The notes beneath the pieces are model-generated. The model had not been told where the DNA came from, searched no databases, and saw only the letters and a list, made by a program, of their open reading frames with translations. From IMG/VR virus record IMGVR_UViG_3300042731_006804, positions 1-64,000 of that record: DNA of 64,000 bases, one strand, 5' to 3'. Source of the stretch: a virus. The position numbers were made by a program, and so were the translations under genes. Shown one piece after another: positions 1 through 64,000 of this stretch (position 1 is its first letter; every line of letters starts with the position of its first letter).

Positions 1-1174
1 GTTTACCAGTAGTAGAATCAAATCTAACTATTGCATTGTCTGTAGAAGAACTTGGTCCATTTACATCTCCCAGTAAATTGGTCAAGGTAATATATTTCTT
101 ATTTCCTGAATCGGCACTATCTTCTACTAAAATTATATCCCCAGATACTGGAGTACTCTTTACTGTAAACGAAGAGAAATCGCTTGCACTCCTTTTCAAT
201 TGGGCATCATTAGTAACGTTTCCTAAACTAATTTGCGTTTTTGTAACTGTATGTGGGTTACCGATATTTGAAATATGTGTATCTATTTCAGTATGTGAAT
301 TAGTTCCAATGTTTTGGATACTAGTATGATCTATATTGGATTGCGTATAATGAAGGGTTCCGTCACTTATATGTGAATCAATAGCAATATGCGAATTAGT
401 TCCTATATTAGACAGAATAGTATGAGAAATTCCACCTATCGTAATATACTTCTTATTATTAGAATCAACACTATCTTCTATAAGTATCATGTCTCCTGAT
501 ACCGGAGAAACTTTGGTAGTAAAAGAAGTAAAATCATTGGCACTTCTCTTCAATTGAGAATCATTAGTTACATTTTCAAGACCTATTTGAGTTTTAGTAA
601 CAGAATGTGGATTAGCGTTACTAGATATATGAGAATCTATGGCACTATGAGTATTGGTTCCTTTATTTAATAGATTTGTATGATCGATAAGTGTTTGCGC
701 GTAATGTATAGTACTATCATCAATATGAGTATCAATAGTTGTATGTGGTTTAACACCTATATCAGCTAAAACTGTATGAGAAATAGATCCTATAGTTATT
801 TTATTTTTATTATTAGTATCTTCACTATTTTCTATTAAAACTATATCTCCCGATACTGGAGAAGCTTTTAAGTCAAAACTATTAAAATCCGAAGCACTAC
901 GTTTTAATTGAGAATCATTTGTAACATTAGCTAATCCTATTTGGGTTTTAGTTACTGTATGTGGATTGCTTCCATCAGAAATATGAGAATCTAAGTTACT
1001 TCCATCAGTAGCTATATCTCTACCATTAATTAAACTAGAGGTAATTATACCAATAGTTTCAATATCACCATCATCATTTATCGTAACGTTACTATTTTGT
1101 ATTAGTTTACCAGTAGTAGAATCAAATCTAACTATTGCATTGTCTGTAGAAGAACTTGGTCCATTTACATCTCC
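1..1174. repeat. 70-bp direct DNA repeat flanking the tail-fibre repeats
   Basis: Bases 1-70 and 1105-1174 are identical and encode the same GDVNGPSSS peptide in the same frame. Between them lie three more diverged repeats (around 85-260, 445-620 and 785-965). Identity over 70 bases points to recent duplication or recombination in the fibre gene. Confidence 0.9.
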
Positions 1175-1495
1175 TCCTGCAATAACAACTTCACTAAGAA
1201 TATGCCATGAAAAATCTCCTATTCCCCAAGTATATAATCGGTATTCCTTAAATTCTACATTACCTCCTAATAAATCTAAAGTTACACTAATAAGTAATTC
1301 ATTAAAAGGTACAATTTCTACCCAATTAATACCATTATCATAATACAAATAATTAAGAGTAAATCCCCCCCCTGAAGTTGTGCATACAAAAATTCGATCA
1401 ATTGTGCCAGGAGTAGGAGGATTGGTACCGTCTATTTGACCAGTTATAACTTTATAACGATTATCCTTTATTGCATAAAATTGAGCAATAGGCAT
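1..1495 (-). CDS. tail fibre protein, C-terminal part cut by window edge
   Basis: The frame is open from an ATG at 1495 (good GGAGG upstream) to the left edge, so the gene is partial. The protein begins MPIAQFYAIKDNRYK and then carries three copies of a roughly 110-residue unit with the signatures NPH(S/T)VTKTQI.L.NVTND, SPVSGDI and IDSHIS, typical of phage tail-fibre shafts. A second motif, GDVNGPSSSTDNAIVRF, occurs before the repeats and again at the left edge. Such repeats form trimeric fibres whose receptor-binding tip would lie outside the window. The role is inferred from the repeat type. Confidence 0.85.
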   Translation of the reverse strand, partial: MPIAQFYAIKDNRYKVITGQIDGTNPPTPGTIDRIFVCTTSGGGFTLNYLYYDNGINWVEIVPFNELLISVTLDLLGGNVEFKEYRLYTWGIGDFSWHILSEVVIAGGDVNGPSSSTDNAIVRFDSTTGKLIQNSNVTINDDGDIETIGIITSSLINGRDIATDGSNLDSHISDGSNPHTVTKTQIGLANVTNDSQLKRSASDFNSFDLKASPVSGDIVLIENSEDTNNKNKITIGSISHTVLADIGVKPHTTIDTHIDDSTIHYAQTLIDHTNLLNKGTNTHSAIDSHISSNANPHSVTKTQIGLENVTNDSQLKRSANDFTSFTTKVSPVSGDMILIEDSVDSNNKKYITIGGISHTILSNIGTNSHIAIDSHISDGTLHYTQSNIDHTSIQNIGTNSHTEIDTHISNIGNPHTVTKTQISLGNVTNDAQLKRSASDFSSFTVKSTPVSGDIILVEDSADSGNKKYITLTNLLGDVNGPSSSTDNAIVRFDSTTGK

Positions 1496-1532
1496 ATAAT
1501 CCTCCAAGAATTAAAAATAAAAGAACTATGCA

Positions 1533-1823
1533 TTAATTTAAACGTATAGAAGCCACTAATGCCACATCAGAATCGCCACCACTACCTTTTATCCAAATCT
1601 TATTAATTTCTAAAGGGGCTTCAAAAGGAGTTGCGGTAGCCACAGTAATAAAATTAGTTCCAGAAGTAAAATCTTCTTCACTAAAATAAAGCAAACAAGG
1701 ATTCGTAGCAGCAGTAACCCTTAACCACTTAGAATACCCTCGAAAATCATGTATTCTACCAGTTGTAGTAATTGTATCATTAAATATATGAGGCTTACCA
1801 CTTCTTGTATACAGTAAACTCAT
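1533..1823 (-). CDS. small virion protein, 96 aa, function unknown
   Basis: A 96-residue, beta-rich protein (MSLLYTRSGKPHIF...) between the tail fibre and the head genes. Its start ATG overlaps the stop of the preceding gene (TAATG-type junction at 1823), so the two are probably co-translated. The position suggests a head decoration or head-tail connector protein, but no family is recognised. Confidence 0.7.
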   Translation of the reverse strand: MSLLYTRSGKPHIFNDTITTTGRIHDFRGYSKWLRVTAATNPCLLYFSEEDFTSGTNFITVATATPFEAPLEINKIWIKGSGGDSDVALVASIRLN

Positions 1824-2143
1824 TAACTAACCTTTTGTCCTGCAATTTGACCAATAATGACAATGTCCAATACATCATCTACATCAGGCCCAGTAATTAC
1901 AAAACCAGTAGTAGTTTTAGTTCCCACAGTAGAAGGATCAGCTATATCAGTTTGATTCTGAACAAGAACTTGATAGTTAGCTGAAGCCATATTAGCCAAT
2001 CCTTGAGAAGCAAATACAATTGCGCCACCACTAACCATAGTATAAGTTAATCCCTGTACACCTACACCAGGTTTACCAGCAGCGCAAACATTATCAATAC
2101 CATGTTTTGCAAAAACTGGATCGTAATCTTTAAATTTTTCCAT
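1823..2143 (-). CDS. small virion protein, 106 aa, function unknown
   Basis: The 106-residue product is rich in G, A and V and begins MEKFKDYDPVFAKHG. It sits between the major capsid protein and the tail fibre. It may be a head decoration protein; this is inferred only from gene order and composition. It is directly coupled to the next gene. Confidence 0.7.
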   Translation of the reverse strand: MEKFKDYDPVFAKHGIDNVCAAGKPGVGVQGLTYTMVSGGAIVFASQGLANMASANYQVLVQNQTDIADPSTVGTKTTTGFVITGPDVDDVLDIVIIGQIAGQKVS

Positions 2144-2148
2144 AATAT

Positions 2149-2469
2149 TTATTCTCCTAATGGCAATTGTTGAACTAACTGTATTAGCTCAGCTTTTTTA
2201 GCTTTTGGATCAAATTCAATGTTTTTATAATTAAGCAAAGCTATTATTTCATCTTTATGCATTTTAGAGTAATCAATTAATGATTGATCATCTATGACAA
2301 TAGGTTTACGTTCAAAAACCTTTATCCATACATCATTTTGGAGTAAATAAGATATGGCTATACTGTCATCTATCTCTATTTCTCCTTCATTGTTTAAACT
2401 GTACGTTTTACCATTTACGCCTACTTTTGCATTTCGCATATGTACTAATCTATTTTTCAACTTAACCAT
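2149..2469 (-). CDS. head-associated protein with C-terminal SAP/LEM-like helices
   Basis: A 106-residue protein. The first 60 residues look beta-rich. The C-terminus (SKMHKDEIIALLNYKNIEF...KAELIQLVQQL) resembles the short two-helix SAP/LEM-type motif seen in many small phage head-completion proteins. An AAGGAGG-type ribosome-binding site precedes the ATG at 2469. It follows the capsid gene, so a neck or head-completion role is plausible but unproven. Confidence 0.7.
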   Translation of the reverse strand: MVKLKNRLVHMRNAKVGVNGKTYSLNNEGEIEIDDSIAISYLLQNDVWIKVFERKPIVIDDQSLIDYSKMHKDEIIALLNYKNIEFDPKAKKAELIQLVQQLPLGE

Positions 2470-2500
2470 ATTGTCCTCCTTATTACATATAAATAATAAT

Positions 2501-2519
2501 GGGAATCCCCCTAATTCCC
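2501..2519 (-). terminator. possible terminator hairpin after the capsid gene
   Basis: A 6-bp stem (GGGAAT/ATTCCC) with a 7-base loop lies in the 80-base gap downstream of the capsid gene. On the minus strand it is followed by ATTATTATTT, a weak U-tract; on the plus strand by a longer T-run. It may lower expression of genes after the capsid gene. Confidence 0.35.
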
Positions 2520-2550
2520 TTTATTATTTTTTTTCAATGATCAAAATCTA

Positions 2551-3975
2551 TTAATAATTATTCTTACCTACATTTTTAAATAAGAAATTCTTATTAGGAG
2601 CATAAAGCACAGGAACTCCATAAAGCACTTGGCACCATCGAACCGCTGTAGCAATAGTTGCTAACGGAATTTTAACCATTGGAGCTAATTGCTTGAAAGA
2701 AAGGCTCTCTATATTCTGCTGTAATAACAACGCATTTGTAGTGTCCGGCAAACTAGTATTACTATCAGTAATTGTCTGCTGTCCAGTACCTTGCGAATTA
2801 GCAACCCTTAAGATAAGTTTTTGCGTTCCAGAAGCACCGTTCTTTTTCGTTCGGTAAACTTCATACCACTCCGTAGCGCCCGCCCCCCCCGTAGTACTAG
2901 GGGTAACAGGAATAGGTACATGCTGTGTGGCCGCTATAGAGACCGCAGTAGGTGATCCATACGCAACCGAAATAGACCGACCATATCTATTACACGCAAC
3001 CACAGAATAATAATAATCCCCGGCATCATCTGCCGTAAATAACGGCGCATCTGTTCCAGTAGGAGTAATAGTAGCAATTGCAGGAGTACCAGGAATTTTT
3101 GTGGCGTCTCCAATAGCAGCAGCATTTGGTGTCGAGGTATTACCAGTAAGAAAAGTATTACTTACAAATTGAACGACGCCTGATTCGGAAGTAAACCCAG
3201 TAATGTTATTGCCGATAATACCACTATTATCGGTAAAAGTATTATGGCGCTCTTTTGGGAAAAATGTCTTAGTTAATTCTGACTTAGTCTTATGATTTAA
3301 ATGGAGATGAGTAGGGAACCCATAAGAAGTCCTGACAGTAGACACTGCCTCAGATAAAATATCCTCAGTAAGAGGGGCACCTCTTAAATCTAATACGTGA
3401 TCAGAATCTGCATTGTCCGTAATTAGCTTATTGAAACCATCAAATTGAACAGCAGATAAAGAAGAATCAGCGTAATAAAGAGACTTTTCCAAAATACGAA
3501 GTAAATGCATCGTTCCATGAACTGTTTCATTGGCAATAACATTACCATGAGCAGGCCGAACAAGACTCATTACATGAGTCACTGATCGAGTAGTACCCAA
3601 AAACTTTACCACTGCGTACTTTCGCGCATAAGTAGAATCATCACTTTCAGGAAGAGCACCTTCTGAAATAAACCCAGAATCCTCATTGGATCCATAACTC
3701 GAAATCTGATTGTGCTCCTCAACGGTATTGTATGCAGGGATTTTAGGAATAGCTTTCCAAAAAACAATTTCCTTTGCTGTATAGGTAACCGTTTTTAGGG
3801 TATTCTCTAAAGACTCAACTCGTAAAGGAAAGCCTTCTCCAGCGGCAACAGTAGGAGCCGCAATATCTTGTCCAGCAGTTAAAGCCTTATTTAATTCATC
3901 TACTTCTTGTTGCTGAACACTTCCATATCCGTCAATACCATCATAATCCGAAAAACTAACCATGTTCTCTAACAT
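2551..3975 (-). CDS. major capsid protein with an inserted Fn3-like domain
   Basis: This 474-residue protein matches the usual size and make-up of HK97-fold major capsid proteins (FWKAIPKIPAYNTVEEH near 72-88, GFISEGALPESDD near 101-113). Residues about 295-415 look like a fibronectin-III/Ig-type surface domain (AGDYYYSVVACNRYGRS, then EWYEVYRTKKNG). LNKA at 28-31 matches the candidate protease cleavage motif and would release a 30-residue N-terminal peptide. The ATG at 3975 has AAGGAG upstream. It follows the scaffold and protease genes, as in most tailed phages. Confidence 0.85.
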   Translation of the reverse strand: MLENMVSFSDYDGIDGYGSVQQQEVDELNKALTAGQDIAAPTVAAGEGFPLRVESLENTLKTVTYTAKEIVFWKAIPKIPAYNTVEEHNQISSYGSNEDSGFISEGALPESDDSTYARKYAVVKFLGTTRSVTHVMSLVRPAHGNVIANETVHGTMHLLRILEKSLYYADSSLSAVQFDGFNKLITDNADSDHVLDLRGAPLTEDILSEAVSTVRTSYGFPTHLHLNHKTKSELTKTFFPKERHNTFTDNSGIIGNNITGFTSESGVVQFVSNTFLTGNTSTPNAAAIGDATKIPGTPAIATITPTGTDAPLFTADDAGDYYYSVVACNRYGRSISVAYGSPTAVSIAATQHVPIPVTPSTTGGAGATEWYEVYRTKKNGASGTQKLILRVANSQGTGQQTITDSNTSLPDTTNALLLQQNIESLSFKQLAPMVKIPLATIATAVRWCQVLYGVPVLYAPNKNFLFKNVGKNNY

Positions 3976-3996
3976 TTTTAACTCCTTTTAAAGCCC

Positions 3997-4035
3997 AATG
4001 AGGGCACAATTATATATAAGCTTTCTGCCCTCATT
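3997..4035 (-). promoter_or_regulatory. 10-bp stem-loop in the capsid gene leader
   Basis: A perfect 10-bp inverted repeat (AATGAGGGCA / TGCCCTCATT) with a 19-base AT-rich loop lies between the scaffold stop and the capsid ribosome-binding site. There is no U-tract, so an RNA-processing or mRNA-stabilising hairpin that raises capsid expression is more likely than a terminator. The loop holds TATAAT on the minus strand but no clear -35. Confidence 0.5.
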
Positions 4036-4036
4036 A

Positions 4037-4858
4037 TTAAGCAGTAGCTCCTTGCCTAGCCTTTAAAGCACTAACTACTTGATTAGGTAATTGATTGCTA
4101 CTTTCCAGTAAAGCAACCGCATGATTTACGCTAACTCCCCCAATATTATCAACTCCTTGCTCTGCAAGATTAAGTAATTGCCCCATCATCTCAGACTTCT
4201 TTAACGTTTGCCCTTCGTTCTTTTGTCCAATAAAAGCCTTATTTAAAGGTTGAACCGATGTAGGCTTTCTAATAGGGGCCTCGCTATAATTGTCCATAGA
4301 TTTTTTTAACTCAGAAATAACGCTCATTGCATCTTTTAACCCAGTAGCAACAGAAACCATACTTTTCGCAAGGGTAATATTAAACGTATGCTGGCGCATA
4401 GCATTGCTATTTAATTCCCCTTCTAACGTACTAAGCGATTTGACCAATCCACTATGTAATTCTGTTAAATAATCAGAAACATCTAATGATTTTTGAATAG
4501 TATCAGATTCTAAGGAATTAAGGACAGAATCTGAAAAATCATCAACTCCTTCCGTATTCGCATTCTCAGAACCACTTAAAGATTTAAATAATTCATTCAT
4601 CTCTTCAGAAGAAAGATCATCCGTCATTGCTTTCTTAAGTAAAACATCTTTTCGAGAATTTGGATCAGACGTATTAACATAATCAGTTAATACATTGATA
4701 GCTTTACTAAGATCATCCTCTGTTAAATCCTGTGATTTCTTAGTACCACAAGCTTTCTCCTCATCTTCCATTTGAGAATCTTCATTCTCTCCCATTTCAT
4801 CCATCTGATCCTTCTTGTTCTTCATCTCGTCATCATTTTGCATCGGCTGTCGTTTCAT
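4037..4858 (-). CDS. probable scaffolding protein
   Basis: A 273-residue, strongly charged and helical protein with a very acidic N-terminus, placed between the prohead protease and the capsid gene, the usual scaffold position. It holds about nine L/I-x-K-(A/S) sequences (for example LSKA 50-53, LNKA 205-208), far more than its neighbours, as expected if the protease cuts the scaffold into pieces. The N-terminus MKRQPMQ is a weak match to the peptide tag on other phage proteins. Assignment rests on position and composition. Confidence 0.65.
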   Translation of the reverse strand: MKRQPMQNDDEMKNKKDQMDEMGENEDSQMEDEEKACGTKKSQDLTEDDLSKAINVLTDYVNTSDPNSRKDVLLKKAMTDDLSSEEMNELFKSLSGSENANTEGVDDFSDSVLNSLESDTIQKSLDVSDYLTELHSGLVKSLSTLEGELNSNAMRQHTFNITLAKSMVSVATGLKDAMSVISELKKSMDNYSEAPIRKPTSVQPLNKAFIGQKNEGQTLKKSEMMGQLLNLAEQGVDNIGGVSVNHAVALLESSNQLPNQVVSALKARQGATA

Positions 4859-4874
4859 AACTAACTCCTTTTAA

Positions 4875-5666
4875 TTAATGCAATTTATTTTGCAATTTTA
4901 AATCTCGAGCCAACGAGATTATTCTCCCTTTTAATTCAGGAGATATATTAGGTAAATGATTAGATAGCCAATCAAATGCTTGACTATCCGTTAAACCCTT
5001 TTTTAAATTCTTTTTCTTTTTCTTTTCTAAAGATTCCTGAACAAGAACCTGTCCGGCACTTTCCCCAGTTCTATCTCCGTCAACAGAATTACCTGGAATA
5101 GGGCTACCCATAGAAAGGGCTTTTGCTAATATATTCAATTGAGTATCTGTATTAACAGGGGCTTTTGTAATTGCTACTTCTCTAACAATTGCCTTTGTAA
5201 CAGTAGACTTATTTAATGGATCTCTTCGTTGAATTTTCCCTTCAACCGAAAAACCCAATCTACGAGGGGTCTTATTTAAAGCGCATGCAAGGTTCCACAA
5301 TTCATCAGCAGGTGGATAACCTTCAAGCAAATACCCCTCAGCCCAATGACAATCTGCTTTTGCAATTTTTCCATCAGGCAATACATCGCCTTTTCGAAAA
5401 CGCTCGGTTAACTCAGGGTACCCTACTAGATTACATGTATGACTCACTTTAGGATTAGAATGATTATCATTAAACCATCCATATTTTACAAATTCAGAAA
5501 AGTCTAAACCATTTTGAATAAGAGTTTCTTCTTGTCTATCTGGAGTTTCTGTAGAAACAACTCCACCTATTCGGCGTTGTTGTCCTTCTGGAGCTGATGC
5601 TTTTGTAAAAAAAGAAGCTTCCCCAACAGAAAGTCTAAAATCATTTGTAGGAATTTCTTGAGGCAT
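4875..5666 (-). CDS. prohead maturation protease
   Basis: A 263-residue protein of the caudoviral prohead serine-protease type. The segment GGVVSTETPDRQEE (about 34-47), FNDNHS with likely catalytic His69, and LGFSVEGKI with likely catalytic Ser140 occur in the family order. After the domain come LNKS, VTKA, ITKA and LAKA (about 151-183), which may be self-cleavage sites, then a basic, helical tail. It would process scaffold, capsid and other head proteins after assembly. The ATG at 5666 follows AAAGGTG. Confidence 0.85.
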   Translation of the reverse strand: MPQEIPTNDFRLSVGEASFFTKASAPEGQQRRIGGVVSTETPDRQEETLIQNGLDFSEFVKYGWFNDNHSNPKVSHTCNLVGYPELTERFRKGDVLPDGKIAKADCHWAEGYLLEGYPPADELWNLACALNKTPRRLGFSVEGKIQRRDPLNKSTVTKAIVREVAITKAPVNTDTQLNILAKALSMGSPIPGNSVDGDRTGESAGQVLVQESLEKKKKKNLKKGLTDSQAFDWLSNHLPNISPELKGRIISLARDLKLQNKLH

Positions 5667-5864
5667 TTAGCACCTTTATATGCTATTTGCCCCAATCGTG
5701 CTTTTCGCACAGGTAGGCTTATCGCGCTATCTACGTAAGAATGTAATTAAATTTGAAATTTTGTCAATAGAATTTATGTATTACGGATAAGTTATACCTT
5801 AATTAAGGTATAACTTACTAATAATAAAAGAAAAACTAAAAAGAATATTAGATATTTATAAGGT
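5667..5864. other. intergenic region with a 30-bp perfect palindrome
   Basis: This 198-base gap holds a GTGC-GAAAA-GCAC mini-hairpin near 5700 and, at 5788-5817, a perfect 30-bp palindrome centred on TTAATTAA with GGTATAA half-sites. The palindrome resembles the operator-like sites at other operon starts in the window and could act as an operator or a bidirectional transcription block. No gene was found here. Confidence 0.6.
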
Positions 5865-6317
5865 CTACTTATTCCAATGCATTCCGTTATCAATAGCATA
5901 TGCGCAAAATTCTAAGTCCTCAGCAACTCCTTCCCAAACAGATGCCCCTTCTATTTCACCGTCTTTTCTCTCTATACGAGCATTTTTTCTATAATCTTTT
6001 GCTCGTTTTCGTAAATAATCCCCTATTTTATACCATTCAGAATGAATTAAGCCAATAGAAGCATGTGAAATAGCTTCTGTTAAGGCTATTTTATTTTCAA
6101 TAATTTTCTTAATCAAGAACACTAATTCTAACCAAATTTCTGAATTCACTGAAGCATTTTCTAATGCTTTTTGCAAATTAGGTAATTGATCTAGCTTTGC
6201 ATACTGCTGAATAGCAATTGCTTCAGCAATAAACCTCTTATCGTGTATTTCTGGATTAACCGTATATTTACAATAGACACAGTCACAGCTATCTGTTTTT
6301 ATCGCTACTCTTTTCAC
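5865..6317 (-). CDS. hypothetical protein, 150 aa, with N-terminal RVAIK tag
   Basis: This protein starts with GTG (GGAGAGA upstream) and begins MKRVAIK, the peptide found at the start of several unrelated proteins in this window. Cys-x-Cys-x2-Cys follows directly (SCDCVYCKY). The rest is helical with a basic stretch (YLRKRAKDYRKNARIERKDG). No family is recognised. It overlaps the upstream gene by 29 bases. Confidence 0.7.
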   Translation of the reverse strand: MKRVAIKTDSCDCVYCKYTVNPEIHDKRFIAEAIAIQQYAKLDQLPNLQKALENASVNSEIWLELVFLIKKIIENKIALTEAISHASIGLIHSEWYKIGDYLRKRAKDYRKNARIERKDGEIEGASVWEGVAEDLEFCAYAIDNGMHWNK

Positions 6318-6627
6318 GTAATCTCTCCTTTTTTGCTTTTATCAATTGATCCCACGTATACCACCACTCATTTAATCTTTTCATTTCTTTTCTATATAAA
6401 TACTTAGCTAACCGGCATATTCTATCACATTTTTCTTTTCTATTTTGTATTTGTTTTAATCTCTTATAAACCGGTAAGTCATTAATAGACTCATAATCTT
6501 TTACTGTAATATAGGATTCTTCGTAAACCTTACCAGTATAATCGTATAACTTATACGTTATATATTGGTAAATTACAAATGGCGTACAAGTAACAGCTAT
6601 TAGAAATATATAAAATAATTTAGACAT
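6289..6627 (-). CDS. small membrane protein, 112 aa
   Basis: The start at ATG 6627 is favoured by GGAGG six bases upstream. A hydrophobic N-terminal segment (about residues 3-24) is followed by a charged, helical cytoplasmic or periplasmic domain rich in K, R and E. It resembles a single-pass anchored protein; a role in lysis is possible but not shown. It lies in the same leftward operon as the sigma factor. Confidence 0.65.
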   Translation of the reverse strand: MSKLFYIFLIAVTCTPFVIYQYITYKLYDYTGKVYEESYITVKDYESINDLPVYKRLKQIQNRKEKCDRICRLAKYLYRKEMKRLNEWWYTWDQLIKAKKERLREKSSDKNR

Positions 6628-7405
6628 CAAATTCCTCCATAAAGTGTTTCATTTTTCTTAATGCCAATTTTTCTTTTTGACGAATCCACTCTCGTGTATA
6701 CGTTTTTCCAGTTATCTCACTCCATAAATTTCTGATATCCTCTAAGGTATATTCTTCTAAGTATCTTTTTTCAATTATAAAACGTTCGAAGTGCGGTAAT
6801 TTATATAAACACTTATTTAATTCAACTGATCTTTTTTTCACTAATTTATCTTCGGCTGATTCCTGTGGAACCATTATACTTTCTAATAGAATTTCATTAC
6901 CATAATCCGAAAAACATTGATCTAATTCCCCTGTTTTATTAATCAATGATTTTTTAAACATTAATATATTATTGTAAACAATAGTAATATCTTTAGAAGT
7001 TATGGGCATATTTGTGTTTAAATCTTCTAAAGCATTAATAATGTTGTCTAATTCCGGATTTTCTCCATGTAAATTGTAATATTTACTCCAAAATTGAATA
7101 ATTTTATTTCGAAGAATATTTTTTTTATTTGGCCATTTTAAAAAAGTAAATTTGGCCTGAGAACGAGTGATACTCGCTTTTATCCAATAATACGCCCAAG
7201 TAGAAAAAGCTACGTTTTTACTAGGATCAAAAGTTTTAGCAGCCAAAAATAATCCTAGTTTACCATCTTGCAAAACGTCTTCTTTCTCCAATTCTTCTGA
7301 AAAATAAGAATGCTTTTTAACGTAATGATATACTAATTTGATATTTGCATCAAATAATTCTTGGTACGAAGGGTTTAAATGTTTATCATCTAATGATAAT
7401 TCCAT
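6620..7405 (-). CDS. phage-encoded sigma-70-family RNA polymerase sigma factor
   Basis: A 261-residue protein. Region 2 is recognisable at about 18-83: EDVLQDGKLGLFLAAKTFDP, then AFSTWAYYWIKASITRS, which covers the core-binding and -10 recognition helices. A C-terminal helix-turn-helix (LEDIRNLWSEITGKTYTREWIRQ, about 225-247) fits region 4. Region 1.1 is absent, as in alternative sigma factors. It would redirect host RNA polymerase to phage promoters. The ATG at 7405 has GGAGG upstream and lies inside the end of the receiver gene, so the two are translationally linked. Confidence 0.85.
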   Translation of the reverse strand: MELSLDDKHLNPSYQELFDANIKLVYHYVKKHSYFSEELEKEDVLQDGKLGLFLAAKTFDPSKNVAFSTWAYYWIKASITRSQAKFTFLKWPNKKNILRNKIIQFWSKYYNLHGENPELDNIINALEDLNTNMPITSKDITIVYNNILMFKKSLINKTGELDQCFSDYGNEILLESIMVPQESAEDKLVKKRSVELNKCLYKLPHFERFIIEKRYLEEYTLEDIRNLWSEITGKTYTREWIRQKEKLALRKMKHFMEEFDV

Positions 7406-7781
7406 TTATAGCCTCCATTAATTTTGATATATCATCACTTTTATCAATAACCGGACAATATATCCCCATTTCATGATATTTATTATCTAAAACTCGTTTT
7501 GCTAATAAGGCATCTCCTGTATATACAATAACTGAAATACCAAATCTAAATTGAGCACATTCAACAATGTTCATTCCGAAATCTTTTTCCGGACAATCCC
7601 AATCTGTTATTACCAAACTATATTTGTCATGATACCTTTCTAAATTTGAAATGCCCATGCGAGCATTCAAAACATAAGACACTTTTACATCGTTATCCTG
7701 AAAATAAAAATCTATACAACGTTTAAGCATTTTACAAATTAATGGATCATCATCCACTATTAAGATCCTTTTCTCATCCAT
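7386..7781 (-). CDS. stand-alone CheY-like response-regulator receiver
   Basis: The start at 7781 is set by AAGGAGG directly upstream. The 131-residue product is a single receiver domain: acidic pocket D10-D12 in ILIVDDDP, phospho-acceptor candidate D60 in LVITDWD, T88 in VYTGD and K114 in VIDKS. There is no output domain. It overlaps the sigma-factor gene by 20 bases, so it may control that factor or a host partner in a phosphorylation-dependent way; this is inferred. No histidine kinase is present in the window. Confidence 0.85.
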   Translation of the reverse strand: MDEKRILIVDDDPLICKMLKRCIDFYFQDNDVKVSYVLNARMGISNLERYHDKYSLVITDWDCPEKDFGMNIVECAQFRFGISVIVYTGDALLAKRVLDNKYHEMGIYCPVIDKSDDISKLMEAINGIIIR

Positions 7782-7794
7782 GAAAACCTCCTTC

Positions 7795-8004
7795 CTATTC
7801 CTTTTCCATTTTCGCGTAAATGATGTCAACTACCTTTACCAAATCCTTTATTTTACGCGGATAAAGAACTTGTATTCGCTCGTAAAGAAGTAGATCACCC
7901 GACGTCTCGTACATCAATTCCCACTTCGTTTGTTGCTCTTCTGGCAATTGCGTAATTTGCCATTTTATATCAAAATAAGGATCTTTAATCGCCACTCGTT
8001 TCAT
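7795..8004 (-). CDS. small protein with N-terminal RVAIK tag
   Basis: A 69-residue protein beginning MKRVAIKDPYFDIK, another carrier of the shared N-terminal peptide. The ATG at 8004 follows AAGGAGGAGTG; the upstream GTG is less likely. The rest is helical (LPEEQQTKWELMYETSGDLL). It resembles the short tail-associated or assembly proteins of no known family. Confidence 0.7.
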   Translation of the reverse strand: MKRVAIKDPYFDIKWQITQLPEEQQTKWELMYETSGDLLLYERIQVLYPRKIKDLVKVVDIIYAKMEKE

Positions 8005-8013
8005 CACTCCTCC

Positions 8014-8271
8014 TTACTCTTCATCGTCGTAAATTTCTGCATTTAAATTTTGTGCTATTTCACATAATAGAAGCGCCTTTTTAATGGCTTTAATTTTATT
8101 TTCTTGATTATGTAACATTCCTTTCAATGTTTCGATCCATAAAGCGTCCCCGCTAATTGATATAGCAGGAGAACCATCAACTAAATATACTAACTTCAAT
8201 CTATTTTCTTCTACAGTCAGTAACTCTATACAAATAGTTTCCATTAATTCGTTATCAAATTTTACCGGCAT
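8014..8271 (-). CDS. hypothetical protein, 85 aa
   Basis: An 85-residue mixed alpha/beta protein (MPVKFDNELMETIC...) with AAGGAGG before its ATG. It is the first gene of the leftward sigma/receiver operon, with an operator-like palindrome about 70 bases upstream. No function can be assigned. Confidence 0.7.
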   Translation of the reverse strand: MPVKFDNELMETICIELLTVEENRLKLVYLVDGSPAISISGDALWIETLKGMLHNQENKIKAIKKALLLCEIAQNLNAEIYDDEE

Positions 8272-8339
8272 TTTGACCTCCTTATTATATGCCCTACCAC
8301 AAAAATTTAGAAAAGCAAAGAAAAAAACAAAGGTATTAA

Positions 8340-8353
8340 GGTATTTAAATACC
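8340..8353. promoter_or_regulatory. operator-like palindrome upstream of the sigma/receiver operon
   Basis: GGTATTTAAATACC is a perfect 14-bp palindrome, next to a further half-site AGGTATTAA. The same half-site recurs upstream of several other leftward operons. The rest of the gap 8272-8526 shows no gene and no clear structure. Confidence 0.55.
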
Positions 8354-8526
8354 TATATAGCGCATTACTTTTATATTCCCCCATAAAATCTATAATAGAC
8401 ACGTGACCAGAAGTCATAGCTCTAATTAAATTGTCATTTATTGTATGAATGGTACGGAATGTTTTCAATTTTTAGAATGTGCCTTCGTCTATTAAATATA
8501 TACGAATATTTTCTTTATTTTATATC

Positions 8527-8706
8527 TTAACTTACATTATTCCTCCTACATCTACCAGGTTTAGGGTTTTTATTTCCAGAAATTTGTATTTGTTTTTTGC
8601 AAAAAATGCAAATCCAATAATCTACGCAATAGGGCTTATTAAAATCTCCAAAATAATATCGTTCTCCGTGACCACACCACTTCCAAATATGGGGTAATGC
8701 TTTCAT
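8527..8706 (-). CDS. small Cys-containing protein, 59 aa
   Basis: An open frame of 59 residues starting MKALPHIWKWCGHGE and containing CGH, C, and CIFCKK followed by a basic tail with one more Cys. The Cys pattern suggests a small zinc-binding protein. The ribosome-binding site is weak (GGAAAGGA about 15 bases upstream), but the frame fills the gap to the next gene exactly. Confidence 0.55.
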   Translation of the reverse strand: MKALPHIWKWCGHGERYYFGDFNKPYCVDYWICIFCKKQIQISGNKNPKPGRCRRNNVS

Positions 8707-8708
8707 AA

Positions 8709-8915
8709 TTATTTTTTATTTTTCCTTTCCAATTCTATAATCGCTAAATGTTCCATTACTGCATCATCACAAGATTCCCCATATATCTTAAACCAATTTT
8801 TTAATTGTCGATCTGTAGCTAATCCAGGTTTCCCATACCACGCATTAACCGCTCTACGATACCTATTAGATATAGTAACTGTATAACTAATGTTTATTTT
8901 AGTCTCAATGCCCAT
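8709..8915 (-). CDS. hypothetical protein, 68 aa
   Basis: A small basic protein (MGIETKINISYTVTI...), last but one of the leftward accessory block. It has a beta-strand N-terminus and a helical C-terminus. No family recognised. Confidence 0.6.
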   Translation of the reverse strand: MGIETKINISYTVTISNRYRRAVNAWYGKPGLATDRQLKNWFKIYGESCDDAVMEHLAIIELERKNKK

Positions 8916-8926
8916 TAATTAATCTC

Positions 8927-9271
8927 CTACTTGTAATTATCCATCAATAATTTGCGAGCATCTTTCACCGTCTCACATTTTTCTATTTGGTCAGCCAATT
9001 TGGCCCTGTCAGTAATTATTTGAACAAAATGATGTGGCCTAGATGCATACAAAGATTCAAGAGAAATTACTTCTTGCATCGTGTACAATCGAAGCACTTG
9101 GGCAATAGCAAAAGGATCATCTTGCGTAATAATTGTATAAGGAACTTGGACTTTGTATTGGTACATACTGGCTTTCGTTTTAGCGCGTTGAAACGCCAAA
9201 ACCCGCGCACTATTATCAACTTTGCCCTGTATTTCTTTGATTTTTTCTTCCAATGTCATTCTTTTCTTCAC
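8927..9271 (-). CDS. hypothetical protein, 114 aa
   Basis: A charged, mostly helical protein of up to 114 residues. The start is either GTG at 9271 or the in-frame ATG at 9259 (MTLEEKIKEIQGK); both have a purine-rich stretch upstream. It lies in the accessory block whose promoter is near 11430. No function assigned. Confidence 0.6.
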   Translation of the reverse strand: MKKRMTLEEKIKEIQGKVDNSARVLAFQRAKTKASMYQYKVQVPYTIITQDDPFAIAQVLRLYTMQEVISLESLYASRPHHFVQIITDRAKLADQIEKCETVKDARKLLMDNYK

Positions 9272-9291
9272 CTGATTCCCCCTTCTTCTTA

Positions 9292-9615
9292 CTACACCTC
9301 ACTCGTTAGCCAGGTGTCGAAATCTTTTTGATACATCGTTCTGTAATCTATTGGCACATTGTACTTAACCCCAAACACGTGCCATTTAGCTTGAATCCAA
9401 AGTATAAAGCCACACATCTTACCGCCTGGCCATTTCATACTATCTTCTTCTAGTTGTCTGCCAGGGTTCCCCTCATTCCCATGAGCCTTACAATAGAGTA
9501 AATACCTACTACTATATTCATTACCTATTGCTATTCTTTGCATTATTATTCTCTGCCTTTCGACTGTCATCACCCACCACGAAGTGACGGAAGAGTAGAG
9601 GTCAATGTCATTCAT
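9292..9615 (-). CDS. hypothetical protein; internal start gives the RIAI tag
   Basis: The first ATG at 9615 overlaps the stop of the upstream gene (ATGA), giving 107 residues. An internal Met at 9543 begins MQRIAIGNEYSS, which matches the N-terminal peptide found on many other proteins here, so the 83-residue form may be the real one. The product is rich in W, Y and G. No family recognised. Confidence 0.6.
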   Translation of the reverse strand: MNDIDLYSSVTSWWVMTVERQRIIMQRIAIGNEYSSRYLLYCKAHGNEGNPGRQLEEDSMKWPGGKMCGFILWIQAKWHVFGVKYNVPIDYRTMYQKDFDTWLTSEV

Positions 9616-10213
9616 GGATCATAGTCCGCGTATGCTTCTTCAGCTTAATTGGACCAATATAGCTGGGAGGCCCAGGCCTATATGAAATCTGCGTCCAACC
9701 CGAATCGTAATCACTGCCAGGCCAATCAGTGACTACTAGATTGTGGTTACTTTCCATCTCTACCTCGTACACGTCATCGTGCTTTTTGCACGTTCCTCCC
9801 GACCGTAGAATCTCTTCCACGGCTTTAGGATCAACCTGCTCGGCCCCCCATCTCCGATGGCGCTTCCATCGCGCCACAGTTTCTTCGGGGGCTTCAAGCC
9901 ATTTTCTGACCCAATCCGCCACTGTGTTGTTTTGGCGGACTGCCACAGATAACAGGTAGTCCCCCCACTCGTATAGTTCCCTCGGGTGTTTGGCGTATTC
10001 GCCTGCACCACAGACTATTCCATCCTCGTACAGAATAAGCCCTCCGAGGTTTTTACCTTCCGTCACTACATCTACCCATATGGACGCGATACCGCAACCT
10101 TCTATCCACATGGACGCATATCCATTGCAATTATGGTCTACGTCAAAAGTTAAAAATTTCCTTTTCCAATCCGGGATTCCTCCGAAGCCATATGGTTCCA
10201 TATTCATCTTCAT
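9608..10213 (-). CDS. hypothetical protein, 201 aa, in GC-richer block
   Basis: A 201-residue protein with many W, G and C residues (DVDHNCNGYASMWIEGCGIASIW). Base composition is visibly richer in GC than the phage core genes, suggesting a later arrival. AAAGGAGAG precedes the ATG. It has no recognised domain. Confidence 0.65.
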   Translation of the reverse strand: MKMNMEPYGFGGIPDWKRKFLTFDVDHNCNGYASMWIEGCGIASIWVDVVTEGKNLGGLILYEDGIVCGAGEYAKHPRELYEWGDYLLSVAVRQNNTVADWVRKWLEAPEETVARWKRHRRWGAEQVDPKAVEEILRSGGTCKKHDDVYEVEMESNHNLVVTDWPGSDYDSGWTQISYRPGPPSYIGPIKLKKHTRTMIHE

Positions 10214-10246
10214 CTCTCCTTTTTGTACGAGCTTTTGTACTCGATC

Positions 10247-10272
10247 CTACACACAAATAATTTTGTGTGTAG
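10247..10272 (-). promoter_or_regulatory. 11-bp perfect hairpin between accessory genes
   Basis: Arms CTACACACAAA and TTTGTGTGTAG are perfectly complementary around a 4-base loop. It sits between two genes of the same leftward operon, without a U-tract, so it may be an RNA-processing or stability hairpin or a protein-binding site. Confidence 0.5.
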
Positions 10273-10287
10273 TACCGAAAACAAAAA

Positions 10288-11043
10288 TTACTTTGTACGC
10301 ATTTCCGCTTCTGATTTCGCGAGATAATAAATATTTTTACGAATCCAGTTACGCCCAACTTCTACGCGTTCAGTTGAGCAATGATAAACTGTACGCCAGC
10401 CATATGCCCCTGGATGATTCACAATAGTTTTTCCAGAGGGAGTTGTGTGATAGCCTGAATTGCCAACTAATTTCGGTTTTTGATTTTCGCGCTTTTTCGA
10501 TCCTTCTACAACGACAACATAGACATGATTTGGAGCGCCAATTCGACGCTTAATTGCGCGGCTAACCCAGTCAATCAATTCGTCATTGGCATCTATCCCA
10601 GTAACGCTCTCCCACAACAATGCATGGATTTTTGTTTTTATACGCTCTTTTCGACGACAAGCAAGTTCTTTTTGACCGATACGTATTTCGCGTGAAAATT
10701 TTTCTTTTGCTTGAGCGTTACCAATTTTAATTCCAGCATAGTATTTTTCAGTTTTTTCTGTAATCAAGAGACCTATTTCTTTTTTTGCTTCGTGCAATTC
10801 CGCGCGCAATCGTGCAATTTCAGCGTTAAATTTCTCACCACCTTTTTGTAGTTCATCGATTGCGGCCGCAATACGCAACTCACCGTCGGCTTTTTGCTCA
10901 GACAATTGTTTTTCCATCAACTCGCAACGCTCTCTCCATTTATTAGCACGTGCTCGCTGCCTCTCAGCCCTAATGGCCAAATCTTCTTTTGATTTCGCTT
11001 CGAAATCTCCACACATTTCAACTACTTTGTCGTAAGGTGTCAT
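10288..11043 (-). CDS. coiled-coil protein, 251 aa, function unknown
   Basis: Residues about 15-140 form a long charged coiled coil (DLAIRAERQRARANKWRERCELME...). The C-terminal 90 residues are globular and beta-rich with aromatic residues (GAYGWRTVYHCSTERVEVGRNW). It resembles no recognised family. It is the second gene after the sigma-54-type promoter near 11430 and has higher GC than the core genes. Confidence 0.65.
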   Translation of the reverse strand: MTPYDKVVEMCGDFEAKSKEDLAIRAERQRARANKWRERCELMEKQLSEQKADGELRIAAAIDELQKGGEKFNAEIARLRAELHEAKKEIGLLITEKTEKYYAGIKIGNAQAKEKFSREIRIGQKELACRRKERIKTKIHALLWESVTGIDANDELIDWVSRAIKRRIGAPNHVYVVVVEGSKKRENQKPKLVGNSGYHTTPSGKTIVNHPGAYGWRTVYHCSTERVEVGRNWIRKNIYYLAKSEAEMRTK

Positions 11044-11140
11044 TTTTCGTTCCTTTCTTTTCCTATTATTTGTTATTTGTTATTTTCCCAATAATATCGT
11101 ACAAAACTAATGATTTAAAGTACTTAGAATCTATACACTG

Positions 11141-11377
11141 CTAAATAAAACAGCTAAGCAAAATGGGTTGATCTAACTTGTTCCAAACACCAGTATTGAG
11201 CCACATTTTCGATAAAGTGACCCATCGATCAATAGCAAACTGGGCGTGGATTATTTTATCAGTTGGCAACTGTTGCACCCTTTTAAAAGATTCCAAATGT
11301 CTTTTCCTAATATTTTTTGGAAAAAGATGGATAATAGGCAATACATCCGATAATATAGAGGCTTTCCATTCGTCCAT
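11141..11377 (-). CDS. first gene of the left sigma-54 block, 78 aa, unknown
   Basis: The start is ATG 11377 (MDEWKASILSD), chosen because AAGGAG lies 7 bases upstream and because the same leader precedes the gene at 48812. The longer frame from 11410 would start almost on the predicted transcription start. The product is helical with aromatic residues. Function unknown. Confidence 0.65.
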   Translation of the reverse strand: MDEWKASILSDVLPIIHLFPKNIRKRHLESFKRVQQLPTDKIIHAQFAIDRWVTLSKMWLNTGVWNKLDQPILLSCFI

Positions 11378-11424
11378 TTCCTTCTCCTTTTGTCGTGTTT
11401 CAGCGTTCATGCCTTTAAGTTAGT

Positions 11425-11438
11425 GCAAACGGTGTGCC
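11425..11438 (-). promoter_or_regulatory. sigma-54-type promoter, leftward
   Basis: On the minus strand the sequence TTGGCACACCGTTTGCA has the -24 GG (11437-11438) and -12 GC (11425-11426) exactly 10 bases apart and matches TGGCAC-N5-TTGCA in every conserved position. Transcription would start near 11413, just upstream of the first accessory gene. Confidence 0.75.
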
Positions 11439-11774
11439 AAATATTGAAATTTAATAAATTCAAATACTTACAAAATATAGGAATTAAAGGCTTTATGAAA
11501 ACTTTGCGTAGTTAAACCATATTCTTAAGGTTTTATCACTAAAAACTTAAGTAAAACAACCATTTAGTAAACTATGCATATTTTATAAATACCTATACCT
11601 TTTTGCATATATTCGATACTAATCTATGCAAAAAGGTAATACTCTATAAAAAAATTGCAAATATATAAAATCATTATCTTTATATAAAATTTTTAATTCA
11701 ATAAACTTTTATCTACGCAAATTTTACTTTAAACGAAAATCTTAAAACCTAAGCATATCAATACTTTTAATTTT
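11439..11774. other. gene-free divergent control region
   Basis: This very AT-rich region separates two divergent sigma-54-type promoters. It carries no credible gene. It holds the 14-bp inverted repeat at 11596-11638, several TATGCAAA/TTTGCATA-like half-sites, and near 11490-11508 a TTATGAAAA.TTTGCGTA element that recurs near 49053-49072 next to the third sigma-54-type promoter. Confidence 0.6.
11596..11638. promoter_or_regulatory. inverted repeat, candidate activator site
   Basis: Perfect 14-bp arms TACCTTTTTGCATA and TATGCAAAAAGGTA are separated by 15 bases. The centre lies about 160-190 bases upstream of each divergent sigma-54-type promoter, the usual distance for enhancer-binding activators. 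The protein that binds is unknown. Confidence 0.5.
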
Positions 11775-11790
11775 TGGCATACTATTCGCA
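11775..11790 (+). promoter_or_regulatory. sigma-54-like promoter, rightward
   Basis: TTGGCATACTATTCGCA has GG at 11776-11777 and GC at 11788-11789, exactly 10 bases apart. It differs from consensus at one position in each element. A start near 11801 leaves a short leader with AAGGAGG before the first rightward gene. Confidence 0.6.
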
Positions 11791-11816
11791 TAGGCTTAAG
11801 TAAGGAGGCAATGAAA

Positions 11817-12041
11817 ATGAATACAAAAGTATATTTAGTTTACAAAATAGTAAAAACAAAAAAAACAGATAACCGATTCCATAGAATAGCCTACTACTTC
11901 AACGTAGAAAACGCATACGCGCATGCCACGCAAAACCCGGAATATTTTGTAATGAGCATCTTTCCTACTATTTCCGAATTATCTTGCTTACATGATAAAT
12001 CCCAACAGGAAATACAAGAACTAATCAAAAAAGAAAGATAG
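11817..12041 (+). CDS. first gene of the rightward operon, 74 aa, unknown
   Basis: The start at 11817 (MNTKVYLVYKIVKTKK) is preferred over 11811 because it lies 8 bases from AAGGAGG. The protein is basic, with a mixed alpha/beta pattern. It opens the only rightward gene cluster in the window. No family recognised. Confidence 0.65.
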   Translation: MNTKVYLVYKIVKTKKTDNRFHRIAYYFNVENAYAHATQNPEYFVMSIFPTISELSCLHDKSQQEIQELIKKER

Positions 12042-12045
12042 TAAA

Positions 12046-12303
12046 ATGTCTAGAAGATCAATGAAAGATGTTTTATACGACGTATTACTGGCACCAGATA
12101 TAGAAAGATATAGGTATACAGTGGTCTATAAAGATCAAATGGTCTTATATAGTAACCGTAAACCAAAAAAAGGATCGTATCCCCATATAATAATTGACAA
12201 CCTAATTACCAACAGAAAATGGAGCAATGGTTGTTTTCATTCATGGGGACAATACAGAAAACAAATTCAACATCGAATCAAAACATTTTTCAAGGAGAAA
12301 TAG
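12046..12303 (+). CDS. hypothetical protein, 85 aa
   Basis: A basic protein (MSRRSMKDVLYDVLL...) rich in Y and K, four bases after the preceding gene. Its end includes the ribosome-binding site for the next gene (AAGGAGAAATAGACAAATG), a junction sequence repeated almost exactly at 12505-12525. No function assigned. Confidence 0.6.
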   Translation: MSRRSMKDVLYDVLLAPDIERYRYTVVYKDQMVLYSNRKPKKGSYPHIIIDNLITNRKWSNGCFHSWGQYRKQIQHRIKTFFKEK

Positions 12304-12307
12304 ACAA

Positions 12308-12526
12308 ATGTTAAGACAAAAAACATTCTACGTAAATAATCAAAAAATCACAATAAAAAGCAGGCCAAAATCATATATGTGTAATCCAAATGGTTTTTAC
12401 GTTTGGATTAATAATATAAAATACTGGTCACCTTATCTAGAGCGAGAAAAAGCAGAAGATCATTGTTACGTTCGATGGGTAAAACAAAATGTAGAACAAA
12501 TAATCAAAGGAGAAATAGACAAATGA
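12308..12526 (+). CDS. hypothetical protein, 72 aa
   Basis: The start at 12308 (MLRQKTFYVNNQKITIK) has AAGGAG at a good distance; the longer frame from 12227 would overlap the previous gene. The protein is basic and aromatic-rich. Its stop overlaps the next start (ATGA). Confidence 0.65.
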   Translation: MLRQKTFYVNNQKITIKSRPKSYMCNPNGFYVWINNIKYWSPYLEREKAEDHCYVRWVKQNVEQIIKGEIDK

Positions 12527-12870
12527 CTAAACTAAACGATTTAGAAGAAACAATAAAAGGAGCCAGAATTCTTTTTTTGGCCGGGGAATATGTGGAATGC
12601 ATTGATGAAATCATTCGTGCATATAGACTAAGTGATAGCTGCTTACATGGACATTGGGGGACACCCCCTTGTCGAGACAAAAAAGACAAAGCAGGAAAAC
12701 AACAATTCTACGACTTTACCTATATCTATTCATTATGCGACGAAATATCAGACATTAAATTATGTCTAAAAAACACCCTAAAAAATGGGGAGCAAAGACC
12801 TTTTGTGGATTTTTATATGCAAGGCGAAGAAGACGAATACTATTTTCCAAATTATAAGGAGAAATTATGA
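12523..12870 (+). CDS. hypothetical protein, 115 aa
   Basis: The start at 12523 follows AAGGAG and overlaps the previous stop. The N-terminal half is helical (LEETIKGARILFLAGEYVECIDEIIRAYRL), like a short TPR-type helical pair. His/Cys residues follow (CLHGHWGTPPC). No family recognised. Confidence 0.65.
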   Translation: MTKLNDLEETIKGARILFLAGEYVECIDEIIRAYRLSDSCLHGHWGTPPCRDKKDKAGKQQFYDFTYIYSLCDEISDIKLCLKNTLKNGEQRPFVDFYMQGEEDEYYFPNYKEKL

Positions 12871-13106
12871 AAAAAATAAATAAATGCCAATTCTGCCAAA
12901 GTAATCCAGTATTACATTATCAAATAATCAATCCAGCATGCACAAATATATTCGTAATGTGCCCATCATGCCTAATGCGTGGACCAGCTATTACAATTAA
13001 AGAATATTTCCAATACACAAATTATTCAGAAATATTTATTAATCACAAAGAAGATGTAAATCGTACTATATTTTTTTGGAATAGTATGAGCTATGAAACT
13101 GAATAA
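12867..13106 (+). CDS. small zinc-ribbon protein, Lar-like
   Basis: A 79-residue protein with CQFCQ near the start, CPSC with MRGPAI in the middle and FFWN near the end. This order (CxxC, CP.C...G, WN) resembles the Lar restriction-alleviation family of small zinc proteins, which in known phages lowers type I restriction. The match is by pattern only. It overlaps the previous stop by four bases. Confidence 0.5.
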   Translation: MKKINKCQFCQSNPVLHYQIINPACTNIFVMCPSCLMRGPAITIKEYFQYTNYSEIFINHKEDVNRTIFFWNSMSYETE

Positions 13107-13326
13107 CTGTAAAACCCACAACAAATCCCCATTTTCATACCTATGGGCAAATCACAAAGATTTAACATGCAAATGGGTAATTCGGTGCCCCGCATGTATG
13201 GGGTTAAACGAATTTGAATCAAATAGTACCATTTTCAAAGTTATCTATTCAGAAGAAATAGATAAAATGAGAAAGGAAACCGAAGAAAAGTGGAATGCGA
13301 ACAATCCAAAAGAAAGGATCGAATAA
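13093..13326 (+). CDS. small zinc-ribbon protein, second Lar-like copy
   Basis: A 77-residue protein with C..H, WVIRCPAC and EEKWNANN, the same order of features as the gene just upstream, so the two are probably diverged duplicates. It overlaps the previous gene by 14 bases and the next start by one (TAATG). Function inferred by pattern only. Confidence 0.5.
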   Translation: MKLNNCKTHNKSPFSYLWANHKDLTCKWVIRCPACMGLNEFESNSTIFKVIYSEEIDKMRKETEEKWNANNPKERIE

Positions 13327-13574
13327 TGGATTTCAATCAAATTAAACCATTGGATGATGTTGATGCAGTAGAAATTGATGATGCTCAAAAGTGTTGTTAT
13401 ATCTTCATCAGAGACAATGTAGGATCATCTACTGTTGTGCTTTTAAAGGTTTCACATAATGGAAATATTAAAGCAGTCAATTCTTCACATTTACCAGTGG
13501 TAGACTGGATACCTTTTGCAAAAGGATATGAAAGGGCTTTGCAATACGAAAAAATGGTTCGCTTTCTAAAGTAA
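13326..13574 (+). CDS. hypothetical protein, 82 aa
   Basis: The start at 13326 (MDFNQIKPLDDVDAVEI) is supported by AAAGGA upstream and by the TAATG overlap; the longer frame is not needed. The predicted fold is small and beta-rich (CCYIFIRDNVGSSTVVLLKV). Function unknown. Confidence 0.65.
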   Translation: MDFNQIKPLDDVDAVEIDDAQKCCYIFIRDNVGSSTVVLLKVSHNGNIKAVNSSHLPVVDWIPFAKGYERALQYEKMVRFLK

Positions 13575-13611
13575 AGCAATAAAGACAACCCAAAAAGAAA
13601 GGAAAAATAAA

Positions 13612-13911
13612 ATGACAAAAATCGAAAAAGCACGAAAACTCATGAAAGATTTAGAAGAAGGAATCTATCTGTCAAATGAAGATTTACTATATCTATTTTG
13701 TCTCCATACATTATACTTAGGTATCGGATATAGACTCCCACATACATTCATTTCTTCATTTTACCACGAAAATAGTTTAATGGAGATTAAAAGCCAAATT
13801 GACGATCAAAATAGCGTTAAAGAACTATATAACCAATTCAATACTGAAGCCGCTGTACTACAATTCATTTTGCTGTATGAGATAGGAAACACTACACATC
13901 TGATCAATTAA
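13612..13911 (+). CDS. hypothetical protein, 99 aa, end of rightward operon
   Basis: A helical 99-residue protein (MTKIEKARKLMKDLEEGIYLSNEDLLYL) with AAAGGA before its ATG. Its stop overlaps the stop of the convergent leftward gene, and no terminator hairpin is seen between them. Confidence 0.65.
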   Translation: MTKIEKARKLMKDLEEGIYLSNEDLLYLFCLHTLYLGIGYRLPHTFISSFYHENSLMEIKSQIDDQNSVKELYNQFNTEAAVLQFILLYEIGNTTHLIN

Positions 13912-14108
13912 CGCTTAATGACATAACGCTCCTTCCCCCTTATAACTTTCGATAAATCAACAGGAAGTACTACTTTAATAGGCTCGCCACACCAATAACA
14001 TTTAGAAGTGCATATATCCCCGTTCCAAATAATCCTACCCTTTACATGTAATTTAAAACCGTCATCAGTTCTTTGAATTATTTGATTACGGCAATTAGGG
14101 CACTTCAT
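13908..14108 (-). CDS. small zinc-finger protein, 66 aa
   Basis: Two CxxC pairs (MKCPNCRN and KCYWCGEP) indicate a zinc ribbon. A basic tail (VIRGKERYVIKR) may bind nucleic acid. It overlaps the end of the MuF gene by 14 bases, so it is co-translated with the head genes, and it meets the rightward operon tail to tail. Confidence 0.65.
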   Translation of the reverse strand: MKCPNCRNQIIQRTDDGFKLHVKGRIIWNGDICTSKCYWCGEPIKVVLPVDLSKVIRGKERYVIKR

Positions 14109-16479
14109 TTATATTGCCTTTAGTCCATTGTAATCTTCTAGTTACTACAAATCTATTAATACCTTTATTCTTTTTTCGTGCTTCTTTCTTAGATTCTTTT
14201 ACTGTATCAGGAATTACCAATTCTTTAACCGGTATAACGTTTTCACCAAATTGATAATCTTCTATGTCTCCATAGATACCTTTATTATCTTTTTGCTTCT
14301 TACGTTTTTTTAATTCTTCTTTGCCTATATTAAAGATTTCCTTATACCGTATAGTTCCTCCACTACCAGGTTTCTTCACTTCTGTACCATAAAAATAATT
14401 CAATCCTAATCCTGGACCAGGGGATAAATCATAATTAGATTTATAGATATTGCTTTTTAAATCATCCCATAATCTATATAATCTTTTATCAAATTTTTTC
14501 TTATTAGCTTCTGTTAAACTATTCAAAAAAGTTTTATCCCAAAAAGATTTTACTTTACTATTAAAGTACTTAAAATCAGGAGAATTTCCTACTATTCTTT
14601 CAAATATATGATGTTGATTTGTATCTTTAAAATTACGAATAAATCTTTCCAATTCCCCAGCACCTTCATTCCAAAATGCATCAAATTCGGCAGATTGATT
14701 ATAATATTCTTTACTATGCTCAGTTACTATGTTATGAACTTTACCATATCCAGCATTAAGATAATGAGATATTTCGTGAATAATAACTTTACTAGTTATT
14801 CTAGTGTCTAAATAAGTAGTATCATATGGATTCCTTAAATTAGTTAACACTAATACATCTTTCCCATCATTAGTTTTACCAATACCATTGCCTCTAAAAA
14901 CTCCTTTAGGAGTAATCAATATATGTAAATGTGATAAATTTTTATCATTTGTAAATTGATTTGCCTGTATATAAACATTTCCATTTGAATCAAATTGCAA
15001 ATTATCTTTATTATCCTTTACCCAACTAATTAATTCATCATAAAAATTACTAGCTTTATTTCTCATTGATAAATTAGGATCTTTATAAGGTATAGTATGC
15101 TCAGCATTTGCCCATTTACCACCTTTAGGTCCTATGAATAAGGCTTTATTTATTTCCTCTCTGTCTATGCCTACCCCACACCATCTTTTAAAAGCTTCGA
15201 CATCCATAGAACTACAATCATAAATAAAATCATCCGGATTATCGTAATTCATTCTATAGACATTTAATGCATGTTCTTCATTCCTAAAACCAAGCATACA
15301 TTTTTGTTCATCATATAATTCATTATCAGGATTCTTTTGATCAATTATATAAACTACAGGTGAATCTTTAAATGGTCCAACAAATACATCTAACTCTTCT
15401 TCATCCATAGAAGTGGTTCGTTTTACAAAACCATAAGATGCGCCGTACATAATGGTTTCCCCTATTGAACCATCTCCATTAATCCATTTACGCTTATCCC
15501 CTTTTGGAGTTTCGATAGCAATAGGAATTCCTTGAAAAACTATATTAGCCTTAGCCTTTAAGGATTTATAAAAAAGATTTTCTTCAATTAAAGCCTTTTC
15601 TAATTCTTCAGGCTCTTGATAGATTTCCCCCAATTTACCTCCTGGTACTAAATCACCTTCTTCATTAAATCCCCATCCCTTTGGAACACTAATCATGCTG
15701 CATACACAATTAGGATGAATTGGACCAACTACAACTTGCCAATCATTTTGTTTACGTCCTACATTACTCCCATGTTCTTCTAATGTAGATAATTTAAATA
15801 TCCTAGGCTGCCCATCTGGACCAATATGTAAACGAATACAATGTTTACATGCCCCTGGATTAGGTATACGCGCAACATAAACATCTTCTCCATACTTTTT
15901 TCTAAGGTAATCTGCTTGCCCTTGCTGTGTTGAATACATTATCTCAGTTACAGCAATTCGTTTCATATCCCTAGCCCAATCCCCAGTAGACCAACCTAAA
16001 TCACTTCTAAGCTTTTCGATACTCTCTCTTCTTGCAGCATTTAAAGCAGTAAGATTTTTTATCTTATCCTCATACGCAATTCGAAATCTTTGATCTGCTT
16101 CTATCAAAGTTCTTCCCGTATCTTTTTCAATTACATTTCCTAATCCCATACAATATTGTCCCGCATTTACTTGCGCCATACGAACAGCTCTTTGTTGCAT
16201 TTGCGTTAACGGTTGTGGATTTTTTTGAATATAATCTTCAAATCTATTATATGACATCTGTGAAGCTTGAGGACTATTTAATTTACCAAGCACTTGTCCG
16301 TATTCATATATTTTCTTAATAAGGTCCTTTGACTCTTTATTCAATAACCCTTTATCTCGTAATTCATCAATCACTTCATCAGGTAACGCGTCATGACCAA
16401 TTGTATTAGCTATAAATGCATTATGATGTAATTCAATTATATCTTGGATTTCTAATATTTGATCAGGAGTTAACGGCAT
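14095..16479 (-). CDS. MuF polyvalent protein: MuF head domain, pyrophosphatase-like and metallopeptidase domains
   Basis: A 794-residue protein. Residues about 1-280 are a MuF-type head-morphogenesis domain (WARDMKRIAVTEIM, then CKHCIRLHIGPDGQ and HPNCVCSM). Residues about 310-440 match the inorganic-pyrophosphatase-like domain of phage polyvalent proteins (IAIETPKGDKRKW, MYGASYGFVK, ELDVFVGP). An FIGPKGGKWA module follows near 446. The C-terminal part holds a zinc metallopeptidase signature HEISHYL (about 568). Such proteins are thought to be packaged and injected with the DNA. LEKA and INKA sites could let the prohead protease separate the domains. Confidence 0.8.
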   Translation of the reverse strand: MPLTPDQILEIQDIIELHHNAFIANTIGHDALPDEVIDELRDKGLLNKESKDLIKKIYEYGQVLGKLNSPQASQMSYNRFEDYIQKNPQPLTQMQQRAVRMAQVNAGQYCMGLGNVIEKDTGRTLIEADQRFRIAYEDKIKNLTALNAARRESIEKLRSDLGWSTGDWARDMKRIAVTEIMYSTQQGQADYLRKKYGEDVYVARIPNPGACKHCIRLHIGPDGQPRIFKLSTLEEHGSNVGRKQNDWQVVVGPIHPNCVCSMISVPKGWGFNEEGDLVPGGKLGEIYQEPEELEKALIEENLFYKSLKAKANIVFQGIPIAIETPKGDKRKWINGDGSIGETIMYGASYGFVKRTTSMDEEELDVFVGPFKDSPVVYIIDQKNPDNELYDEQKCMLGFRNEEHALNVYRMNYDNPDDFIYDCSSMDVEAFKRWCGVGIDREEINKALFIGPKGGKWANAEHTIPYKDPNLSMRNKASNFYDELISWVKDNKDNLQFDSNGNVYIQANQFTNDKNLSHLHILITPKGVFRGNGIGKTNDGKDVLVLTNLRNPYDTTYLDTRITSKVIIHEISHYLNAGYGKVHNIVTEHSKEYYNQSAEFDAFWNEGAGELERFIRNFKDTNQHHIFERIVGNSPDFKYFNSKVKSFWDKTFLNSLTEANKKKFDKRLYRLWDDLKSNIYKSNYDLSPGPGLGLNYFYGTEVKKPGSGGTIRYKEIFNIGKEELKKRKKQKDNKGIYGDIEDYQFGENVIPVKELVIPDTVKESKKEARKKNKGINRFVVTRRLQWTKGNINEVP

Positions 16480-16484
16480 AATAA

Positions 16485-17042
16485 TTATCCCTTTAAAATA
16501 ACTTGTTTATCAAAATGTTTAAACCGATGGGTATCTGTCCACATTCGTAAAACGCCAAGTCTTAGAAATTTTATAATAGTATCTTGTTTAGGATCAGTAA
16601 ATAACCCTTTCCGTAATTTCGGTCTAGGTTTTCTAATTATATGAGTTGAATACTTTTGCCTTGAATATTGCTGATTAAATGGATATTCATTGTAATAAGT
16701 ATTTACTTGAACTAATCCAGCATAATCAGGAATTTCACTTAAAACCTTATCCGTATCTAAAATATCTGGAACGGCAAACCATAGGTGTTTAACAAATCTA
16801 GCATAATGATTATGCCATTTCTCTTTATCTATTTTCAAATCAGCCATAGTTACCTTAATCTCTACTTCATGAAATATCCCAGTTTTAGATAGACATAATA
16901 AATCAGGTTCATGATTAAGCCCTAAGCCCCAACCGACATTTGGAACAACTGAATACCTTCCAAAGTCAAAAAGATTACTTTTCCTAGTTAATGCATATTG
17001 CATTCGAGATTCCGTCCATCGTTGTATAGGAATTCTATTCAT
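16485..17042 (-). CDS. PD-(D/E)XK nuclease, MmcB-like
   Basis: The segment EPDLLCLSKTGIFHEVEIKV (about 45-64) followed by a lysine-rich helix has the E..D...E.EIK order of MmcB-type restriction-fold nucleases. The protein starts MNRIPIQ, the shared N-terminal peptide, which supports ATG 17042 although no ribosome-binding site is visible; it overlaps the upstream stop. It probably acts on phage or host DNA during recombination or repair. Confidence 0.7.
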   Translation of the reverse strand: MNRIPIQRWTESRMQYALTRKSNLFDFGRYSVVPNVGWGLGLNHEPDLLCLSKTGIFHEVEIKVTMADLKIDKEKWHNHYARFVKHLWFAVPDILDTDKVLSEIPDYAGLVQVNTYYNEYPFNQQYSRQKYSTHIIRKPRPKLRKGLFTDPKQDTIIKFLRLGVLRMWTDTHRFKHFDKQVILKG

Positions 17043-18015
17043 TGGGATCTATGTCAATAATCAAATTTCCATTAAAATCTTCAAATTCTAATCCACTGCA
17101 AAGGAATCCAGCGGCCTTTTTATGTCCTCCCCCACCAAAAGTTTTTGCTATCTGTGATACATCTATTTCTTTTTCAGTATATAAGGAAATTTTATAAGAT
17201 TCTTTATGCCTTACAAAAACCATTATTAAATCAATAGATTTATTATATAGTACGCTATCTTTAACAATGGATGAATTGCTAAAACCTTTATTTACGCATA
17301 GTACATTGTACAGTTCATCTTCAAATTCTAAAACAGCTATAAATCCATATGTGTTTGTATATTTATAATTCAAATTACTTTGATATTTTTCAATTATTTC
17401 ACCATTATGAATTACCTGTTTGATTATACTATCAGAAATCAATGAATTATCTAACAAATCCTTCCATTCAAAATTACAAGGTCCTATATCATATAATTTC
17501 ATCCCATATTGAAAAGGTACTACTTCCTTATCACTATGATCCCATACATCATATCGCCCTAATAATCTAATAGCTTTAGGTATATCTTCATCTGATAGTG
17601 GAACAGGTACTCCATCAATATAAGCAATTCCTGTATAAAAATACATATAAGTTAATTCACATGCAGCGTAGTTAATGTCTCTAATACCTTGAATATCTTT
17701 ATTATCGACAATCACACTTGCATGATGATCTATCCAAATTAAATCAACTAAATTATTTAATCTTTTCATATCTTCTTTAGATAAAGAAAAATCAACCATT
17801 ACTACTTTATCATAAGGAACACAATCTTCTTCAGTCATTTCATCTTTATCTACAAATGACCAAGGAAAATCATCTCCATAATTCATTCCATATAAAATAA
17901 CATTTTCATCAATAGAAGCATCTTCTGCATCATAAAAATAATTATAAACTATAGCAGCTGAGCAAATACCGTCTAAATCGGCATTGTGATAAATACATAA
18001 TACTTTTTCACACAT
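17035..18015 (-). CDS. DHH/DHHA1-family phosphoesterase
   Basis: A 326-residue protein with HNADLDG (10-16), DFSL, WIDHHASV (about 94-101) and a C-terminal GGGGHKKAAGF (about 298-308), the full DHH plus DHHA1 signature of NrnA-type nanoRNases and cyclic-dinucleotide phosphodiesterases. It may recycle short RNAs for nucleotide supply or remove a cyclic-nucleotide defence signal; the sequence does not tell which. AAGGGAG precedes the ATG. Confidence 0.85.
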   Translation of the reverse strand: MCEKVLCIYHNADLDGICSAAIVYNYFYDAEDASIDENVILYGMNYGDDFPWSFVDKDEMTEEDCVPYDKVVMVDFSLSKEDMKRLNNLVDLIWIDHHASVIVDNKDIQGIRDINYAACELTYMYFYTGIAYIDGVPVPLSDEDIPKAIRLLGRYDVWDHSDKEVVPFQYGMKLYDIGPCNFEWKDLLDNSLISDSIIKQVIHNGEIIEKYQSNLNYKYTNTYGFIAVLEFEDELYNVLCVNKGFSNSSIVKDSVLYNKSIDLIMVFVRHKESYKISLYTEKEIDVSQIAKTFGGGGHKKAAGFLCSGLEFEDFNGNLIIDIDPNE

Positions 18016-18017
18016 AA

Positions 18018-18242
18018 CTACTCCCTTTCATCTTCTTCTATTACTACATCTTCTTCAAAAGACTCTATAAATACATCAACTGGTTTGTCATTTTCGCCCC
18101 ATAAATAAACTTGACCACTTTGAGGCAAGAAATCGAGTAATGCCCCAATAGCTGGATCATCAGTAATAGTTCCGGCATCTTCTTTACCATCCGGTAATAC
18201 TACTGACCAATTAATCTCTAATGTACCACAAACCTTACGCAT
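18018..18242 (-). CDS. hypothetical acidic protein, 74 aa
   Basis: A small acidic protein (MRKVCGTLEINWSVVLP...) with a beta-rich core and an acidic tail (EEDVVIEEDERE). The start overlaps the previous stop (TAATG). Function unknown. Confidence 0.65.
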   Translation of the reverse strand: MRKVCGTLEINWSVVLPDGKEDAGTITDDPAIGALLDFLPQSGQVYLWGENDKPVDVFIESFEEDVVIEEDERE

Positions 18243-18379
18243 TATTGTTTACCTTTTCCTTCTTCTAAAATGATTTCATTCCAGGCTTCTCGCAATCCTT
18301 CAGGTATAGGATACCATTCAACGTCTAATTCTCCATCTTCATCAATATCTTCATTTATTTCTTTATTAAATTCTTCCAT
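18242..18379 (-). CDS. very small acidic protein, 45 aa
   Basis: A 45-residue frame, MEEFNKEINEDIDEDGE..., that fills the gap exactly and is joined to both neighbours by TAATG overlaps. It is strongly acidic. The tight fit supports a real gene. Confidence 0.6.
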   Translation of the reverse strand: MEEFNKEINEDIDEDGELDVEWYPIPEGLREAWNEIILEEGKGKQ

Positions 18380-18597
18380 TACCGCGCTCTCCATGTCCTA
18401 GGTTGTTCTCCAAGTAATTCAACAACTTCATCCATGTAAAATCCCCCTCTTTCAGCAATCCTTTCCGCAGACTGGGTATTATTCCATTTTTTATGATATG
18501 CTTCCCATACCTTTAAATGTTCTCCCCAAGAAATAAACCCATCAGGTATACGTAGTAATTTACTGCCAATAACCCTTACTATTCGTTCTTCATCCAT
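18379..18597 (-). CDS. hypothetical protein, 72 aa
   Basis: The start at 18597 (MDEERIVRVIGSKLL) is chosen because GAGG lies upstream and the ATG overlaps the TGA of the large polyvalent gene. The product has a basic C-terminus. No family recognised. Confidence 0.6.
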   Translation of the reverse strand: MDEERIVRVIGSKLLRIPDGFISWGEHLKVWEAYHKKWNNTQSAERIAERGGFYMDEVVELLGEQPRTWRAR

Positions 18598-21500
18598 CAA
18601 CCTACCTCTTTCCAAAGTTTTTCAGAAGCACCTACATTCTTTGCCCATTGCTCAAATACCATTGGATGGATATAACTAGCCTTTGCAATACTAGGAGTAT
18701 TGTTCAATATTGTAGCTACTTTTTTACTTGTTTCCAACAACGCTTTAGCTAATAATCGTTTATCCTTTTTACTATCCCCGGTTAATGGAGGAGGAGTGTC
18801 AACTTCTTTTAATAATCTTTCAGCTGATTCCGTAGCCTTAATTGTTCTAAGGTCTTTTACTTTCATTCCTTTAGGAAGTATATTTTTTCCAATATCTAAA
18901 GCATTAGGATTAAATATATTACTATCTTCAGTAGCATTCCTTACATAATACTCTAAGGCTTTTAATGTTACAGGATTCTGAACCACTGTAACATTCTTCT
19001 TACCTTCTTTACCAATAAAGTTTAAAACAGCCATTTTATTATTTAAAGCAATGTGATCCTTTTTTAAAGTACTTATACCGTAGTGACCATGCTTTTTAAC
19101 ACTTTCCATACTACCTGGACGTAATCCTGTTTCTGCAATAATAGCTAATATAGTATGGCCTTGATGATCAATGCTACCAGGTTTTTCCTTAATTAATTTT
19201 TCATTCAATGTATTCACAATTTCTTTTTTCTTACTTCTAAATTTATTAATTCTATCCCATTTTTTCTTAGCATTTATTTCATGAAATTTTGGAGTATACC
19301 CACTTTGAACTTTCCCCTTAGTGTCTTTCCAAGTAATAATTGCTTTACTATTTATATCACCAGAAAAATCTACTCTTACATCTGAAGCCGGAATAGTGGC
19401 TTGTGGTAACTTATCCACTTTTAATTCTTTTAATTTAGCTTGTACTTTACCAGGCAATTGAGAACCCGGAGGTTCCCTCTTAATAGGTTTATTTTCTACT
19501 TCATCTTTATAAGGTATAGTATGCTCAGCATTTGCCCATTTACCACCTTTAGGTCCTATGAATAAGGCTTTACGTAAATCAGATTCATTGATCGTAAAAC
19601 CTTTTCTTATTTTAACTATTCCTGGATCTCCTTCTAGTATTGTAGCGTTGATACCTTGCTCACGTAAATTATTCATAGCTATTTTAGCATCATCTACGTC
19701 TATAGAAAAATTAGTTTGGTAGACATCATGGATATCGTCAGAAGCAACTTTTTTAAGTTTTATATTCTTAGCGGAAACATAAGCTAAACTAGATTCCGCT
19801 TCTTTTACATTTTGCGGTTTTGATGGCCTTCCCCTACCTTGCTTAACAGGTTCCTCTTTTATAGCTTCTCGTTTAAATGTAAGAGGTGGCTCTTTAATAG
19901 CCACTCGAGTCATTTTGTTCTTAGAACCAGGAGGTCTCCCTCGTTTCTTCTTTTCAGGCTCTTGAATAACCATTGAAGGAATAGCAACTCTTTTAATGTT
20001 TTTTGATCCAGGAGGTCTTCCACGTTTCTTTTTTTCAGGTTCTTGTTCAATTACTTCCTTAATTGGTTCCCTTATAACAAAAGCTAGTTTTTGTTCTTCT
20101 TGTTTAGGAACCTCTATGGGAATAACAGGAACATCGGGTTTATCTTCTTTAATAGGTAATTCCTTATTTTCTTCTATAGGCGTTTTACCTCCATGAATTT
20201 TATTCAATATATCACTGACGGTTAAGGGCTTATTCATCCATGCAATTTCTTCCTGCGTCAGCTTCTTTCCCTGATTTACTTTTTTAGATAATTCATATTT
20301 CCTTTTAATTATCTCCGTAACTGAAGAATCAAATAAATTATTAGAAGCGGTAACCCAATAAACATTTACGTTATTCTTTTGTCCAATTCTGTGTGCTCTA
20401 TCCTCTGCTTGGCGCAAATCAGCAGCAGTCCAAGGTAAATCATTAAAAATAACTTTATCAGCAGCAGTTAAAGTAGCTCCTACAGCCATTGATTGGCGAG
20501 TAGTTATAAATACTCGTTTAGGAGAAACAAAATCACCGTTACCATCTGTTTTTTGAAACTCTTCCTTTACTGCTTCCCTTTTATCATCACTCATTTGTCC
20601 ATGATGCAATAAGGAAATATTACCTAATTCTTCATGAATCTTTTTAGCTGCATCAACTGAATCAGTAAATACTATTATTTTTGAATCAGATGAATCTAAT
20701 ATCTCTTTAGCCAAATCAATAGTAGCAGGAACCTTTCCGATCGCTACAGCAGCTTTAATTTTAGCAATTTCACCAATATCTTTATTTGCACCATAATCGG
20801 GTAAATTAGGTATGTCTTGTTGAATAATAGAAGTAACTTTTTCAGGTAAATCTTTTAAAACCTCTTCCTTACTCCTCGCAATATAGAAATCCTTCATATC
20901 ACGCCAAAGTCCGCCAATAGTAGCAAATTTTATTTGATTTTTAGACGTAAATTTACCAGGTGCAACAACTTCCAACTGAGTAAATAATTCTTCTTTTTTA
21001 TTTTTAACCGCCGTTCCAGACAATAGAATATGATGCTTTACTAATGCCGATACCTTTTGAATTGCTTTTGTCTGTTTAGCTTTAGGATTCTTCATCCTAT
21101 GCGATTCATCAACCACTACTGTATCAAAACCAGCATCCTTTAAATAAGGATAAAACTTATTCAAAGATTCATAATTAACAGTTACAAGGTTCTTATCTTT
21201 AAGGTTTGGAACTCTATTATTTCTTATATCAGAAGATACTAATTCAGTTCCTTTAAACTGTCCTGGAAAAAACTTATCCGCTTCTTGTAGCCAAGTACGC
21301 CTTACTACTTTCGGAACAACTAAAATTGTTTTCTTATTTCCTTTAGCTAACCAAGCCAAAGTTTCAAGCGTCTTTCCAAGACCCATAGAATCCCCAATCA
21401 AAGCATTTCCATTTGTTTTATCTAAAAAATGAACTGCTTCATTTTGATAAGGAAATAATGAATATTTACTGTCTAATAATTTCTGTACTTCAGGAATTGG

Positions 21501-23162
21501 CTTTTGTAATTCAGCTTGGTATCTCGCTTTTTCATTTTGTGCTTCTTTTAAGCCTTCTTCATCTATATATAACTTATAATTAGGCAATTGCTTCTTTATC
21601 TGTTGCAATGCTTCTTCTACTAAATTCAGTTCATGCGTTTCTCTAGCCCAATTATTGTCTTTATTTGCATAAAAAATACCAGACAATCCACCAGTTTTAT
21701 TGGAAAATAAATCATTAAACTCTGAAGAATAGGTAGACCAAAAAGCAAATTTATCTTTACCTATTTTCTTAAGAACAATTGCATCTTTAATTCTTCTATC
21801 TTTAATGCTTTGCAAAGCTTCATCTACAGTAAGGTCCTTTTCATCTTTTTCAGATACTTTTTGTTTTCGTTCCCCCTTAATTGGATGAACTTTTATACCT
21901 ATTTCCCCCATATCCTTCCTATAAGATTCAAAATCAAAATCATCTAAATATTGTTCTTTAATAAAGTTCTCGCCGTTACTAAACCATACGTTGTATTTTT
22001 TATTAATGTCTCGAAACTTGCTAAAAGTTTCTCTATCAACCCTTCCATCTACTGGAAGAGTGAGGCTCCCCCAAGTTTTATTGTAATAAGGTTTAATATC
22101 CGCTTTATAACCCTTACCTTCTCTTGTATCTGCTAATCCTAATTTATGGTATTCTTCAATGCTATAGGCACCAACTATTTGACGTTTATATTTTTGAAGT
22201 AATTGCCGCTTTGCATTTACACCAGTTACAGATCTCCATCTGTCCATATCTACATAACTAAATCCAGTGTCGTCTTTTTCACGAGGATTAATTGCTTGAT
22301 GACTATATAAAGCTTCACCTATTCTATCTAAAATTTGTTCAGCTTCTTCGTCACTATACCGTTCTTTAGTTTCTGAATAACTATGTACTTCGTCTTTCCA
22401 AGGTATAGTGTGTTCTGGATCAGCCCATTTACCTCCACGTGGACCGATAAATGGGCCTTTTTGTGCTTTATTTAAAGCTTCATTGTAGTCTTCAATATAG
22501 GAATCTGTATCTATATCATAATGAAAATATGATATACCTTCATCTTCCCCTTTATTTAATCCATCTACTCTAATACCCGTATTGGGTTTAATTTGAATAG
22601 CTCGGTCATCCCAAAGTTCAGCCATATGCAGATCTTTTTCGTATACTACCGGTAATTCTTCTCCAATATATTTTTTGCACCATTTCTTTATAGCGGTAAT
22701 AGATGCTCTAAAATCACTAGAATTTGGATTTGCTCTAGCAGTCATAATTTTTACATTTTTATTATTGGCAATCCATTCCTTAACTCTATCAACCATTTTA
22801 GGAATTGGCTTACCAATAGAAGCAGAGCCTTTATATTCATGGTATTCCGCTAATGTCCCATCTAAATCAACGCCAATCCAAGAAGGATTGGAACCAAGAC
22901 TCTTATTTAATTTTCCCTTATCTAATACTTTACTTATATCCGCAAGCATCATATTAGTTTGGTCTTTATAACCTATTTCCCATTGCTTTAATACTTCTAA
23001 TAGAACTGGATCAGTAAACAATTTATCTTTATCATCTATAGCTTTAATTAAACGATTCTTTAAATCAAAATCTACTTCCCCAATGTAATCAGCAATAGAT
23101 TTTACTAAAGAAACTCTTTTAGAAAAAAGTTCTTCCTTATTTGCTTCTATTTGTATACGCAT
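18597..23162 (-). CDS. giant polyvalent protein: HAD phosphatase, SNF2 helicase, AT-hooks, topoisomerase IB
   Basis: A 1521-residue protein. Near 96-190 is a HAD-type domain (GVDLDGT, IMTARAN, ELWDDRA). An FIGPRGGKWA module lies near 237-255. The SNF2 helicase spans about 570-960: Walker A GDSMGLGKT near 590, DESH near 684, LLSGTAV, and RAHRIGQ near 924. Three AT-hook-like GRP motifs (about 1050, 1074, 1112) alternate with KRVAIP, TRVAIK and KREAIK peptides. A second GGKWA module is near 1200. The C-terminus is a topoisomerase IB domain (TGLRPGSME near 1348, GKEGKKN, KDLRTIKA, and SYIHP with the likely active Tyr near 1496). It probably travels in the virion and remodels DNA on entry. Confidence 0.85.
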   Translation of the reverse strand: MRIQIEANKEELFSKRVSLVKSIADYIGEVDFDLKNRLIKAIDDKDKLFTDPVLLEVLKQWEIGYKDQTNMMLADISKVLDKGKLNKSLGSNPSWIGVDLDGTLAEYHEYKGSASIGKPIPKMVDRVKEWIANNKNVKIMTARANPNSSDFRASITAIKKWCKKYIGEELPVVYEKDLHMAELWDDRAIQIKPNTGIRVDGLNKGEDEGISYFHYDIDTDSYIEDYNEALNKAQKGPFIGPRGGKWADPEHTIPWKDEVHSYSETKERYSDEEAEQILDRIGEALYSHQAINPREKDDTGFSYVDMDRWRSVTGVNAKRQLLQKYKRQIVGAYSIEEYHKLGLADTREGKGYKADIKPYYNKTWGSLTLPVDGRVDRETFSKFRDINKKYNVWFSNGENFIKEQYLDDFDFESYRKDMGEIGIKVHPIKGERKQKVSEKDEKDLTVDEALQSIKDRRIKDAIVLKKIGKDKFAFWSTYSSEFNDLFSNKTGGLSGIFYANKDNNWARETHELNLVEEALQQIKKQLPNYKLYIDEEGLKEAQNEKARYQAELQKPIPEVQKLLDSKYSLFPYQNEAVHFLDKTNGNALIGDSMGLGKTLETLAWLAKGNKKTILVVPKVVRRTWLQEADKFFPGQFKGTELVSSDIRNNRVPNLKDKNLVTVNYESLNKFYPYLKDAGFDTVVVDESHRMKNPKAKQTKAIQKVSALVKHHILLSGTAVKNKKEELFTQLEVVAPGKFTSKNQIKFATIGGLWRDMKDFYIARSKEEVLKDLPEKVTSIIQQDIPNLPDYGANKDIGEIAKIKAAVAIGKVPATIDLAKEILDSSDSKIIVFTDSVDAAKKIHEELGNISLLHHGQMSDDKREAVKEEFQKTDGNGDFVSPKRVFITTRQSMAVGATLTAADKVIFNDLPWTAADLRQAEDRAHRIGQKNNVNVYWVTASNNLFDSSVTEIIKRKYELSKKVNQGKKLTQEEIAWMNKPLTVSDILNKIHGGKTPIEENKELPIKEDKPDVPVIPIEVPKQEEQKLAFVIREPIKEVIEQEPEKKKRGRPPGSKNIKRVAIPSMVIQEPEKKKRGRPPGSKNKMTRVAIKEPPLTFKREAIKEEPVKQGRGRPSKPQNVKEAESSLAYVSAKNIKLKKVASDDIHDVYQTNFSIDVDDAKIAMNNLREQGINATILEGDPGIVKIRKGFTINESDLRKALFIGPKGGKWANAEHTIPYKDEVENKPIKREPPGSQLPGKVQAKLKELKVDKLPQATIPASDVRVDFSGDINSKAIITWKDTKGKVQSGYTPKFHEINAKKKWDRINKFRSKKKEIVNTLNEKLIKEKPGSIDHQGHTILAIIAETGLRPGSMESVKKHGHYGISTLKKDHIALNNKMAVLNFIGKEGKKNVTVVQNPVTLKALEYYVRNATEDSNIFNPNALDIGKNILPKGMKVKDLRTIKATESAERLLKEVDTPPPLTGDSKKDKRLLAKALLETSKKVATILNNTPSIAKASYIHPMVFEQWAKNVGASEKLWKEVG

Positions 23163-23163
23163 T

Positions 23164-23634
23164 TTACTTATGAATTGTTACTGCTTTATCAGTAACTGAA
23201 AAAGGTTCATTATACTTGCTTATACCAAACCATGCGGCAAGGGATAGAATTAAAAGAATAAGTGCTTCAATTAATCTAATTTTAAGATTAGTAGATAATG
23301 TAAATTTCTTTTTATTTGGCGGTTTAGAATCAAATAAAGAACCCAATTTATTTCCTACTGATTCTTTTTCTTTTCTATCCCAAGCTTTATACAATGGACA
23401 AGTATTTTGAGCTAAGCTAATACCCTGCTCTATCAATCCAGGAATCTCTTTAATCACTGGAAGTACTTCTTGGGCTACGGTTCGTTCTAGTCTTTCAAAA
23501 TTAACTGATTGCTTTCCAATTTGAATAGATTGTTCAATCACAATTTCATTGAACCTAGTAATTTGGATATCCATTTGTTGCGTATAAAGTTGTAATACTT
23601 TTTCTATACTCTCAATCTCATCTTTCCTAGCCAT
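23164..23634 (-). CDS. coiled-coil protein with C-terminal membrane segment
   Basis: A 156-residue protein: helical, coiled-coil-like residues 1-75, a basic stretch, then a membrane segment at about 122-140 (LIEALILLILSLAAWFGI). GGGGG lies before the ATG. The layout recalls phage head-linked membrane or holin-like proteins, but the family is unknown. Confidence 0.65.
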   Translation of the reverse strand: MARKDEIESIEKVLQLYTQQMDIQITRFNEIVIEQSIQIGKQSVNFERLERTVAQEVLPVIKEIPGLIEQGISLAQNTCPLYKAWDRKEKESVGNKLGSLFDSKPPNKKKFTLSTNLKIRLIEALILLILSLAAWFGISKYNEPFSVTDKAVTIHK

Positions 23635-24015
23635 TTATTCCCCCCAAGCACAATAAAAACCAGATAAAGCTACAGTTAATGCCTTAATACTAAAATTACT
23701 AATCAAAGCGTTCATAAAAAAACTAGCTTTTGGGTAAGTAGTGTCTGTATGGCGTATCAATAAAATAGGAACATTACTGCTATTTATAGTTAGTTCACAA
23801 TCATTATTAACTACTAATAGAATACCTTTAATTGTAGCAATATCTCCAAAAGAAAGAACTTCTGTTCCTCCTATATCAATATTAATAGTACCGGAACAAT
23901 ATTTATCATATTCAGAAACAGTAATCTTAGCTAGGTCATTACTTAAACCAAAATATAAATCACTTAAATCTGATTCTTTTATAATTCTAGCGTTTACTAT
24001 ATGTTCCAATTTCAT
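23635..24015 (-). CDS. hypothetical protein, 126 aa
   Basis: A beta-rich 126-residue protein (MKLEHIVNARIIKESDLSDLYF) between the polyvalent protein and the portal. A beta-barrel or virion-surface role is possible. No family recognised. Confidence 0.65.
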   Translation of the reverse strand: MKLEHIVNARIIKESDLSDLYFGLSNDLAKITVSEYDKYCSGTINIDIGGTEVLSFGDIATIKGILLVVNNDCELTINSSNVPILLIRHTDTTYPKASFFMNALISNFSIKALTVALSGFYCAWGE

Positions 24016-24017
24016 AA

Positions 24018-24203
24018 TTATTTATCCTTATCTAAAATTCGCAACGGCTGAAAACCGTTCAATACGTCACATTCATTCGATGGTTTAACAACTGACGGTA
24101 ATATTCCATGCATAATCTTAATTCTACATTTATAAATAGTTTTAGGTCTAGCACTTCTTCGCATAAAGGTACAATTACGACAAATATGTTTTATCTCAGA
24201 CAT
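24018..24203 (-). CDS. small Cys-rich protein, 61 aa
   Basis: The start at 24203 (MSEIKHICRNCTFMRR) is set by GGAGGG upstream. It carries CRNC, a basic patch and two further Cys, likely a zinc-binding site. It lies between the portal and polyvalent genes. Confidence 0.65.
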   Translation of the reverse strand: MSEIKHICRNCTFMRRSARPKTIYKCRIKIMHGILPSVVKPSNECDVLNGFQPLRILDKDK

Positions 24204-24408
24204 TATCCCTCCTATTATGGTAACCTTCTTCCCAATTAAGACACCTATTATAAAAAGAATCATTCGTAGTATGTTTAGATGCTTCGTAAATTAATTGATT
24301 AGCATCTTTTAACAAAGATTCGTAATAACTAATTACTTCACCAGAAATATGTAACCTAGACAATACATCCGCATAACGATCAACAAATTTCTTATCAATA
24401 GTACTCAT
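24196..24408 (-). CDS. hypothetical protein, 70 aa
   Basis: A helical, charged protein (MSTIDKKFVDRYADVLSRLHISG) that overlaps the next gene by eight bases. It directly follows the portal gene. Function unknown. Confidence 0.6.
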   Translation of the reverse strand: MSTIDKKFVDRYADVLSRLHISGEVISYYESLLKDANQLIYEASKHTTNDSFYNRCLNWEEGYHNRRDNV

Positions 24409-24423
24409 CGCAATTTCCTTATT

Positions 24424-26025
24424 TTACAAAACTACATCCAATATTAAACTTTTTTTCACTTCATCATCTTCTTCATTTTGATCAACTAAATCATCCTCAG
24501 AATATTTAGACAATAAAGATCTTATATCTTGTTCCCCATTACCCCCTTTCTCATTATCATCTTGTGTCATTCCATTTTCATTTTGGTCACCTTCTTCTTG
24601 TTGCTGCATTGCTTGTGCTTGTTGTTTATTCTGGATATAAACCTGATTGAGTATAATGTCTCCTTGGTCATCCGGTAATGGGGGTCTATCTTCTTCAGCC
24701 CTTAATTCATTTACAGTAATATAGGTTTGAACACGTTTCTGATTTCTTGTAGCTACTGCATCTTTTGTTTCTGCATCAAGCCCCATAAACTCAAAAGTAA
24801 AATCAGAATTAATAGGCTCTACTAAATGAATAGCAATTAATTCACCTATGTCATTCAATAATGGACGTAAACCGCGCTCTTTACTTTCAATAATCTTTTC
24901 AGCAGATGAACTTTCAACCAAAGCTCTCGATTGACCGGTATTGCCATAATTGAAATTAATCTCTGCTGGATCAGTTGCATATACAGCAGAAGCTTCTTTA
25001 ATAAGAAAATCCATCCATGCAGAAAACTCCATATCCCTATGTGTCTGCTGCATATTAATCCATTCAATTCCATCGGTATTAGTTATAGGAGTTTTCCATG
25101 CATTATTCACTGAAGAAAGTAAGTTATACCAATGCCTTTTAAATTCAGCAAATTGCTTAGCATTCGCTGTTCCTTTAAAATTCAAAATACCTTTGGCACT
25201 AGAACCTTGTGTAAAAAACTTCTGATTATATTGATGGCCGTACAATAACGAAGTAATTGTAGACACCAATAATTCTAATTCACTTACACCATATCCTTGA
25301 AGCCTGATATTAGTATTTGGGTGTCTTACACCAAATACCATTTCATATTGGGTATATTCATTGATCACTACTCCATCGTATACTTGTACATATCTAATCT
25401 CTTTAGTTTTGTCTTCATCATTGAATACGTTCCCATTATCTGCAATACGAATAGTAGCTGCGTCTGTTGCGTACCATTCAGCAGGTAAACCTTTTCTATT
25501 GGGGACTATTTCAAAACACATTTGATCATATATAAGAGTGTCAAATACTAATTTTTTTAGAAATGTTTTAAAACTATCCCTCCCTCTAGGATTATTAGTC
25601 ACTCCTGTATTTAATAAAATATTATTCATTTGTGCAATGAATTTCTGTTCTTGTTTTGTGGTATTCTTATCCTTGTCCTTTAATACCACTCTAAACCCCA
25701 ATGAGAATTTATCTTGTTGTGGAGTTGCAAAAGCCGCTACTTGATTCATTCTAAGAAATACAATTGCTTGAACAATTGGAAGTTTACAAAAAATATTCCA
25801 CAAAGTAATATATGTAATAGAGGAAGGCCGATCCTTATATCCAAATTGTTCTACTATTGAATAAGGATCAAAGAAAATAGACTTAGGATCATTATCTGCC
25901 TTTTGCACTGGATTAGATAATTGCTGTGCTTGAACATTGATTGCTTGCCGTGACTGCTCAAGTTTAGCTTTTATCAAATCCGTAGCAATAGGCATCATTT
26001 CTTGAAAAGTACTAATAATGCCCAT
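24424..26025 (-). CDS. portal protein, HK97-like
   Basis: A portal protein of about 533 residues. The start at ATG 26025 has AAAGGA nine bases upstream. Typical parts are the N-terminal wing (SITYITLWNIFCKLPIVQAIVFLRMNQVA), the core (LIYDQMCFEIVPNRKG..WYATDAATIR), LGYGVSELE-like QGYGVSELELL, and the stem and crown (MDFLIKEASAVYATDPAEINF). It forms the ring through which DNA enters and leaves. VQKA near 42-45 fits the candidate cleavage motif. The C-terminus is acidic and disordered. Confidence 0.85.
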   Translation of the reverse strand: MGIISTFQEMMPIATDLIKAKLEQSRQAINVQAQQLSNPVQKADNDPKSIFFDPYSIVEQFGYKDRPSSITYITLWNIFCKLPIVQAIVFLRMNQVAAFATPQQDKFSLGFRVVLKDKDKNTTKQEQKFIAQMNNILLNTGVTNNPRGRDSFKTFLKKLVFDTLIYDQMCFEIVPNRKGLPAEWYATDAATIRIADNGNVFNDEDKTKEIRYVQVYDGVVINEYTQYEMVFGVRHPNTNIRLQGYGVSELELLVSTITSLLYGHQYNQKFFTQGSSAKGILNFKGTANAKQFAEFKRHWYNLLSSVNNAWKTPITNTDGIEWINMQQTHRDMEFSAWMDFLIKEASAVYATDPAEINFNYGNTGQSRALVESSSAEKIIESKERGLRPLLNDIGELIAIHLVEPINSDFTFEFMGLDAETKDAVATRNQKRVQTYITVNELRAEEDRPPLPDDQGDIILNQVYIQNKQQAQAMQQQEEGDQNENGMTQDDNEKGGNGEQDIRSLLSKYSEDDLVDQNEEDDEVKKSLILDVVL

Positions 26026-26043
26026 AATCAAAAATCCTTTATA

Positions 26044-28344
26044 TTACATACGGCCGCAATTAGGACAAACTGTTATTGCTTTACTAAAAGTATTACTGCA
26101 ATGTCTACACTTATTAACAGTACTTAAAGGAATACCAGATAAAGGACGATTCATTAAATGGGCTTTGTAAAAAGATTCGTCTTGCATAGAACGAACAGCC
26201 ATTTCATCAGATGTCATTCGTACATTCTCAATTGACTTCTGCACAGGCTCATCTGGTTCAATGTAAACCATATCATTTTTCATTAATTGAGTTTTTCGTA
26301 AAGCAACTTCTCTAGCCATATAGTCATGCGCCTGAGTAGAAATGTTAAGGCTTTTTCTTGCAGTGTTCTCAATAGGCTTCTTATGATCTTTCATATTTTT
26401 CTCGTCTACTTCATCATCTTCAGATAACTTCTTTACAGACGGCTTTGCTACACCTCTATCAAGGGTAGCGCTACCATTACCAGGAATACCAGAAGATTTT
26501 CCTTTACCATCTAATGATTGATCTCCTTGTTCTTTACCTTTCCCAATAACAGGTAAAGACTCATCCTCAATTGTTGATTTCAAGAAAGTCTCTAAGATTT
26601 CAGTTTCCCTCATTCCTTTATTTAAACTTTTAACAAAATCACTCCATGAATCTGAAATAGGTTTATGGGTAACAGCGTCATGCTTTACGTCTCTTAATAA
26701 ATCCCCTTCTTTAAATGACCAATATTCTAAAGTAACATTTTTATCTCTACCTGGACTACTATGCTTAAATACTCCGCCAAGTTTATGTAAATCATCCATA
26801 GAATTTAATTTATTACGATTTAGTTTATGTAATAAATTTCTAATGGGTTTATAAGCATCTTCATAAATATATCGATAACCCCCTCCCGGTTTAGGTATTC
26901 GTTGTTTGTATTTACCACCTATAGGATTACCTTTTTCTAAATCAATTTCTTCATTTCCTAGTGATTTATTATACGTAGACGAATATTTCTGTTTTAAATA
27001 TGTTAAAGCCGTCTGCTTATTTTCCGAATTCAAATCTTTACCAGAATTTTTAACAGCCATTCCAGCAAGTTTGTTAAAAGCTTTATTCCTATCGTACGTC
27101 CCTAATTTTCGTAATTGCACAAGCCATTTCTTTCCGTCAGCTGACCCTAATGCCCTGTCAATATAACTAGTAATACCTTTTCTATCTTTCTTCCCACCAA
27201 TTTCATATTTACCATTTTCATAAAAATAAACATAACCTCCTCCCTTTTTAGGAACTTTTCTAATATACTTTCCGCCTCGGTCTGCTTTAATTAATTCATC
27301 ATCCGTAATACCTATACAAAACATTGCTTTTTCCATTTCCTTACCTCCTAAATATTTTCTAGCCCTATTCTGTAAGGCTACTTTTTGTTGTTCCGATAAA
27401 CCACACTTAGACTGAGGAATGCGGGCAATTGCATTCCGTGTATGTGCTAAATCAATTTTACCGTCCATTCCTCTATAAGGAAAATGACGCAATGAACGAG
27501 GTATTGTCTTACCACTTTCATCTTTCTTTCCCCCTGATTCAATGTAAAGAAAAGCACTATCCGGTAAATCATTCATATGCGCATTTGACCAAACTGCCTT
27601 TTGTAAATTATTATGAAACATATATTTACCAATTGCTTTATTAAAATTTTTAGGAGAAATCACCATAGTTATTTTAGACCCATTTTTATTTAATCCATAT
27701 AATCCATTACTAATTAAATTATTCCAAGAAATATTATCATATTCCAGTTTATAATTAGAGATTAAAGAATTTGCCACATTAATAAAATCTTTATTACCAG
27801 AACTTTGTATAGAATCATAAGACATTCCTGTAATTTTTTTCCATATAGATAACGATACTTTAGAATTTAGTTCCCTATATCCTTTATCATCAAAATATTT
27901 CAACAAAGTGTCCGTTTGCGAACCACTTAAATCTTTAAGAGATTTTTTAACCCAAACCTCTTTTATAGAACCAAGATGACTTTGTTTGGGAACCTTTTGA
28001 TTAAATCCTAAATAACTATCACTAATTGCATTAATGGGGTTACCTCTGTCATCTAATACAAACCTAATATTATATTTCTGGGCAATGTCGATAGGGTCAA
28101 AATATTTATTATCTCTGGCATAGTACCTATCATCATCAGTAGTTTCAACATAAGCGTATTTTCCATCCCATTTAGATAAACTAAATCCCTTTTTATCCTT
28201 AATGGTTGTATCATTAGGCAATTTGTCTAATATAATTTTAGTAGAAATACTTTCATTACCTTCTTTCCAAGGTATAGTGTGTTCTGGATCAGCCCATTTA
28301 CCTCCACGTGGACCGATAAATGGGCCTTTTTGTGCTTTATTCAT
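26044..28344 (-). CDS. head-linked multidomain protein with GGKW/GGKY modules and zinc ribbon
   Basis: A 766-residue protein beginning MNKAQKGPFIGPRGGKWA, nearly identical to a segment inside the giant polyvalent protein. Residues about 250-335 (LPDSAFLYIESGGKKD, PRSLRHFPYR, ARIPQSKCGLS) match a small domain often linked to phage head maturation proteins (DUF6582-like). GGKYIRKVPKKGGGY (about 357-371) and GGKYKQRIPKPGGGY (about 476-490) are linker modules. The C-terminus is a zinc ribbon (CRHC...CPNC). Several M/L-x-KA sites lie between the parts, so it may be cut during maturation. Confidence 0.7.
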   Translation of the reverse strand: MNKAQKGPFIGPRGGKWADPEHTIPWKEGNESISTKIILDKLPNDTTIKDKKGFSLSKWDGKYAYVETTDDDRYYARDNKYFDPIDIAQKYNIRFVLDDRGNPINAISDSYLGFNQKVPKQSHLGSIKEVWVKKSLKDLSGSQTDTLLKYFDDKGYRELNSKVSLSIWKKITGMSYDSIQSSGNKDFINVANSLISNYKLEYDNISWNNLISNGLYGLNKNGSKITMVISPKNFNKAIGKYMFHNNLQKAVWSNAHMNDLPDSAFLYIESGGKKDESGKTIPRSLRHFPYRGMDGKIDLAHTRNAIARIPQSKCGLSEQQKVALQNRARKYLGGKEMEKAMFCIGITDDELIKADRGGKYIRKVPKKGGGYVYFYENGKYEIGGKKDRKGITSYIDRALGSADGKKWLVQLRKLGTYDRNKAFNKLAGMAVKNSGKDLNSENKQTALTYLKQKYSSTYNKSLGNEEIDLEKGNPIGGKYKQRIPKPGGGYRYIYEDAYKPIRNLLHKLNRNKLNSMDDLHKLGGVFKHSSPGRDKNVTLEYWSFKEGDLLRDVKHDAVTHKPISDSWSDFVKSLNKGMRETEILETFLKSTIEDESLPVIGKGKEQGDQSLDGKGKSSGIPGNGSATLDRGVAKPSVKKLSEDDEVDEKNMKDHKKPIENTARKSLNISTQAHDYMAREVALRKTQLMKNDMVYIEPDEPVQKSIENVRMTSDEMAVRSMQDESFYKAHLMNRPLSGIPLSTVNKCRHCSNTFSKAITVCPNCGRM

Positions 28345-28349
28345 TTAAG

Positions 28350-28547
28350 TTACTCCTTATTTGAAGAATACTCTTCTATGCCTTTTTCTAAGGCTTCATA
28401 ATCCTTAATAGTCTTACCTAATTGACTAAAAAGCTCTTTAGCTTCTTGTATAGTAATATCTATAGACAATTCTTTATCTATAAATAAAATTGATATTCGA
28501 TTACAATCCCAACGACAATGAGTAAATACTCTCGGGGATTCAGCCAT
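28350..28547 (-). CDS. hypothetical protein, 65 aa
   Basis: A small protein with a Cys/His N-terminus (MAESPRVFTHCRWDCNRISILF) and a helical, charged C-terminus. Its ATG overlaps the previous stop (TAATG). Function unknown. Confidence 0.6.
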   Translation of the reverse strand: MAESPRVFTHCRWDCNRISILFIDKELSIDITIQEAKELFSQLGKTIKDYEALEKGIEEYSSNKE

Positions 28548-28738
28548 TAATTGGCCTTTTTATATTCTTGAAGATTCGGACGAATCCAAGAAGGCAAAGA
28601 GGCATTGTCCTTTAGATAATGCAATGATGCTCGTTCACAATGCCGATTTGTACACGAATACACATTGCGCTCTAAATGACCAATTCGAAGGTATTCCCCC
28701 TTCACAGGAAATCCACATACTTTACAAAAAAGTTCCAT
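28547..28738 (-). CDS. small zinc-finger protein, 63 aa
   Basis: The preferred start is ATG 28738 (MELFCKVCGFPVKGEYL), with GAGG upstream; a GTG at 28753 is an alternative. FCKVCGFP and CTNRHCE give two Cys pairs of a zinc ribbon. It is coupled to the genes on both sides. Confidence 0.65.
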   Translation of the reverse strand: MELFCKVCGFPVKGEYLRIGHLERNVYSCTNRHCERASLHYLKDNASLPSWIRPNLQEYKKAN

Positions 28739-28742
28739 TTCA

Positions 28743-29435
28743 TTATCCCTCACTTTCTATCCAGTAAAATTTACCTTTACTGATTTTCAAATTTCCTTTC
28801 TTTTGTAACTCCTTCATCACACTTTCTATCTTATCCAAACCATGTTTTTTTACAAGGTTTTTAAATACTTCAGGATTTTGCACACCATTACTCAAAATAT
28901 TTTTTATTTTATTTCCTAAATATCCTGAAACCGTATCTGGACCACCTAAATGTGCCCCTTTACTTCGCTCATATGTTTCTTGATTATAATAATAATTATA
29001 ACCATTTCCACTTTTCTTGGGTACCCTTCTATAGTAAGAACCTCCTCGAGGAATTGCTTTTCGTAACGTAAAAATAGGTATACTTTTTTTCATAGTTCGA
29101 AAATATTTGATAGCACGTACACCAATTATGTTGCGTAAAAAAGGATCTAAATTATCAGAAATAGCCTTTAGAACTACTGATTTTCTAAATTCTAACTCAT
29201 TTTTCTGGCCAGTAATCTGGGACTGAAGGAACGTTATCCACTCCTTTTCTTGAGAAATAGGAAACCCAAGCCCCTCTACTACCTCTTTGGCAGTAGACAC
29301 AGGAGACTGTGTCCATTGATTAAATTTTTCAAAATCCGCTAATCTTTGCGGACCATAGCAAATAGGGTCTAATCTTTTCGGAACTTGCCCCGGCCAAGTT
29401 TGTTGCCTAGAAAAAATATGCGTTACAGGAAGCAT
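28743..29435 (-). CDS. head-linked protein with GGSY module and winged-helix-like C-terminus
   Basis: A 230-residue protein. LRKA at 124-127 is followed by GGSYYRRVPKKSGNGYNYYY (131-150), the same type of module seen in the 766-residue head protein. The last 60 residues (FKNLVKKHGLDKIESVMKELQKKGNL...GKFYWIE) look like a winged helix. AAGGAGG precedes the ATG. Virion association is inferred from the shared module and position. Confidence 0.65.
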   Translation of the reverse strand: MLPVTHIFSRQQTWPGQVPKRLDPICYGPQRLADFEKFNQWTQSPVSTAKEVVEGLGFPISQEKEWITFLQSQITGQKNELEFRKSVVLKAISDNLDPFLRNIIGVRAIKYFRTMKKSIPIFTLRKAIPRGGSYYRRVPKKSGNGYNYYYNQETYERSKGAHLGGPDTVSGYLGNKIKNILSNGVQNPEVFKNLVKKHGLDKIESVMKELQKKGNLKISKGKFYWIESEG

Positions 29436-29496
29436 TTTTCCCTCCTTACATCTACGTATATGAAGTATTTTTGAAAAAATTACAAGGTATAAGACA

Positions 29497-29661
29497 TCAA
29501 CGAGATAACGATATACTTTTAGTTATCAAAGATTCTCCAAAAAATTTAATTGATAAAGTAACTATATATGTATAAGAAAAAGTATCTACCTTAAAATCTA
29601 TTTTCATATACTCCTTTAACACATCTCTTAACTCAATAATATCTATTCTTGACATAGGCAT
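29497..29661 (-). CDS. small protein, 54 aa
   Basis: A 54-residue frame MPMSRIDIIELRDVLKEYMK... with AGGA before the ATG. It is basic and mixed alpha/beta. It fills most of the gap between the head genes and the next gene. Moderate support only. Confidence 0.5.
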   Translation of the reverse strand: MPMSRIDIIELRDVLKEYMKIDFKVDTFSYTYIVTLSIKFFGESLITKSISLSR

Positions 29662-29669
29662 AATGATTC

Positions 29670-29942
29670 CTATAAACCCTTAATACTTTTTAATAAGGCA
29701 AGTTCCTCTTGCAATATTTCTTTTCTATTTTTATACCATATTTTGTCTACCTCTACGTAAACCTTATCAAGGTAACCAGATTCTTCTAAGTCGTAGGAAT
29801 CCATCCATCCCCCAGCTTGTTTATTCAATACATCTTTGGTCAATCCACAAAGTTCTACCTTATCTCCCTTTTTAAAGGCTTTATCCTTCGTACCTTTGGT
29901 AACTATGTAATGTATACCTGCCTTCATATCGCGCATCTTCAT
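29670..29942 (-). CDS. hypothetical protein, 90 aa
   Basis: The start at 29942 (MKMRDMKAGIHYIVTKG) is set by AAGGAG eight bases upstream; the longer frame is unlikely. The beta-rich first half (KAFKKGDKVELCG) recalls a small SH3-like barrel. Function unknown. Confidence 0.65.
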   Translation of the reverse strand: MKMRDMKAGIHYIVTKGTKDKAFKKGDKVELCGLTKDVLNKQAGGWMDSYDLEESGYLDKVYVEVDKIWYKNRKEILQEELALLKSIKGL

Positions 29943-29995
29943 GATGTTTCTCCTTTTACTCCTGAGTAACCAATTGCACATTAGACATAGTTTAT

Positions 29996-30196
29996 TTAAA
30001 TACATTTAATTATACTATGATCTTTACACCACTGCACTCCAACACCATTTTGCATTTTTATACTATGATCTTTACACCACCGCACACCGACCCCATTTTG
30101 CGTTTTTATACTTGTAAACGCATCTTTGTTGTCCAATGTGATCGTTATGCGATCACATTCACGATCAATCAAAAAAGTGACATTTTTAATCAACAT
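29996..30196 (-). CDS. small protein with an internal 16-residue tandem repeat
   Basis: A 66-residue protein beginning MLIKNVT, the same first seven residues as the XRE regulator at 30832. Its second half is a tandem copy of the unit QNGVGVRWCKDHSIK. The gene has a duplicated promoter region upstream (see repeat 30177/30813). Function unknown; it may be a decoy or recently altered copy. Confidence 0.6.
   Translation of the reverse strand: MLIKNVTFLIDRECDRITITLDNKDAFTSIKTQNGVGVRWCKDHSIKMQNGVGVQWCKDHSIIKCI
30013..30108. repeat. two tandem 48-bp units
   Basis: 30013-30060 and 30061-30108 are tandem copies differing at a few positions, and each encodes 16 residues in frame. This is a recent in-frame duplication. 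Confidence 0.9.
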
Positions 30197-30267
30197 TTTA
30201 TATTTCCTTTCATTTAGGTATTAAAGTACTTAATTATACCTTAATACTATTCCTCTAAATATTTTAC
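30177..30267. repeat. 91-bp promoter/start repeat, copy 1
   Basis: Nearly identical (about 3 mismatches) to 30813-30903. It spans the first codons (MLIKNV), the ribosome-binding site, a TATAAT -10 on the minus strand (30233-30238) and an operator-like palindrome (30217-30240). Confidence 0.9.
30217..30240 (-). promoter_or_regulatory. -10 box within an operator-like site
   Basis: GGTAT...ATACC flanks with an inner TTAA.GTACTTAA palindrome overlap a TATAAT on the minus strand. A repressor bound here would block the promoter of the 66-residue protein gene. No consensus -35 is visible. Confidence 0.5.
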
Positions 30268-30271
30268 ATAT

Positions 30272-30832
30272 CTAGTCTACCCACCCACAAGTACAAATAA
30301 TAGAAATAGGAACATCTATAATGATAGGAGAGGATGTGTCCAATTTACAATTAACCCATTTACCATTATTAGGATCATTCTTATTTGACCAATAATCTGC
30401 ATTCTCACATATATAATCAGCTATTATTAAAACCTCTTGAATATCGTCTTCTTCATCTATATTTACGTAATGCCTATGTGCTTTCTCTAAAAGCTCAATA
30501 TCTTTTTTTGTAGGATTTTTTATAAGACACAAAGTAGGTGAATTTTCAGAAGTAACCCAAACAAGTAAAACATTATAATCTGCTAAGGTAAACGCTCCTA
30601 GGCTTTCTGCTGCACGTATATTTAATTCCTCAACAGGAATTTGAAGAAATCTCGCAATGCTTTCATTTTGAGTATCACTAAATGGAAATTGTTTAGCTCG
30701 CTCAATATCTGATACAGATGTAACTGACACTTTCAATGTTCTTGCAAGATCTCCAAGAGTTTTACCTTTTTTCTTTCTTTCCTCACGAAGGTATTCTCCA
30801 TACAATCTTTTAGTGACATTTTTAATCAACAT
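30272..30832 (-). CDS. XRE-family transcription regulator
   Basis: A 186-residue protein. Residues about 10-65 form a helix-turn-helix of the XRE/Cro-cI type (YLREERKKKGKTLGDLARTLKVSVTSVSDIERAKQ). The rest is a C-terminal domain of unknown type. Its own promoter carries the operator-like palindrome, so autoregulation is likely. It is the best candidate for the protein that binds the repeated GGTA(C/T)TTAA palindromes elsewhere in the window; this is inferred. Confidence 0.8.
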   Translation of the reverse strand: MLIKNVTKRLYGEYLREERKKKGKTLGDLARTLKVSVTSVSDIERAKQFPFSDTQNESIARFLQIPVEELNIRAAESLGAFTLADYNVLLVWVTSENSPTLCLIKNPTKKDIELLEKAHRHYVNIDEEDDIQEVLIIADYICENADYWSNKNDPNNGKWVNCKLDTSSPIIIDVPISIICTCGWVD

Positions 30833-30903
30833 TTTCTATTTCCTTTCTTTTAGGTATTAAGGTACTTAATTATACCTTAATACTATTCCTCTAAATATTT
30901 TAC
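30813..30903. repeat. 91-bp promoter/start repeat, copy 2
   Basis: The counterpart of 30177-30267, in front of the XRE regulator. The duplication places two genes under the same control sequence and gives both the same first seven residues. Confidence 0.9.
30853..30876 (-). promoter_or_regulatory. XRE gene promoter with operator-like palindrome
   Basis: TTAAGGTACTTAA sits inside flanking GGTAT and ATACC half-sites and overlaps a minus-strand TATAAT (30869-30874). The arrangement fits autorepression. Confidence 0.5.
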
Positions 30904-30928
30904 GGCAAAATGGAGGTATTGTCTATAA

Positions 30929-31032
30929 AAAAGTGCCCTTGGTAGGAGGAAAGGAGACTCACTACCAAGGGCAACCCCAACAAGGTATACAGGAGGTCCA
31001 CGAAGTGGCTATCTATAATATAGCCCTTTTTT
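30929..31032 (+). ncRNA. candidate structured small RNA
   Basis: No credible gene exists in 30833-31321. Within it, 30934-30945 and 30962-30973 form a perfect 12-bp stem around a 16-base purine-rich loop. CCAC-GAA-GTGG follows (30998-31008), then an intrinsic terminator. The last hairpin and CCACGAAGTGG share bases, so they exclude each other. A weak TATAAA lies just upstream; no full promoter is clear. The RNA is inferred from structure only. Confidence 0.5.
31007..31032 (+). terminator. intrinsic terminator, rightward
   Basis: GGCTAT and ATAGCC form a 6-bp stem with a 7-base loop, followed at once by six T residues. No rightward gene lies upstream, which supports a small RNA ending here. 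Confidence 0.6.
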
Positions 31033-31321
31033 AAAAATTAACAACACTGAGGAAGCAATTGTGCAATAGCAATAATTGCATCTACCTGAGTAGCAAGGTC
31101 AGTATGATTGTTAAAGTGGATTTAACCCATACACCACATCAACAATAATTTCAATACAAATCTTTATTAAAGATGAAAAATAGATAAACCACTCCCTAAA
31201 TCAACCATGCCGATATAATTTAGGGAGTGTAACCCAAGGAGAAGAAAAGGACATATGACATTAATTAATGTAACACCTATTGATAAATAAACAACTTAAC
31301 TAATCATCTATTTACAATCCA
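31033..31321. other. gene-free region with further hairpins
   Basis: It holds GCAATT/AATTGC near 31058-31082, GTTAAA/TTTAAC near 31113-31129, and a second perfect 12-bp stem with a 16-base loop at 31190-31229. An 11-residue frame MTLINVTPIDK with AAGGAG upstream follows at about 31256 and is too short to call. The repeated 12/16 geometry is notable. Confidence 0.5.
31190..31229. repeat. second 12-bp stem / 16-base loop inverted repeat
   Basis: Arms CACTCCCTAAAT and ATTTAGGGAGTG match perfectly. The stem and loop lengths equal those of the hairpin at 30934-30973 although the sequences differ, suggesting a common structural role. Confidence 0.6.
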
Positions 31322-31549
31322 TCACTTAGAAACATCACATGAAATCTTATCAAAATTGTTCATCATTTTCTTTTCATCATCAAATACGAAAATCTCAGCT
31401 CGTTTACCAGTAAAAATGAAATCTAAAAGCATTTTTGATGGAGAACTCTTAAGACATCCATCTTTTCTAAAAAGATCAGAAACATTCTCATATTCAACGA
31501 TCGTAACAATCTCGTCATCCTTATCGTATTTCAAAAACTGAACTGTCAT
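31322..31549 (-). CDS. hypothetical acidic protein, 75 aa
   Basis: A 75-residue protein (MTVQFLKYDKDDEIVTIVEYE) with beta strands and an acidic surface. First leftward gene after the RNA locus when read toward it. Function unknown. Confidence 0.65.
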   Translation of the reverse strand: MTVQFLKYDKDDEIVTIVEYENVSDLFRKDGCLKSSPSKMLLDFIFTGKRAEIFVFDDEKKMMNNFDKISCDVSK

Positions 31550-31577
31550 TTTAATCCCTCATCTATTTATCACCCTT

Positions 31578-31931
31578 TTATTTATCCAAAAACCGATCTA
31601 CCTTCCGTAAATTCAATCCAGTTATATCACTACGCCCAGTCCCCCAGCATTTATCGCAAACATCTTCGGTAATACTCTGTCCCCCTATTCCTCTTTTCCA
31701 AGTTGCAGTAGAAGAATACGCTTTCGTGCCTTCCCCTCCACAAGACGAACAAATAACTCCCGCCATTGCAAATACCTGAGACCGCATTCTATGTAATTCT
31801 TGTAATGCACTCATTACTCGTAATTCAGGATCAGTTCCAATTAAACAATTTTTTGCCCTCTCACAAGCTTGCTTCCACTCCTCTAAAAGAAATGGTTTTC
31901 CGTAATCATTACTTTCATCCCAAACAGTCAT
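31578..31931 (-). CDS. protein with DnaJ-type zinc knuckle, 117 aa
   Basis: CSSCGGEGTKAY and CDKCWGTGRSD form two CxxCxGxG repeats as in the DnaJ central zinc domain. The first 70 residues are helical. There is no J-domain, so it is probably a small folding or nucleic-acid-binding protein rather than a full co-chaperone. Confidence 0.7.
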   Translation of the reverse strand: MTVWDESNDYGKPFLLEEWKQACERAKNCLIGTDPELRVMSALQELHRMRSQVFAMAGVICSSCGGEGTKAYSSTATWKRGIGGQSITEDVCDKCWGTGRSDITGLNLRKVDRFLDK

Positions 31932-32185
31932 CTAGGTATCCTTTGCCTTTCTAAAGAAATTACTGTCCTGTTAGTATAGTCAATCTCAATAGGAATATTT
32001 CTATATCTATTTTCTCCATTACTATCTTCATAAATTACCTGCATCCAATTAGGTATACTATCCCGTAATACCGAAAAATAAATATCCCCTATTACGAAAT
32101 ACCATTTATTAGGACACTTTAAAATAGAATAGGTATTACGTAATTCAATTAATTTATCCATTATTTCAAAAATATTAAACATCAT
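31928..32185 (-). CDS. hypothetical protein, 85 aa
   Basis: A small alpha/beta protein (MMFNIFEIMDKLIELRN) that overlaps both neighbours by a few bases. Function unknown. Confidence 0.6.
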   Translation of the reverse strand: MMFNIFEIMDKLIELRNTYSILKCPNKWYFVIGDIYFSVLRDSIPNWMQVIYEDSNGENRYRNIPIEIDYTNRTVISLERQRIPR

Positions 32186-32552
32186 CCCTTGTATCTAAAT
32201 GACAAAAATCACCACATTCATTCATATATCGACGTTCCCCTATAGCCAATAATCGTTCATCTAAAAATTCATCCCGATTACACTCAATAAACTTATGACA
32301 TAAAGATAACCCTATCCTAATTTTATCCGGGGGTGAATACTGTGTTGTAATCTCTCCAAAACATGCACAATCATGAGTACAGTATCTCCTTTCAGCACTA
32401 CTATTTCCAGAATAAATGCATTTAACCTTAATCAATTTTCCTGCTCTATTAATGTACAATAATCCACGCCAATCTATTTTTACCTTCGGCATTTTCCCAT
32501 TTTCAAAATTCTTTAATACATCTGCTTTTACGTAGTTTGCTTGCTTAGACAT
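32175..32552 (-). CDS. Cys-rich protein, 125 aa
   Basis: The start at 32552 (MSKQANYVKADVLKNF) is set by AGGAG upstream. Eight Cys include YCTHDCACFG and ECGDFCHLD, suggesting metal binding. No family recognised. Confidence 0.65.
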   Translation of the reverse strand: MSKQANYVKADVLKNFENGKMPKVKIDWRGLLYINRAGKLIKVKCIYSGNSSAERRYCTHDCACFGEITTQYSPPDKIRIGLSLCHKFIECNRDEFLDERLLAIGERRYMNECGDFCHLDTRDDV

Positions 32553-32562
32553 TTTAATTCTC

Positions 32563-32820
32563 CTATTTTCCAAAACATAATTCTTTTACACCTTTATGCT
32601 TTAAACAAAGATATTCCTTATTAAATTTTACTACCTTATCCTCAGCTATTGATAAATCAATGCTCATTGATTTTATAACAGAATCAATACATCTATATAA
32701 TTTTTCATCAACTAAATCTTCTTTATAAATAACCCGTTTACAAATTTTACATAAACCTATAGCATGGTAAACATGATTAGAAGCCGTAGGCCCCCTACTC
32801 CATATCGTAGACTTGCGCAT
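32563..32820 (-). CDS. small zinc-binding protein, 85 aa
   Basis: It has GLCKICKRVIYKEDL and CLKHKG, a CxxC...CxxH arrangement that fits a zinc finger. Part of the run of small metal-binding proteins from 31578 to 34501. Confidence 0.6.
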   Translation of the reverse strand: MRKSTIWSRGPTASNHVYHAIGLCKICKRVIYKEDLVDEKLYRCIDSVIKSMSIDLSIAEDKVVKFNKEYLCLKHKGVKELCFGK

Positions 32821-32821
32821 A

Positions 32822-33199
32822 TTATTCTCCCTTCTTAAATTTCATTAAACGAAATCCTTTTTTAAAAAATAATAAGGATTTGTCTTTTACTAAAGCTAAA
32901 TGCGAATATTTCCTTGACTCATTTATTAATTCTTTTAATCTGACAAATTGCTTATCTAACCTTAGCAATTCATCCATACATTTATTTCTAAAAAATACAA
33001 TAGAAGCATCTAAAGCCTCTTCCCTAGTTTCACAAATTGCCCAATGTGGGCAACTTCCTCTATGCCCATTAACATATTGAACCATAGTATACATATAATC
33101 TCTATAGAGCAATTCAACTTCTATTGGACCATTATTTGTTACTTCCCAAACCTTTTGTCCATTCCTAATCCATTTATCTATATCTCTTTTTTTAGACAT
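32822..33199 (-). CDS. member of the small VY.V...EEAL paralogue family
   Basis: A 125-residue protein with the family layout: a short N-terminal helix (IDKWIRNGQ), a beta-strand core (KVWEVTNNGPIEVELLY), then CETREEALDASIVFF and a charged helix. It shares this layout with about nine genes at 35374-40640. Function unknown. Confidence 0.6.
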   Translation of the reverse strand: MSKKRDIDKWIRNGQKVWEVTNNGPIEVELLYRDYMYTMVQYVNGHRGSCPHWAICETREEALDASIVFFRNKCMDELLRLDKQFVRLKELINESRKYSHLALVKDKSLLFFKKGFRLMKFKKGE

Positions 33200-33231
33200 T
33201 TTGTCTCCTAACCTTATTTAAAAAAGCCTGT

Positions 33232-33351
33232 TCATATCCACTTATAATATAATATAATATAATATATAATAAAATAACATATCCAAAAGATAAGCAACCC
33301 TAATAAAAAAATTGCTTTTAATATATCCATAATATGTTCCCATCTACCCAT
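33232..33351 (-). CDS. very small membrane protein, 39 aa
   Basis: A 39-residue frame with GGAG before the ATG at 33351. After MGRWEHIMD the rest is almost wholly hydrophobic with many I and Y (one membrane segment). Part of the sequence is an ATA/TAT run, so a chance frame is possible. Confidence 0.45.
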   Translation of the reverse strand: MGRWEHIMDILKAIFLLGLLIFWICYFIIYYIILYYKWI

Positions 33352-33436
33352 TTTATCTCCTAACTTTGTCAACTACTTTACTTACGTGTTAAATCCTCTA
33401 ACTTAGCTAACTCATCCCATTATATCTATTTTATTT

Positions 33437-33718
33437 TCAATGGACATCATCAATACCTTTCATTTTTGATAAACCTATTCGACAAAATGTATCTATTGAA
33501 GATTCAATCTGAGTATATTGAAAACATGGGGTTTCTTTATACCATTCCTCATTATGGATAGCACACCTATATTTCCCTGGATAATTTCCTATCAAATGTT
33601 TACAGGGACCATTACCTACATGATGTATCAAATTTCCTTCTTGAATACCTAATTTAGGATTATCTACGATAATAACAGACAAATGAGTACAACAATAGCC
33701 ACAATGTAAACAAATCAT
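33437..33718 (-). CDS. YkgJ-type CxxCxxCC protein
   Basis: A 93-residue protein with CLHCGYCC at residues 3-10, GPCKHL, YRCAIH and TPCFQY, the pattern of the YkgJ family of zinc- or iron-binding proteins. The family's biochemical role is not settled. Confidence 0.75.
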   Translation of the reverse strand: MICLHCGYCCTHLSVIIVDNPKLGIQEGNLIHHVGNGPCKHLIGNYPGKYRCAIHNEEWYKETPCFQYTQIESSIDTFCRIGLSKMKGIDDVH

Positions 33719-33724
33719 TTTATT

Positions 33725-33811
33725 TTATTTTTCAGAAATAAAACCTAAAGCCATTACATAACCAAGTTCTACTGCTAATGATCTATATTTTACTGAAACT
33801 AATTTACTCAT
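33725..33811 (-). CDS. possible 28-aa peptide
   Basis: An intact frame MSKLVSVKYRSLAVELGYVM... fills the gap, with a weak ribosome-binding site. It may be a real small peptide or chance. Confidence 0.3.
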   Translation of the reverse strand: MSKLVSVKYRSLAVELGYVMALGFISEK

Positions 33812-33832
33812 TTTGATTCTCTGACCAATCTT

Positions 33833-34024
33833 TCAAAACCCTACATAGGGAATTGCCCAAAATTCCTGATATAATACCTTTGTTAGTTTAGCTCGACAAT
33901 CACAACAAATAAATTTACCATTTATTTTTACTGTACTTAATATAAGATTACAATAAGCACACATTCCTTCTTCCATATGAATAAAAGGAAGATCTTTTAT
34001 ATCTATTTTCTTTTTTTCAGACAT
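33833..34024 (-). CDS. small zinc-ribbon protein, 63 aa
   Basis: CAYCNLIL and CCDCRAKL form a two-pair zinc ribbon. It resembles the neighbouring gene (FCNMEV, CATCRYDM), so the pair may be duplicates. Confidence 0.65.
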   Translation of the reverse strand: MSEKKKIDIKDLPFIHMEEGMCAYCNLILSTVKINGKFICCDCRAKLTKVLYQEFWAIPYVGF

Positions 34025-34286
34025 AATAGATTATAACTAAACATATACCAATAATAATTAAAGAAAATAAGAAAAGCACATTTAATCTATGCGCACAATG
34101 TATTCGCGCCAAATTACGTTCACATCCATCAATATTTTTATCTATAATAACCTGAACGGCCTTATACAGCATATCATAACGACAAGTAGCGCAAATATAA
34201 CTATCAACTTTAGCTTTTGCAACTTCCATATTACAAAAATCGCAATACTTAAATAAATTAGGATCTATTTTTTCAATGTTAAACAT
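34017..34286 (-). CDS. zinc-ribbon protein with membrane anchor, 89 aa
   Basis: The start at 34286 (MFNIEKIDPNLFKYCDF) is set by AAAGGA upstream. A zinc ribbon (CDFCNMEV...CATCRYD) is followed by a C-terminal membrane segment (VLFLFSLIIIGICLVIIYYV). The ribbon would face the cytoplasm. Confidence 0.65.
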   Translation of the reverse strand: MFNIEKIDPNLFKYCDFCNMEVAKAKVDSYICATCRYDMLYKAVQVIIDKNIDGCERNLARIHCAHRLNVLFLFSLIIIGICLVIIYYV

Positions 34287-34288
34287 AT

Positions 34289-34501
34289 CTATGCATCCTT
34301 TTGATTTTCTGGCCAAGCTTTTATATTATTGCATTTGTCCACAGCGTCTTCCCATTTACATAAGAGGAAATCTAAATTCTTTTTACAAACCCTACATTTA
34401 CACTTTTCATAATAATAACAATCAAATTTATTTACACCACTATTACCTTTATATCCACAAAAATGTTCTTCATCACAAGCCGTTACTATCTTTTCAGACA
34501 T
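34289..34501 (-). CDS. small Cys-rich protein, 70 aa
   Basis: Seven Cys, including CDEEHFCGY and CKCRVCKKN, suggest metal binding. It overlaps the upstream gene by 16 bases. No family recognised. Confidence 0.6.
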   Translation of the reverse strand: MSEKIVTACDEEHFCGYKGNSGVNKFDCYYYEKCKCRVCKKNLDFLLCKWEDAVDKCNNIKAWPENQKDA

Positions 34502-35124
34502 AACCTATATGCCTCCTCCACTTGTTTAGAATTTTTAAATCCTTTATACCGTTCGCCTACTGGATAAGTTTCACACCATTCTTTTACAGTTCTATATTTA
34601 GCACCATAAACCCTATGATCCAAGGATTTACTAGGTAATAAAGTCTTTACTACTCCTTTGTTTACTTCATATTCTACTATAGGTTTTCGACCTACGTCAT
34701 TGACATCTCTATCAAATAATTGACACCGCAGACTAAGGAATGGAAAATAATAAGCAATTATTTTCCATTCATATTCTATCCATTCAACCGTTGCATTAGG
34801 CCCTATATTACCATAATGACAACCAATATTTCCTTCCCAATCACACCAGCCATGAGGACCTTTACTATATTCCGAAGTAATCCATTCATTGCATAAAAAA
34901 ATCAAAGGTAAATATGTAATACCGCCTTGCCTAAAACCATGTTTATTTTCCCATATATTAAGGCTATCTGTTCTAATAATTATCTCAGAAGCTTGCTCTT
35001 TAGTAATTAATTTACCCAATACTACCATAGCTGAATATTCTGGTAATTGAATAGCTTTTAAATCGAATCTAAATGGGATTCGTTGAAATATATTAGTTAA
35101 ATGCTGAATTGATCTTCTTTCCAT
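34486..35124 (-). CDS. hypothetical protein, 212 aa, with N-terminal RRSIQ tag
   Basis: It begins MERRSIQHL, which aligns with the MKRVAIK-type N-terminal peptide. The body is rich in W, G and Y (GGITYLPLIFLCNEWITSEYSKGPHGWCDW). It overlaps both neighbours. No known domain. Confidence 0.65.
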   Translation of the reverse strand: MERRSIQHLTNIFQRIPFRFDLKAIQLPEYSAMVVLGKLITKEQASEIIIRTDSLNIWENKHGFRQGGITYLPLIFLCNEWITSEYSKGPHGWCDWEGNIGCHYGNIGPNATVEWIEYEWKIIAYYFPFLSLRCQLFDRDVNDVGRKPIVEYEVNKGVVKTLLPSKSLDHRVYGAKYRTVKEWCETYPVGERYKGFKNSKQVEEAYRLCLKR

Positions 35125-35372
35125 ATTACTAACCTTTTACTATGTTTATATTGATGCCTTCTTACCTTTTTCCAAGTAGTTTTATTAGATATAACAGGAT
35201 ACCACATTACCTGCCACATACGATCTCCTGTCCATCCCTTTTTATTTCTATTTTCTAATCGATGATATCTACAATATGAACAAGCAATAAGATTTTGATT
35301 TTCTAAATACCTTTTTCTTAATCGTTTATAAAGTTGATTATTATTAGTGGTTTTATATTCACTTAATCGCAT
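35097..35372 (-). CDS. basic protein with a CxxC pair, 91 aa
   Basis: A strongly basic protein with CSYCRYHRLENRNKKG in the middle. It may bind nucleic acid. An HNH nuclease was considered but the His-Asn-His order is not present. Confidence 0.6.
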   Translation of the reverse strand: MRLSEYKTTNNNQLYKRLRKRYLENQNLIACSYCRYHRLENRNKKGWTGDRMWQVMWYPVISNKTTWKKVRRHQYKHSKRLVIWKEDQFSI

Positions 35373-35373
35373 T

Positions 35374-35982
35374 TTATCCCTTCCACATTAAACTAATATA
35401 GTGTAAAGCATCTTCTTTTGTATAGAATAAACTTTCTCGTTCTCTTATCGCATAAATGTATTCATCTAATTCACTACAAAATAAATAAGTAGTACGACAA
35501 TTACATTCATCGTAGCTACCTTCTTGCAAAATACGTCCTTTTTGAATTCGAATAGATGCGCTCTTAATAAATACATAATAAACAGGTAATTCTTTATCAA
35601 TACATTCATGAAAATCTGAATTAGACCTAGGACCTATTTTTCTAACCAATTTTGCATCAGGTGAAAAAAGATATTCATAAAATTCTTCCTGCTTTTTATT
35701 TATAAATTCTATAGCTCTAGTTCTATCAGGTTCATTATCTATTAACAGAATAGTATATGTTTTAATACTTCCGTCAAACTTATGTATTGTATATTGACAC
35801 CTTTTATATCTAACCAATCGAACCTTATTCATTCCAATAGAAGAACAATCTTTATCAGTAAAAATTAAAGGTGTTTTATTATATAAAGGAATACTTATTA
35901 CGTCATAGCCATTATCTACATCTACCCGCCTAACTTGATTATGCAGTGGCCCACCTATATAACGAATATTTTCATACACCAT
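35374..35982 (-). CDS. VY.V...EEAL paralogue, larger copy
   Basis: The start is ATG 35982 (MVYENIRYIGGPLHNQ), coupled to the upstream stop by TAATG. The second half has the family layout: ECIDKELPVYYVFIKSASIRI, then LFYTKEDALHYISLMWKG. The first half is a separate beta-rich domain. Confidence 0.65.
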   Translation of the reverse strand: MVYENIRYIGGPLHNQVRRVDVDNGYDVISIPLYNKTPLIFTDKDCSSIGMNKVRLVRYKRCQYTIHKFDGSIKTYTILLIDNEPDRTRAIEFINKKQEEFYEYLFSPDAKLVRKIGPRSNSDFHECIDKELPVYYVFIKSASIRIQKGRILQEGSYDECNCRTTYLFCSELDEYIYAIRERESLFYTKEDALHYISLMWKG

Positions 35983-36518
35983 TATTTCCAAATCCTTTCT
36001 ATTTCGGATAACACTAATTTATTAGTATAAAAAATACTATCAATAGGTAAACTCCATCTTTGAGGAGGTACATCCATTGCTTCTTCTATTAATAAAAAAT
36101 CATGACTCTTAATTAAAGGATCTATTTGATTAATTATACCTTTTATTATTAATATCGTAGACAATGTTTTAACAAAACTATAAACAATAGTTTTATCTTT
36201 AATACACTTTTCTATTTCTTCCTTTGTTCTTGGACCAATGCTTATTTTATTAGAATTATTTTGTTTAATATCCCATAAATAATAAGCATGTGATTTACAG
36301 ACCCCTACTGATTCACTATCAATAGGTTCTTCTACCACATCATCTCTATCTAAATCCGTATATACGTAACACTTATTAATACTATCCCCCTTATCTATCA
36401 TTATTCCATCTATTTTAAAATTAATATATTGACCATTGCTTCCATTATACACAAAGCAAACTGTACCATTGTTCATTAGATCTATTAACTCATTTATCTT
36501 AAAAGGCTTCCACTCCAT
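35982..36518 (-). CDS. VY.V...EEAL paralogue with two related domains
   Basis: Residues 1-90 (INELIDLMNNGTVCFVYNG ... SVGVCKSHAYYL) and 90-178 (IEKCIKDKTIVYSFVK ... IFYTNKLVLSEIERIW) each follow the family plan, so the gene looks like a fusion of two members. Function unknown. Confidence 0.65.
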   Translation of the reverse strand: MEWKPFKINELIDLMNNGTVCFVYNGSNGQYINFKIDGIMIDKGDSINKCYVYTDLDRDDVVEEPIDSESVGVCKSHAYYLWDIKQNNSNKISIGPRTKEEIEKCIKDKTIVYSFVKTLSTILIIKGIINQIDPLIKSHDFLLIEEAMDVPPQRWSLPIDSIFYTNKLVLSEIERIWK

Positions 36519-36868
36519 TATACTCTATCCTCCTCTATATCTGCTTGTTTCCAATACTTATTTAAAGCCAATATAGCACTTTCTCTGTCATAAAATAAAT
36601 AATTCATAGGTCTACTATATCCGCTAATATGCCAATGCGTTTCAACTACTGGATAAACTAAACATAGAATCTTATTAGATTTTGGAAGCCATTTATCTAC
36701 ACAAATAGATTTACCGCTAAGCCGACTATAAGAATTCACAATAACCCTAAATACAAAACCTTCTTGTACATCTTCTCGTATATTAATAGTCCAAAGTTCA
36801 GTTTTATTTTTAATACATTCTCTTACTTCCTTTACCGTAGTTAAGAAACTGGTCATATTATTCACCAT
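36518..36868 (-). CDS. VY.V...EEAL paralogue, 116 aa
   Basis: Layout: VKEVRECIKNKTELWTINIRED, beta core, then NYLFYDRESAILALNKYWKQ. The start overlaps the upstream gene. Function unknown. Confidence 0.6.
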   Translation of the reverse strand: MVNNMTSFLTTVKEVRECIKNKTELWTINIREDVQEGFVFRVIVNSYSRLSGKSICVDKWLPKSNKILCLVYPVVETHWHISGYSRPMNYLFYDRESAILALNKYWKQADIEEDRV

Positions 36869-37184
36869 TTATCTTTTTCACGAATTGTACTAATTTTTCC
36901 ATTAGTTCCTTTTCCAATTCTTTTGCATCTTTAATAGTTTTCTGAACCTTATCTAATTCACTAGAATATTGTAAAGCCCATGCATGATCTTCTGATAAGC
37001 CAATGCTAAATGGACTTACTTCTCCATGAAAATTTAATCCAGTACAAACTACTTTACATCGAGCAGCAGTAAAAACTATCTTACGTATGATTACCTCATA
37101 AGGTATGTTCCTATCAATAACATAACAATGGGTTTCATTATCTAAGCAATCAATTAACTGATTAATAGTTAATGCATCATACAT
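36858..37184 (-). CDS. VY.V paralogue, HA.L subtype, 108 aa
   Basis: It opens with LTINQLIDCLDNETHCYVID and has GLSEDHAWALQYSSE followed by a charged helix. This subtype is shared with the gene just upstream (GLSREHAKVLYAV). AGGAG precedes the ATG. Confidence 0.65.
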   Translation of the reverse strand: MYDALTINQLIDCLDNETHCYVIDRNIPYEVIIRKIVFTAARCKVVCTGLNFHGEVSPFSIGLSEDHAWALQYSSELDKVQKTIKDAKELEKELMEKLVQFVKKINGE

Positions 37185-37530
37185 TTTCTTTTTTCTCCTG
37201 TTCTGCTTCTACACTCTCTAAATAATCTACCCACATATTTCTTTCCAATTGTAAATCATATATTGAGGAAATAAGCTCAGATATTTTTTGAACAGCATAC
37301 AATACTTTAGCATGCTCCCTACTTAATCCCACTAATGCTATAGATATTTCTTTACATATGACAACACCACGTTCATTCTCCATAGAGACATATTCTTTTT
37401 CTTCATCACAAACAAACTGACAAATTTTACCAATAAAATAAGAATCAGTAATACTATCATAAACATAACACAAGGAATTCTTATCCTTTATCAAATCCCT
37501 AATTTTATCTAAAGTCAATACGTCATTCAT
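37177..37530 (-). CDS. VY.V paralogue, HA.L subtype, 117 aa
   Basis: The start at 37530 (MNDVLTLDKIRDLIKDK) follows AAAGGAG. NSLCYVYDSITDS and GLSREHAKVL place it with its downstream neighbour as a diverged duplicate. Confidence 0.65.
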   Translation of the reverse strand: MNDVLTLDKIRDLIKDKNSLCYVYDSITDSYFIGKICQFVCDEEKEYVSMENERGVVICKEISIALVGLSREHAKVLYAVQKISELISSIYDLQLERNMWVDYLESVEAEQEKKENV

Positions 37531-37544
37531 ATCCGTAACTCCTT

Positions 37545-37841
37545 TCAATGCCTCACTGAATCATCAGTCATACTCATTAAAGCTATATTAGCCATTAATT
37601 CTTTTGCTTCATTTCCCAATTCTTCTATAATAACCTTTCTATCTACATCTAATACCATTTTAAACTTATCAGGTAGTTCTAATTTTGGTCTATTGGTATT
37701 ATATATCAAATTAAATGCTTGCAAAAGCCCATCTGCTATACCAAGCATATAACTCGACGTATACGCATTATCAGGATTATTTGCTTCATTGGTAATAATC
37801 GCTAATTCTTCCATTCGCTCTTTAATTGATTTTGATTTCAT
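37545..37841 (-). CDS. hypothetical helical protein, 98 aa
   Basis: A helical protein (MKSKSIKERMEELAIITNEANN) with AAAGGA before the ATG; it overlaps the upstream gene by 20 bases. Function unknown. Confidence 0.6.
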   Translation of the reverse strand: MKSKSIKERMEELAIITNEANNPDNAYTSSYMLGIADGLLQAFNLIYNTNRPKLELPDKFKMVLDVDRKVIIEELGNEAKELMANIALMSMTDDSVRH

Positions 37842-38052
37842 TTATAATCCTTTTTTCTTCTTCCATAAGACCTTTCCAACCATCTACTTCAAAAATAGAC
37901 TGTAACCGTTTTGAAAGAAGTGCTACTTCTCTTACATCAAAAAATAATCCTTGTATAGTAAAGAAAAAGAAACCCGCTAATCTAAATGCACTAAAATCTT
38001 CTTTAGAAATTTCTATAATATCCCTGTACGTCGATACAATTGATTTTTCCAC
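37822..38052 (-). CDS. hypothetical protein, 76 aa, GTG start
   Basis: It starts with GTG at 38052 behind GGAGG. A mixed alpha/beta protein (MEKSIVSTYRDIIEISKED) with a hydrophobic centre (LAGFFFFTIQGLFF). Function unknown. Confidence 0.6.
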   Translation of the reverse strand: MEKSIVSTYRDIIEISKEDFSAFRLAGFFFFTIQGLFFDVREVALLSKRLQSIFEVDGWKGLMEEEKRIINEIKIN

Positions 38053-38237
38053 TATGTACCTCCAAAATACTTTATAAAGCCTTCTATTAAAGAATACAAG
38101 GCAATACCTATACCAAAAAATACCGTAAAGTAAAACAATACTTGTTGTAGTTTATTAGGTAATCGGACTGTAACTATTAAAAATACTAAGAAAAAAGTCC
38201 ATACTATATACAATATTTTCACTTTAAAAAATATCAT
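38052..38237 (-). CDS. small two-segment membrane protein, 61 aa
   Basis: Two hydrophobic segments (about 7-24 and 31-52) separated by VRLPNKLQQ. The size and plan fit a class II holin, but nothing else supports that role, and the lysis-type transglycosylase is far away. Confidence 0.55.
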   Translation of the reverse strand: MIFFKVKILYIVWTFFLVFLIVTVRLPNKLQQVLFYFTVFFGIGIALYSLIEGFIKYFGGT

Positions 38238-38256
38238 TTATACTTTACCCATATTT

Positions 38257-38445
38257 CTATCCCCTAATATTGAATATATAAAAACCATTAAATATTAATA
38301 AAGATATTTTGACTATAAAAGCAGAATGAGTACATATAGTAACTAATCTTTTTCTCTTTATAACCAAAGCCATACTCAATAAAGTGTCGCTGACTAAAAG
38401 AAATAATATATTTAGATATATAATACCTATAAATGAATGATCCAT
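38257..38445 (-). CDS. small membrane protein, 62 aa
   Basis: Two hydrophobic segments (about 4-26 and 36-57) with KRKR between, suggesting a cytoplasmic loop. It lies next to another small membrane protein; the pair may work together. Confidence 0.55.
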   Translation of the reverse strand: MDHSFIGIIYLNILFLLVSDTLLSMALVIKRKRLVTICTHSAFIVKISLLIFNGFYIFNIRG

Positions 38446-38456
38446 TTTACTTCTCC

Positions 38457-38654
38457 TTATTTCCTTTTTAAAAGTTTCATTTGTTTATCCCACATAATAC
38501 ATGCTTCTTTACTAGAATCACAAGCAGAAGTCCTTAAGCAGCATTCATCACATACTACGGCAAAATAAGGTAAACTAAATCTCAATTTACTACTTCCACA
38601 AATACACTTTTCCTCAATTAAAAAATCTTCTCCATTCTCGGATATCTTAAACAT
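38457..38654 (-). CDS. Cys-rich zinc protein, 65 aa
   Basis: KCICGSSKLRF and VCDECCLRTSAC, then IMWDKQMK. The CxCG...CxxC and terminal W recall Lar-type zinc ribbons, as in the rightward operon. Function unknown. Confidence 0.55.
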   Translation of the reverse strand: MFKISENGEDFLIEEKCICGSSKLRFSLPYFAVVCDECCLRTSACDSSKEACIMWDKQMKLLKRK

Positions 38655-38657
38655 CTC

Positions 38658-39107
38658 TTAACCCACCTTTCTATTCTCTATAGGGTTTATCTTTTTACAC
38701 TTCTTTAAACCAATTGCATTCATTCCACGAATAGCTTTATTTATAGAAGCTATTTGTTTATTCACTGAATAAAGACCTACAGTGAATATAAATTCAATTG
38801 CTTCTTCTTCGGCCTTAAACATAAAGATATGTTTATTATGACTCGATACCTTATATAATCCTGGAAGTATCTCAGCCACCCCATTATCTACAAAACAATA
38901 ACTATAGAAAAACAAATCCTCTTTATAACCTCCTGAATAATTTGTATGTGGCGCCATATCTTCTACAGAAACTATTAATACTTTATCATATTTAAGACTA
39001 TTTAAATCGTCACTAGCAACTACCCTATATACTGGCTCTTTATTAATAACAACCATTTCTAAATCAGTTCTGTTCATTGAGTGTTTTGGTTTATTGCCTC
39101 TATGCAT
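38658..39107 (-). CDS. VY.V...EEAL paralogue, 149 aa
   Basis: The start at 39107 (MHRGNKPKHSMNRTDLE) has GAGG upstream; the longer frame would overlap the next gene strongly. Family features: INKEPVYRVVASDD and MFKAEEEAIEFIFTVG, then a helix with paired Asn/Lys. Confidence 0.6.
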   Translation of the reverse strand: MHRGNKPKHSMNRTDLEMVVINKEPVYRVVASDDLNSLKYDKVLIVSVEDMAPHTNYSGGYKEDLFFYSYCFVDNGVAEILPGLYKVSSHNKHIFMFKAEEEAIEFIFTVGLYSVNKQIASINKAIRGMNAIGLKKCKKINPIENRKVG

Positions 39108-39108
39108 T

Positions 39109-39513
39109 TTACACCTCATAAATAGTACACGAAGTAGTTCTAGGCATATGTATTGTAGACAATAATATACCAAATTCTTCTCCGTACTTATTAAATTCAC
39201 AAGCCATTTTATTAATATATTTTATCTTTTCTTCTATATCTAATGATATTCCAGCCATTAAAGCTTTAACTGCTAACTTTTTAGTTCTGCACAATGTAAA
39301 GGCATGATCCAATGAATCAATTATTCTATACTGCACACCCTTTTTTTCTGTAATGCAGTATTCATAGTAAAAACGAACAGACGTCTCTCCTATATATTCA
39401 CTAGGTACTATCCTTTTAACTACGCCTAATGAAATACTCCTTGAATTTAAATCTACTAAATACACAATGACATTATCCTCTATTAATTTTACTACTGCAT
39501 CCTTCGACAACAT
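39109..39513 (-). CDS. VY.V...EEAL paralogue, 134 aa
   Basis: VVKLIEDNVIVYLVDLNSRS at the start, beta core ending LCRTKKLAVKALMAGI, and a long C-terminal helix. Function unknown. Confidence 0.6.
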   Translation of the reverse strand: MLSKDAVVKLIEDNVIVYLVDLNSRSISLGVVKRIVPSEYIGETSVRFYYEYCITEKKGVQYRIIDSLDHAFTLCRTKKLAVKALMAGISLDIEEKIKYINKMACEFNKYGEEFGILLSTIHMPRTTSCTIYEV

Positions 39514-39514
39514 C

Positions 39515-39877
39515 TCATTTACCTTCCTTTCTTAAAATTGATATATACATCAATTTATCAGATAATTCACATATCTTTCTATCGACGTTAATCATAATAC
39601 TTTTCAAACTACTTATCATATATTGTAAAGCTTCTTCCTCTGATTCACATAAAGCAATGTATTTAGAATCATATGAATGCATAGTATAGAAATATTTATT
39701 TTCTATATAAGACATCCACCAAATATTATTATCATGTTCATTTACCGTAAAAGATTTAATAAGTATTACTTTGTATTCAACATCTATTCCTTTTTGTATT
39801 ACTAAATACAAAGGTACCTTTTCTTTAATGTAGTACTTAATGCTTTGCCTATCACTATTTGTTTCTAATAAATTCAT
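39515..39877 (-). CDS. VY.V...EEAL paralogue, 120 aa
   Basis: IKYYIKEKVPLYLVIQKG, then IALCESEEEALQYMISSL. It is the first gene of its operon, with an operator-like palindrome and TATAAT upstream. Confidence 0.65.
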   Translation of the reverse strand: MNLLETNSDRQSIKYYIKEKVPLYLVIQKGIDVEYKVILIKSFTVNEHDNNIWWMSYIENKYFYTMHSYDSKYIALCESEEEALQYMISSLKSIMINVDRKICELSDKLMYISILRKEGK

Positions 39878-39925
39878 TTATTACCTCCATATTATTTAAA
39901 ATAAATTTATTAAGGACAGTCATTT

Positions 39926-39960
39926 ATTATATAGCTAATACCTAAATGTATTTAGGTATT
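39926..39960 (-). promoter_or_regulatory. promoter with operator palindrome
   Basis: A minus-strand TATAAT (39926-39931) lies just downstream of a 24-bp palindrome (39937-39960; half-site AATACCTAAAT), which covers the -35 area. A second half-site GGTATTTAAGTACC overlaps its right side. It heads the leftward operon starting at 39877. Confidence 0.6.
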
Positions 39961-39991
39961 TAAGTACCAAATTTATACGTTTTTTCTGGAA

Positions 39992-40267
39992 TTATATTTT
40001 TTCTATAGAAGTAATCTCTATTTTTACTTTATAAAGTCTTGGATTATGCTTTAATTCATCACTTACTTCTTCAAAATTATACTCTATTAATGGAACTGGA
40101 TCCATATCAGTAATAAATGAATCAAAAGAACAAAGACTACCTAACTTGTTATGCCACCCTTTTACCATTCTTGGTTTTTGTCTATATAAATAAATGCCAA
40201 AAGAATCTACACCTATCCATCGAAAATTTTGTAATACTAATTTTTTAAATTTATTCTCCACTTTCAT
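39992..40267 (-). CDS. hypothetical basic protein, 91 aa
   Basis: A basic, beta-rich protein (MKVENKFKKLVLQNFRWIGVDSFG). It overlaps the next gene upstream by 17 bases. Function unknown. Confidence 0.6.
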   Translation of the reverse strand: MKVENKFKKLVLQNFRWIGVDSFGIYLYRQKPRMVKGWHNKLGSLCSFDSFITDMDPVPLIEYNFEEVSDELKHNPRLYKVKIEITSIEKI

Positions 40268-40640
40268 TTCCTACATTACGAGTAATTAAAGATAACTGCT
40301 TACCTGATTTAACAATTTTCTTATTAAAATCACTAATCGCTGAATTTAAATAAAATACTTTACTATCTATGTATTGTTTCATTTCTTTATACATATAGCT
40401 AAGAGCTTCTTTTTCTGTTTCAAACAAAAATTCATCTTTTGACCATGGATAACTTTCTCCTGTTTTAGAAAAATGCATATATTCAAAATTAACACGCATT
40501 TCATCATGGGAACCTTCAACTGAAGTAATAAGAATAGGCGTACAATACATGCCACATTTATTAGAAGTATTTACTAAATACAAAGACACCTTTTCTTTCA
40601 TCGCAGTCAATACTTTTTCTTTCTTCATACAAAATTTCAT
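40251..40640 (-). CDS. VY.V...EEAL paralogue, 129 aa
   Basis: The start at 40640 (MKFCMKKEKVLTAMKEK) has GGAGG upstream. KVSLYLVNTSNKCG and LFETEKEALSYMYKEMKQYI show the clearest form of the family pattern. Function unknown. Confidence 0.65.
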   Translation of the reverse strand: MKFCMKKEKVLTAMKEKVSLYLVNTSNKCGMYCTPILITSVEGSHDEMRVNFEYMHFSKTGESYPWSKDEFLFETEKEALSYMYKEMKQYIDSKVFYLNSAISDFNKKIVKSGKQLSLITRNVGNESGE

Positions 40641-40691
40641 TTTGTCCTCCATAAAAATACCGGTCATTAAACCCAATTTTCATTAATAAAC

Positions 40692-40913
40692 CTATAAAAT
40701 TTCGTGCAAAGTTTGGCGCCAATCACCAAATAAATGCTGGTAAAGTGTTATACCTGAGAATTCCATTCTACCCTTTGAGATCCACATTCCGCCGTCTTCT
40801 TCATCCTCTGCAACTGGTTTCTTTTCATAATAATATACGTCACCACTCTCATCAATTGCGTAACATGTTGCCCAATTAGGCACTTTAACTTTGATTAAAA
40901 ATTCTCTTTTCAT
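40692..40913 (-). CDS. hypothetical protein, 73 aa
   Basis: A small beta-rich protein (MKREFLIKVKVPNWATCYAID). Its plan recalls the beta core of the neighbouring paralogue family without the EEAL helix. Function unknown. Confidence 0.6.
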   Translation of the reverse strand: MKREFLIKVKVPNWATCYAIDESGDVYYYEKKPVAEDEEDGGMWISKGRMEFSGITLYQHLFGDWRQTLHEIL

Positions 40914-40957
40914 TTTTCACCTTTCTGTAGCTCCTATAAATCCAACGATTCATTTAT

Positions 40958-41218
40958 TTAATCATTATCGTTTAACGTTTTAAAAATTGATACACAACTT
41001 TCTATAAACGATAACTCTACCTGCATTGCTTCTTTAAAAGCATTACTCACCATCTCTTGGTAACGAATTGCACTTTGACTTTGAACATAAGCTTTATCTA
41101 AATTATCTAAGTCACTATATTTACTTTCCCTAGATGCCTTAAAATCTTCAGCTATTTGTAATAATTGCCTATACAGATAATTAGCTTGAACAGATTTAAA
41201 TTTAAAACTATTATCCAT
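40958..41218 (-). CDS. hypothetical helical protein, 86 aa
   Basis: A mostly helical, charged protein (NYLYRQLLQIAEDFKASRESKYSDL). Function unknown. Confidence 0.6.
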   Translation of the reverse strand: MDNSFKFKSVQANYLYRQLLQIAEDFKASRESKYSDLDNLDKAYVQSQSAIRYQEMVSNAFKEAMQVELSFIESCVSIFKTLNDND

Positions 41219-41222
41219 AAAA

Positions 41223-41507
41223 TTACTCCTTTAAAAACGTAATAACGGATGGAAGTAGGCTATCTCTCCACATAGAAATTGCTCCACCCCATTGATCTTT
41301 ATCCGTTAATAATAAATTTCGATAATCAGAATCCCCCCAAACTTTATACATTAGAATATCTATCACTACAAAAGTTGGAAAATAAACTTTTTTATTACTT
41401 CTAAATCTAAACCAATACCACCCAGTTTTATTTGGCATTTCTTTTTCTATTTTTTCATCTAATTGTTCTATTGGTGCCCTAAACAAATTAATAATTTTAT
41501 TATACAT
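41223..41507 (-). CDS. hypothetical protein, 94 aa
   Basis: The start at 41507 (MYNKIINLFRAPIEQL) has GGAG upstream. Rich in W and aromatic residues (NKTGWYWFRFRSNKKVYF, DKDQWGGAISMWRDS). Function unknown. Confidence 0.6.
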   Translation of the reverse strand: MYNKIINLFRAPIEQLDEKIEKEMPNKTGWYWFRFRSNKKVYFPTFVVIDILMYKVWGDSDYRNLLLTDKDQWGGAISMWRDSLLPSVITFLKE

Positions 41508-41509
41508 TT

Positions 41510-42013
41510 CTATTCTCCACACAATAATTGGTGCAATGAAGCAGTTTTTATATTTTTAGCCATAGCCAATATTTCATCTATCTCTTCATCAGTAAGTACC
41601 TCTTTCACTTCTTTATTCTTTTTATCAGAATAAAGATTATTGGCCTGAATAAACGCTGAATGAAAACTTTTTACTTGGCTACGCCATAGAGGTATCATTG
41701 TTTCTGCAGCACTTACAATTTTTTGAGCAGTACTTCTAGGTGTAATAAATCCTATTCGTCTAGTACCATATTGCCTATAGCGCACAGTAGACGTATTATT
41801 TATACAAGCATATATTTGACAAAGAATATCTCGTTCAAAAGTATTCTTGTACTTCAATTGAACAATAATTTCTTCATCTATATCATCTCTTAAAATATCT
41901 TCTACCGTTTTACCAACCTTATCTAAAATTCGTTGAGCACTTTCTCTTTCACCCCGAGTAGCGCCCCACATCGCTAATCGAGCAACCTTTCGCAATGTAT
42001 TAGTATTCAACAT
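41510..42013 (-). CDS. DUF2786-like helical protein, 167 aa
   Basis: The N-terminus (RKVARLAMWGATRGERESAQRILDKV) has the helical repeat layout of DUF2786-type proteins, which begin with a short segment linking a residue pair of A and R/E. The middle part (FERDILCQIYACINN...TPRSTAQKIVSAAE) resembles the partner domain often found with it in phages. The match is by eye and the biochemical role is unknown. Confidence 0.55.
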   Translation of the reverse strand: MLNTNTLRKVARLAMWGATRGERESAQRILDKVGKTVEDILRDDIDEEIIVQLKYKNTFERDILCQIYACINNTSTVRYRQYGTRRIGFITPRSTAQKIVSAAETMIPLWRSQVKSFHSAFIQANNLYSDKKNKEVKEVLTDEEIDEILAMAKNIKTASLHQLLCGE

Positions 42014-42051
42014 AATAAATTCCTTTCACAAAATAACCCCCCCCATAAAAA

Positions 42052-42528
42052 TCAAATATCGGGATAACCCGTACAAGACCCATTATCACTAAGCAAATAT
42101 CCAGATGGTAATGGTATTAATTTATACCCAGTACTCGCAATAAGCATCCTAGGAACAAAATAATCTGCACATAAACGTGGATTGCTAATAATGAATACCC
42201 CATCCCGTACGTATCGAAGCCTATCAAAACGTAAATCTTGTAAATCATAATTATTTACAACGACTAATCGTCCATAAATCTTTACAAGACTAGGCATCCG
42301 TACAGAATACGCAGAAGCGTTAACAACCGTCAAATCACCCTGAATACAATAAGTGGGTTTTTCCTCCCAATAATCGGCATCGTCTTGATTATCGATATCA
42401 ATGGCATTCCTACATTTATGCCGAGTAACTACGGTAAGTCCTGCTTGATCTTCTATAGTATCAATTTCAAAATCTTGGTTTTCACAAGCAAAAGAACAAA
42501 ACAAAATCAATAATAGAAGGTACTTCAT
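42052..42528 (-). CDS. lipoprotein with receptor-L-like domain
   Basis: The first 15 residues (MKYLLLLILFCSFAC) are a lipoprotein-type signal with Cys15. The rest (YCIQGDLTVVNASAYSVRMPS, IYGRLVVVNNYDLQDLRFD, GVFIISNPRLC) has the repeated strand pattern of the receptor L domain. It would sit on the envelope of the infected cell, where such proteins could affect adsorption of other phages or cell contact; that role is inferred. Confidence 0.7.
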   Translation of the reverse strand: MKYLLLLILFCSFACENQDFEIDTIEDQAGLTVVTRHKCRNAIDIDNQDDADYWEEKPTYCIQGDLTVVNASAYSVRMPSLVKIYGRLVVVNNYDLQDLRFDRLRYVRDGVFIISNPRLCADYFVPRMLIASTGYKLIPLPSGYLLSDNGSCTGYPDI

Positions 42529-42974
42529 TTAGTGTCTCCTTTTCGTAAATAGTTCAACAACTTTTCTCGATAATACCGTTCACCTTTTTCAAAAAAATCA
42601 TAACCTATCCATAACAATTTTTCATCTGCTTCCTCCTTTCTTTCAAACACCCAACTAATTGGTATATAGATAATATGGCCCCTATAATGTAGTATTACTT
42701 CCTGTTCCCCTGTACTCTTTAAAAAACTATCTGAAATTTCAAAACTATTAGATCTAATAATTTTAAGAAATTTATAAGGATCAAATTCACCACCCATAAG
42801 TGCTATATTAACAATGTATTGGTAATCATCTAAAGCTTCTTCATTATCATTATTATCACTAAAATCTAAATAAGGTACTACAAAATACAAATGAACCCCT
42901 CTATACAAATGAACCCCTCTAGCCTTAAGTTCATCATTAAATTTAACTAATTCTTCTAATCGTTCTATTTTCAT
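42525..42974 (-). CDS. hypothetical protein, 149 aa, MKIERLEELVK start
   Basis: Its first 11 residues (MKIERLEELVK) match those of the gene just upstream, while the rest differs (DDYQYIVNIALMGGEFDPYKF). A short in-frame duplication gives RGVHLYRGVHLY near residue 19. It overlaps the lipoprotein gene by four bases. Confidence 0.6.
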   Translation of the reverse strand: MKIERLEELVKFNDELKARGVHLYRGVHLYFVVPYLDFSDNNDNEEALDDYQYIVNIALMGGEFDPYKFLKIIRSNSFEISDSFLKSTGEQEVILHYRGHIIYIPISWVFERKEEADEKLLWIGYDFFEKGERYYREKLLNYLRKGDTK

Positions 42975-42975
42975 T

Positions 42976-43419
42976 TTATCTTCCTTTTAAAGTAAATCCA
43001 AAACCACTAAGTAACGTGATTAAGACAAAATCCCAATCTACCCCATGTTTAATATTAAAAGCCTTTATAGCGGATCTAATGCTCTCAAGTAAAGCTATAG
43101 ATCCTTCAGCACTAGCCCAAATTGCGGCACTAGAAGCATAATAAAATAAATCATCTCTATAAAACATAATATTAAAGTCATAAGATATTTGCCAAGATAA
43201 TTCCTTAATACAATTATCTCCAGTCATTAAATATTGATACACCGTATCATGACAATCCCATAAATCTGAAACTAATAAAGCAAATAATCGAGATATCCGC
43301 ATTGCAGTATAAGGAGAAATAGTCCATAAAAGCTCTGACAGTATCCACAACTTGTCATCCATAGGCATTCTACTCTTAATAATAGATTTAACTAATTCTT
43401 CAAGTCGTTCTATTTTCAT
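42976..43419 (-). CDS. hypothetical protein, 147 aa, MKIERLEELVK start
   Basis: It shares its first 11 codons with the gene just downstream. The body is helical with small, aromatic and hydrophobic residues (YDFNIMFYRDDLFYYASSAAIWASAEG). Function unknown. Confidence 0.6.
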   Translation of the reverse strand: MKIERLEELVKSIIKSRMPMDDKLWILSELLWTISPYTAMRISRLFALLVSDLWDCHDTVYQYLMTGDNCIKELSWQISYDFNIMFYRDDLFYYASSAAIWASAEGSIALLESIRSAIKAFNIKHGVDWDFVLITLLSGFGFTLKGR

Positions 43420-43424
43420 TTTTC

Positions 43425-43655
43425 TTACCTTGTATCAACACTATTCATATCTAATAATGTATTCATTGTTATTGGCATAATGCCAATATAACCAACTACA
43501 ATTTCCCCGTTACGAACCTTTCTAAAATTTCCTTCAGTCAAAACCGAACCGTTAGCAAAGTTTAGGTGGACATAGTATTTTTTAGAGGTCTTCTTGATGT
43601 AAATAGTTTCACCTACACTATTTGTATATGTCGCAACCAATATTTTCTTTTCCAT
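43425..43655 (-). CDS. hypothetical protein, 76 aa
   Basis: A small beta-rich protein (MEKKILVATYTNSVGETIYIK). It is the first gene after the operator palindrome at 43671. Function unknown. Confidence 0.6.
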   Translation of the reverse strand: MEKKILVATYTNSVGETIYIKKTSKKYYVHLNFANGSVLTEGNFRKVRNGEIVVGYIGIMPITMNTLLDMNSVDTR

Positions 43656-43670
43656 AATATTTCCTTTCTT

Positions 43671-43701
43671 TATTTAGGTATTTAAATACCTAAATATTAT
43701 A
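43671..43701 (-). promoter_or_regulatory. 26-bp operator palindrome beside a -10 box
   Basis: 43671-43696 is a perfect 26-bp palindrome built on TTTAGGTATTTAAATACC. A minus-strand TATAAT lies at its right edge (43696-43701), so a protein bound here would cover the transcription start. Upstream, CGGCA-TTT-TGCCG (about 43724-43736) is a small hairpin. Confidence 0.6.
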
Positions 43702-43741
43702 AACCACCTCATTTACAGTATACGGCATTTTGCCGGTATAT

Positions 43742-44023
43742 TCAAGCACTACTAAGAATTAAGGCTTCACAATGCTTAGCCACTCTATACGTAAAATCCG
43801 GATTGCCTCTAGCTCTTTGCATAATACTAATAATTTTATAAATAGAAATACTAGATGTTCTGCCTAATTTTTTGTGTTCTAATTTTACAGCTTCGTAAAC
43901 ACGAATAGTTTCTAACAATTTCCATTCATCGGAAATTCTATTTTTCCGATACCTCATTTCGTCTGTTAAAACTAATTGAATACGTCTTGCAATACCCTCC
44001 TCAGTAATTTGAAATGATTGCAT
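43742..44023 (-). CDS. hypothetical helical protein, 93 aa
   Basis: A basic, helical protein (MQSFQITEEGIARRIQLVLTDEMRYRKNRI). Last gene of the second accessory block. Function unknown. Confidence 0.6.
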   Translation of the reverse strand: MQSFQITEEGIARRIQLVLTDEMRYRKNRISDEWKLLETIRVYEAVKLEHKKLGRTSSISIYKIISIMQRARGNPDFTYRVAKHCEALILSSA

Positions 44024-44033
44024 GAAAACCTCA

Positions 44034-44354
44034 CTAGGTTATAGTAAGTTTCCGTAAATATTTAATTTCTCGCATATATTCCTTATTTTTATAATTAAAT
44101 ACAACACATTTAAATTGCCCGCGTACCCAAAAAGCTTTAGCCGTTATTATTGTACCAATTGGTATAATAGTATCTTCATAGATAACAAATTTTTCTCCCC
44201 CCACCATGTCCCGTACACTAATATATTCTAATTCAATATGTTGTCTAATATAAGAGATAATTCCCCATTCTAAGTCAGTACACCAAAAAGATTTTCTCTT
44301 TTTCCCTTCTTTTTTTCTATTTTGAATAAATCTTTGTTGTCTATCATTCATCAT
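44034..44354 (-). CDS. hypothetical basic protein, 106 aa
   Basis: A basic N-terminus (RQQRFIQNRKKEGKKRKSFWCTDLEWG) followed by beta strands. It starts next to the DnaJ-like gene's stop. Function unknown. Confidence 0.6.
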   Translation of the reverse strand: MMNDRQQRFIQNRKKEGKKRKSFWCTDLEWGIISYIRQHIELEYISVRDMVGGEKFVIYEDTIIPIGTIITAKAFWVRGQFKCVVFNYKNKEYMREIKYLRKLTIT

Positions 44355-44357
44355 TTC

Positions 44358-45182
44358 TTACCTATTTCCTTTCATAACCCCCCTTCTCAAAACTGGATTC
44401 CACAAATTCAATTTAACCTCCCCTAATCCTTTGCAATTATAACACGTACTATAGTACGGTTTATCATCAGACCTAATTTCCACTTGGCCAGATCCTTGAC
44501 AATTTTTGCATACTACCCCTATTTTGTTCTTTCCAGGGATTATACGCATCCTATACAATTTTTTAATACGTAATTTATTATGAGATAAAAGCTCTGTAAA
44601 GGACATCCATTTCGTTTTATCTCTGCTCATTATATAAGATTCAATATCTTGCATAGTGACATTTTCTTTAAAATTAATATCACAAAATTTATTAATAGGA
44701 TAAAACCTCCCTGACCCATTGCAAACTTTACATTCAATTTCAGTATGATGCTCTGATTTACGATATTTTCCCGTGCCGTTACAATACCGACAAGCATAGG
44801 AAAATAACCCTACACCATTACAAGTAGGACATTCTCCAGTACCCAATACTTGCCCTCTATCATGATATATATGATATCCTTTTCCTGAACAGACATCACA
44901 AGACCCGACATCTATCTCTGTAGTGGGGAAACCTTTCCCTAATGACACAACTAAATCCCCCTCAATAGTCCTATCCGAGATAGATGTATTAATTCCCAAT
45001 TCTTTTATTTTCTCAAACAAAAATTCATATGCCGATGTTAGCTCAATAAAAGCTGTTTCACTCCCCCCACAATCCGGATGCCTTTGCATAGACAATTTGC
45101 GAAATACAGATTTCAATTCCGCATTATCCTGAAAAAAACCTTCTTTCTTTTCAAAAACCCTTAACGCGTGTGTTAGATCCAT
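44358..45182 (-). CDS. DnaJ-like protein: J domain and CxxCxGxG zinc modules
   Basis: A 274-residue protein. Residues 1-65 are a J domain with HPD at 35-37 (MQRHPDCGGS), needed to stimulate Hsp70. Four CxxC.G.G modules follow (CDVCSGKGYH, CPTCNGVG, CRYCNGTG, CKVCNGSG), and two more near the C-terminus (CKNCQGSG, CYNCKGLG). It probably steers the host DnaK to phage proteins or replication complexes. The order differs from host DnaJ and the C-terminal substrate domain is missing. Confidence 0.8.
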   Translation of the reverse strand: MDLTHALRVFEKKEGFFQDNAELKSVFRKLSMQRHPDCGGSETAFIELTSAYEFLFEKIKELGINTSISDRTIEGDLVVSLGKGFPTTEIDVGSCDVCSGKGYHIYHDRGQVLGTGECPTCNGVGLFSYACRYCNGTGKYRKSEHHTEIECKVCNGSGRFYPINKFCDINFKENVTMQDIESYIMSRDKTKWMSFTELLSHNKLRIKKLYRMRIIPGKNKIGVVCKNCQGSGQVEIRSDDKPYYSTCYNCKGLGEVKLNLWNPVLRRGVMKGNR

Positions 45183-45196
45183 AATTAGTCTCCTTT

Positions 45197-45493
45197 CTAT
45201 TTTCTTTCCGCTCTATACCTCGGAACAACATGTCGACCAATCTCTGCTATAGCGCGCTCTTTACGACGTTGAATGGTATGCCTTCTTTGCCTTGATATTT
45301 TACGAACAACTACATAACCTATTGCTTTTTTATCTTTCTTTTTTCGCTGCTCCTCCTGAAAGGCAAAATACTTTTTTGCAACTCTAGCAGTATTCGCCTT
45401 TCTATTAATCATAATTCCACAGTTCTCCAATTCTCGAATCATCTCCATCCTAGTCATTTTCTTTTCTTCTTGTTTTCGTTGATACCTATCCAT
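45197..45493 (-). CDS. hypothetical very basic protein, 98 aa
   Basis: A strongly basic, coiled helical protein (KKKDKKAIGYVVVRKISRQRRHTIQRRKER). The frame starts MDRYQRK; the in-frame Met at residue 13 is an alternative. A nucleic-acid-binding role is possible. Confidence 0.55.
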   Translation of the reverse strand: MDRYQRKQEEKKMTRMEMIRELENCGIMINRKANTARVAKKYFAFQEEQRKKKDKKAIGYVVVRKISRQRRHTIQRRKERAIAEIGRHVVPRYRAERK

Positions 45494-45686
45494 TGATGTT
45501 GTTCCTTTCCATATGTTCTTTGATTATGTAAATCGCATCAGAGATACCACTAGCTACTCCCTGTGCATGAGCTTTATGCGGCACCGCCCAACTATAAATA
45601 CCCTCCTCGCGCTCCAACCATTCTTTTTTACAGTGTTCTAATTCTGTAATAATTTCCATAATAATTTGTTGTGTCTTTTTACTCAT
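45486..45686 (-). CDS. hypothetical protein, 66 aa
   Basis: A helical protein (MSKKTQQIIMEIITELEHCKKEWLEREEGIYSW). It overlaps both neighbours by about eight bases. Function unknown. Confidence 0.6.
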   Translation of the reverse strand: MSKKTQQIIMEIITELEHCKKEWLEREEGIYSWAVPHKAHAQGVASGISDAIYIIKEHMERNNING

Positions 45687-46431
45687 TCATAATTCCTCTA
45701 CTTTCTTTTAATGAATAATCACTAGCACCCGAAGGATGGTAGTAACTATTTTCAATGGTAGCTAGGGCACTAGCATATTCGCTTTCACTATGCCATTGGC
45801 CTGATAAACCTAGACGTTTCTGTTGTCTTTTGGTTAATTTACGAAAACCACGCACCTTGGCATGGTTATATAAAATCCGAGACGCGGCACGATTAATACT
45901 AGCCAATGTGCACTTATTTTCAGAGATGTACTCCTCCAATTGATACGTAGCACTTTTTATATCGTCATTATCTAAAAAACGATAGTAGCGATCAAAATGC
46001 CAACGTACAATTCCCTCAATATGATCAGGATTTTTTAACTCAAAATCTTTAAAACGAAAATAAGCGTACGACGTATTACCGATATGTACTATAGTTGTCT
46101 CCCCCTCAATTGTAAAGTACACATACGCACACTGAGTAGGTGCTTGATCTGGGGGTACAAATCGAATGCATAGGTGGTCTCTTTTTTGATGATCGTATTT
46201 CCCTATTTTTTTAGATACTTCGACAACCATCAAATGATTATTTGGAATTGTTGCGTTGTATAACCTATCCACAATATACAAATCAATTGCGCTAGTAGGC
46301 ACTCCTTTCAATGCCCATCGCTGTGCTTTTTGCGTCTTTGAAATCCAATGCCACTCCTCTAGTGGCTCTAGATTTTCTGTATCTAAATCTAAACAACGAA
46401 ATATTTGTTTAACTTCAATGGGCTTTTTCAT
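45679..46431 (-). CDS. hypothetical protein, 250 aa
   Basis: A 250-residue alpha/beta protein with no recognised family (MKKPIEVKQIFRCLDLDTENL ... QKRLGLSGQWHSESEYASALATIENSYYH). It lies in the GC-richer accessory block. Confidence 0.65.
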   Translation of the reverse strand: MKKPIEVKQIFRCLDLDTENLEPLEEWHWISKTQKAQRWALKGVPTSAIDLYIVDRLYNATIPNNHLMVVEVSKKIGKYDHQKRDHLCIRFVPPDQAPTQCAYVYFTIEGETTIVHIGNTSYAYFRFKDFELKNPDHIEGIVRWHFDRYYRFLDNDDIKSATYQLEEYISENKCTLASINRAASRILYNHAKVRGFRKLTKRQQKRLGLSGQWHSESEYASALATIENSYYHPSGASDYSLKESRGIMNE

Positions 46432-46432
46432 C

Positions 46433-46753
46433 TTATTTTTTTCCTTTTCTACTCTCCCCTAATCTTCGACCTCGTTCCTTCAACGAGGCTATTTGCTCCT
46501 CAGTCATCTCTCGCTTACAATCCTCCCACGTAACTTTGCCTTTATGTTTAGGATTAAATTGACGCCACCAAAAATTAGGCTCCAATTTTCGGTAAGGCTG
46601 ATACTGATAAAACGGACATTTTCTTGACCCACAATCTACCTTTCCGTCCGTCCAATGTCCCATACATTCCCAACACAAGGCTTCTCCGCATTCTTTCCTC
46701 GAAGGAGGTGTTTCGTAAATTACCTCTACTGATTTAATTGGTGTCCGTTTCAT
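46433..46753 (-). CDS. Cys-rich protein with N-terminal RTPIK tag, 106 aa
   Basis: It begins MKRTPIKSVEV, the shared peptide, then has seven Cys in CGEALCWECMGHWTDGKVDC and CPFYQYQPY, suggesting a zinc cluster. The C-terminus is basic (LKERGRRLGESRKGKK). The tag is followed by an unrelated fold compared with its other carriers. Confidence 0.65.
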   Translation of the reverse strand: MKRTPIKSVEVIYETPPSRKECGEALCWECMGHWTDGKVDCGSRKCPFYQYQPYRKLEPNFWWRQFNPKHKGKVTWEDCKREMTEEQIASLKERGRRLGESRKGKK

Positions 46754-46767
46754 ACTGTTTATCCTTT

Positions 46768-47034
46768 CTATTTTATAGGAATTCTTCTAATAGATTTCCT
46801 AATCATTTCTATTGGCCTACTAAAATTCCATCTATAACAAAGCCATTCATCAAACAAATTATTCTGATCAACGGTCCATCGACCATTTTGTACTTGTCCA
46901 GTTTGAGCGCACCATACAATGCGCTCATCCTTTATCCACCGATTATAAGACTCATTATATAACTGTAAAATTAATTCAGGCGCTAAATTAACCAATTTTG
47001 CATATAAGACTAATCGAATATGGTATTCAGTCAT
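46768..47034 (-). CDS. hypothetical protein ending in RRIPIK, 88 aa
   Basis: A helical, W/Y-rich protein whose last residues are IRKSIRRIPIK, so the shared peptide sits at its C-terminus. Its ATG overlaps the upstream stop. Function unknown. Confidence 0.6.
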   Translation of the reverse strand: MTEYHIRLVLYAKLVNLAPELILQLYNESYNRWIKDERIVWCAQTGQVQNGRWTVDQNNLFDEWLCYRWNFSRPIEMIRKSIRRIPIK

Positions 47035-47539
47035 GACAACTCACATCCGAACAAAATTCTATTTTGTCCGCTTCAGTAAAAGTATTTCCGGTATTAATTG
47101 CATCCATAACCGCTCCAGGAGATACTATGTCATCCATACCAATATAATGGCCTAATTCATGCAATACCGTAAGTGTAAATAATTCATCCGATAATAAATA
47201 TCTAAATAGCCATACATCCCCATTTTGGTATGCGTGACCTAATAAACCCGCCCATTCATCCATATGTGGATCGTCGTAAAAACATACAACAAAATCCCTT
47301 CCCCATTCTGGATCAGACCCAACAGTAAGCGCTTTTTTATGATCTACTTTATCAGTACCCTCTATACTGATAAAGACTTTTCCGCTTAATTTTTTTGTCC
47401 ATGAGTTCAAGTAATTAATAGATTGCTTAATAACTATTTGATCTGCATCAGAGCATGTATCATCGATCCACAATTCATAAGGCGTTGCTTCGCAACCTAC
47501 GCAATAACACTCTAATAGTATAAGAATCCCAATTTTCAT
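47027..47539 (-). CDS. metzincin-type zinc protease lipoprotein
   Basis: The start at 47539 (AAGGGA upstream) gives a signal peptide ending CVGC, a lipobox with Cys16. HELGHYIGMDD (127-137) is the HExxHxxGxxD zinc site, with Asp as third ligand as in snapalysin-type proteases, and GAVMDA (about 142-147) supplies the Met-turn. The protein is 170 residues, shorter than matrixins. It would be anchored in the outer membrane or periplasm and may cut surface proteins. Confidence 0.8.
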   Translation of the reverse strand: MKIGILILLECYCVGCEATPYELWIDDTCSDADQIVIKQSINYLNSWTKKLSGKVFISIEGTDKVDHKKALTVGSDPEWGRDFVVCFYDDPHMDEWAGLLGHAYQNGDVWLFRYLLSDELFTLTVLHELGHYIGMDDIVSPGAVMDAINTGNTFTEADKIEFCSDVSCHD

Positions 47540-47550
47540 TTTAGTATCCC

Positions 47551-48078
47551 TTATAATGCGCTTTGCGGACAAGATGCCCCACAAGGCTTTCCATCTATGT
47601 GTACGCCTCCTCCTCGGGTATAGTATCTTCCACGCGGAAAGGATTCTAGCGCATCATGATCTGACTCGTTCACTCTTTCTGTGTCAGTCATTCTTAGATG
47701 TGTAATAGCATCATTAATGATTTCTATTGGTATATTCATCACGGACGCAATATTTCGAATCTCTATTACATCTAGTGCGGAAATATTCCAATTTCCGTCA
47801 CTTAATACGTAATGAGATCCAGAACTAGAACGTGCTTGAGGCCCCACGTAATCTTTTACGAGATCACATGCTACGTAGAACATGCGATCGTCGTCTATAT
47901 TTAAATATACAAACCATCCCCCCTGTTCACGAGTTACAGAGTGACCAAATTGGTCAATCCATTTTTCGTCAATTTTTTCAGGAAGAATATCTCCCCATGT
48001 CGAATCTATTATGCAATCTTCGATGAAGATTGGCAGGGGACCAATTTTAATTTCGTGGGAGTTAACTTCTTTACACAT
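47551..48078 (-). CDS. hypothetical protein, 175 aa
   Basis: A mixed alpha/beta protein (MCKEVNSHEIKIGPLPIFIEDC...) ending in a Cys-containing tail (GGGVHIDGKPCGASCPQ). No family. It overlaps the coiled-coil gene by 70 bases, an unusually long overlap. Confidence 0.6.
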   Translation of the reverse strand: MCKEVNSHEIKIGPLPIFIEDCIIDSTWGDILPEKIDEKWIDQFGHSVTREQGGWFVYLNIDDDRMFYVACDLVKDYVGPQARSSSGSHYVLSDGNWNISALDVIEIRNIASVMNIPIEIINDAITHLRMTDTERVNESDHDALESFPRGRYYTRGGGVHIDGKPCGASCPQSAL

Positions 48079-48521
48079 GACATCTCCTCTTTGAGTTGTT
48101 TATTCTCGTATGCTATGTTTGATAGCAAACATTCCCGCTCATATGAGAGGCGTACCGAATTACGAGCTAGTTGTTCTTCTTTATACGCAGCATGCCAATA
48201 TGAACGAGCTTGGCTTAATTCTTTTTCAGCACGATCTTTACAGACCATATACTCTCGTCTTACCCGAGAGTTTTCCTTTTTAAGTAATCTAATTTCATCT
48301 TCATTTTGTTGCTTGTTGTGAGATAATCGCGACAACGTCTCAGATAGTTTTTCTACATTCTCCTGAGAGGTCAAGAGATTGTCGTTAATGCTTTTAATGT
48401 CAATCACAAGATCATCTACGATTGACATTGCATCCTCAAGATGTTTTGATGCTTTATTTGTGGCGCCCAACTCAAGAAATTCTATTGCTAGAGCAAGAGA
48501 ATTATGTAATTTGTTAATCAT
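48009..48521 (-). CDS. coiled-coil protein, 170 aa
   Basis: Almost fully helical with long charged coiled coil (ENVEKLSETLSRLSHNKQQNEDEIRLLKKENSRVRREY). Similar in style to the coiled-coil protein in the left accessory block. Its end overlaps the next gene. Function unknown. Confidence 0.6.
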   Translation of the reverse strand: MINKLHNSLALAIEFLELGATNKASKHLEDAMSIVDDLVIDIKSINDNLLTSQENVEKLSETLSRLSHNKQQNEDEIRLLKKENSRVRREYMVCKDRAEKELSQARSYWHAAYKEEQLARNSVRLSYERECLLSNIAYENKQLKEEMSCVKKLTPTKLKLVPCQSSSKIA

Positions 48522-48590
48522 CTCTATTTCCTTTACCTTCCGGCACCCTTCACCGCCCGCCTCAAGGGAGACAAGCGGGATGTGGGTCAG

Positions 48591-48812
48591 CTAGTCCGCC
48601 CACCCATCAAGCTCTCGCTGGATAGCCCCCTCGGACATCCCACCCATGGTGAGAGCTAGTTCAGTTGCGTACCGCGCGGTGCAGGCATCATTGGTCATCC
48701 CGTCAACCGCTTCGAGACTGCCGACGTACCATGTGCCCTCGCAATAATTCATCGCGCCGCCAAGTATCCGAAAATCTTCCAGTGCCTTGTCAAAGTCTTT
48801 GTACGCTTTCAT
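48591..48812 (-). CDS. first gene of the right sigma-54 block, 73 aa
   Basis: The start at 48812 (MKAYKDFDKALEDFRILG) is set by AAGGAG, 7 bases upstream; the leader matches that at 11377. The gene is markedly richer in GC than the phage core, and so is the stretch 48530-48590. The product is small and helical with a Cys pair. Function unknown. Confidence 0.65.
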   Translation of the reverse strand: MKAYKDFDKALEDFRILGGAMNYCEGTWYVGSLEAVDGMTNDACTARYATELALTMGGMSEGAIQRELDGWAD

Positions 48813-48858
48813 TTTCCTTCTCCTTTGTTGTGTTTCAGTGTTCATACCCTTATGTTAG

Positions 48859-48874
48859 TGCAAACGGGATACCA
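48859..48874 (-). promoter_or_regulatory. sigma-54-type promoter, leftward, right block
   Basis: Minus-strand TTGGTATCCCGTTTGCA has GG (48872-48873) and GC (48860-48861) exactly 10 bases apart. The -12 element TTGCA is perfect; the -24 TGGTAT deviates at two positions. The leader after it (about 45 bases, up to the ATG) is nearly the same as at the left block. Confidence 0.65.
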
Positions 48875-48879
48875 AAACA

Positions 48880-49072
48880 AGTAAATAAGGTTAAAAAATA
48901 AAAACTAATGATTTAAGGTACTTAAAAATAGTATTTAGGTAAGTATATACCTAAATACACTACTTTTTACATAGTTAAGGTATGCAAAAAATACACAACT
49001 TATAAAAAAGTAATGATTTAGATATTTTACTAAATAGGTAAAAAGGTAATAGGTTATGAAAAATTTGCGTAC
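48880..49072. other. AT-rich upstream region of the right sigma-54 block
   Basis: It contains an 11-bp inverted repeat (48931-48958, GTATTTAGGTA/TACCTAAATAC), the element ACTAATGATTTAA(A/G)GTACTTA shared with 11105-11125, a GTATGCAAAAAA half-site and TTATGAAAAATTTGCGTA near the right end. No gene is seen. Confidence 0.55.
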
Positions 49073-49519
49073 CTACCAAATATAGCCAACCCCTTTATAA
49101 ATATAATCCTCTAATCTAAGATCTTCTTCGGAATCATCCCCTTGTCGCAGACATTTTCCACAATAATATTGAGACTTATATAGGTATAACGTAGTTTTTA
49201 CATTACAATTATAGCAATAATCTATTTTATTCTTAGGTTTATATACTGGAGTCATTATTCCATTATTAATAAACTGACAACCTTTTTGCGTCAGAACATA
49301 ATGATGACTTTTATTTGATTTTTCTGATTTTTTTAAACGGTCTAGCAATCCTTCATTTACGAGTATACGTAGCCAATTACCCATTTGTTTTTTAGGTATA
49401 CCTAATATGACAGATGCTTTATGATATAAAAAAGGAGTAGGTATAGGTTTATCTCTTACTTCTCTATAGATATATTTAAGGATATATAATTTTACACTTT
49501 TTTCTTTTACATTATTCAT
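49073..49519 (-). CDS. winged-helix DNA-binding protein with zinc ribbon
   Basis: A 148-residue protein. Residues about 8-70 have a winged-helix pattern (ASVILGIPKKQMGNWLRILVNEGLL). A C-terminal CYNC...CGKC ribbon follows. It could be a transcription regulator of the nearby sigma-54 block, but no activator ATPase domain is present. Confidence 0.7.
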   Translation of the reverse strand: MNNVKEKSVKLYILKYIYREVRDKPIPTPFLYHKASVILGIPKKQMGNWLRILVNEGLLDRLKKSEKSNKSHHYVLTQKGCQFINNGIMTPVYKPKNKIDYCYNCNVKTTLYLYKSQYYCGKCLRQGDDSEEDLRLEDYIYKGVGYIW

Positions 49520-49689
49520 TTATTCCGCCGTTTTCTAAAAATGAATAATTGACGATCTTCTTCAATACAATTAATAACCTTTCTCCTATTATGGTCACAA
49601 CACAACACTTCCTTATCATCCTTTATAAACTTATACCTACATAAACCATCTAATTCCCGTTTTTTACAATCGCATTTCTCATCAAACAT
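49516..49689 (-). CDS. small Cys-rich protein, 57 aa
   Basis: A frame of 57 residues beginning MFDEKCDCKKRELDG with CC and further Cys, ending in a basic tail. Excellent AGGAGG before the ATG and TAATG overlap with the terminase stop strongly support it. It probably binds zinc. Confidence 0.75.
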   Translation of the reverse strand: MFDEKCDCKKRELDGLCRYKFIKDDKEVLCCDHNRRKVINCIEEDRQLFIFRKRRNK

Positions 49690-51617
49690 TAAAAACCTCC
49701 TATTCCAAAATTATATTGATCATCCAATCGCTTCATTTCTTGTAAAGCAATAATGCTATGTATCTCAGAACATCCATCAATACCTTCTCCAGCTATTTCT
49801 TGTAAAATATCTCTGTATATAGGATAATCGTATTCATTGCAAATAATACCATTTCCTTTCTTAATATTATTAATAACATATTTTTTCTTTTCTTCTAAGT
49901 CTGTATTAGATATCTTAGAATCAGTTACTATGGTATCATCAACTAAATTATGTCTACGAGGTTCAATCTCAACATCATCTCCAAAACTAAAGCCAAAAGC
50001 ACCTCGTTTAATTGCTTGATTACACAACCAAGTGGACATTACGGTGTCATCATGCTGACCTACTGATTGAACTTTACCGTCTAAAAAAGTCATTGATCTA
50101 AATTCATCAATCAATATATCCGTTAATTCAATACTATGGGCATCTCCTCTAGGAATTCTAAATTTACCATTTTCAAACAATACACGTAATTCAGGAACAC
50201 CAAATTCTAATGAATTTTTATTCTGTGCAGTAGTTACAAATTTATAAATAGGTAAATCAGTTTCTCTTATTAATTCATCTCCAAAAATTCGTTGCATTTG
50301 ATTTGCTTCTAAAGTCATTAATCCGGGATCATATATACGTCCCATTCTATTAATTTCAGATTGCTGTTCTCTATAAGGTAATCCTTTCTTTCGAAACATA
50401 TCAATCAACCACCTATTCCCAAAGTTATCTAAACCTAAAATAATAATAACTGTATAATCTGCCTGAACAGTAGACGAAATGGCAAAGTCAACCCCGGCAT
50501 AGGGAACAATCCCTTTATCTAACCAAAATTGTAAAGGCATACCTAATTTTAAATTAAATTGTTCAACTGGACTACCTTTAAATAGACTAATTGGGAATAA
50601 ACTCATTTCGTCGCTAATCGGTGAAACTAAAAATTCCCTACCATATCTAATAAGTCCTATTTCGTCCTTTTTAGTAAGTAAACGCTCCAATGGATATCTA
50701 TCTGACCAAAGAACATTATTAATAATTTCTCCTGGATTAGATTCAGCTGGATAATGTTTAAATATATATTGTTTATTTTTTCGTAATTCTCCATACAAAT
50801 CATTTATATGAAATGGAGTACCTACTACAATTATTTGCCCTGAAGGAGTGACCATGTTTGAAATAGCATTGAAGAAATAATCATTTTGTTTATTTCTAAC
50901 TGTCTCACTCCAAGCAGTTTCGTCATTAAGCCCGTCATCTACTACAATCCATCTAGGATGAGCACCTCGAACACGAACACCAAAACCCCTAGCATATATT
51001 CTATGTCCATTTGCTAATGTAATTTTTTTAGAACCCCATGAAGATTTCTTTTTAGGAACTAAGTATTGTAATTGAGGATTAGTCTCAATCTCAATCTTAA
51101 TCATTTCTAAAAATTCAGATGCCTGAGATTGTGTAGCTGAAAAAATAAACCCGCATTCCCCAGGATATTTAATTGCTTGTCTAATTGGGTAAGCAAAATC
51201 AAAAAAATAAGATTTGCCATGATCTCGCGCGCTCAATATACAAATTCGATTATTATACGCTATTAACTCATCCCATTCAAGGTGATGGTCTCCAATTAAA
51301 AATTTACCGTTATAAGGAGGTTCAATAGGTCCAGTTAAAATAGAATCTGCAAAATAAGCAACAGATTCAAGGATCATTTGTTTATCTAATTCATTTAATC
51401 TTATCTCACATTCAGGATTAATATCTTCTAAATCAAAATTAGATTCTTCCTCAGTTAAATCTTCTTCAACTATTTCATAATCAAAATTAGATTCAAGTGA
51501 GGCTAATAGTAATTCATATGAATTAGCAATAGTGGTATTTCTATCTATAAAGGGAATAGCTGTCCGTTTAAAAGGACTAATTAAAGGAGTAGAATTTATT
51601 ATAGGAATACGCTGCAT
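49689..51617 (-). CDS. terminase large subunit
   Basis: A 642-residue packaging motor. The N-terminus MQRIPIINSTPLISPFKRTAIPF carries the shared peptide twice. The ATPase has Walker A ARDHGKS (130-136) and Walker B IVVDD (224-228). The C-terminal nuclease begins near GVDFAIS with further acidic residues (D...MTLEANQM, QHDDTVMSTW). It cuts and pumps phage DNA into the prohead through the portal. Confidence 0.85.
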   Translation of the reverse strand: MQRIPIINSTPLISPFKRTAIPFIDRNTTIANSYELLLASLESNFDYEIVEEDLTEEESNFDLEDINPECEIRLNELDKQMILESVAYFADSILTGPIEPPYNGKFLIGDHHLEWDELIAYNNRICILSARDHGKSYFFDFAYPIRQAIKYPGECGFIFSATQSQASEFLEMIKIEIETNPQLQYLVPKKKSSWGSKKITLANGHRIYARGFGVRVRGAHPRWIVVDDGLNDETAWSETVRNKQNDYFFNAISNMVTPSGQIIVVGTPFHINDLYGELRKNKQYIFKHYPAESNPGEIINNVLWSDRYPLERLLTKKDEIGLIRYGREFLVSPISDEMSLFPISLFKGSPVEQFNLKLGMPLQFWLDKGIVPYAGVDFAISSTVQADYTVIIILGLDNFGNRWLIDMFRKKGLPYREQQSEINRMGRIYDPGLMTLEANQMQRIFGDELIRETDLPIYKFVTTAQNKNSLEFGVPELRVLFENGKFRIPRGDAHSIELTDILIDEFRSMTFLDGKVQSVGQHDDTVMSTWLCNQAIKRGAFGFSFGDDVEIEPRRHNLVDDTIVTDSKISNTDLEEKKKYVINNIKKGNGIICNEYDYPIYRDILQEIAGEGIDGCSEIHSIIALQEMKRLDDQYNFGIGGF

Positions 51618-51793
51618 TATTTTTCATGAAAAGTAACCTTTTCATAATTATTGATAATCTTAGTAATATAAATAGGTTTATCCGATAAATCTATTCCTAC
51701 AAATACACTAGTTACCAACCTATTTCTAAAGGCTACCGAATCATCTACAAAATGAAAATAGTCAGTATACAATATACCAGTAGAAATTTTCAT
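51617..51793 (-). CDS. small protein, 58 aa
   Basis: A frame of 58 residues (MKISTGILYTDYFHFVDDS...) joined to the terminase start by TAATG. Beta-rich. The gapless fit supports it. Function unknown. Confidence 0.6.
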   Translation of the reverse strand: MKISTGILYTDYFHFVDDSVAFRNRLVTSVFVGIDLSDKPIYITKIINNYEKVTFHEK

Positions 51794-51796
51794 AAT

Positions 51797-52081
51797 TTAT
51801 TTTAATTGTACGTTTCTGTTATTGATAGCATCATTAATATGCTCAAAAACATAATCCGTTGCATCAGTACACTGAATCATACAATTAGAAAAACGCACCC
51901 CTGCTTCCGTCAATAACTTTCTATCCATTACCTCATTTAGCGCATCAATGTTTTTTAGATAAGATAGAGTACAATCTTCGGCACACTGATTCACTTTTTC
52001 ACGGTCAATACCTTGAAAAAATGCACAAGCATTCACTACACAAAGTACAATTACTAAGCAAATAATGACATTTCGTTTCAT
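51797..52081 (-). CDS. small lipoprotein with twin Cx3C motif
   Basis: MKRNVIICLVIVLCVVNAC is a lipoprotein-type signal (Cys19). The mature part has two Cx3C pairs (QCAEDC and NCMIQC) in a helix-loop-helix, the pattern of disulphide-linked helical hairpins. Possibly an envelope protein acting in entry exclusion or lysis; that is speculation. Confidence 0.65.
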   Translation of the reverse strand: MKRNVIICLVIVLCVVNACAFFQGIDREKVNQCAEDCTLSYLKNIDALNEVMDRKLLTEAGVRFSNCMIQCTDATDYVFEHINDAINNRNVQLK

Positions 52082-52093
52082 TGGCTTACCTCC

Positions 52094-52294
52094 TTATAGT
52101 TTTGAAAGCCATGATTCTTTTATTTTTAACTCACCTTCAAATCCTAACATACATTTTTCATGTAAATCAGAATCATCATGAATAACCTGATTTGGAACCC
52201 ATTTATAACCAAAATCAGGAGTATCTACATAAACCGCTTTACCTGATTTTTTAAGCAAAGTACAGTTACCCATTGAAACAGCTGATTCTTTCAT
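52094..52294 (-). CDS. hypothetical protein, 66 aa
   Basis: A small beta-rich protein (MKESAVSMGNCTLLKKSGKAVYVDTP). It sits next to the clamp genes. Function unknown. Confidence 0.6.
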   Translation of the reverse strand: MKESAVSMGNCTLLKKSGKAVYVDTPDFGYKWVPNQVIHDDSDLHEKCMLGFEGELKIKESWLSKL

Positions 52295-52462
52295 CTATTT
52301 GCCTAAACCCTTTCCAAATAAAAAAACTGAAAAATCCTCTTTTATTGGAACCCTATTTGTCTTTTTTCCGCAATTGCATTTCCATGCATGTATTTCATAT
52401 ACATGAATTACTATACCACGTTTTTCGTCAAAATAACAATCCTTTTTAGGTTTCTTGTCCAT
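52295..52462 (-). CDS. small protein with internal RVPIK peptide, 55 aa
   Basis: A frame MDKKPKKDCYFDEKRG... with a CNCGKK zinc-like site, then TNRVPIKEDF. Its ATG overlaps the clamp stop (TAATG). The peptide match and the coupling support a real gene. Confidence 0.65.
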   Translation of the reverse strand: MDKKPKKDCYFDEKRGIVIHVYEIHAWKCNCGKKTNRVPIKEDFSVFLFGKGLGK

Positions 52463-53478
52463 TATTCATTAATTAATGGCCAAATATACATAGTAACATT
52501 ATCACCTTTAATTACTAAAGGAGATGGATATTTATTATATACTAAGTCAACTACATCAGATTTAATATGCGATAGACATTGGTATATCATTACCCCATTA
52601 ATTCCTACATTAAATGGAACATCAGTAGATCCATCAATAATACCTACATTACCAATATAAGAATCTGAAATAGTATCAATTCCCAAAGCTTTTATTTCTA
52701 TTTTTCTATCAATAATATTAAAAGAAATCCCATTTATATCTGAAACATTAGAAGCTTGCTTAACTACATCTAATAATTGCTTTCTATTTATAATAGTATG
52801 GTAATCATATTTATATTTTATAGCTATATCTGTATTAGGATATTTCCTGTCACCTAAAGCAACTATACGAATAATACTATCTAACATAAAATATAAAAAG
52901 TAATCATCTTTGTATACTGCGCTACATTTCACTTTTTTAGGCCATTTATTAAACAATTCAATAGGAATAACTATGTCTCCATAAGGAAAATTCATTTCCT
53001 CTAACCTAACTAATCTGTTGCCATCAGTTGCTTCAATATAGTCTTTAGTAAAATGCAAATAAGGAAACCCATTTGCTTTAGAAGATTTAGAAGCACTAAA
53101 AATAACACTATTCAACTTACATATATCCATACTAATAAATTGATAATCACTTTTAGGATAAATAGGCAATGGGTATACATCTGACAAGCAATCTAAATAG
53201 TAATAATTGGCTTTACCTATAAGGCATACACGATTAGTTCCATCAAATGTTGTATTAAATTCTAAAGCCCCTTTATCCTTTACTGCTTCAGACACTATTG
53301 AAGCATCTACTAAACAATCTAATAAAGGAGAATCTACGTAAGCAAAAGAAGAACATATTCCATCAGTAACAAATACCCCAGATGGATTTGATACAAACCT
53401 AATTTTATTAAAGACAGATTTATTACTATCCTTCGTTAAAAGCGATAGCATGCCTTTCAAAGCAGGCTTTAATTCCAT
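52462..53478 (-). CDS. dnaN: DNA polymerase sliding clamp, DnaN-like
   Basis: A 338-residue clamp of the bacterial beta type. The last part, NVGINGVMIYQCLSHIKSDVVDLVYN followed by SPLVIKGDNVTMYIWPL, is typical of DnaN. FVTDGICSSFAYVD near the start and HFTKDYIEATDGNRLVRLE in the second domain also fit. It would hold the phage polymerase on DNA. It overlaps the upstream zinc/HTH gene by 53 bases; the in-frame Met at residue 10 is a second possible start. No clamp loader gene is in the window. Confidence 0.85.
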   Translation of the reverse strand: MELKPALKGMLSLLTKDSNKSVFNKIRFVSNPSGVFVTDGICSSFAYVDSPLLDCLVDASIVSEAVKDKGALEFNTTFDGTNRVCLIGKANYYYLDCLSDVYPLPIYPKSDYQFISMDICKLNSVIFSASKSSKANGFPYLHFTKDYIEATDGNRLVRLEEMNFPYGDIVIPIELFNKWPKKVKCSAVYKDDYFLYFMLDSIIRIVALGDRKYPNTDIAIKYKYDYHTIINRKQLLDVVKQASNVSDINGISFNIIDRKIEIKALGIDTISDSYIGNVGIIDGSTDVPFNVGINGVMIYQCLSHIKSDVVDLVYNKYPSPLVIKGDNVTMYIWPLINE

Positions 53479-54091
53479 GACATTCCCTCAATTGTTTTAG
53501 CCCAATACACTTCAATAATAATTCTTTCGGTATCGCCCTACCTTTATCTAGAAATCCAGTAACAATATCTATATCTTGTAAAGGAAAATATAAAGAAACC
53601 ATACAATATCTAAGGTGTTCAAAATTATATTTACGTAACCCTAACATATATAATAATCTATGATATTCATTATAACAATCCATACACAAACCCAAACCAT
53701 AATGATTATTTTTTTGTGTATTACACCACATACATCTATATAATTTATGGCGTTTACTCCAAAAATCTTTACCAAGCCAAGTACATAATTCATCCATTTG
53801 ATCTTCAGTAATTACAAAACTTCCTTTAGTAGAAGTCCTACGCCATTTTTGAAGAAGAGCTTTAGCGGCTCGCCTTAACTGCGATTCACTATATCCAGTT
53901 AATTCCATCAATTGCCTTAGAGTATAAGAACCCCTAGTAAATCCCCCATTATACCCAATTCTAGATAATTTACGATATAAAGAAGAAATACTCCTATTAC
54001 CGCTTTTTCTACAAAGCCATTTAATACTGTTTGCTCCAATACCTTGAAGCAAATTCAATTCTTCTTTTTTAGTCCAAGGTCTCTTTTTCAT
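53426..54091 (-). CDS. helix-turn-helix protein with zinc ribbon, 221 aa
   Basis: The N-terminus resembles a Myb/SANT-type helix trio (WTKKEELNLLQGIGANSIKWLCRKSGNRSISSLYRKL). A second HTH-like region follows (LRQLMELTGYSESQLRRAAKALLQK). CMWC...CMDC is a zinc ribbon. It is probably a DNA-binding protein for replication or packaging. Confidence 0.65.
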   Translation of the reverse strand: MKKRPWTKKEELNLLQGIGANSIKWLCRKSGNRSISSLYRKLSRIGYNGGFTRGSYTLRQLMELTGYSESQLRRAAKALLQKWRRTSTKGSFVITEDQMDELCTWLGKDFWSKRHKLYRCMWCNTQKNNHYGLGLCMDCYNEYHRLLYMLGLRKYNFEHLRYCMVSLYFPLQDIDIVTGFLDKGRAIPKELLLKCIGLKQLRECHGIKACFERHAIAFNEG

Positions 54092-54743
54092 TTTTCTTTT
54101 TATTTAATTCCCTATTCGCTTTTATAATAGCAAAAGCCGCTTGCCTTAGAGCTTCCTTAGAATGAGTTATTTTAGGAACAGAAACCCCCTGCCTACTGTC
54201 AACTTTTTCAGATTCTTTATCAGTTAATACTCCTCTAGTTATATCAGCAATTTCTTTCCTAGCATCAAATCTAAATTTCTCTAATCGCATTAAAGCATTT
54301 AATAAACCTTCATAAGAATTAACAGTAGCTATGCTCATGTCTTCGAGCATTAAAAACACTTTTTCTGATATAGCGTCAGCGTTTTTTAATTGCTTAGTAA
54401 TGGCTTGAACATGGGCCTGCCCAAGCTTCTCTAATACTTTTGTTTCTAATGCAATCCTATAATTTTCACGTTCTTCTACCCAATTATCCACCTTACTCCA
54501 TTTAGTCAATGTAGAAAACGCTACTTTATCAAATGGATAAACTTTAGATAAATCATTCAAAGAGATACCAGTTTGAGAAGTTACATATTTTATTTTTGCA
54601 AGACTTCTCAAACTTTTATTGTTTAATTCTTCTATTGGAGATCCAAATTCAATAGAAGAAACTTTAGAACCAGGTAAAACCTTTATATTTACACCTGGAT
54701 CATCAAAAGAAATCCTTGAATCTTTAATTGGCACCCTTTTCAA
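54069..54743 (-). CDS. probable terminase small subunit
   Basis: It starts MKRVPIKDSRIS, with the shared peptide. The middle (LNDLSKVYPFDKVAFSTLTKWSKVDNWVEERENYRIALETKVLEKL) resembles a helix-turn-helix followed by a helical oligomerisation region, as in terminase small subunits. The location four genes from the large subunit fits. The match is by layout only. Confidence 0.55.
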   Translation of the reverse strand: MKRVPIKDSRISFDDPGVNIKVLPGSKVSSIEFGSPIEELNNKSLRSLAKIKYVTSQTGISLNDLSKVYPFDKVAFSTLTKWSKVDNWVEERENYRIALETKVLEKLGQAHVQAITKQLKNADAISEKVFLMLEDMSIATVNSYEGLLNALMRLEKFRFDARKEIADITRGVLTDKESEKVDSRQGVSVPKITHSKEALRQAAFAIIKANRELNKKKNEKETLD

Positions 54744-55002
54744 AACTACCCAACCTGTCTTTAATAACTACTAAAGTTTGACTCCATGCATCCTTCACAA
54801 TCATTTCTAAATCATCCAATTTAGACAAAGGAACTTTCTGCTTATCTATAGTAAAATTAGGAACTAGTTCTCCGTCATCAATCTTAAAATCCCCTTCTAC
54901 AATATTTTCAGATAAACCCAACCGTTTAGAAATTCGTAATTTAGCTAATTGTAATCCTTCCATTACAATTCGCTCTCTATTATAAAGAAATATAGTAATC
55001 AT
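54724..55002 (-). CDS. hypothetical protein, 92 aa
   Basis: A mixed protein (MITIFLYNRERIVMEGLQLAKLRIS...). The start is supported by GAGG and an ATGA overlap with the upstream gene. The Met at residue 14 is an alternative. Function unknown. Confidence 0.55.
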   Translation of the reverse strand: MITIFLYNRERIVMEGLQLAKLRISKRLGLSENIVEGDFKIDDGELVPNFTIDKQKVPLSKLDDLEMIVKDAWSQTLVVIKDRLGSFEKGAN

Positions 55003-55325
55003 AAATTCAAATCCTCAATAGCTTGTTTAAATCTACAATTAGGTAATACTGCGTACATTCCATCCACTATAGATTTAAATGTATTAGATGCAAGATCTTC
55101 TAATACACCGATTATACGCATATTTTCAATCTCTATCGGAACCACAAATCGTGAATGATGTATAATATCATCCTCCGCAATACATACCTCAATAGAAAAA
55201 GCATCCCAATCCCCGCAATATTTAAAAAAGATAGCATTTAGACAACATATTTTATCATTATTACTATAATTAAAAACCGTTAATAATTTACTAAATAATA
55301 ATTCTTGAAATTTAATTAAATTCAT
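54999..55325 (-). CDS. hypothetical protein, 108 aa
   Basis: A small alpha/beta protein (MNLIKFQELLFSKLLTVFNYSN) with TAGGAG before the ATG. Function unknown. Confidence 0.6.
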   Translation of the reverse strand: MNLIKFQELLFSKLLTVFNYSNNDKICCLNAIFFKYCGDWDAFSIEVCIAEDDIIHHSRFVVPIEIENMRIIGVLEDLASNTFKSIVDGMYAVLPNCRFKQAIEDLNL

Positions 55326-55327
55326 AG

Positions 55328-55948
55328 CTATTCAACTCCTATATGACATTGATTCGCTAATTTTTTCACTTGTTTGATACGATGCTTTGCTAATCTGCGA
55401 CCTTTAGGTGTTCCCCGGCAGCTACCTCCTTTAGAAGTATATGCTCGGATAGCTCCCTCTAATCCACCACATTTTTTAGATAAATAATTTATCCAATAAG
55501 AAAAACAAACTATTTGATCATATCGTTCATTTAAATTAAGTTGTAATTGCCTACGACAAACCATTCTAATGGTACTATGAAACTGCATTATACCATGAGC
55601 CTTTGCTTTACCATTAGAAATATCCCCTCTAGCAAATTCATTAAAAGAAGATTCTTTATAGGCAAAAAATACAGCTAAAAAAGGCATAAAAGGTCTTTTA
55701 TCATATATTGTAGATCCATTTATAAGATCTTGTACTAATTGCTTACGAATAATTGAATTCTTTCTAAACTTACTATTAGGGGTATCCTCTGTTTTATGTA
55801 AAATCCAATCATTTAAAACAATAAAAACACAAGCATTATTTAATTCTTCAGATCTAACAATTCTAATAAAACAAAGCAGCAAAATCAATGCTATAAAAAA
55901 ACCACCTATTATAATTAAGAAATCTCTATAGTTATTATGTAGTCTCAT
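55328..55948 (-). CDS. membrane-anchored lytic transglycosylase (SLT-like)
   Basis: The start at 55948 is set by GGAGG. A hydrophobic N-terminal segment (about 10-30) is an anchor or signal. The SLT domain has the catalytic Glu99 in FAYKESSF and AHGIMQFH near 117-124. It would cleave peptidoglycan during lysis or entry. The uncleaved anchor recalls signal-anchor-release lysis enzymes; a virion-bound role is the other option. Confidence 0.75.
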   Translation of the reverse strand: MRLHNNYRDFLIIIGGFFIALILLLCFIRIVRSEELNNACVFIVLNDWILHKTEDTPNSKFRKNSIIRKQLVQDLINGSTIYDKRPFMPFLAVFFAYKESSFNEFARGDISNGKAKAHGIMQFHSTIRMVCRRQLQLNLNERYDQIVCFSYWINYLSKKCGGLEGAIRAYTSKGGSCRGTPKGRRLAKHRIKQVKKLANQCHIGVE

Positions 55949-56582
55949 TGATTCCTCCAATAAATACTCTATTTTTTTGTATTTCCTCTATTAATAAAAC
56001 TGCATGTGCAGTAGCATCTGATACATGCTCACGTTTTGTTTTAGAATACTTATGAATTTCTTCATAAAAATTTGATACCTCACTCTCAACCGCTAATTGA
56101 ATACCTTCTTTACTTTTATCTTTTTTACCAAATCGTTTTTTAATGTCATTTGGAAAAAAAGGAGCAACATATAATTGGCGAGAAAGTGCCCAAAACAAAA
56201 CACCACCATAAACTACAGCAGATTTCCAAGCATTATTCCCAATAATAATTTCACTTTTTTGATTTTTATAACGCATAACAGTATAAGATTCTATAGCAAC
56301 CGCTGAAATAATCTGGCCTAATCTAGCATTATGAGAAAGGTATAAATGTTCTAATTCTTCATACACCTCTCTATACCTTCTAAAATCATCTATATTAGTT
56401 CTTAATTGATTAATAGATTTTTTATCTTGCTTTTTAGTTTCAATATATTGACTACCTAAACAACAATATTGACCAGCATTATCTAAACCCACTATAGATA
56501 ATCCAGTAGTTCTAATTCCTGGATCTACACCAAGCACTACTAAAGAATAATTCCTACCATATTTAATAGGTGTCCTAATCAT
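55935..56582 (-). CDS. ruvC: RuvC-like Holliday-junction resolvase
   Basis: A 215-residue protein with the RNase-H-fold pattern of RuvC: D20 in VLGVDPGIRTTG, E98 in AVAIESY, and D189 in HVSDATAHA. A K-rich stretch (FGKKDKSKEG) fits the DNA-contacting region. It begins MIRTPIK, the shared peptide. It would resolve branched DNA before packaging. It overlaps the lysis gene at its end. Confidence 0.8.
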   Translation of the reverse strand: MIRTPIKYGRNYSLVVLGVDPGIRTTGLSIVGLDNAGQYCCLGSQYIETKKQDKKSINQLRTNIDDFRRYREVYEELEHLYLSHNARLGQIISAVAIESYTVMRYKNQKSEIIIGNNAWKSAVVYGGVLFWALSRQLYVAPFFPNDIKKRFGKKDKSKEGIQLAVESEVSNFYEEIHKYSKTKREHVSDATAHAVLLIEEIQKNRVFIGGINETT

Positions 56583-56883
56583 TTTTATACAACTTTACAT
56601 AGTCTTTTGTACGAATTCTTTTACATCTAAAAAACTTTATATTATCAGTTATAATCATAACCGGCCTATCTTTCCATTCTATGGGAAATTTTGATATTAA
56701 TTCTTGTACACTATTGTGTGTCATACTAGAAGAAACACTAACAACAATAACATTGTCTAATTCTTGTTTAACTATTTGATGCTTTATATTTGTATCAAAT
56801 GGTATTTCTAATTGCCCTTCGCTTGAAATAGGCTCTACTTGATATAAGACTGTTTGTTTCTTCTGTATATCTTTTGTCTTCAT
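56575..56883 (-). CDS. hypothetical protein, 102 aa
   Basis: The start at 56883 (MKTKDIQKKQTVLYQ) follows GGAGG and lies inside the end of the SbcC-like gene, giving an 89-base overlap. The centre is a beta-rich alternating pattern (NVIVVSVSSSMTHNSVQELISKF). Function unknown. Confidence 0.65.
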   Translation of the reverse strand: MKTKDIQKKQTVLYQVEPISSEGQLEIPFDTNIKHQIVKQELDNVIVVSVSSSMTHNSVQELISKFPIEWKDRPVMIITDNIKFFRCKRIRTKDYVKLYKND

Positions 56884-58801
56884 TGAAAGTATCCTCCACA
56901 AGATTACTTTGTCCATTTTCTTTTATAACAGTAATTCTATTCTCAAACAAGGATTGAAAATCTGGATCATGATCTATTACGAATACAGAATCCTTATCCT
57001 TAGCCAATAACTGAAGCATATCCATTACTGCATGCTTGCCATCGCTGTCTAAGTGTCTAAATATTTCATCTAAAATAAGTAAGTTATACTGCTTAGTAGA
57101 ACGTCTAGAGATTATAGACGAAAGTCCTAAGTCAATGGCTATTGAAATACGTTGTTTTTCTCCGCCACTCCAACTTCTATAATTTCTAGAAATTATGGAA
57201 CCATCAGGTGCCCATCTACAAATATTAACCTCGGGACTATTTATTATTTTTTTACCTCTACCTTTTTTATAAGAACCCAATTCTACCCAAATAGTGCCGT
57301 CTGTAAGAAGTTTTACCCAATAATTAATTGATGCATTAAGCTCACTCAATTTTGTATCAAGTATATAAGATTTTAGTCCTTTCGGTCCTAGTGCTTTAAT
57401 CCAAAAAACATAGCACTCTTTTAAAGTCGTAATACTATCCAATTGTTGGTTTATCTGTAATAAATCATTATTGCATCTAGTTAATTTAAGGTTATCTTCT
57501 TGCTGTATAGATATCCACGGATTTATCTTATCGGATTCTTCTTTAATACGATTTTGAATAAAAATAATATCATCCTGAATAGAATTTTTTAGCTTATTAT
57601 TTTTGTCTATATCCGATATAGCATTTAATTGTTCTTGTATTTCTGCCTTTAACTTAACAGAATTATCTAAAAACAAAGCTTTTTCTCTCTCTATTTTACT
57701 TAACTCTGTTCGAATAGATCCATCGATTGTATCCAACCTATTTTTTATATTATGAAATTCTAACGTTTTTACAGAAAATAAATCCTCTAATTTACTATAT
57801 TCCTTTTGTAAATGCTCTATAGTAACTAACTGTCCACAACTATCACAATGATAATTACCATTATTCATAGTATAGTTCAAATACTGTTGTTTATTAATAA
57901 TATCAGACAATTCTTTATCTACAACAGCTAACTGTTTATTAATATCTAACTGCTGCGCTAAATAAGATTTATATATAGATTCATCTGGTTTACTTAAATT
58001 GGATACTTGAGTCTGTAATTCTTGTATCCTGATTTCGCATCCAACCTTATCTAATAGTTGAATTGCATCATTTTTAATTTGTAATTCATTTTCCTTAATA
58101 CGCAAAGATTCAATAGACCTACTCTTACTATTTTCCCAATCTTGTATATTAACAATATAATTTTTACCTTTTAAACTTGTTATAATTTGATCAATGGTTT
58201 GTTTATTTCCTAATATACGTTGCTCTGATAACAATAATTCATTTTGTTTGCACTTAACTTTCTCTAAAAGATTATCTATGAATTCAAGTTGAGATAATTT
58301 AGTTAATATTTCCATGCGCTTAGCATCAGTACTATCCGCATAATGCACTAAATTTGTTTGAGCAAATAAAATAGTAGAATGAAAAATTTCTCCATCAATA
58401 CCTAATAAATCATAAATGACTTTCTGTGTTTCTTTTATATCTAATTTAGTTAATTGATTATCGTCATTTATTAATAATTGTAAAACAGTGTTTCCTTTTC
58501 TAGACCTCTCCCTTCGAATCAAAATCATATCACCAGTATCTGACTCTACCTGCACCTCTACATAACAATTTGTACAATTATCATTGATAATACTGTCTAT
58601 ATGATCTCCTCGAGGTATTTTTCCATTAATACACCAGTCTAAACTATCAGGAATACAAGATTTACCTGCTCCATTAGAATCCATTTTAGGTTCATCTTTA
58701 TTTATTCCTTGAATTAATACTAATCCTCTATCAATTAATGAAATAAAATGTTCACCTACATAAGAACCATAATTACACAATTTGATATTGAGTATCTTCA
58801 T
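56795..58801 (-). CDS. SbcC/Rad50-like ATPase (T4 gp46 type)
   Basis: A 668-residue SMC-type protein. Walker A is DSNGAGKS (41-48), the zinc hook CDSCGQL near 318 lies between two coiled coils, the signature SWSGGEKQR near 545, and Walker B LLILDEIF near 578. It works with the nuclease encoded just upstream to resect DNA ends in recombination. The C-terminus FKRRAIRNTI matches the shared peptide and extends beyond the ATPase domain. Confidence 0.85.
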   Translation of the reverse strand: MKILNIKLCNYGSYVGEHFISLIDRGLVLIQGINKDEPKMDSNGAGKSCIPDSLDWCINGKIPRGDHIDSIINDNCTNCYVEVQVESDTGDMILIRRERSRKGNTVLQLLINDDNQLTKLDIKETQKVIYDLLGIDGEIFHSTILFAQTNLVHYADSTDAKRMEILTKLSQLEFIDNLLEKVKCKQNELLLSEQRILGNKQTIDQIITSLKGKNYIVNIQDWENSKSRSIESLRIKENELQIKNDAIQLLDKVGCEIRIQELQTQVSNLSKPDESIYKSYLAQQLDINKQLAVVDKELSDIINKQQYLNYTMNNGNYHCDSCGQLVTIEHLQKEYSKLEDLFSVKTLEFHNIKNRLDTIDGSIRTELSKIEREKALFLDNSVKLKAEIQEQLNAISDIDKNNKLKNSIQDDIIFIQNRIKEESDKINPWISIQQEDNLKLTRCNNDLLQINQQLDSITTLKECYVFWIKALGPKGLKSYILDTKLSELNASINYWVKLLTDGTIWVELGSYKKGRGKKIINSPEVNICRWAPDGSIISRNYRSWSGGEKQRISIAIDLGLSSIISRRSTKQYNLLILDEIFRHLDSDGKHAVMDMLQLLAKDKDSVFVIDHDPDFQSLFENRITVIKENGQSNLVEDTFNEDKRYTEETNSLISSRAYFKRRAIRNTI

Positions 58802-59769
58802 AGTTCATTCACTAATTGATTAAATACTTGTAATAATAATTCTTTATCAATTTCACCTGCAAAATTATCAATATAAGATTTTACGTAGTCCATTGAATCG
58901 TTACTACATACATTCAATCTATTATTTAACGAACTGTCATTTGAGGATTCTACAATACATCTGACTCCTTCAGGAACAACAATGCTTTTCCTAAATTTTT
59001 CTAAATCCACTCCTTGAGGAGCTTTCAATTTAACGATATCTCCTTTTTCAACACCATTAATACAAGTACCTTGTGGTACTACATCAAATATGTAATGTTT
59101 AGTTCCCCAATTCATGGTCTCGTAAATAGGAACAAAATGTTCTTGAATATTTTTAGTAAAAACCATATAACCTTTTTCTTGATTTGCTTCACTTACATCA
59201 ATTTGATAAGGAGACCCTACATAAAATATATTACGTATATTCTGCCTTTTATGGTAATGCCCAGAAATGATAATAAAATATCTAGATAATTCATTAGTAG
59301 ACATACCATCATTGTCTAATACATTGTTAGAAATCTCAAAACCCTGAACACCTTGATGCATAAAAACAATTCCAGAAGGAATTTTGCTTAAATAATCCAA
59401 TAATATTTGTTTATTTTTTCTATAAGGTAACCAAATAAAATTTTTATAAATACAAGGCTGTTCAATCACTTCTACATTATTTAATTCCGAAAAAGGTTTT
59501 AACGCATTATCTCCTTTTTCATTTATTTGATCATGATTGCCCACTAATAAAATAACTTCAATTCCGCAATCATTTAGATCATGAAAATAATCAAGCACCT
59601 TATTCTGTATCTCTACATCTACTTTATACCTTAAATGATAAAAATCGCCTAAACAAACAAGTAATTTATCCGCTTGCTGAAGTACTGCGTTTTTTAAACC
59701 AGGAAGTACTTCATTGAATACTATTTCCGAAGTACGTTCATGTAGATGTAAATCAGAAAAAATAATCAT
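58798..59769 (-). CDS. SbcD/Mre11-like nuclease (T4 gp47 type)
   Basis: The start at 59769 (MIIFSDLHLHERTSE) has GGAGG upstream and overlaps the previous stop (TAATG); the longer frame is unlikely. Metallophosphatase motifs: SDLHLH, LLVCLGDF, LLVGNHD, FMHQG, ISGHYH. It is the partner of the SbcC-like ATPase, with a four-base gene overlap. Confidence 0.85.
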   Translation of the reverse strand: MIIFSDLHLHERTSEIVFNEVLPGLKNAVLQQADKLLVCLGDFYHLRYKVDVEIQNKVLDYFHDLNDCGIEVILLVGNHDQINEKGDNALKPFSELNNVEVIEQPCIYKNFIWLPYRKNKQILLDYLSKIPSGIVFMHQGVQGFEISNNVLDNDGMSTNELSRYFIIISGHYHKRQNIRNIFYVGSPYQIDVSEANQEKGYMVFTKNIQEHFVPIYETMNWGTKHYIFDVVPQGTCINGVEKGDIVKLKAPQGVDLEKFRKSIVVPEGVRCIVESSNDSSLNNRLNVCSNDSMDYVKSYIDNFAGEIDKELLLQVFNQLVNEL

Positions 59770-60386
59770 TACGAACGTTCCTCCATACAATTAACAGAAT
59801 TCCAAGTAATAGAACATAGAATGTTATCCTCAATAATTATTTCTTTGGGCTTTTCACAAATAATAACTGGAGTATGCGGGCATACCCATACTGAAAAACA
59901 GGATTGTATGAGTTTATCGTACAACGATATTATTTCTTTAGATCTATTTCCGCAAGGAACATCTAGTACTTCAATTAAATACATATACAAAGCTACAAAT
60001 TTATAATCTAAAAAAGAATCAAAAAGAGTCTCCTCTGTATACTTACAAATACTAGGGGGATAATTCAAATTAAGAAAATGAGTATCAAGATATCTTTTAA
60101 CATCCTCACTTAAATAAGCATTAAACACGTAATTAAATAAAAAATCTTTAAGGACATAACTAACCGACGCAAAAGAAAAATAAAACATACGTTGTAAATA
60201 TCCTTCGCGCAAAGTATTTACCCAATTAAAACCTTTAATAGTCACTCCATTTAATTGAGATATTTTACTAATAGATTTTTCTGCCTGTAATTTATCTGTA
60301 CAATTTACATCCGTTGCATATTCTAAATATTTAGTTTTATATTTATCTATCATCATCCTTTGATCACTATTTAATATATTTATCAT
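59769..60386 (-). CDS. hypothetical protein with DUF6745-like C-terminus
   Basis: A 205-residue helical protein. The end (SCFSVWVCPHTPVIICEKPKEIIIEDNILCSI) resembles the short motif of DUF6745-type proteins (aromatic stretch, then ...CERP.E...). The match is weak and the function unknown. Confidence 0.5.
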   Translation of the reverse strand: MINILNSDQRMMIDKYKTKYLEYATDVNCTDKLQAEKSISKISQLNGVTIKGFNWVNTLREGYLQRMFYFSFASVSYVLKDFLFNYVFNAYLSEDVKRYLDTHFLNLNYPPSICKYTEETLFDSFLDYKFVALYMYLIEVLDVPCGNRSKEIISLYDKLIQSCFSVWVCPHTPVIICEKPKEIIIEDNILCSITWNSVNCMEERS

Positions 60387-60598
60387 TTTTCAAATTTTCC
60401 TTTTATAATAGCCCCATCATCTGCAACTAAACAAGTTTGATGCTTAGGCTTTCCTAAAAAGGGGGAACTATACATACGAATTAATTGCCCACCACATTCA
60501 CAAATAGAACCATCAAAATTATAAGCTTCTTCAAAAGTATCTAGTAATTGCTCAGTGATATTATCACATTTGTTACATTTAAATTCGTAAATAGGCAT
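60383..60598 (-). CDS. FmdB-type zinc-ribbon protein
   Basis: A 71-residue protein beginning MPIYEFKCNKCDNITEQLL with CECGGQLIRMYSSP, the classic FmdB zinc-ribbon layout. Such proteins in phages are of unknown role. It is coupled to the previous gene by an overlap. Confidence 0.75.
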   Translation of the reverse strand: MPIYEFKCNKCDNITEQLLDTFEEAYNFDGSICECGGQLIRMYSSPFLGKPKHQTCLVADDGAIIKGKFEK

Positions 60599-60603
60599 AT
60601 TTT

Positions 60604-60840
60604 TTACTCTTTTCTAAATTTACACGGAAATATTATCCAACTATCCTTATCCACTACATGCTTTTTACCAGGGAAACAATGCGCCATTGTACATCTATCA
60701 CACCAACATCCTAAATTATCTAAGTCACAACAACAATCCATTTCACAAGGTTCTACTACATTACTTAACCCATCTAAATTATTTTCTTTTAAAAACAATA
60801 AAACCAATTCATATAAATTTTTATGATATAGATCATCCAT
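60604..60840 (-). CDS. Cys-rich protein, 78 aa
   Basis: Seven Cys in CEMDCCCDLDNLGCWCDRCTMAHC suggest a zinc or iron-sulphur cluster. AAGGAG precedes the ATG. It lies next to RecA. Function unknown. Confidence 0.6.
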   Translation of the reverse strand: MDDLYHKNLYELVLLFLKENNLDGLSNVVEPCEMDCCCDLDNLGCWCDRCTMAHCFPGKKHVVDKDSWIIFPCKFRKE

Positions 60841-60851
60841 AAAAATACTCC

Positions 60852-61937
60852 TTATTTATTGTTAGACATTACTGTATAATAAACCGATAGCAACTTATTA
60901 AACAATAAAGGATTTTCTCTACATTTATCTGCCAAACCATTCCAACCTTGAAATTTTATCACTTCACCATCGATATTAATCGCGCCCCAACTACCATCCA
61001 CTACAATAATTTTTGCATTTTTTAATGTTTCATAAATAGACCAAGTATTATCTATACCAATTCCAGAAATAAGTGCAAAATCAGTTTTTTTATAAGGATT
61101 TCCTAATCTATTTTTATCCAAAAATGCACCAACTTGTCTACCAATGTGTTCCCCTTTATAATTAATATATCCAAGATTAAATAAATTAATTCTAATAGTG
61201 GCTAAATGCCTAACTGCTGAACCTCCATACGTTTCTTTTTTTGTCACGTTCCCAAAGCCACCTTTGTTCTTACCAAACGCCTCATATTGGTGATTTGCAA
61301 TTACAATAGCTACATTAGTTCTTCCTAATTTAGAAGGTAGTAAACGACAAGCTTCCTTTAATACCTTCGCCGCTCCCGCAGGTTTACCTTCAGCTTCTAA
61401 TCGCTTTTTTACTTCATCCCTAGTTGCAGTCCCGCCTAACGCATCCCATCCAATTACTACAGGAACATCTGGAGCATTAATTGCCCACCATTCTACAGTA
61501 TTATACATTTGAATCATTACATTTTCTATATGTAATTCATCTCTTTTAAATTCTACACATTGCAGTTTATTAATATCCACCCCTATCTTACTCGTGTATC
61601 TAAAATCCCTTGCGGATTCCGAATCAAATAAAATAGGTACTCCACCTATAGATTGAACAGAAGCAAATAGATGATCTATAATGGTAGATTTTCCGATATG
61701 TTGTGGCCCGTAAATTTCCGTCACTCTACCTGTTGGAATACCTACACCATTTAATAAAGAATCTAAAGCAATACTTTGTGTAGATATGTATTGCTTAACA
61801 TTAGCTAAGCAATCATCATTAGAAAAATCTAATACCTCAACAATCCCATTACCTTTTTTCTTTATATAAGTCTGGTATTCAGCAATTGGATCTTTTTTAA
61901 TAGGTTTAGGTTTCTTTCCAATCGAAATCCGCTTCAT
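60852..61937 (-). CDS. recA: RecA/UvsX-like recombinase
   Basis: A 361-residue strand-exchange ATPase. Walker A is GPQHIGKST (77-85), Walker B VVIGWDALGG, and the L2-like part follows (NHQYEAFGKNKGGFGN). The N-terminus MKRISIGKKPKPIKKDPI carries the shared peptide and more lysines. It acts with the SSB, SbcCD and RuvC proteins encoded around it. It overlaps the SSB stop (TAATG). Confidence 0.85.
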   Translation of the reverse strand: MKRISIGKKPKPIKKDPIAEYQTYIKKKGNGIVEVLDFSNDDCLANVKQYISTQSIALDSLLNGVGIPTGRVTEIYGPQHIGKSTIIDHLFASVQSIGGVPILFDSESARDFRYTSKIGVDINKLQCVEFKRDELHIENVMIQMYNTVEWWAINAPDVPVVIGWDALGGTATRDEVKKRLEAEGKPAGAAKVLKEACRLLPSKLGRTNVAIVIANHQYEAFGKNKGGFGNVTKKETYGGSAVRHLATIRINLFNLGYINYKGEHIGRQVGAFLDKNRLGNPYKKTDFALISGIGIDNTWSIYETLKNAKIIVVDGSWGAINIDGEVIKFQGWNGLADKCRENPLLFNKLLSVYYTVMSNNK

Positions 61938-63295
61938 TACTGATTACCATTATTTCCTCGAATAGAATCCTGAAGTTGCTGTAAAGTCACAGGTTGTTGT
62001 TGTACTAAAGGTGCCCGCGTATTCATTTGGTTCGCATTTTGAGCTTCATTTTTAATAGGACTACGATTAAATGGTACGTTAGGAGTAATAGGTTGCTGTG
62101 GTAAAGTATTCTGCTGAGAAGGCTGTGGGTAGTACGGAGGTCCATTATAATTTCCACTTGAGACAGGAGGAGGATTAATATTCTGTTGGGGTTGTGTTAC
62201 TAAATTAGGAGTATTAGGTTGAGGAATAGGATTAGGCATCATTGGAGGAATTGTATTTTGCATTGAATAAGGCTGCTGTACTCCAGCATTAGGATATTGC
62301 ATCGATGAAGATCCACCAATATTTCCAAGTCCCATATCTATAATTGCATTTTGCATTTCTTCTTCACTTGGATGCTTAAATACAGATTCAAGGTCTATCA
62401 AATTAGACAATAATCCCCAAAATTGTTGCGGTAAAGGCTGTGGATCTTCATCAATGCAGCTATACTCTACATCAAACTTCCCTGGGCCAGTTTTTGTTTT
62501 CTTTATTCTAATAGGTCTACCTAATTGTGGATCACAAATATTAACAGATCTTTCCTCTAATAAATTACCAATTGCTTTATGCAATGTAGCACCTGCTCGT
62601 AAAACAGCCGGTTGGGCTTGCCCATTATTAAGATGAATTTGTGGTGTATCTAATAACGCTACTTGATATAGAAAATTAGTATTAACGCTCCCCCAATCTT
62701 TCGCCCTTTTCTGTGTACTAGGGTCAGAGCTTTCAATAGCTAATCTAGCTACTTGGCATATTTTACAACTATCAGCTCCCGGACAGCCTAATGACGCACC
62801 TTGAGGTTTACTGACTGATTTCCAAAAATGGCTTAAAGCAATCGCAAATATATATTTACCAGGCGCCCATGGAGGTAAAATAAAAACCCTAATAACTGAT
62901 TGATGTCCGATAGGGACAGATGCACTTTCCCATTTAGACTCATTATTTGGGCCTAAAAATTTAACAAAAGTATATTGAGATCCACCACGCCCCATAGACA
63001 TTTTATGCTCTTGATATGCGCTCATCATCTGATGGGCATCAGGCATATTATAAACAGGCATTTGTCCAGTAAATTGCTGTGGCATATTTTGTGAGGGCAT
63101 TTGTCCTTGCATAGGATACGGCGATTGGATGGGATATCCTTGCTGTGGAAATCCTTGTGGCTGCTGATACACATTATTAGGGTACTGAGGAGCATTATTA
63201 GGGTACTGGGGCTGATTATAACTTTGTTGATTATTAGGTTGGGCCTGTAAAGGATAATATTGAGGGGGCATATTTACGTTTGATGAATTACTCAT
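61937..63295 (-). CDS. single-stranded DNA-binding protein, T4 gp32-like, with Gln/Pro-rich tails
   Basis: The start at 63295 follows AAGGAG (MSNSSNVNMPPQYY). Residues about 90-300 are the core, with a likely zinc site in CPGADSCKIC, as in gp32-type proteins (YTFVKFLGPNNESKWESASVPIG). The N- and C-terminal tails are rich in Q, P, N and M and lack structure; such tails recruit partners. FNRSPIKNEAQ in the C-terminal tail matches the shared peptide. Confidence 0.75.
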   Translation of the reverse strand: MSNSSNVNMPPQYYPLQAQPNNQQSYNQPQYPNNAPQYPNNVYQQPQGFPQQGYPIQSPYPMQGQMPSQNMPQQFTGQMPVYNMPDAHQMMSAYQEHKMSMGRGGSQYTFVKFLGPNNESKWESASVPIGHQSVIRVFILPPWAPGKYIFAIALSHFWKSVSKPQGASLGCPGADSCKICQVARLAIESSDPSTQKRAKDWGSVNTNFLYQVALLDTPQIHLNNGQAQPAVLRAGATLHKAIGNLLEERSVNICDPQLGRPIRIKKTKTGPGKFDVEYSCIDEDPQPLPQQFWGLLSNLIDLESVFKHPSEEEMQNAIIDMGLGNIGGSSSMQYPNAGVQQPYSMQNTIPPMMPNPIPQPNTPNLVTQPQQNINPPPVSSGNYNGPPYYPQPSQQNTLPQQPITPNVPFNRSPIKNEAQNANQMNTRAPLVQQQPVTLQQLQDSIRGNNGNQ

Positions 63296-63305
63296 TTTTT
63301 TCTCC

Positions 63306-63797
63306 TTAGATGGATAAAGGGGCACCATCTTCTGTATTGCGCCTATAAACCATAGACTTAATTATTTCTTTTTTAGATAACAATGCCTGTACAATGTACA
63401 TTACGGTATTGTATGCTTCTTCAGCTCTTTCTACCTCTAGATAATAATTAGAATAAAAAGGATCTACTCTAATAAGTGAATCTATTTCTTTTTCAGTATG
63501 CTTTTCCCCAGTATTTCTATACTTTAAATATTGTTGTGCTTTCCATATACGGTATTCTCTCGCCTTTATATCCCATACTCTTTTACATTGTGCACAGTAC
63601 CTCCCCCAATGTCCAATTTTTGCCGATATTGTCTGGACTTCTTCTTGTAAGTTGCTTTCATCTATAAAAACTTCTTTAATGATATGCGCACCAGTTACTT
63701 CCCACCATGGGGAAGTAGTTCCATCCGGATTGATAGTATATATATTAAAATTAGATATATTTTGTAAACGTTGAACAAGGGCATTGTACATAGACAT
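63306..63797 (-). CDS. hypothetical protein between SSB and DNA polymerase
   Basis: A 163-residue protein, helical with CAQCKRVW in the middle (zinc-like pair). Placement between polymerase and SSB genes suggests replication. No family recognised. Confidence 0.65.
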   Translation of the reverse strand: MSMYNALVQRLQNISNFNIYTINPDGTTSPWWEVTGAHIIKEVFIDESNLQEEVQTISAKIGHWGRYCAQCKRVWDIKAREYRIWKAQQYLKYRNTGEKHTEKEIDSLIRVDPFYSNYYLEVERAEEAYNTVMYIVQALLSKKEIIKSMVYRRNTEDGAPLSI

Positions 63798-63809
63798 TGT
63801 TTATTCCTT

Positions 63810-64000
63810 TCATGCAGCTAATCGCAATCCACGTTTTTCAGACCAATTGGTTAATGTATATTCCGAGTCTACTATTATAGGAATAGGTTTAAATTCTTCA
63901 TAGTCTTCCATTACTGTTTTAACTATTTTACAAAATTTAGGCAACACATCTATACAACAATCGTATTGTACTTCATCATGAATCGTACAAACTGGAAAAA
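63810..64000 (-). CDS. DNA polymerase family A, C-terminal end (partial)
   Basis: The frame is open to the right edge, giving the last 63 residues. VCTIHDEVQYDC matches motif C of family A polymerases (HDE, a metal-binding catalytic site), and the following helix (VMEDYEEFKPIPI) fits the closing region. Only the C-terminus is visible, so the length and the presence of an exonuclease domain are unknown. Confidence 0.75.
   Translation of the reverse strand, partial: FPVCTIHDEVQYDCCIDVLPKFCKIVKTVMEDYEEFKPIPIIVDSEYTLTNWSEKRGLRLAA

Follow-up and report, generated by a model that had tools for sequence, protein, structure and literature searches.

A tag-bearing SNF2 and topoisomerase IB protein of uncultured SPO1-like phages as a putative head polyprotein

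Among the closest described systems is DarB, an SNF2-type polyvalent protein of the phage P1 head which carries a 30-aa N-terminal packaging signal (PMC9024508, PMC5512222). In DarB, as in the internal proteins of phage T4, an N-terminal segment takes the cargo into the prohead, and in T4 this segment is removed by the prohead protease. Head proteins of SPN3US and phiKZ, which bear long N-terminal propeptides with several protease motifs, are also processed by a prohead protease (PMC10052503).

The protein analysed here, P0001, is encoded by ORF 18597..23162 of a 64,000-nucleotide stretch of DNA (the window) belonging to a 103,118-base IMG/VR virus record, and its source is an uncultured relative of phage SPO1. 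The gene, its parts and the head genes given below all lie on the minus strand; the ORF has an ATG start and encodes 1521 aa with no internal stops. Like P1 DarB and the polyvalent proteins surveyed by Iyer et al. 2017 (PMC5512222), P0001 is a giant multidomain protein with an SNF2-type ATPase, encoded among the virion genes of a portal-terminase phage. Polyvalent proteins combine at least two unrelated enzymatic domains in one polypeptide, and P0001 has SNF2, type IB topoisomerase (TopIB) and HAD domains; their known domain network is represented by SNF2 in P0001 itself and by ddrB-ParB, LPD1, ART-PolyVal and InPase in its sister proteins. P0001 differs from them in having a type IB topoisomerase, which is absent from the main text of PMC5512222, and, between modules, a recurring tag at which processing in trans is predicted, with no embedded peptidase. 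The adenine methyltransferase expected of a DarB-like methylase-helicase is not part of P0001, Pfam giving no such domain N-terminal to the SNF2 module. In the literature searched we found neither a topoisomerase in a polyvalent protein nor tag-marked modular processing, and no phage paper in the open-access literature searched had SNF2 and topoisomerase IB together.

An earlier note, made from the sequence alone, had described a single 1521-residue chain of HAD, SNF2, AT-hooks and topoisomerase IB with full motifs in helicase and topoisomerase, and this description is confirmed by Pfam, PHROG and motif positions. The SNF2/SWI2 ATPase (aa 565-990, 20193..21470) matches SNF2-rel_dom at 572-781 (E 5.5e-24) and Helicase_C at 818-927 (4e-14), and its helicase motifs are complete, with GDSMGLGKT at 590-598, DESH at 685-688, LLSGTA at 713-718 and QAEDRAHRIGQ at 918-928. 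N-terminal to it lies an accessory region (aa 256-564, 21471..22397) that is conserved together with the SNF2 module and shows no known fold (AF2 pLDDT 77, no convincing PDB match). HARP domains of the SMARCAL1 type were considered for the stretch before the SNF2 core and dropped, the model (pLDDT 77, pTM 0.40) having no PDB match at E<0.001. The HAD-like phosphatase module (aa 86-205, 22548..22907) was assigned from PHROG 1238/415 matches of aa 86-169 to HAD-type phosphatases (2.5e-8, 1.7e-5) and from its motifs, DLDGT (aa 99-103), TAR and DD, which supply the DxD, T and acidic motif IV of the family. In the Pfam scan of P0001 no HAD model reached E 1, and the HAD query of the profile search matched only the three orthologs, P0001 included. 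In one ortholog (L005:9986-14806) HAD motif I reads DLDRT, not DLDGT.

Between helicase and topoisomerase, where the earlier note had placed AT-hooks, there are indeed three within aa 1044-1115, two KKKRGRPPGSKN and one GRGRPSK, at aa 1044, 1071 and 1109. They lie in a linker (19788..20192) which also holds four motifs of the [KR]R-x-[AP]-I-K type and whose length varies among orthologs. The topoisomerase itself (aa 1222-1521, 18600..19499; Topoisom_I at 1293-1515, 3e-18) was aligned to the variola and Deinococcus enzymes, and R1348, K1385, R1439, N1488 and Y1497 are kept, N1488 being an Asn at the poxvirus His position. Its AF2 model (pLDDT 74, pTM 0.64) has the TopIB fold, and Foldseek pairs it with the variola, Deinococcus and human enzymes (prob 1.00, best E 2e-10), so that the structure prediction proposed earlier bears out this part of the chain. 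Fold and catalytic R/K/R/Y are common to P0001 and to the poxvirus and Deinococcus enzymes (2h7f, 2f4q), and Deinococcus 2f4q likewise has Asn at the poxvirus His position; relaxation activity is predicted. Unlike those enzymes, the P0001 TopIB is part of a phage head-cluster polyprotein, in which a tag precedes it.

A search for this architecture in other phages recovered the whole domain set in two independent orthologs, L004 (1747 aa) and L005 (1607 aa, on a 102.6-kb contig). Every P0001 module is kept in both, and the length differences sit in the linker around the AT-hooks. Against these orthologs leader, HAD, SNF2, linker and TopIB have dN/dS values of 0.03-0.19; over the 32-aa tag 2 segment the ratio is 0.51 against L005 and 0.14 against L004, values that are noisy given the few sites. 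To judge from these ratios, which are well below 1, all main modules are under purifying selection. Given two orthologs with every module and low dN/dS, P0001 is neither a chance ORF nor the product of a frameshift or of an assembly join; indeed, neither the frameshift nor the loss of catalytic residues that the earlier note named as grounds for doubt was found in the intact ORF, its orthologs or the TopIB alignment.

P0001 lies in a head gene cluster with the portal (24424..26031; Phage_portal 1.2e-24), a conserved 126-aa protein (23635..24015) that precedes the leader gene in relatives, a head maturation protease (4875..5666; phrog_1028, E 1.9e-30), the scaffold (4037..4858) and an SPO1-like major capsid protein (MCP, 2551..3975). 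Two sister tag polyproteins are encoded in the same cluster, a MuF head protein with InPase, tag and HEISH metallopeptidase (14095..16479) and a 766-aa tag protein directly upstream of the portal (26044..28344). The first 85 residues of P0001 (22908..23162) form a conserved head-protein domain, the leader, which a profile search detected in more than 20 tag-phage proteins, many of them bearing it at the N-terminus. In four relatives (G003, G004, G009, G017) the leader stands alone as a gene of 106-151 aa between portal and MuF, and the gene order does not change among relatives, portal and 126-aa protein being followed by the leader gene, alone or extended by modules, and then by MuF, protease, scaffold and capsid. 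Since the leader is elsewhere a separate head gene in a fixed slot, P0001 can be read as that head gene with enzymes appended. In contrast to the T4 and DarB targeting sequences, the leader is ~85 aa long and in other phages makes up a head gene of its own, and its targeting is predicted; it is a candidate capsid-targeting propeptide. Gene position, the conserved head leader and the canonical polyvalent domains of the sister proteins fit both the kinship with phage polyvalent proteins and the virion location that had been suspected earlier, from which we infer that P0001 would be a virion protein.

The tag is a 24-aa peptide with the consensus K-[AGS]..GP-[YF]-IGPRGGKWADPxHTIPW. FIGPRGGKWADPEHTIPW or a close variant occurs twice in P0001, as tag 1 (PFIGPRGGKWADPEHTIPWKD, aa 237-257, 22392..22454) and tag 2 (LFIGPKGGKWANAEHTIPYKD, aa 1200-1220, 19503..19565), and once in each sister polyprotein. 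Searched as a DNA pattern for GPRGGKWADPxH, with the upstream residues left unspecified, it was found in 40 stretches of viral contigs (IMG/VR) and in one match among 84,980 bacterial and archaeal genomes, a Myxococcales MAG. In that MAG (L051:1964-7987) the portal, the 126-aa protein, a leader-tag-tag protein and MuF-InPase follow in the order of the window, which may hint at a host or may reflect a phage contig binned with a bacterium. With a tag profile 80 unique copies were collected from giant ORFs, which often carry two or three; the 69 seed tags were picked with no upstream requirement, while the profile that collected the last few tags did include upstream columns. No tblastn match was obtained in isolated phages, even at E 10, a search in which BLAST is weak for such short queries; no cultured member of the tag-phage group was found in the collections searched, nor the tag sequence in the papers searched, nor virion proteomics of any tag phage. 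Among 26 tag records the phrog_1028 protease is present in 16 and the SPO1-like capsid protein phrog_752 in 15, including the large records. The tag is thus, on its distribution, a signal that recurs throughout a group of uncultured SPO1-like phages (dozens). The earlier note had taken the architecture with tag repeats as unrecognised, and there is no prior report in the literature searched, but the repeats are not private to P0001 and recur across the group.

The modules joined to the tags vary. Pfam detected SNF2, zeta toxin, ddrB-ParB, LPD1, PAP2, ART-PolyVal, PAPS reductase and InPase in tag ORFs, a domain set that appears largely that of polyvalent proteins, and SNF2 is present in 14 of 27 tag records. 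The P0001 segment that starts at tag 1 and runs to aa ~990 is 52-56% identical to the proteins of L013 and L014, in which the HAD before it and the TopIB after it are replaced. In the viral contig scans the TopIB-tag fusion was seen only in the lineage of the window, L004 and L005; weak Topoisom_I matches in three other records (G005, G015, G022) fall in MuF proteins below the Pfam cut-off and were read as spurious. Intein or homing endonuclease insertions occur in the tag polyproteins of L027 and L116 (in SNF2) and of L096 (in MuF, by eye). A second tag-like repeat, approximately GG-[KS]-Y-x-x-[RK]-x-P-K-x-G-x-G-Y-x-[YF]-x-[YF], is present in three copies in 26044-28344 and 28743-29435, each preceded by L-x-K-[AG].

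A [hydrophobic]-x-K-[AGS] motif lies at most 14 residues upstream of 74 of the 80 unique tags (93%), compared with 11% of 14-mers drawn at random from these proteins; since many of the tags share common descent, the 74 do not count as independent trials, and six tags have no canonical site. Of the 74 motifs, 52 begin with L, and the spacing to the tag ranges from 4 to 9 residues, which makes the motif an element separate from the tag. In 15 scaffolds of tag phages the motif occurs 173 times for 20.5 expected (8.4x), the scaffold of the window having 9 [LIVM]xK[AGS] motifs for 1.4 expected, and in 16 proteases 66 times for 17.9 expected (3.7x). Capsid protein, portal, terminase and the 126-aa protein show little or no enrichment (0.7-1.8x). 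Whole polyproteins hold 200 sites for 159 expected, with little excess outside the tag windows, and P0001 overall holds 12 for 8.2 expected (p 0.11). One copy in P0001 (IAK↓A; arrows mark cut positions) lies at the TopIB catalytic tyrosine and, given this position inside the fold, accessibility must matter and the motif alone is insufficient.

The same motif class is seen at the capsid protein. The readable MCP N-arms of tag phages and of SPO1L5 have LNKAL.AG in common, that of the window being DELNK↓ALTAG. For the MCP of one staphylococcal relative two PDB forms exist, the full-length ...EDVVKSFQTG (5lii) and a chain starting with SFQTG (9row); the capsid cut site was taken from these two forms, and in the alignment the LNKA of the window matches the staphylococcal VVKS. 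The motif in scaffold and tags, together with this alignment of LNK with VVK↓S, suggests that the protease of the tag-phage group cuts after K. In P0001 the sites predicted in this class (LNK↓A/S) are KLNK↓S directly before HAD (aa 84-88, 22899..22913; kept in 3/3 orthologs), ALNK↓A before tag 1 (aa 229-233, 22464..22478), whose LNK↓A is also a motif of the window MCP N-arm, and DLRK↓A before tag 2 (aa 1195-1199, 19566..19580; DL[RQY]K↓A in orthologs), and all three sites are kept in the orthologs. In SPN3US and phiKZ, cleavage follows E, whereas in P0001 it is predicted after K, at points that separate one enzyme of the chain from the next. Tags and LxK↓A/S sites placed exactly between modules suggest that the chain is cut. 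Of the earlier statement that helicase and topoisomerase share a single chain, the one ORF stands, but with sites between the modules they are probably not used as one chain. With modest confidence, and on the strength of sequence and predicted structure, we therefore regard P0001 as a probable head polyprotein whose enzymes would be released by the prohead protease and ejected along with the DNA.

P0001 could instead be packaged and injected whole in the manner of DarB, the tags being uncut docking or linker peptides between domains. Indeed, P1 DarB was recovered as a 251-kDa head protein (PMC9024508), the virion RNA polymerase of N4 is packaged without processing (PMC5512222), and the AT-hooks could keep SNF2 and TopIB on the same DNA. 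However, K-[AGS] stands before 93% of unique tags, in the motif class of capsid protein and scaffold, and we consider an uncut chain unlikely.

Less likely still, P0001 would be an intracellular replication or repair enzyme outside the virion, with tags serving as recombination-prone linkers for module exchange. Consistent with this, the PRGGKWADPEHTIPW tags of P0001 and its neighbour (22393-22472 and 28262-28341) share 80 identical nt, and the PKGGKWANAEHTIPY tags of the MuF gene and P0001 (15080-15148 and 19504-19572) at least 69; such identity between neighbouring genes suggests that copying, gene conversion or module transfer took place recently. The [KR]RxxIK motifs of the linker are also common to RuvC, terminase, SSB-like and primase-like ORFs of this phage. 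Against it, the P0001 gene occupies a head slot and begins with the conserved head leader, and between phages only 35% of shared tag residues have the same codon; codons diverge while the peptide stays, so that selection acts on the peptide. That the cut is made by the tag-phage metallopeptidase (HEISH domain, MuF protein 14095-16479) and not by the head protease seems very improbable, for although HExxH occurs in the MuF sister protein and many tag ORFs, and Iyer et al. proposed MPTase-domain autoproteolysis for other polyvalent proteins (PMC5512222), P0001 itself and the tag ORFs of several tag-phage stretches are without HExxH, and a site motif shared with scaffold and capsid protein, which are head-protease substrates, fits the head protease better.

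In its wider form, [KR]R-[VTIS]-[AP]-I-[KPRGV], the linker motif has 17 copies for 0.8 expected, 7 of them terminal for 0.1 expected, at N- and C-termini and in linkers of RuvC, terminase, SSB-like, primase-like and Dam-like proteins. The carriers are 5865-6317, 7795-8007, 46433-46753, 49689-51617, 54069-54743, 55935-56582, 61937-63328, L049:3988-4965, L049:4952-5698 and aa 1030-1102 of P0001, whose AT-hook linker has four copies. It is perhaps a docking peptide for a replication hub, for which the clamp-like ORF 52462-53478 (by eye only) is a candidate. Elsewhere in the window, the small ORF 47027-47584 has a HELGHYIG motif, a likely signal peptide and a weak matrixin-like match.

For P0001 as a head polyprotein, we infer the following course of packaging, cleavage and ejection, and the following role for each enzyme. 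The leader would bring the chain into the prohead, where the head protease would trim the capsid protein after LNK, degrade the scaffold and cut P0001 after K87, K232 and K1198. The products would be a discarded leader, HAD (~16 kDa), tag-SNF2-AT-hook (~109 kDa) and tag-TopIB (~36 kDa), and the freed enzymes would remain in the head and exit with the DNA, ejection being deduced from the P1 Dar proteins (PMC9024508, PMC12810830) and the polyvalent survey (PMC5512222). The SNF2 motor could then translocate on the incoming duplex and clear or block bound host proteins, as proposed for P1 DarB, while TopIB would relax the torsion made by SNF2 with no need of ATP or host enzymes, and HAD might trim a phosphate on a nucleotide or a DNA end. 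We hypothesise, in other words, that an SNF2 translocase and an ATP-independent swivel work as a pair on the incoming duplex, and the reshaping of the incoming genome that the earlier note had imagined is plausible.

More tentatively, and as a possibility we hold somewhat short of probable, the 24-aa tag may be a portable 'cut-and-load' signal in the whole uncultured SPO1-like group: any enzyme behind leader and tag would enter the head, be freed by the head protease and be received by the next host, and the tag DNA would also provide homology for module swaps. If this reading is true, the SNF2-TopIB pair would be a virion-delivered DNA remodelling kit, a topoisomerase would join the enzymes that a phage brings along with its genome, and the tag would give a sequence handle for head-delivered enzymes in metagenomes. 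Furthermore, whether polyvalent proteins are cut and injected could be reduced to a simple co-expression test, and these phages would offer a case of a polyprotein that a protease matures at sites flagged by a modular signal.
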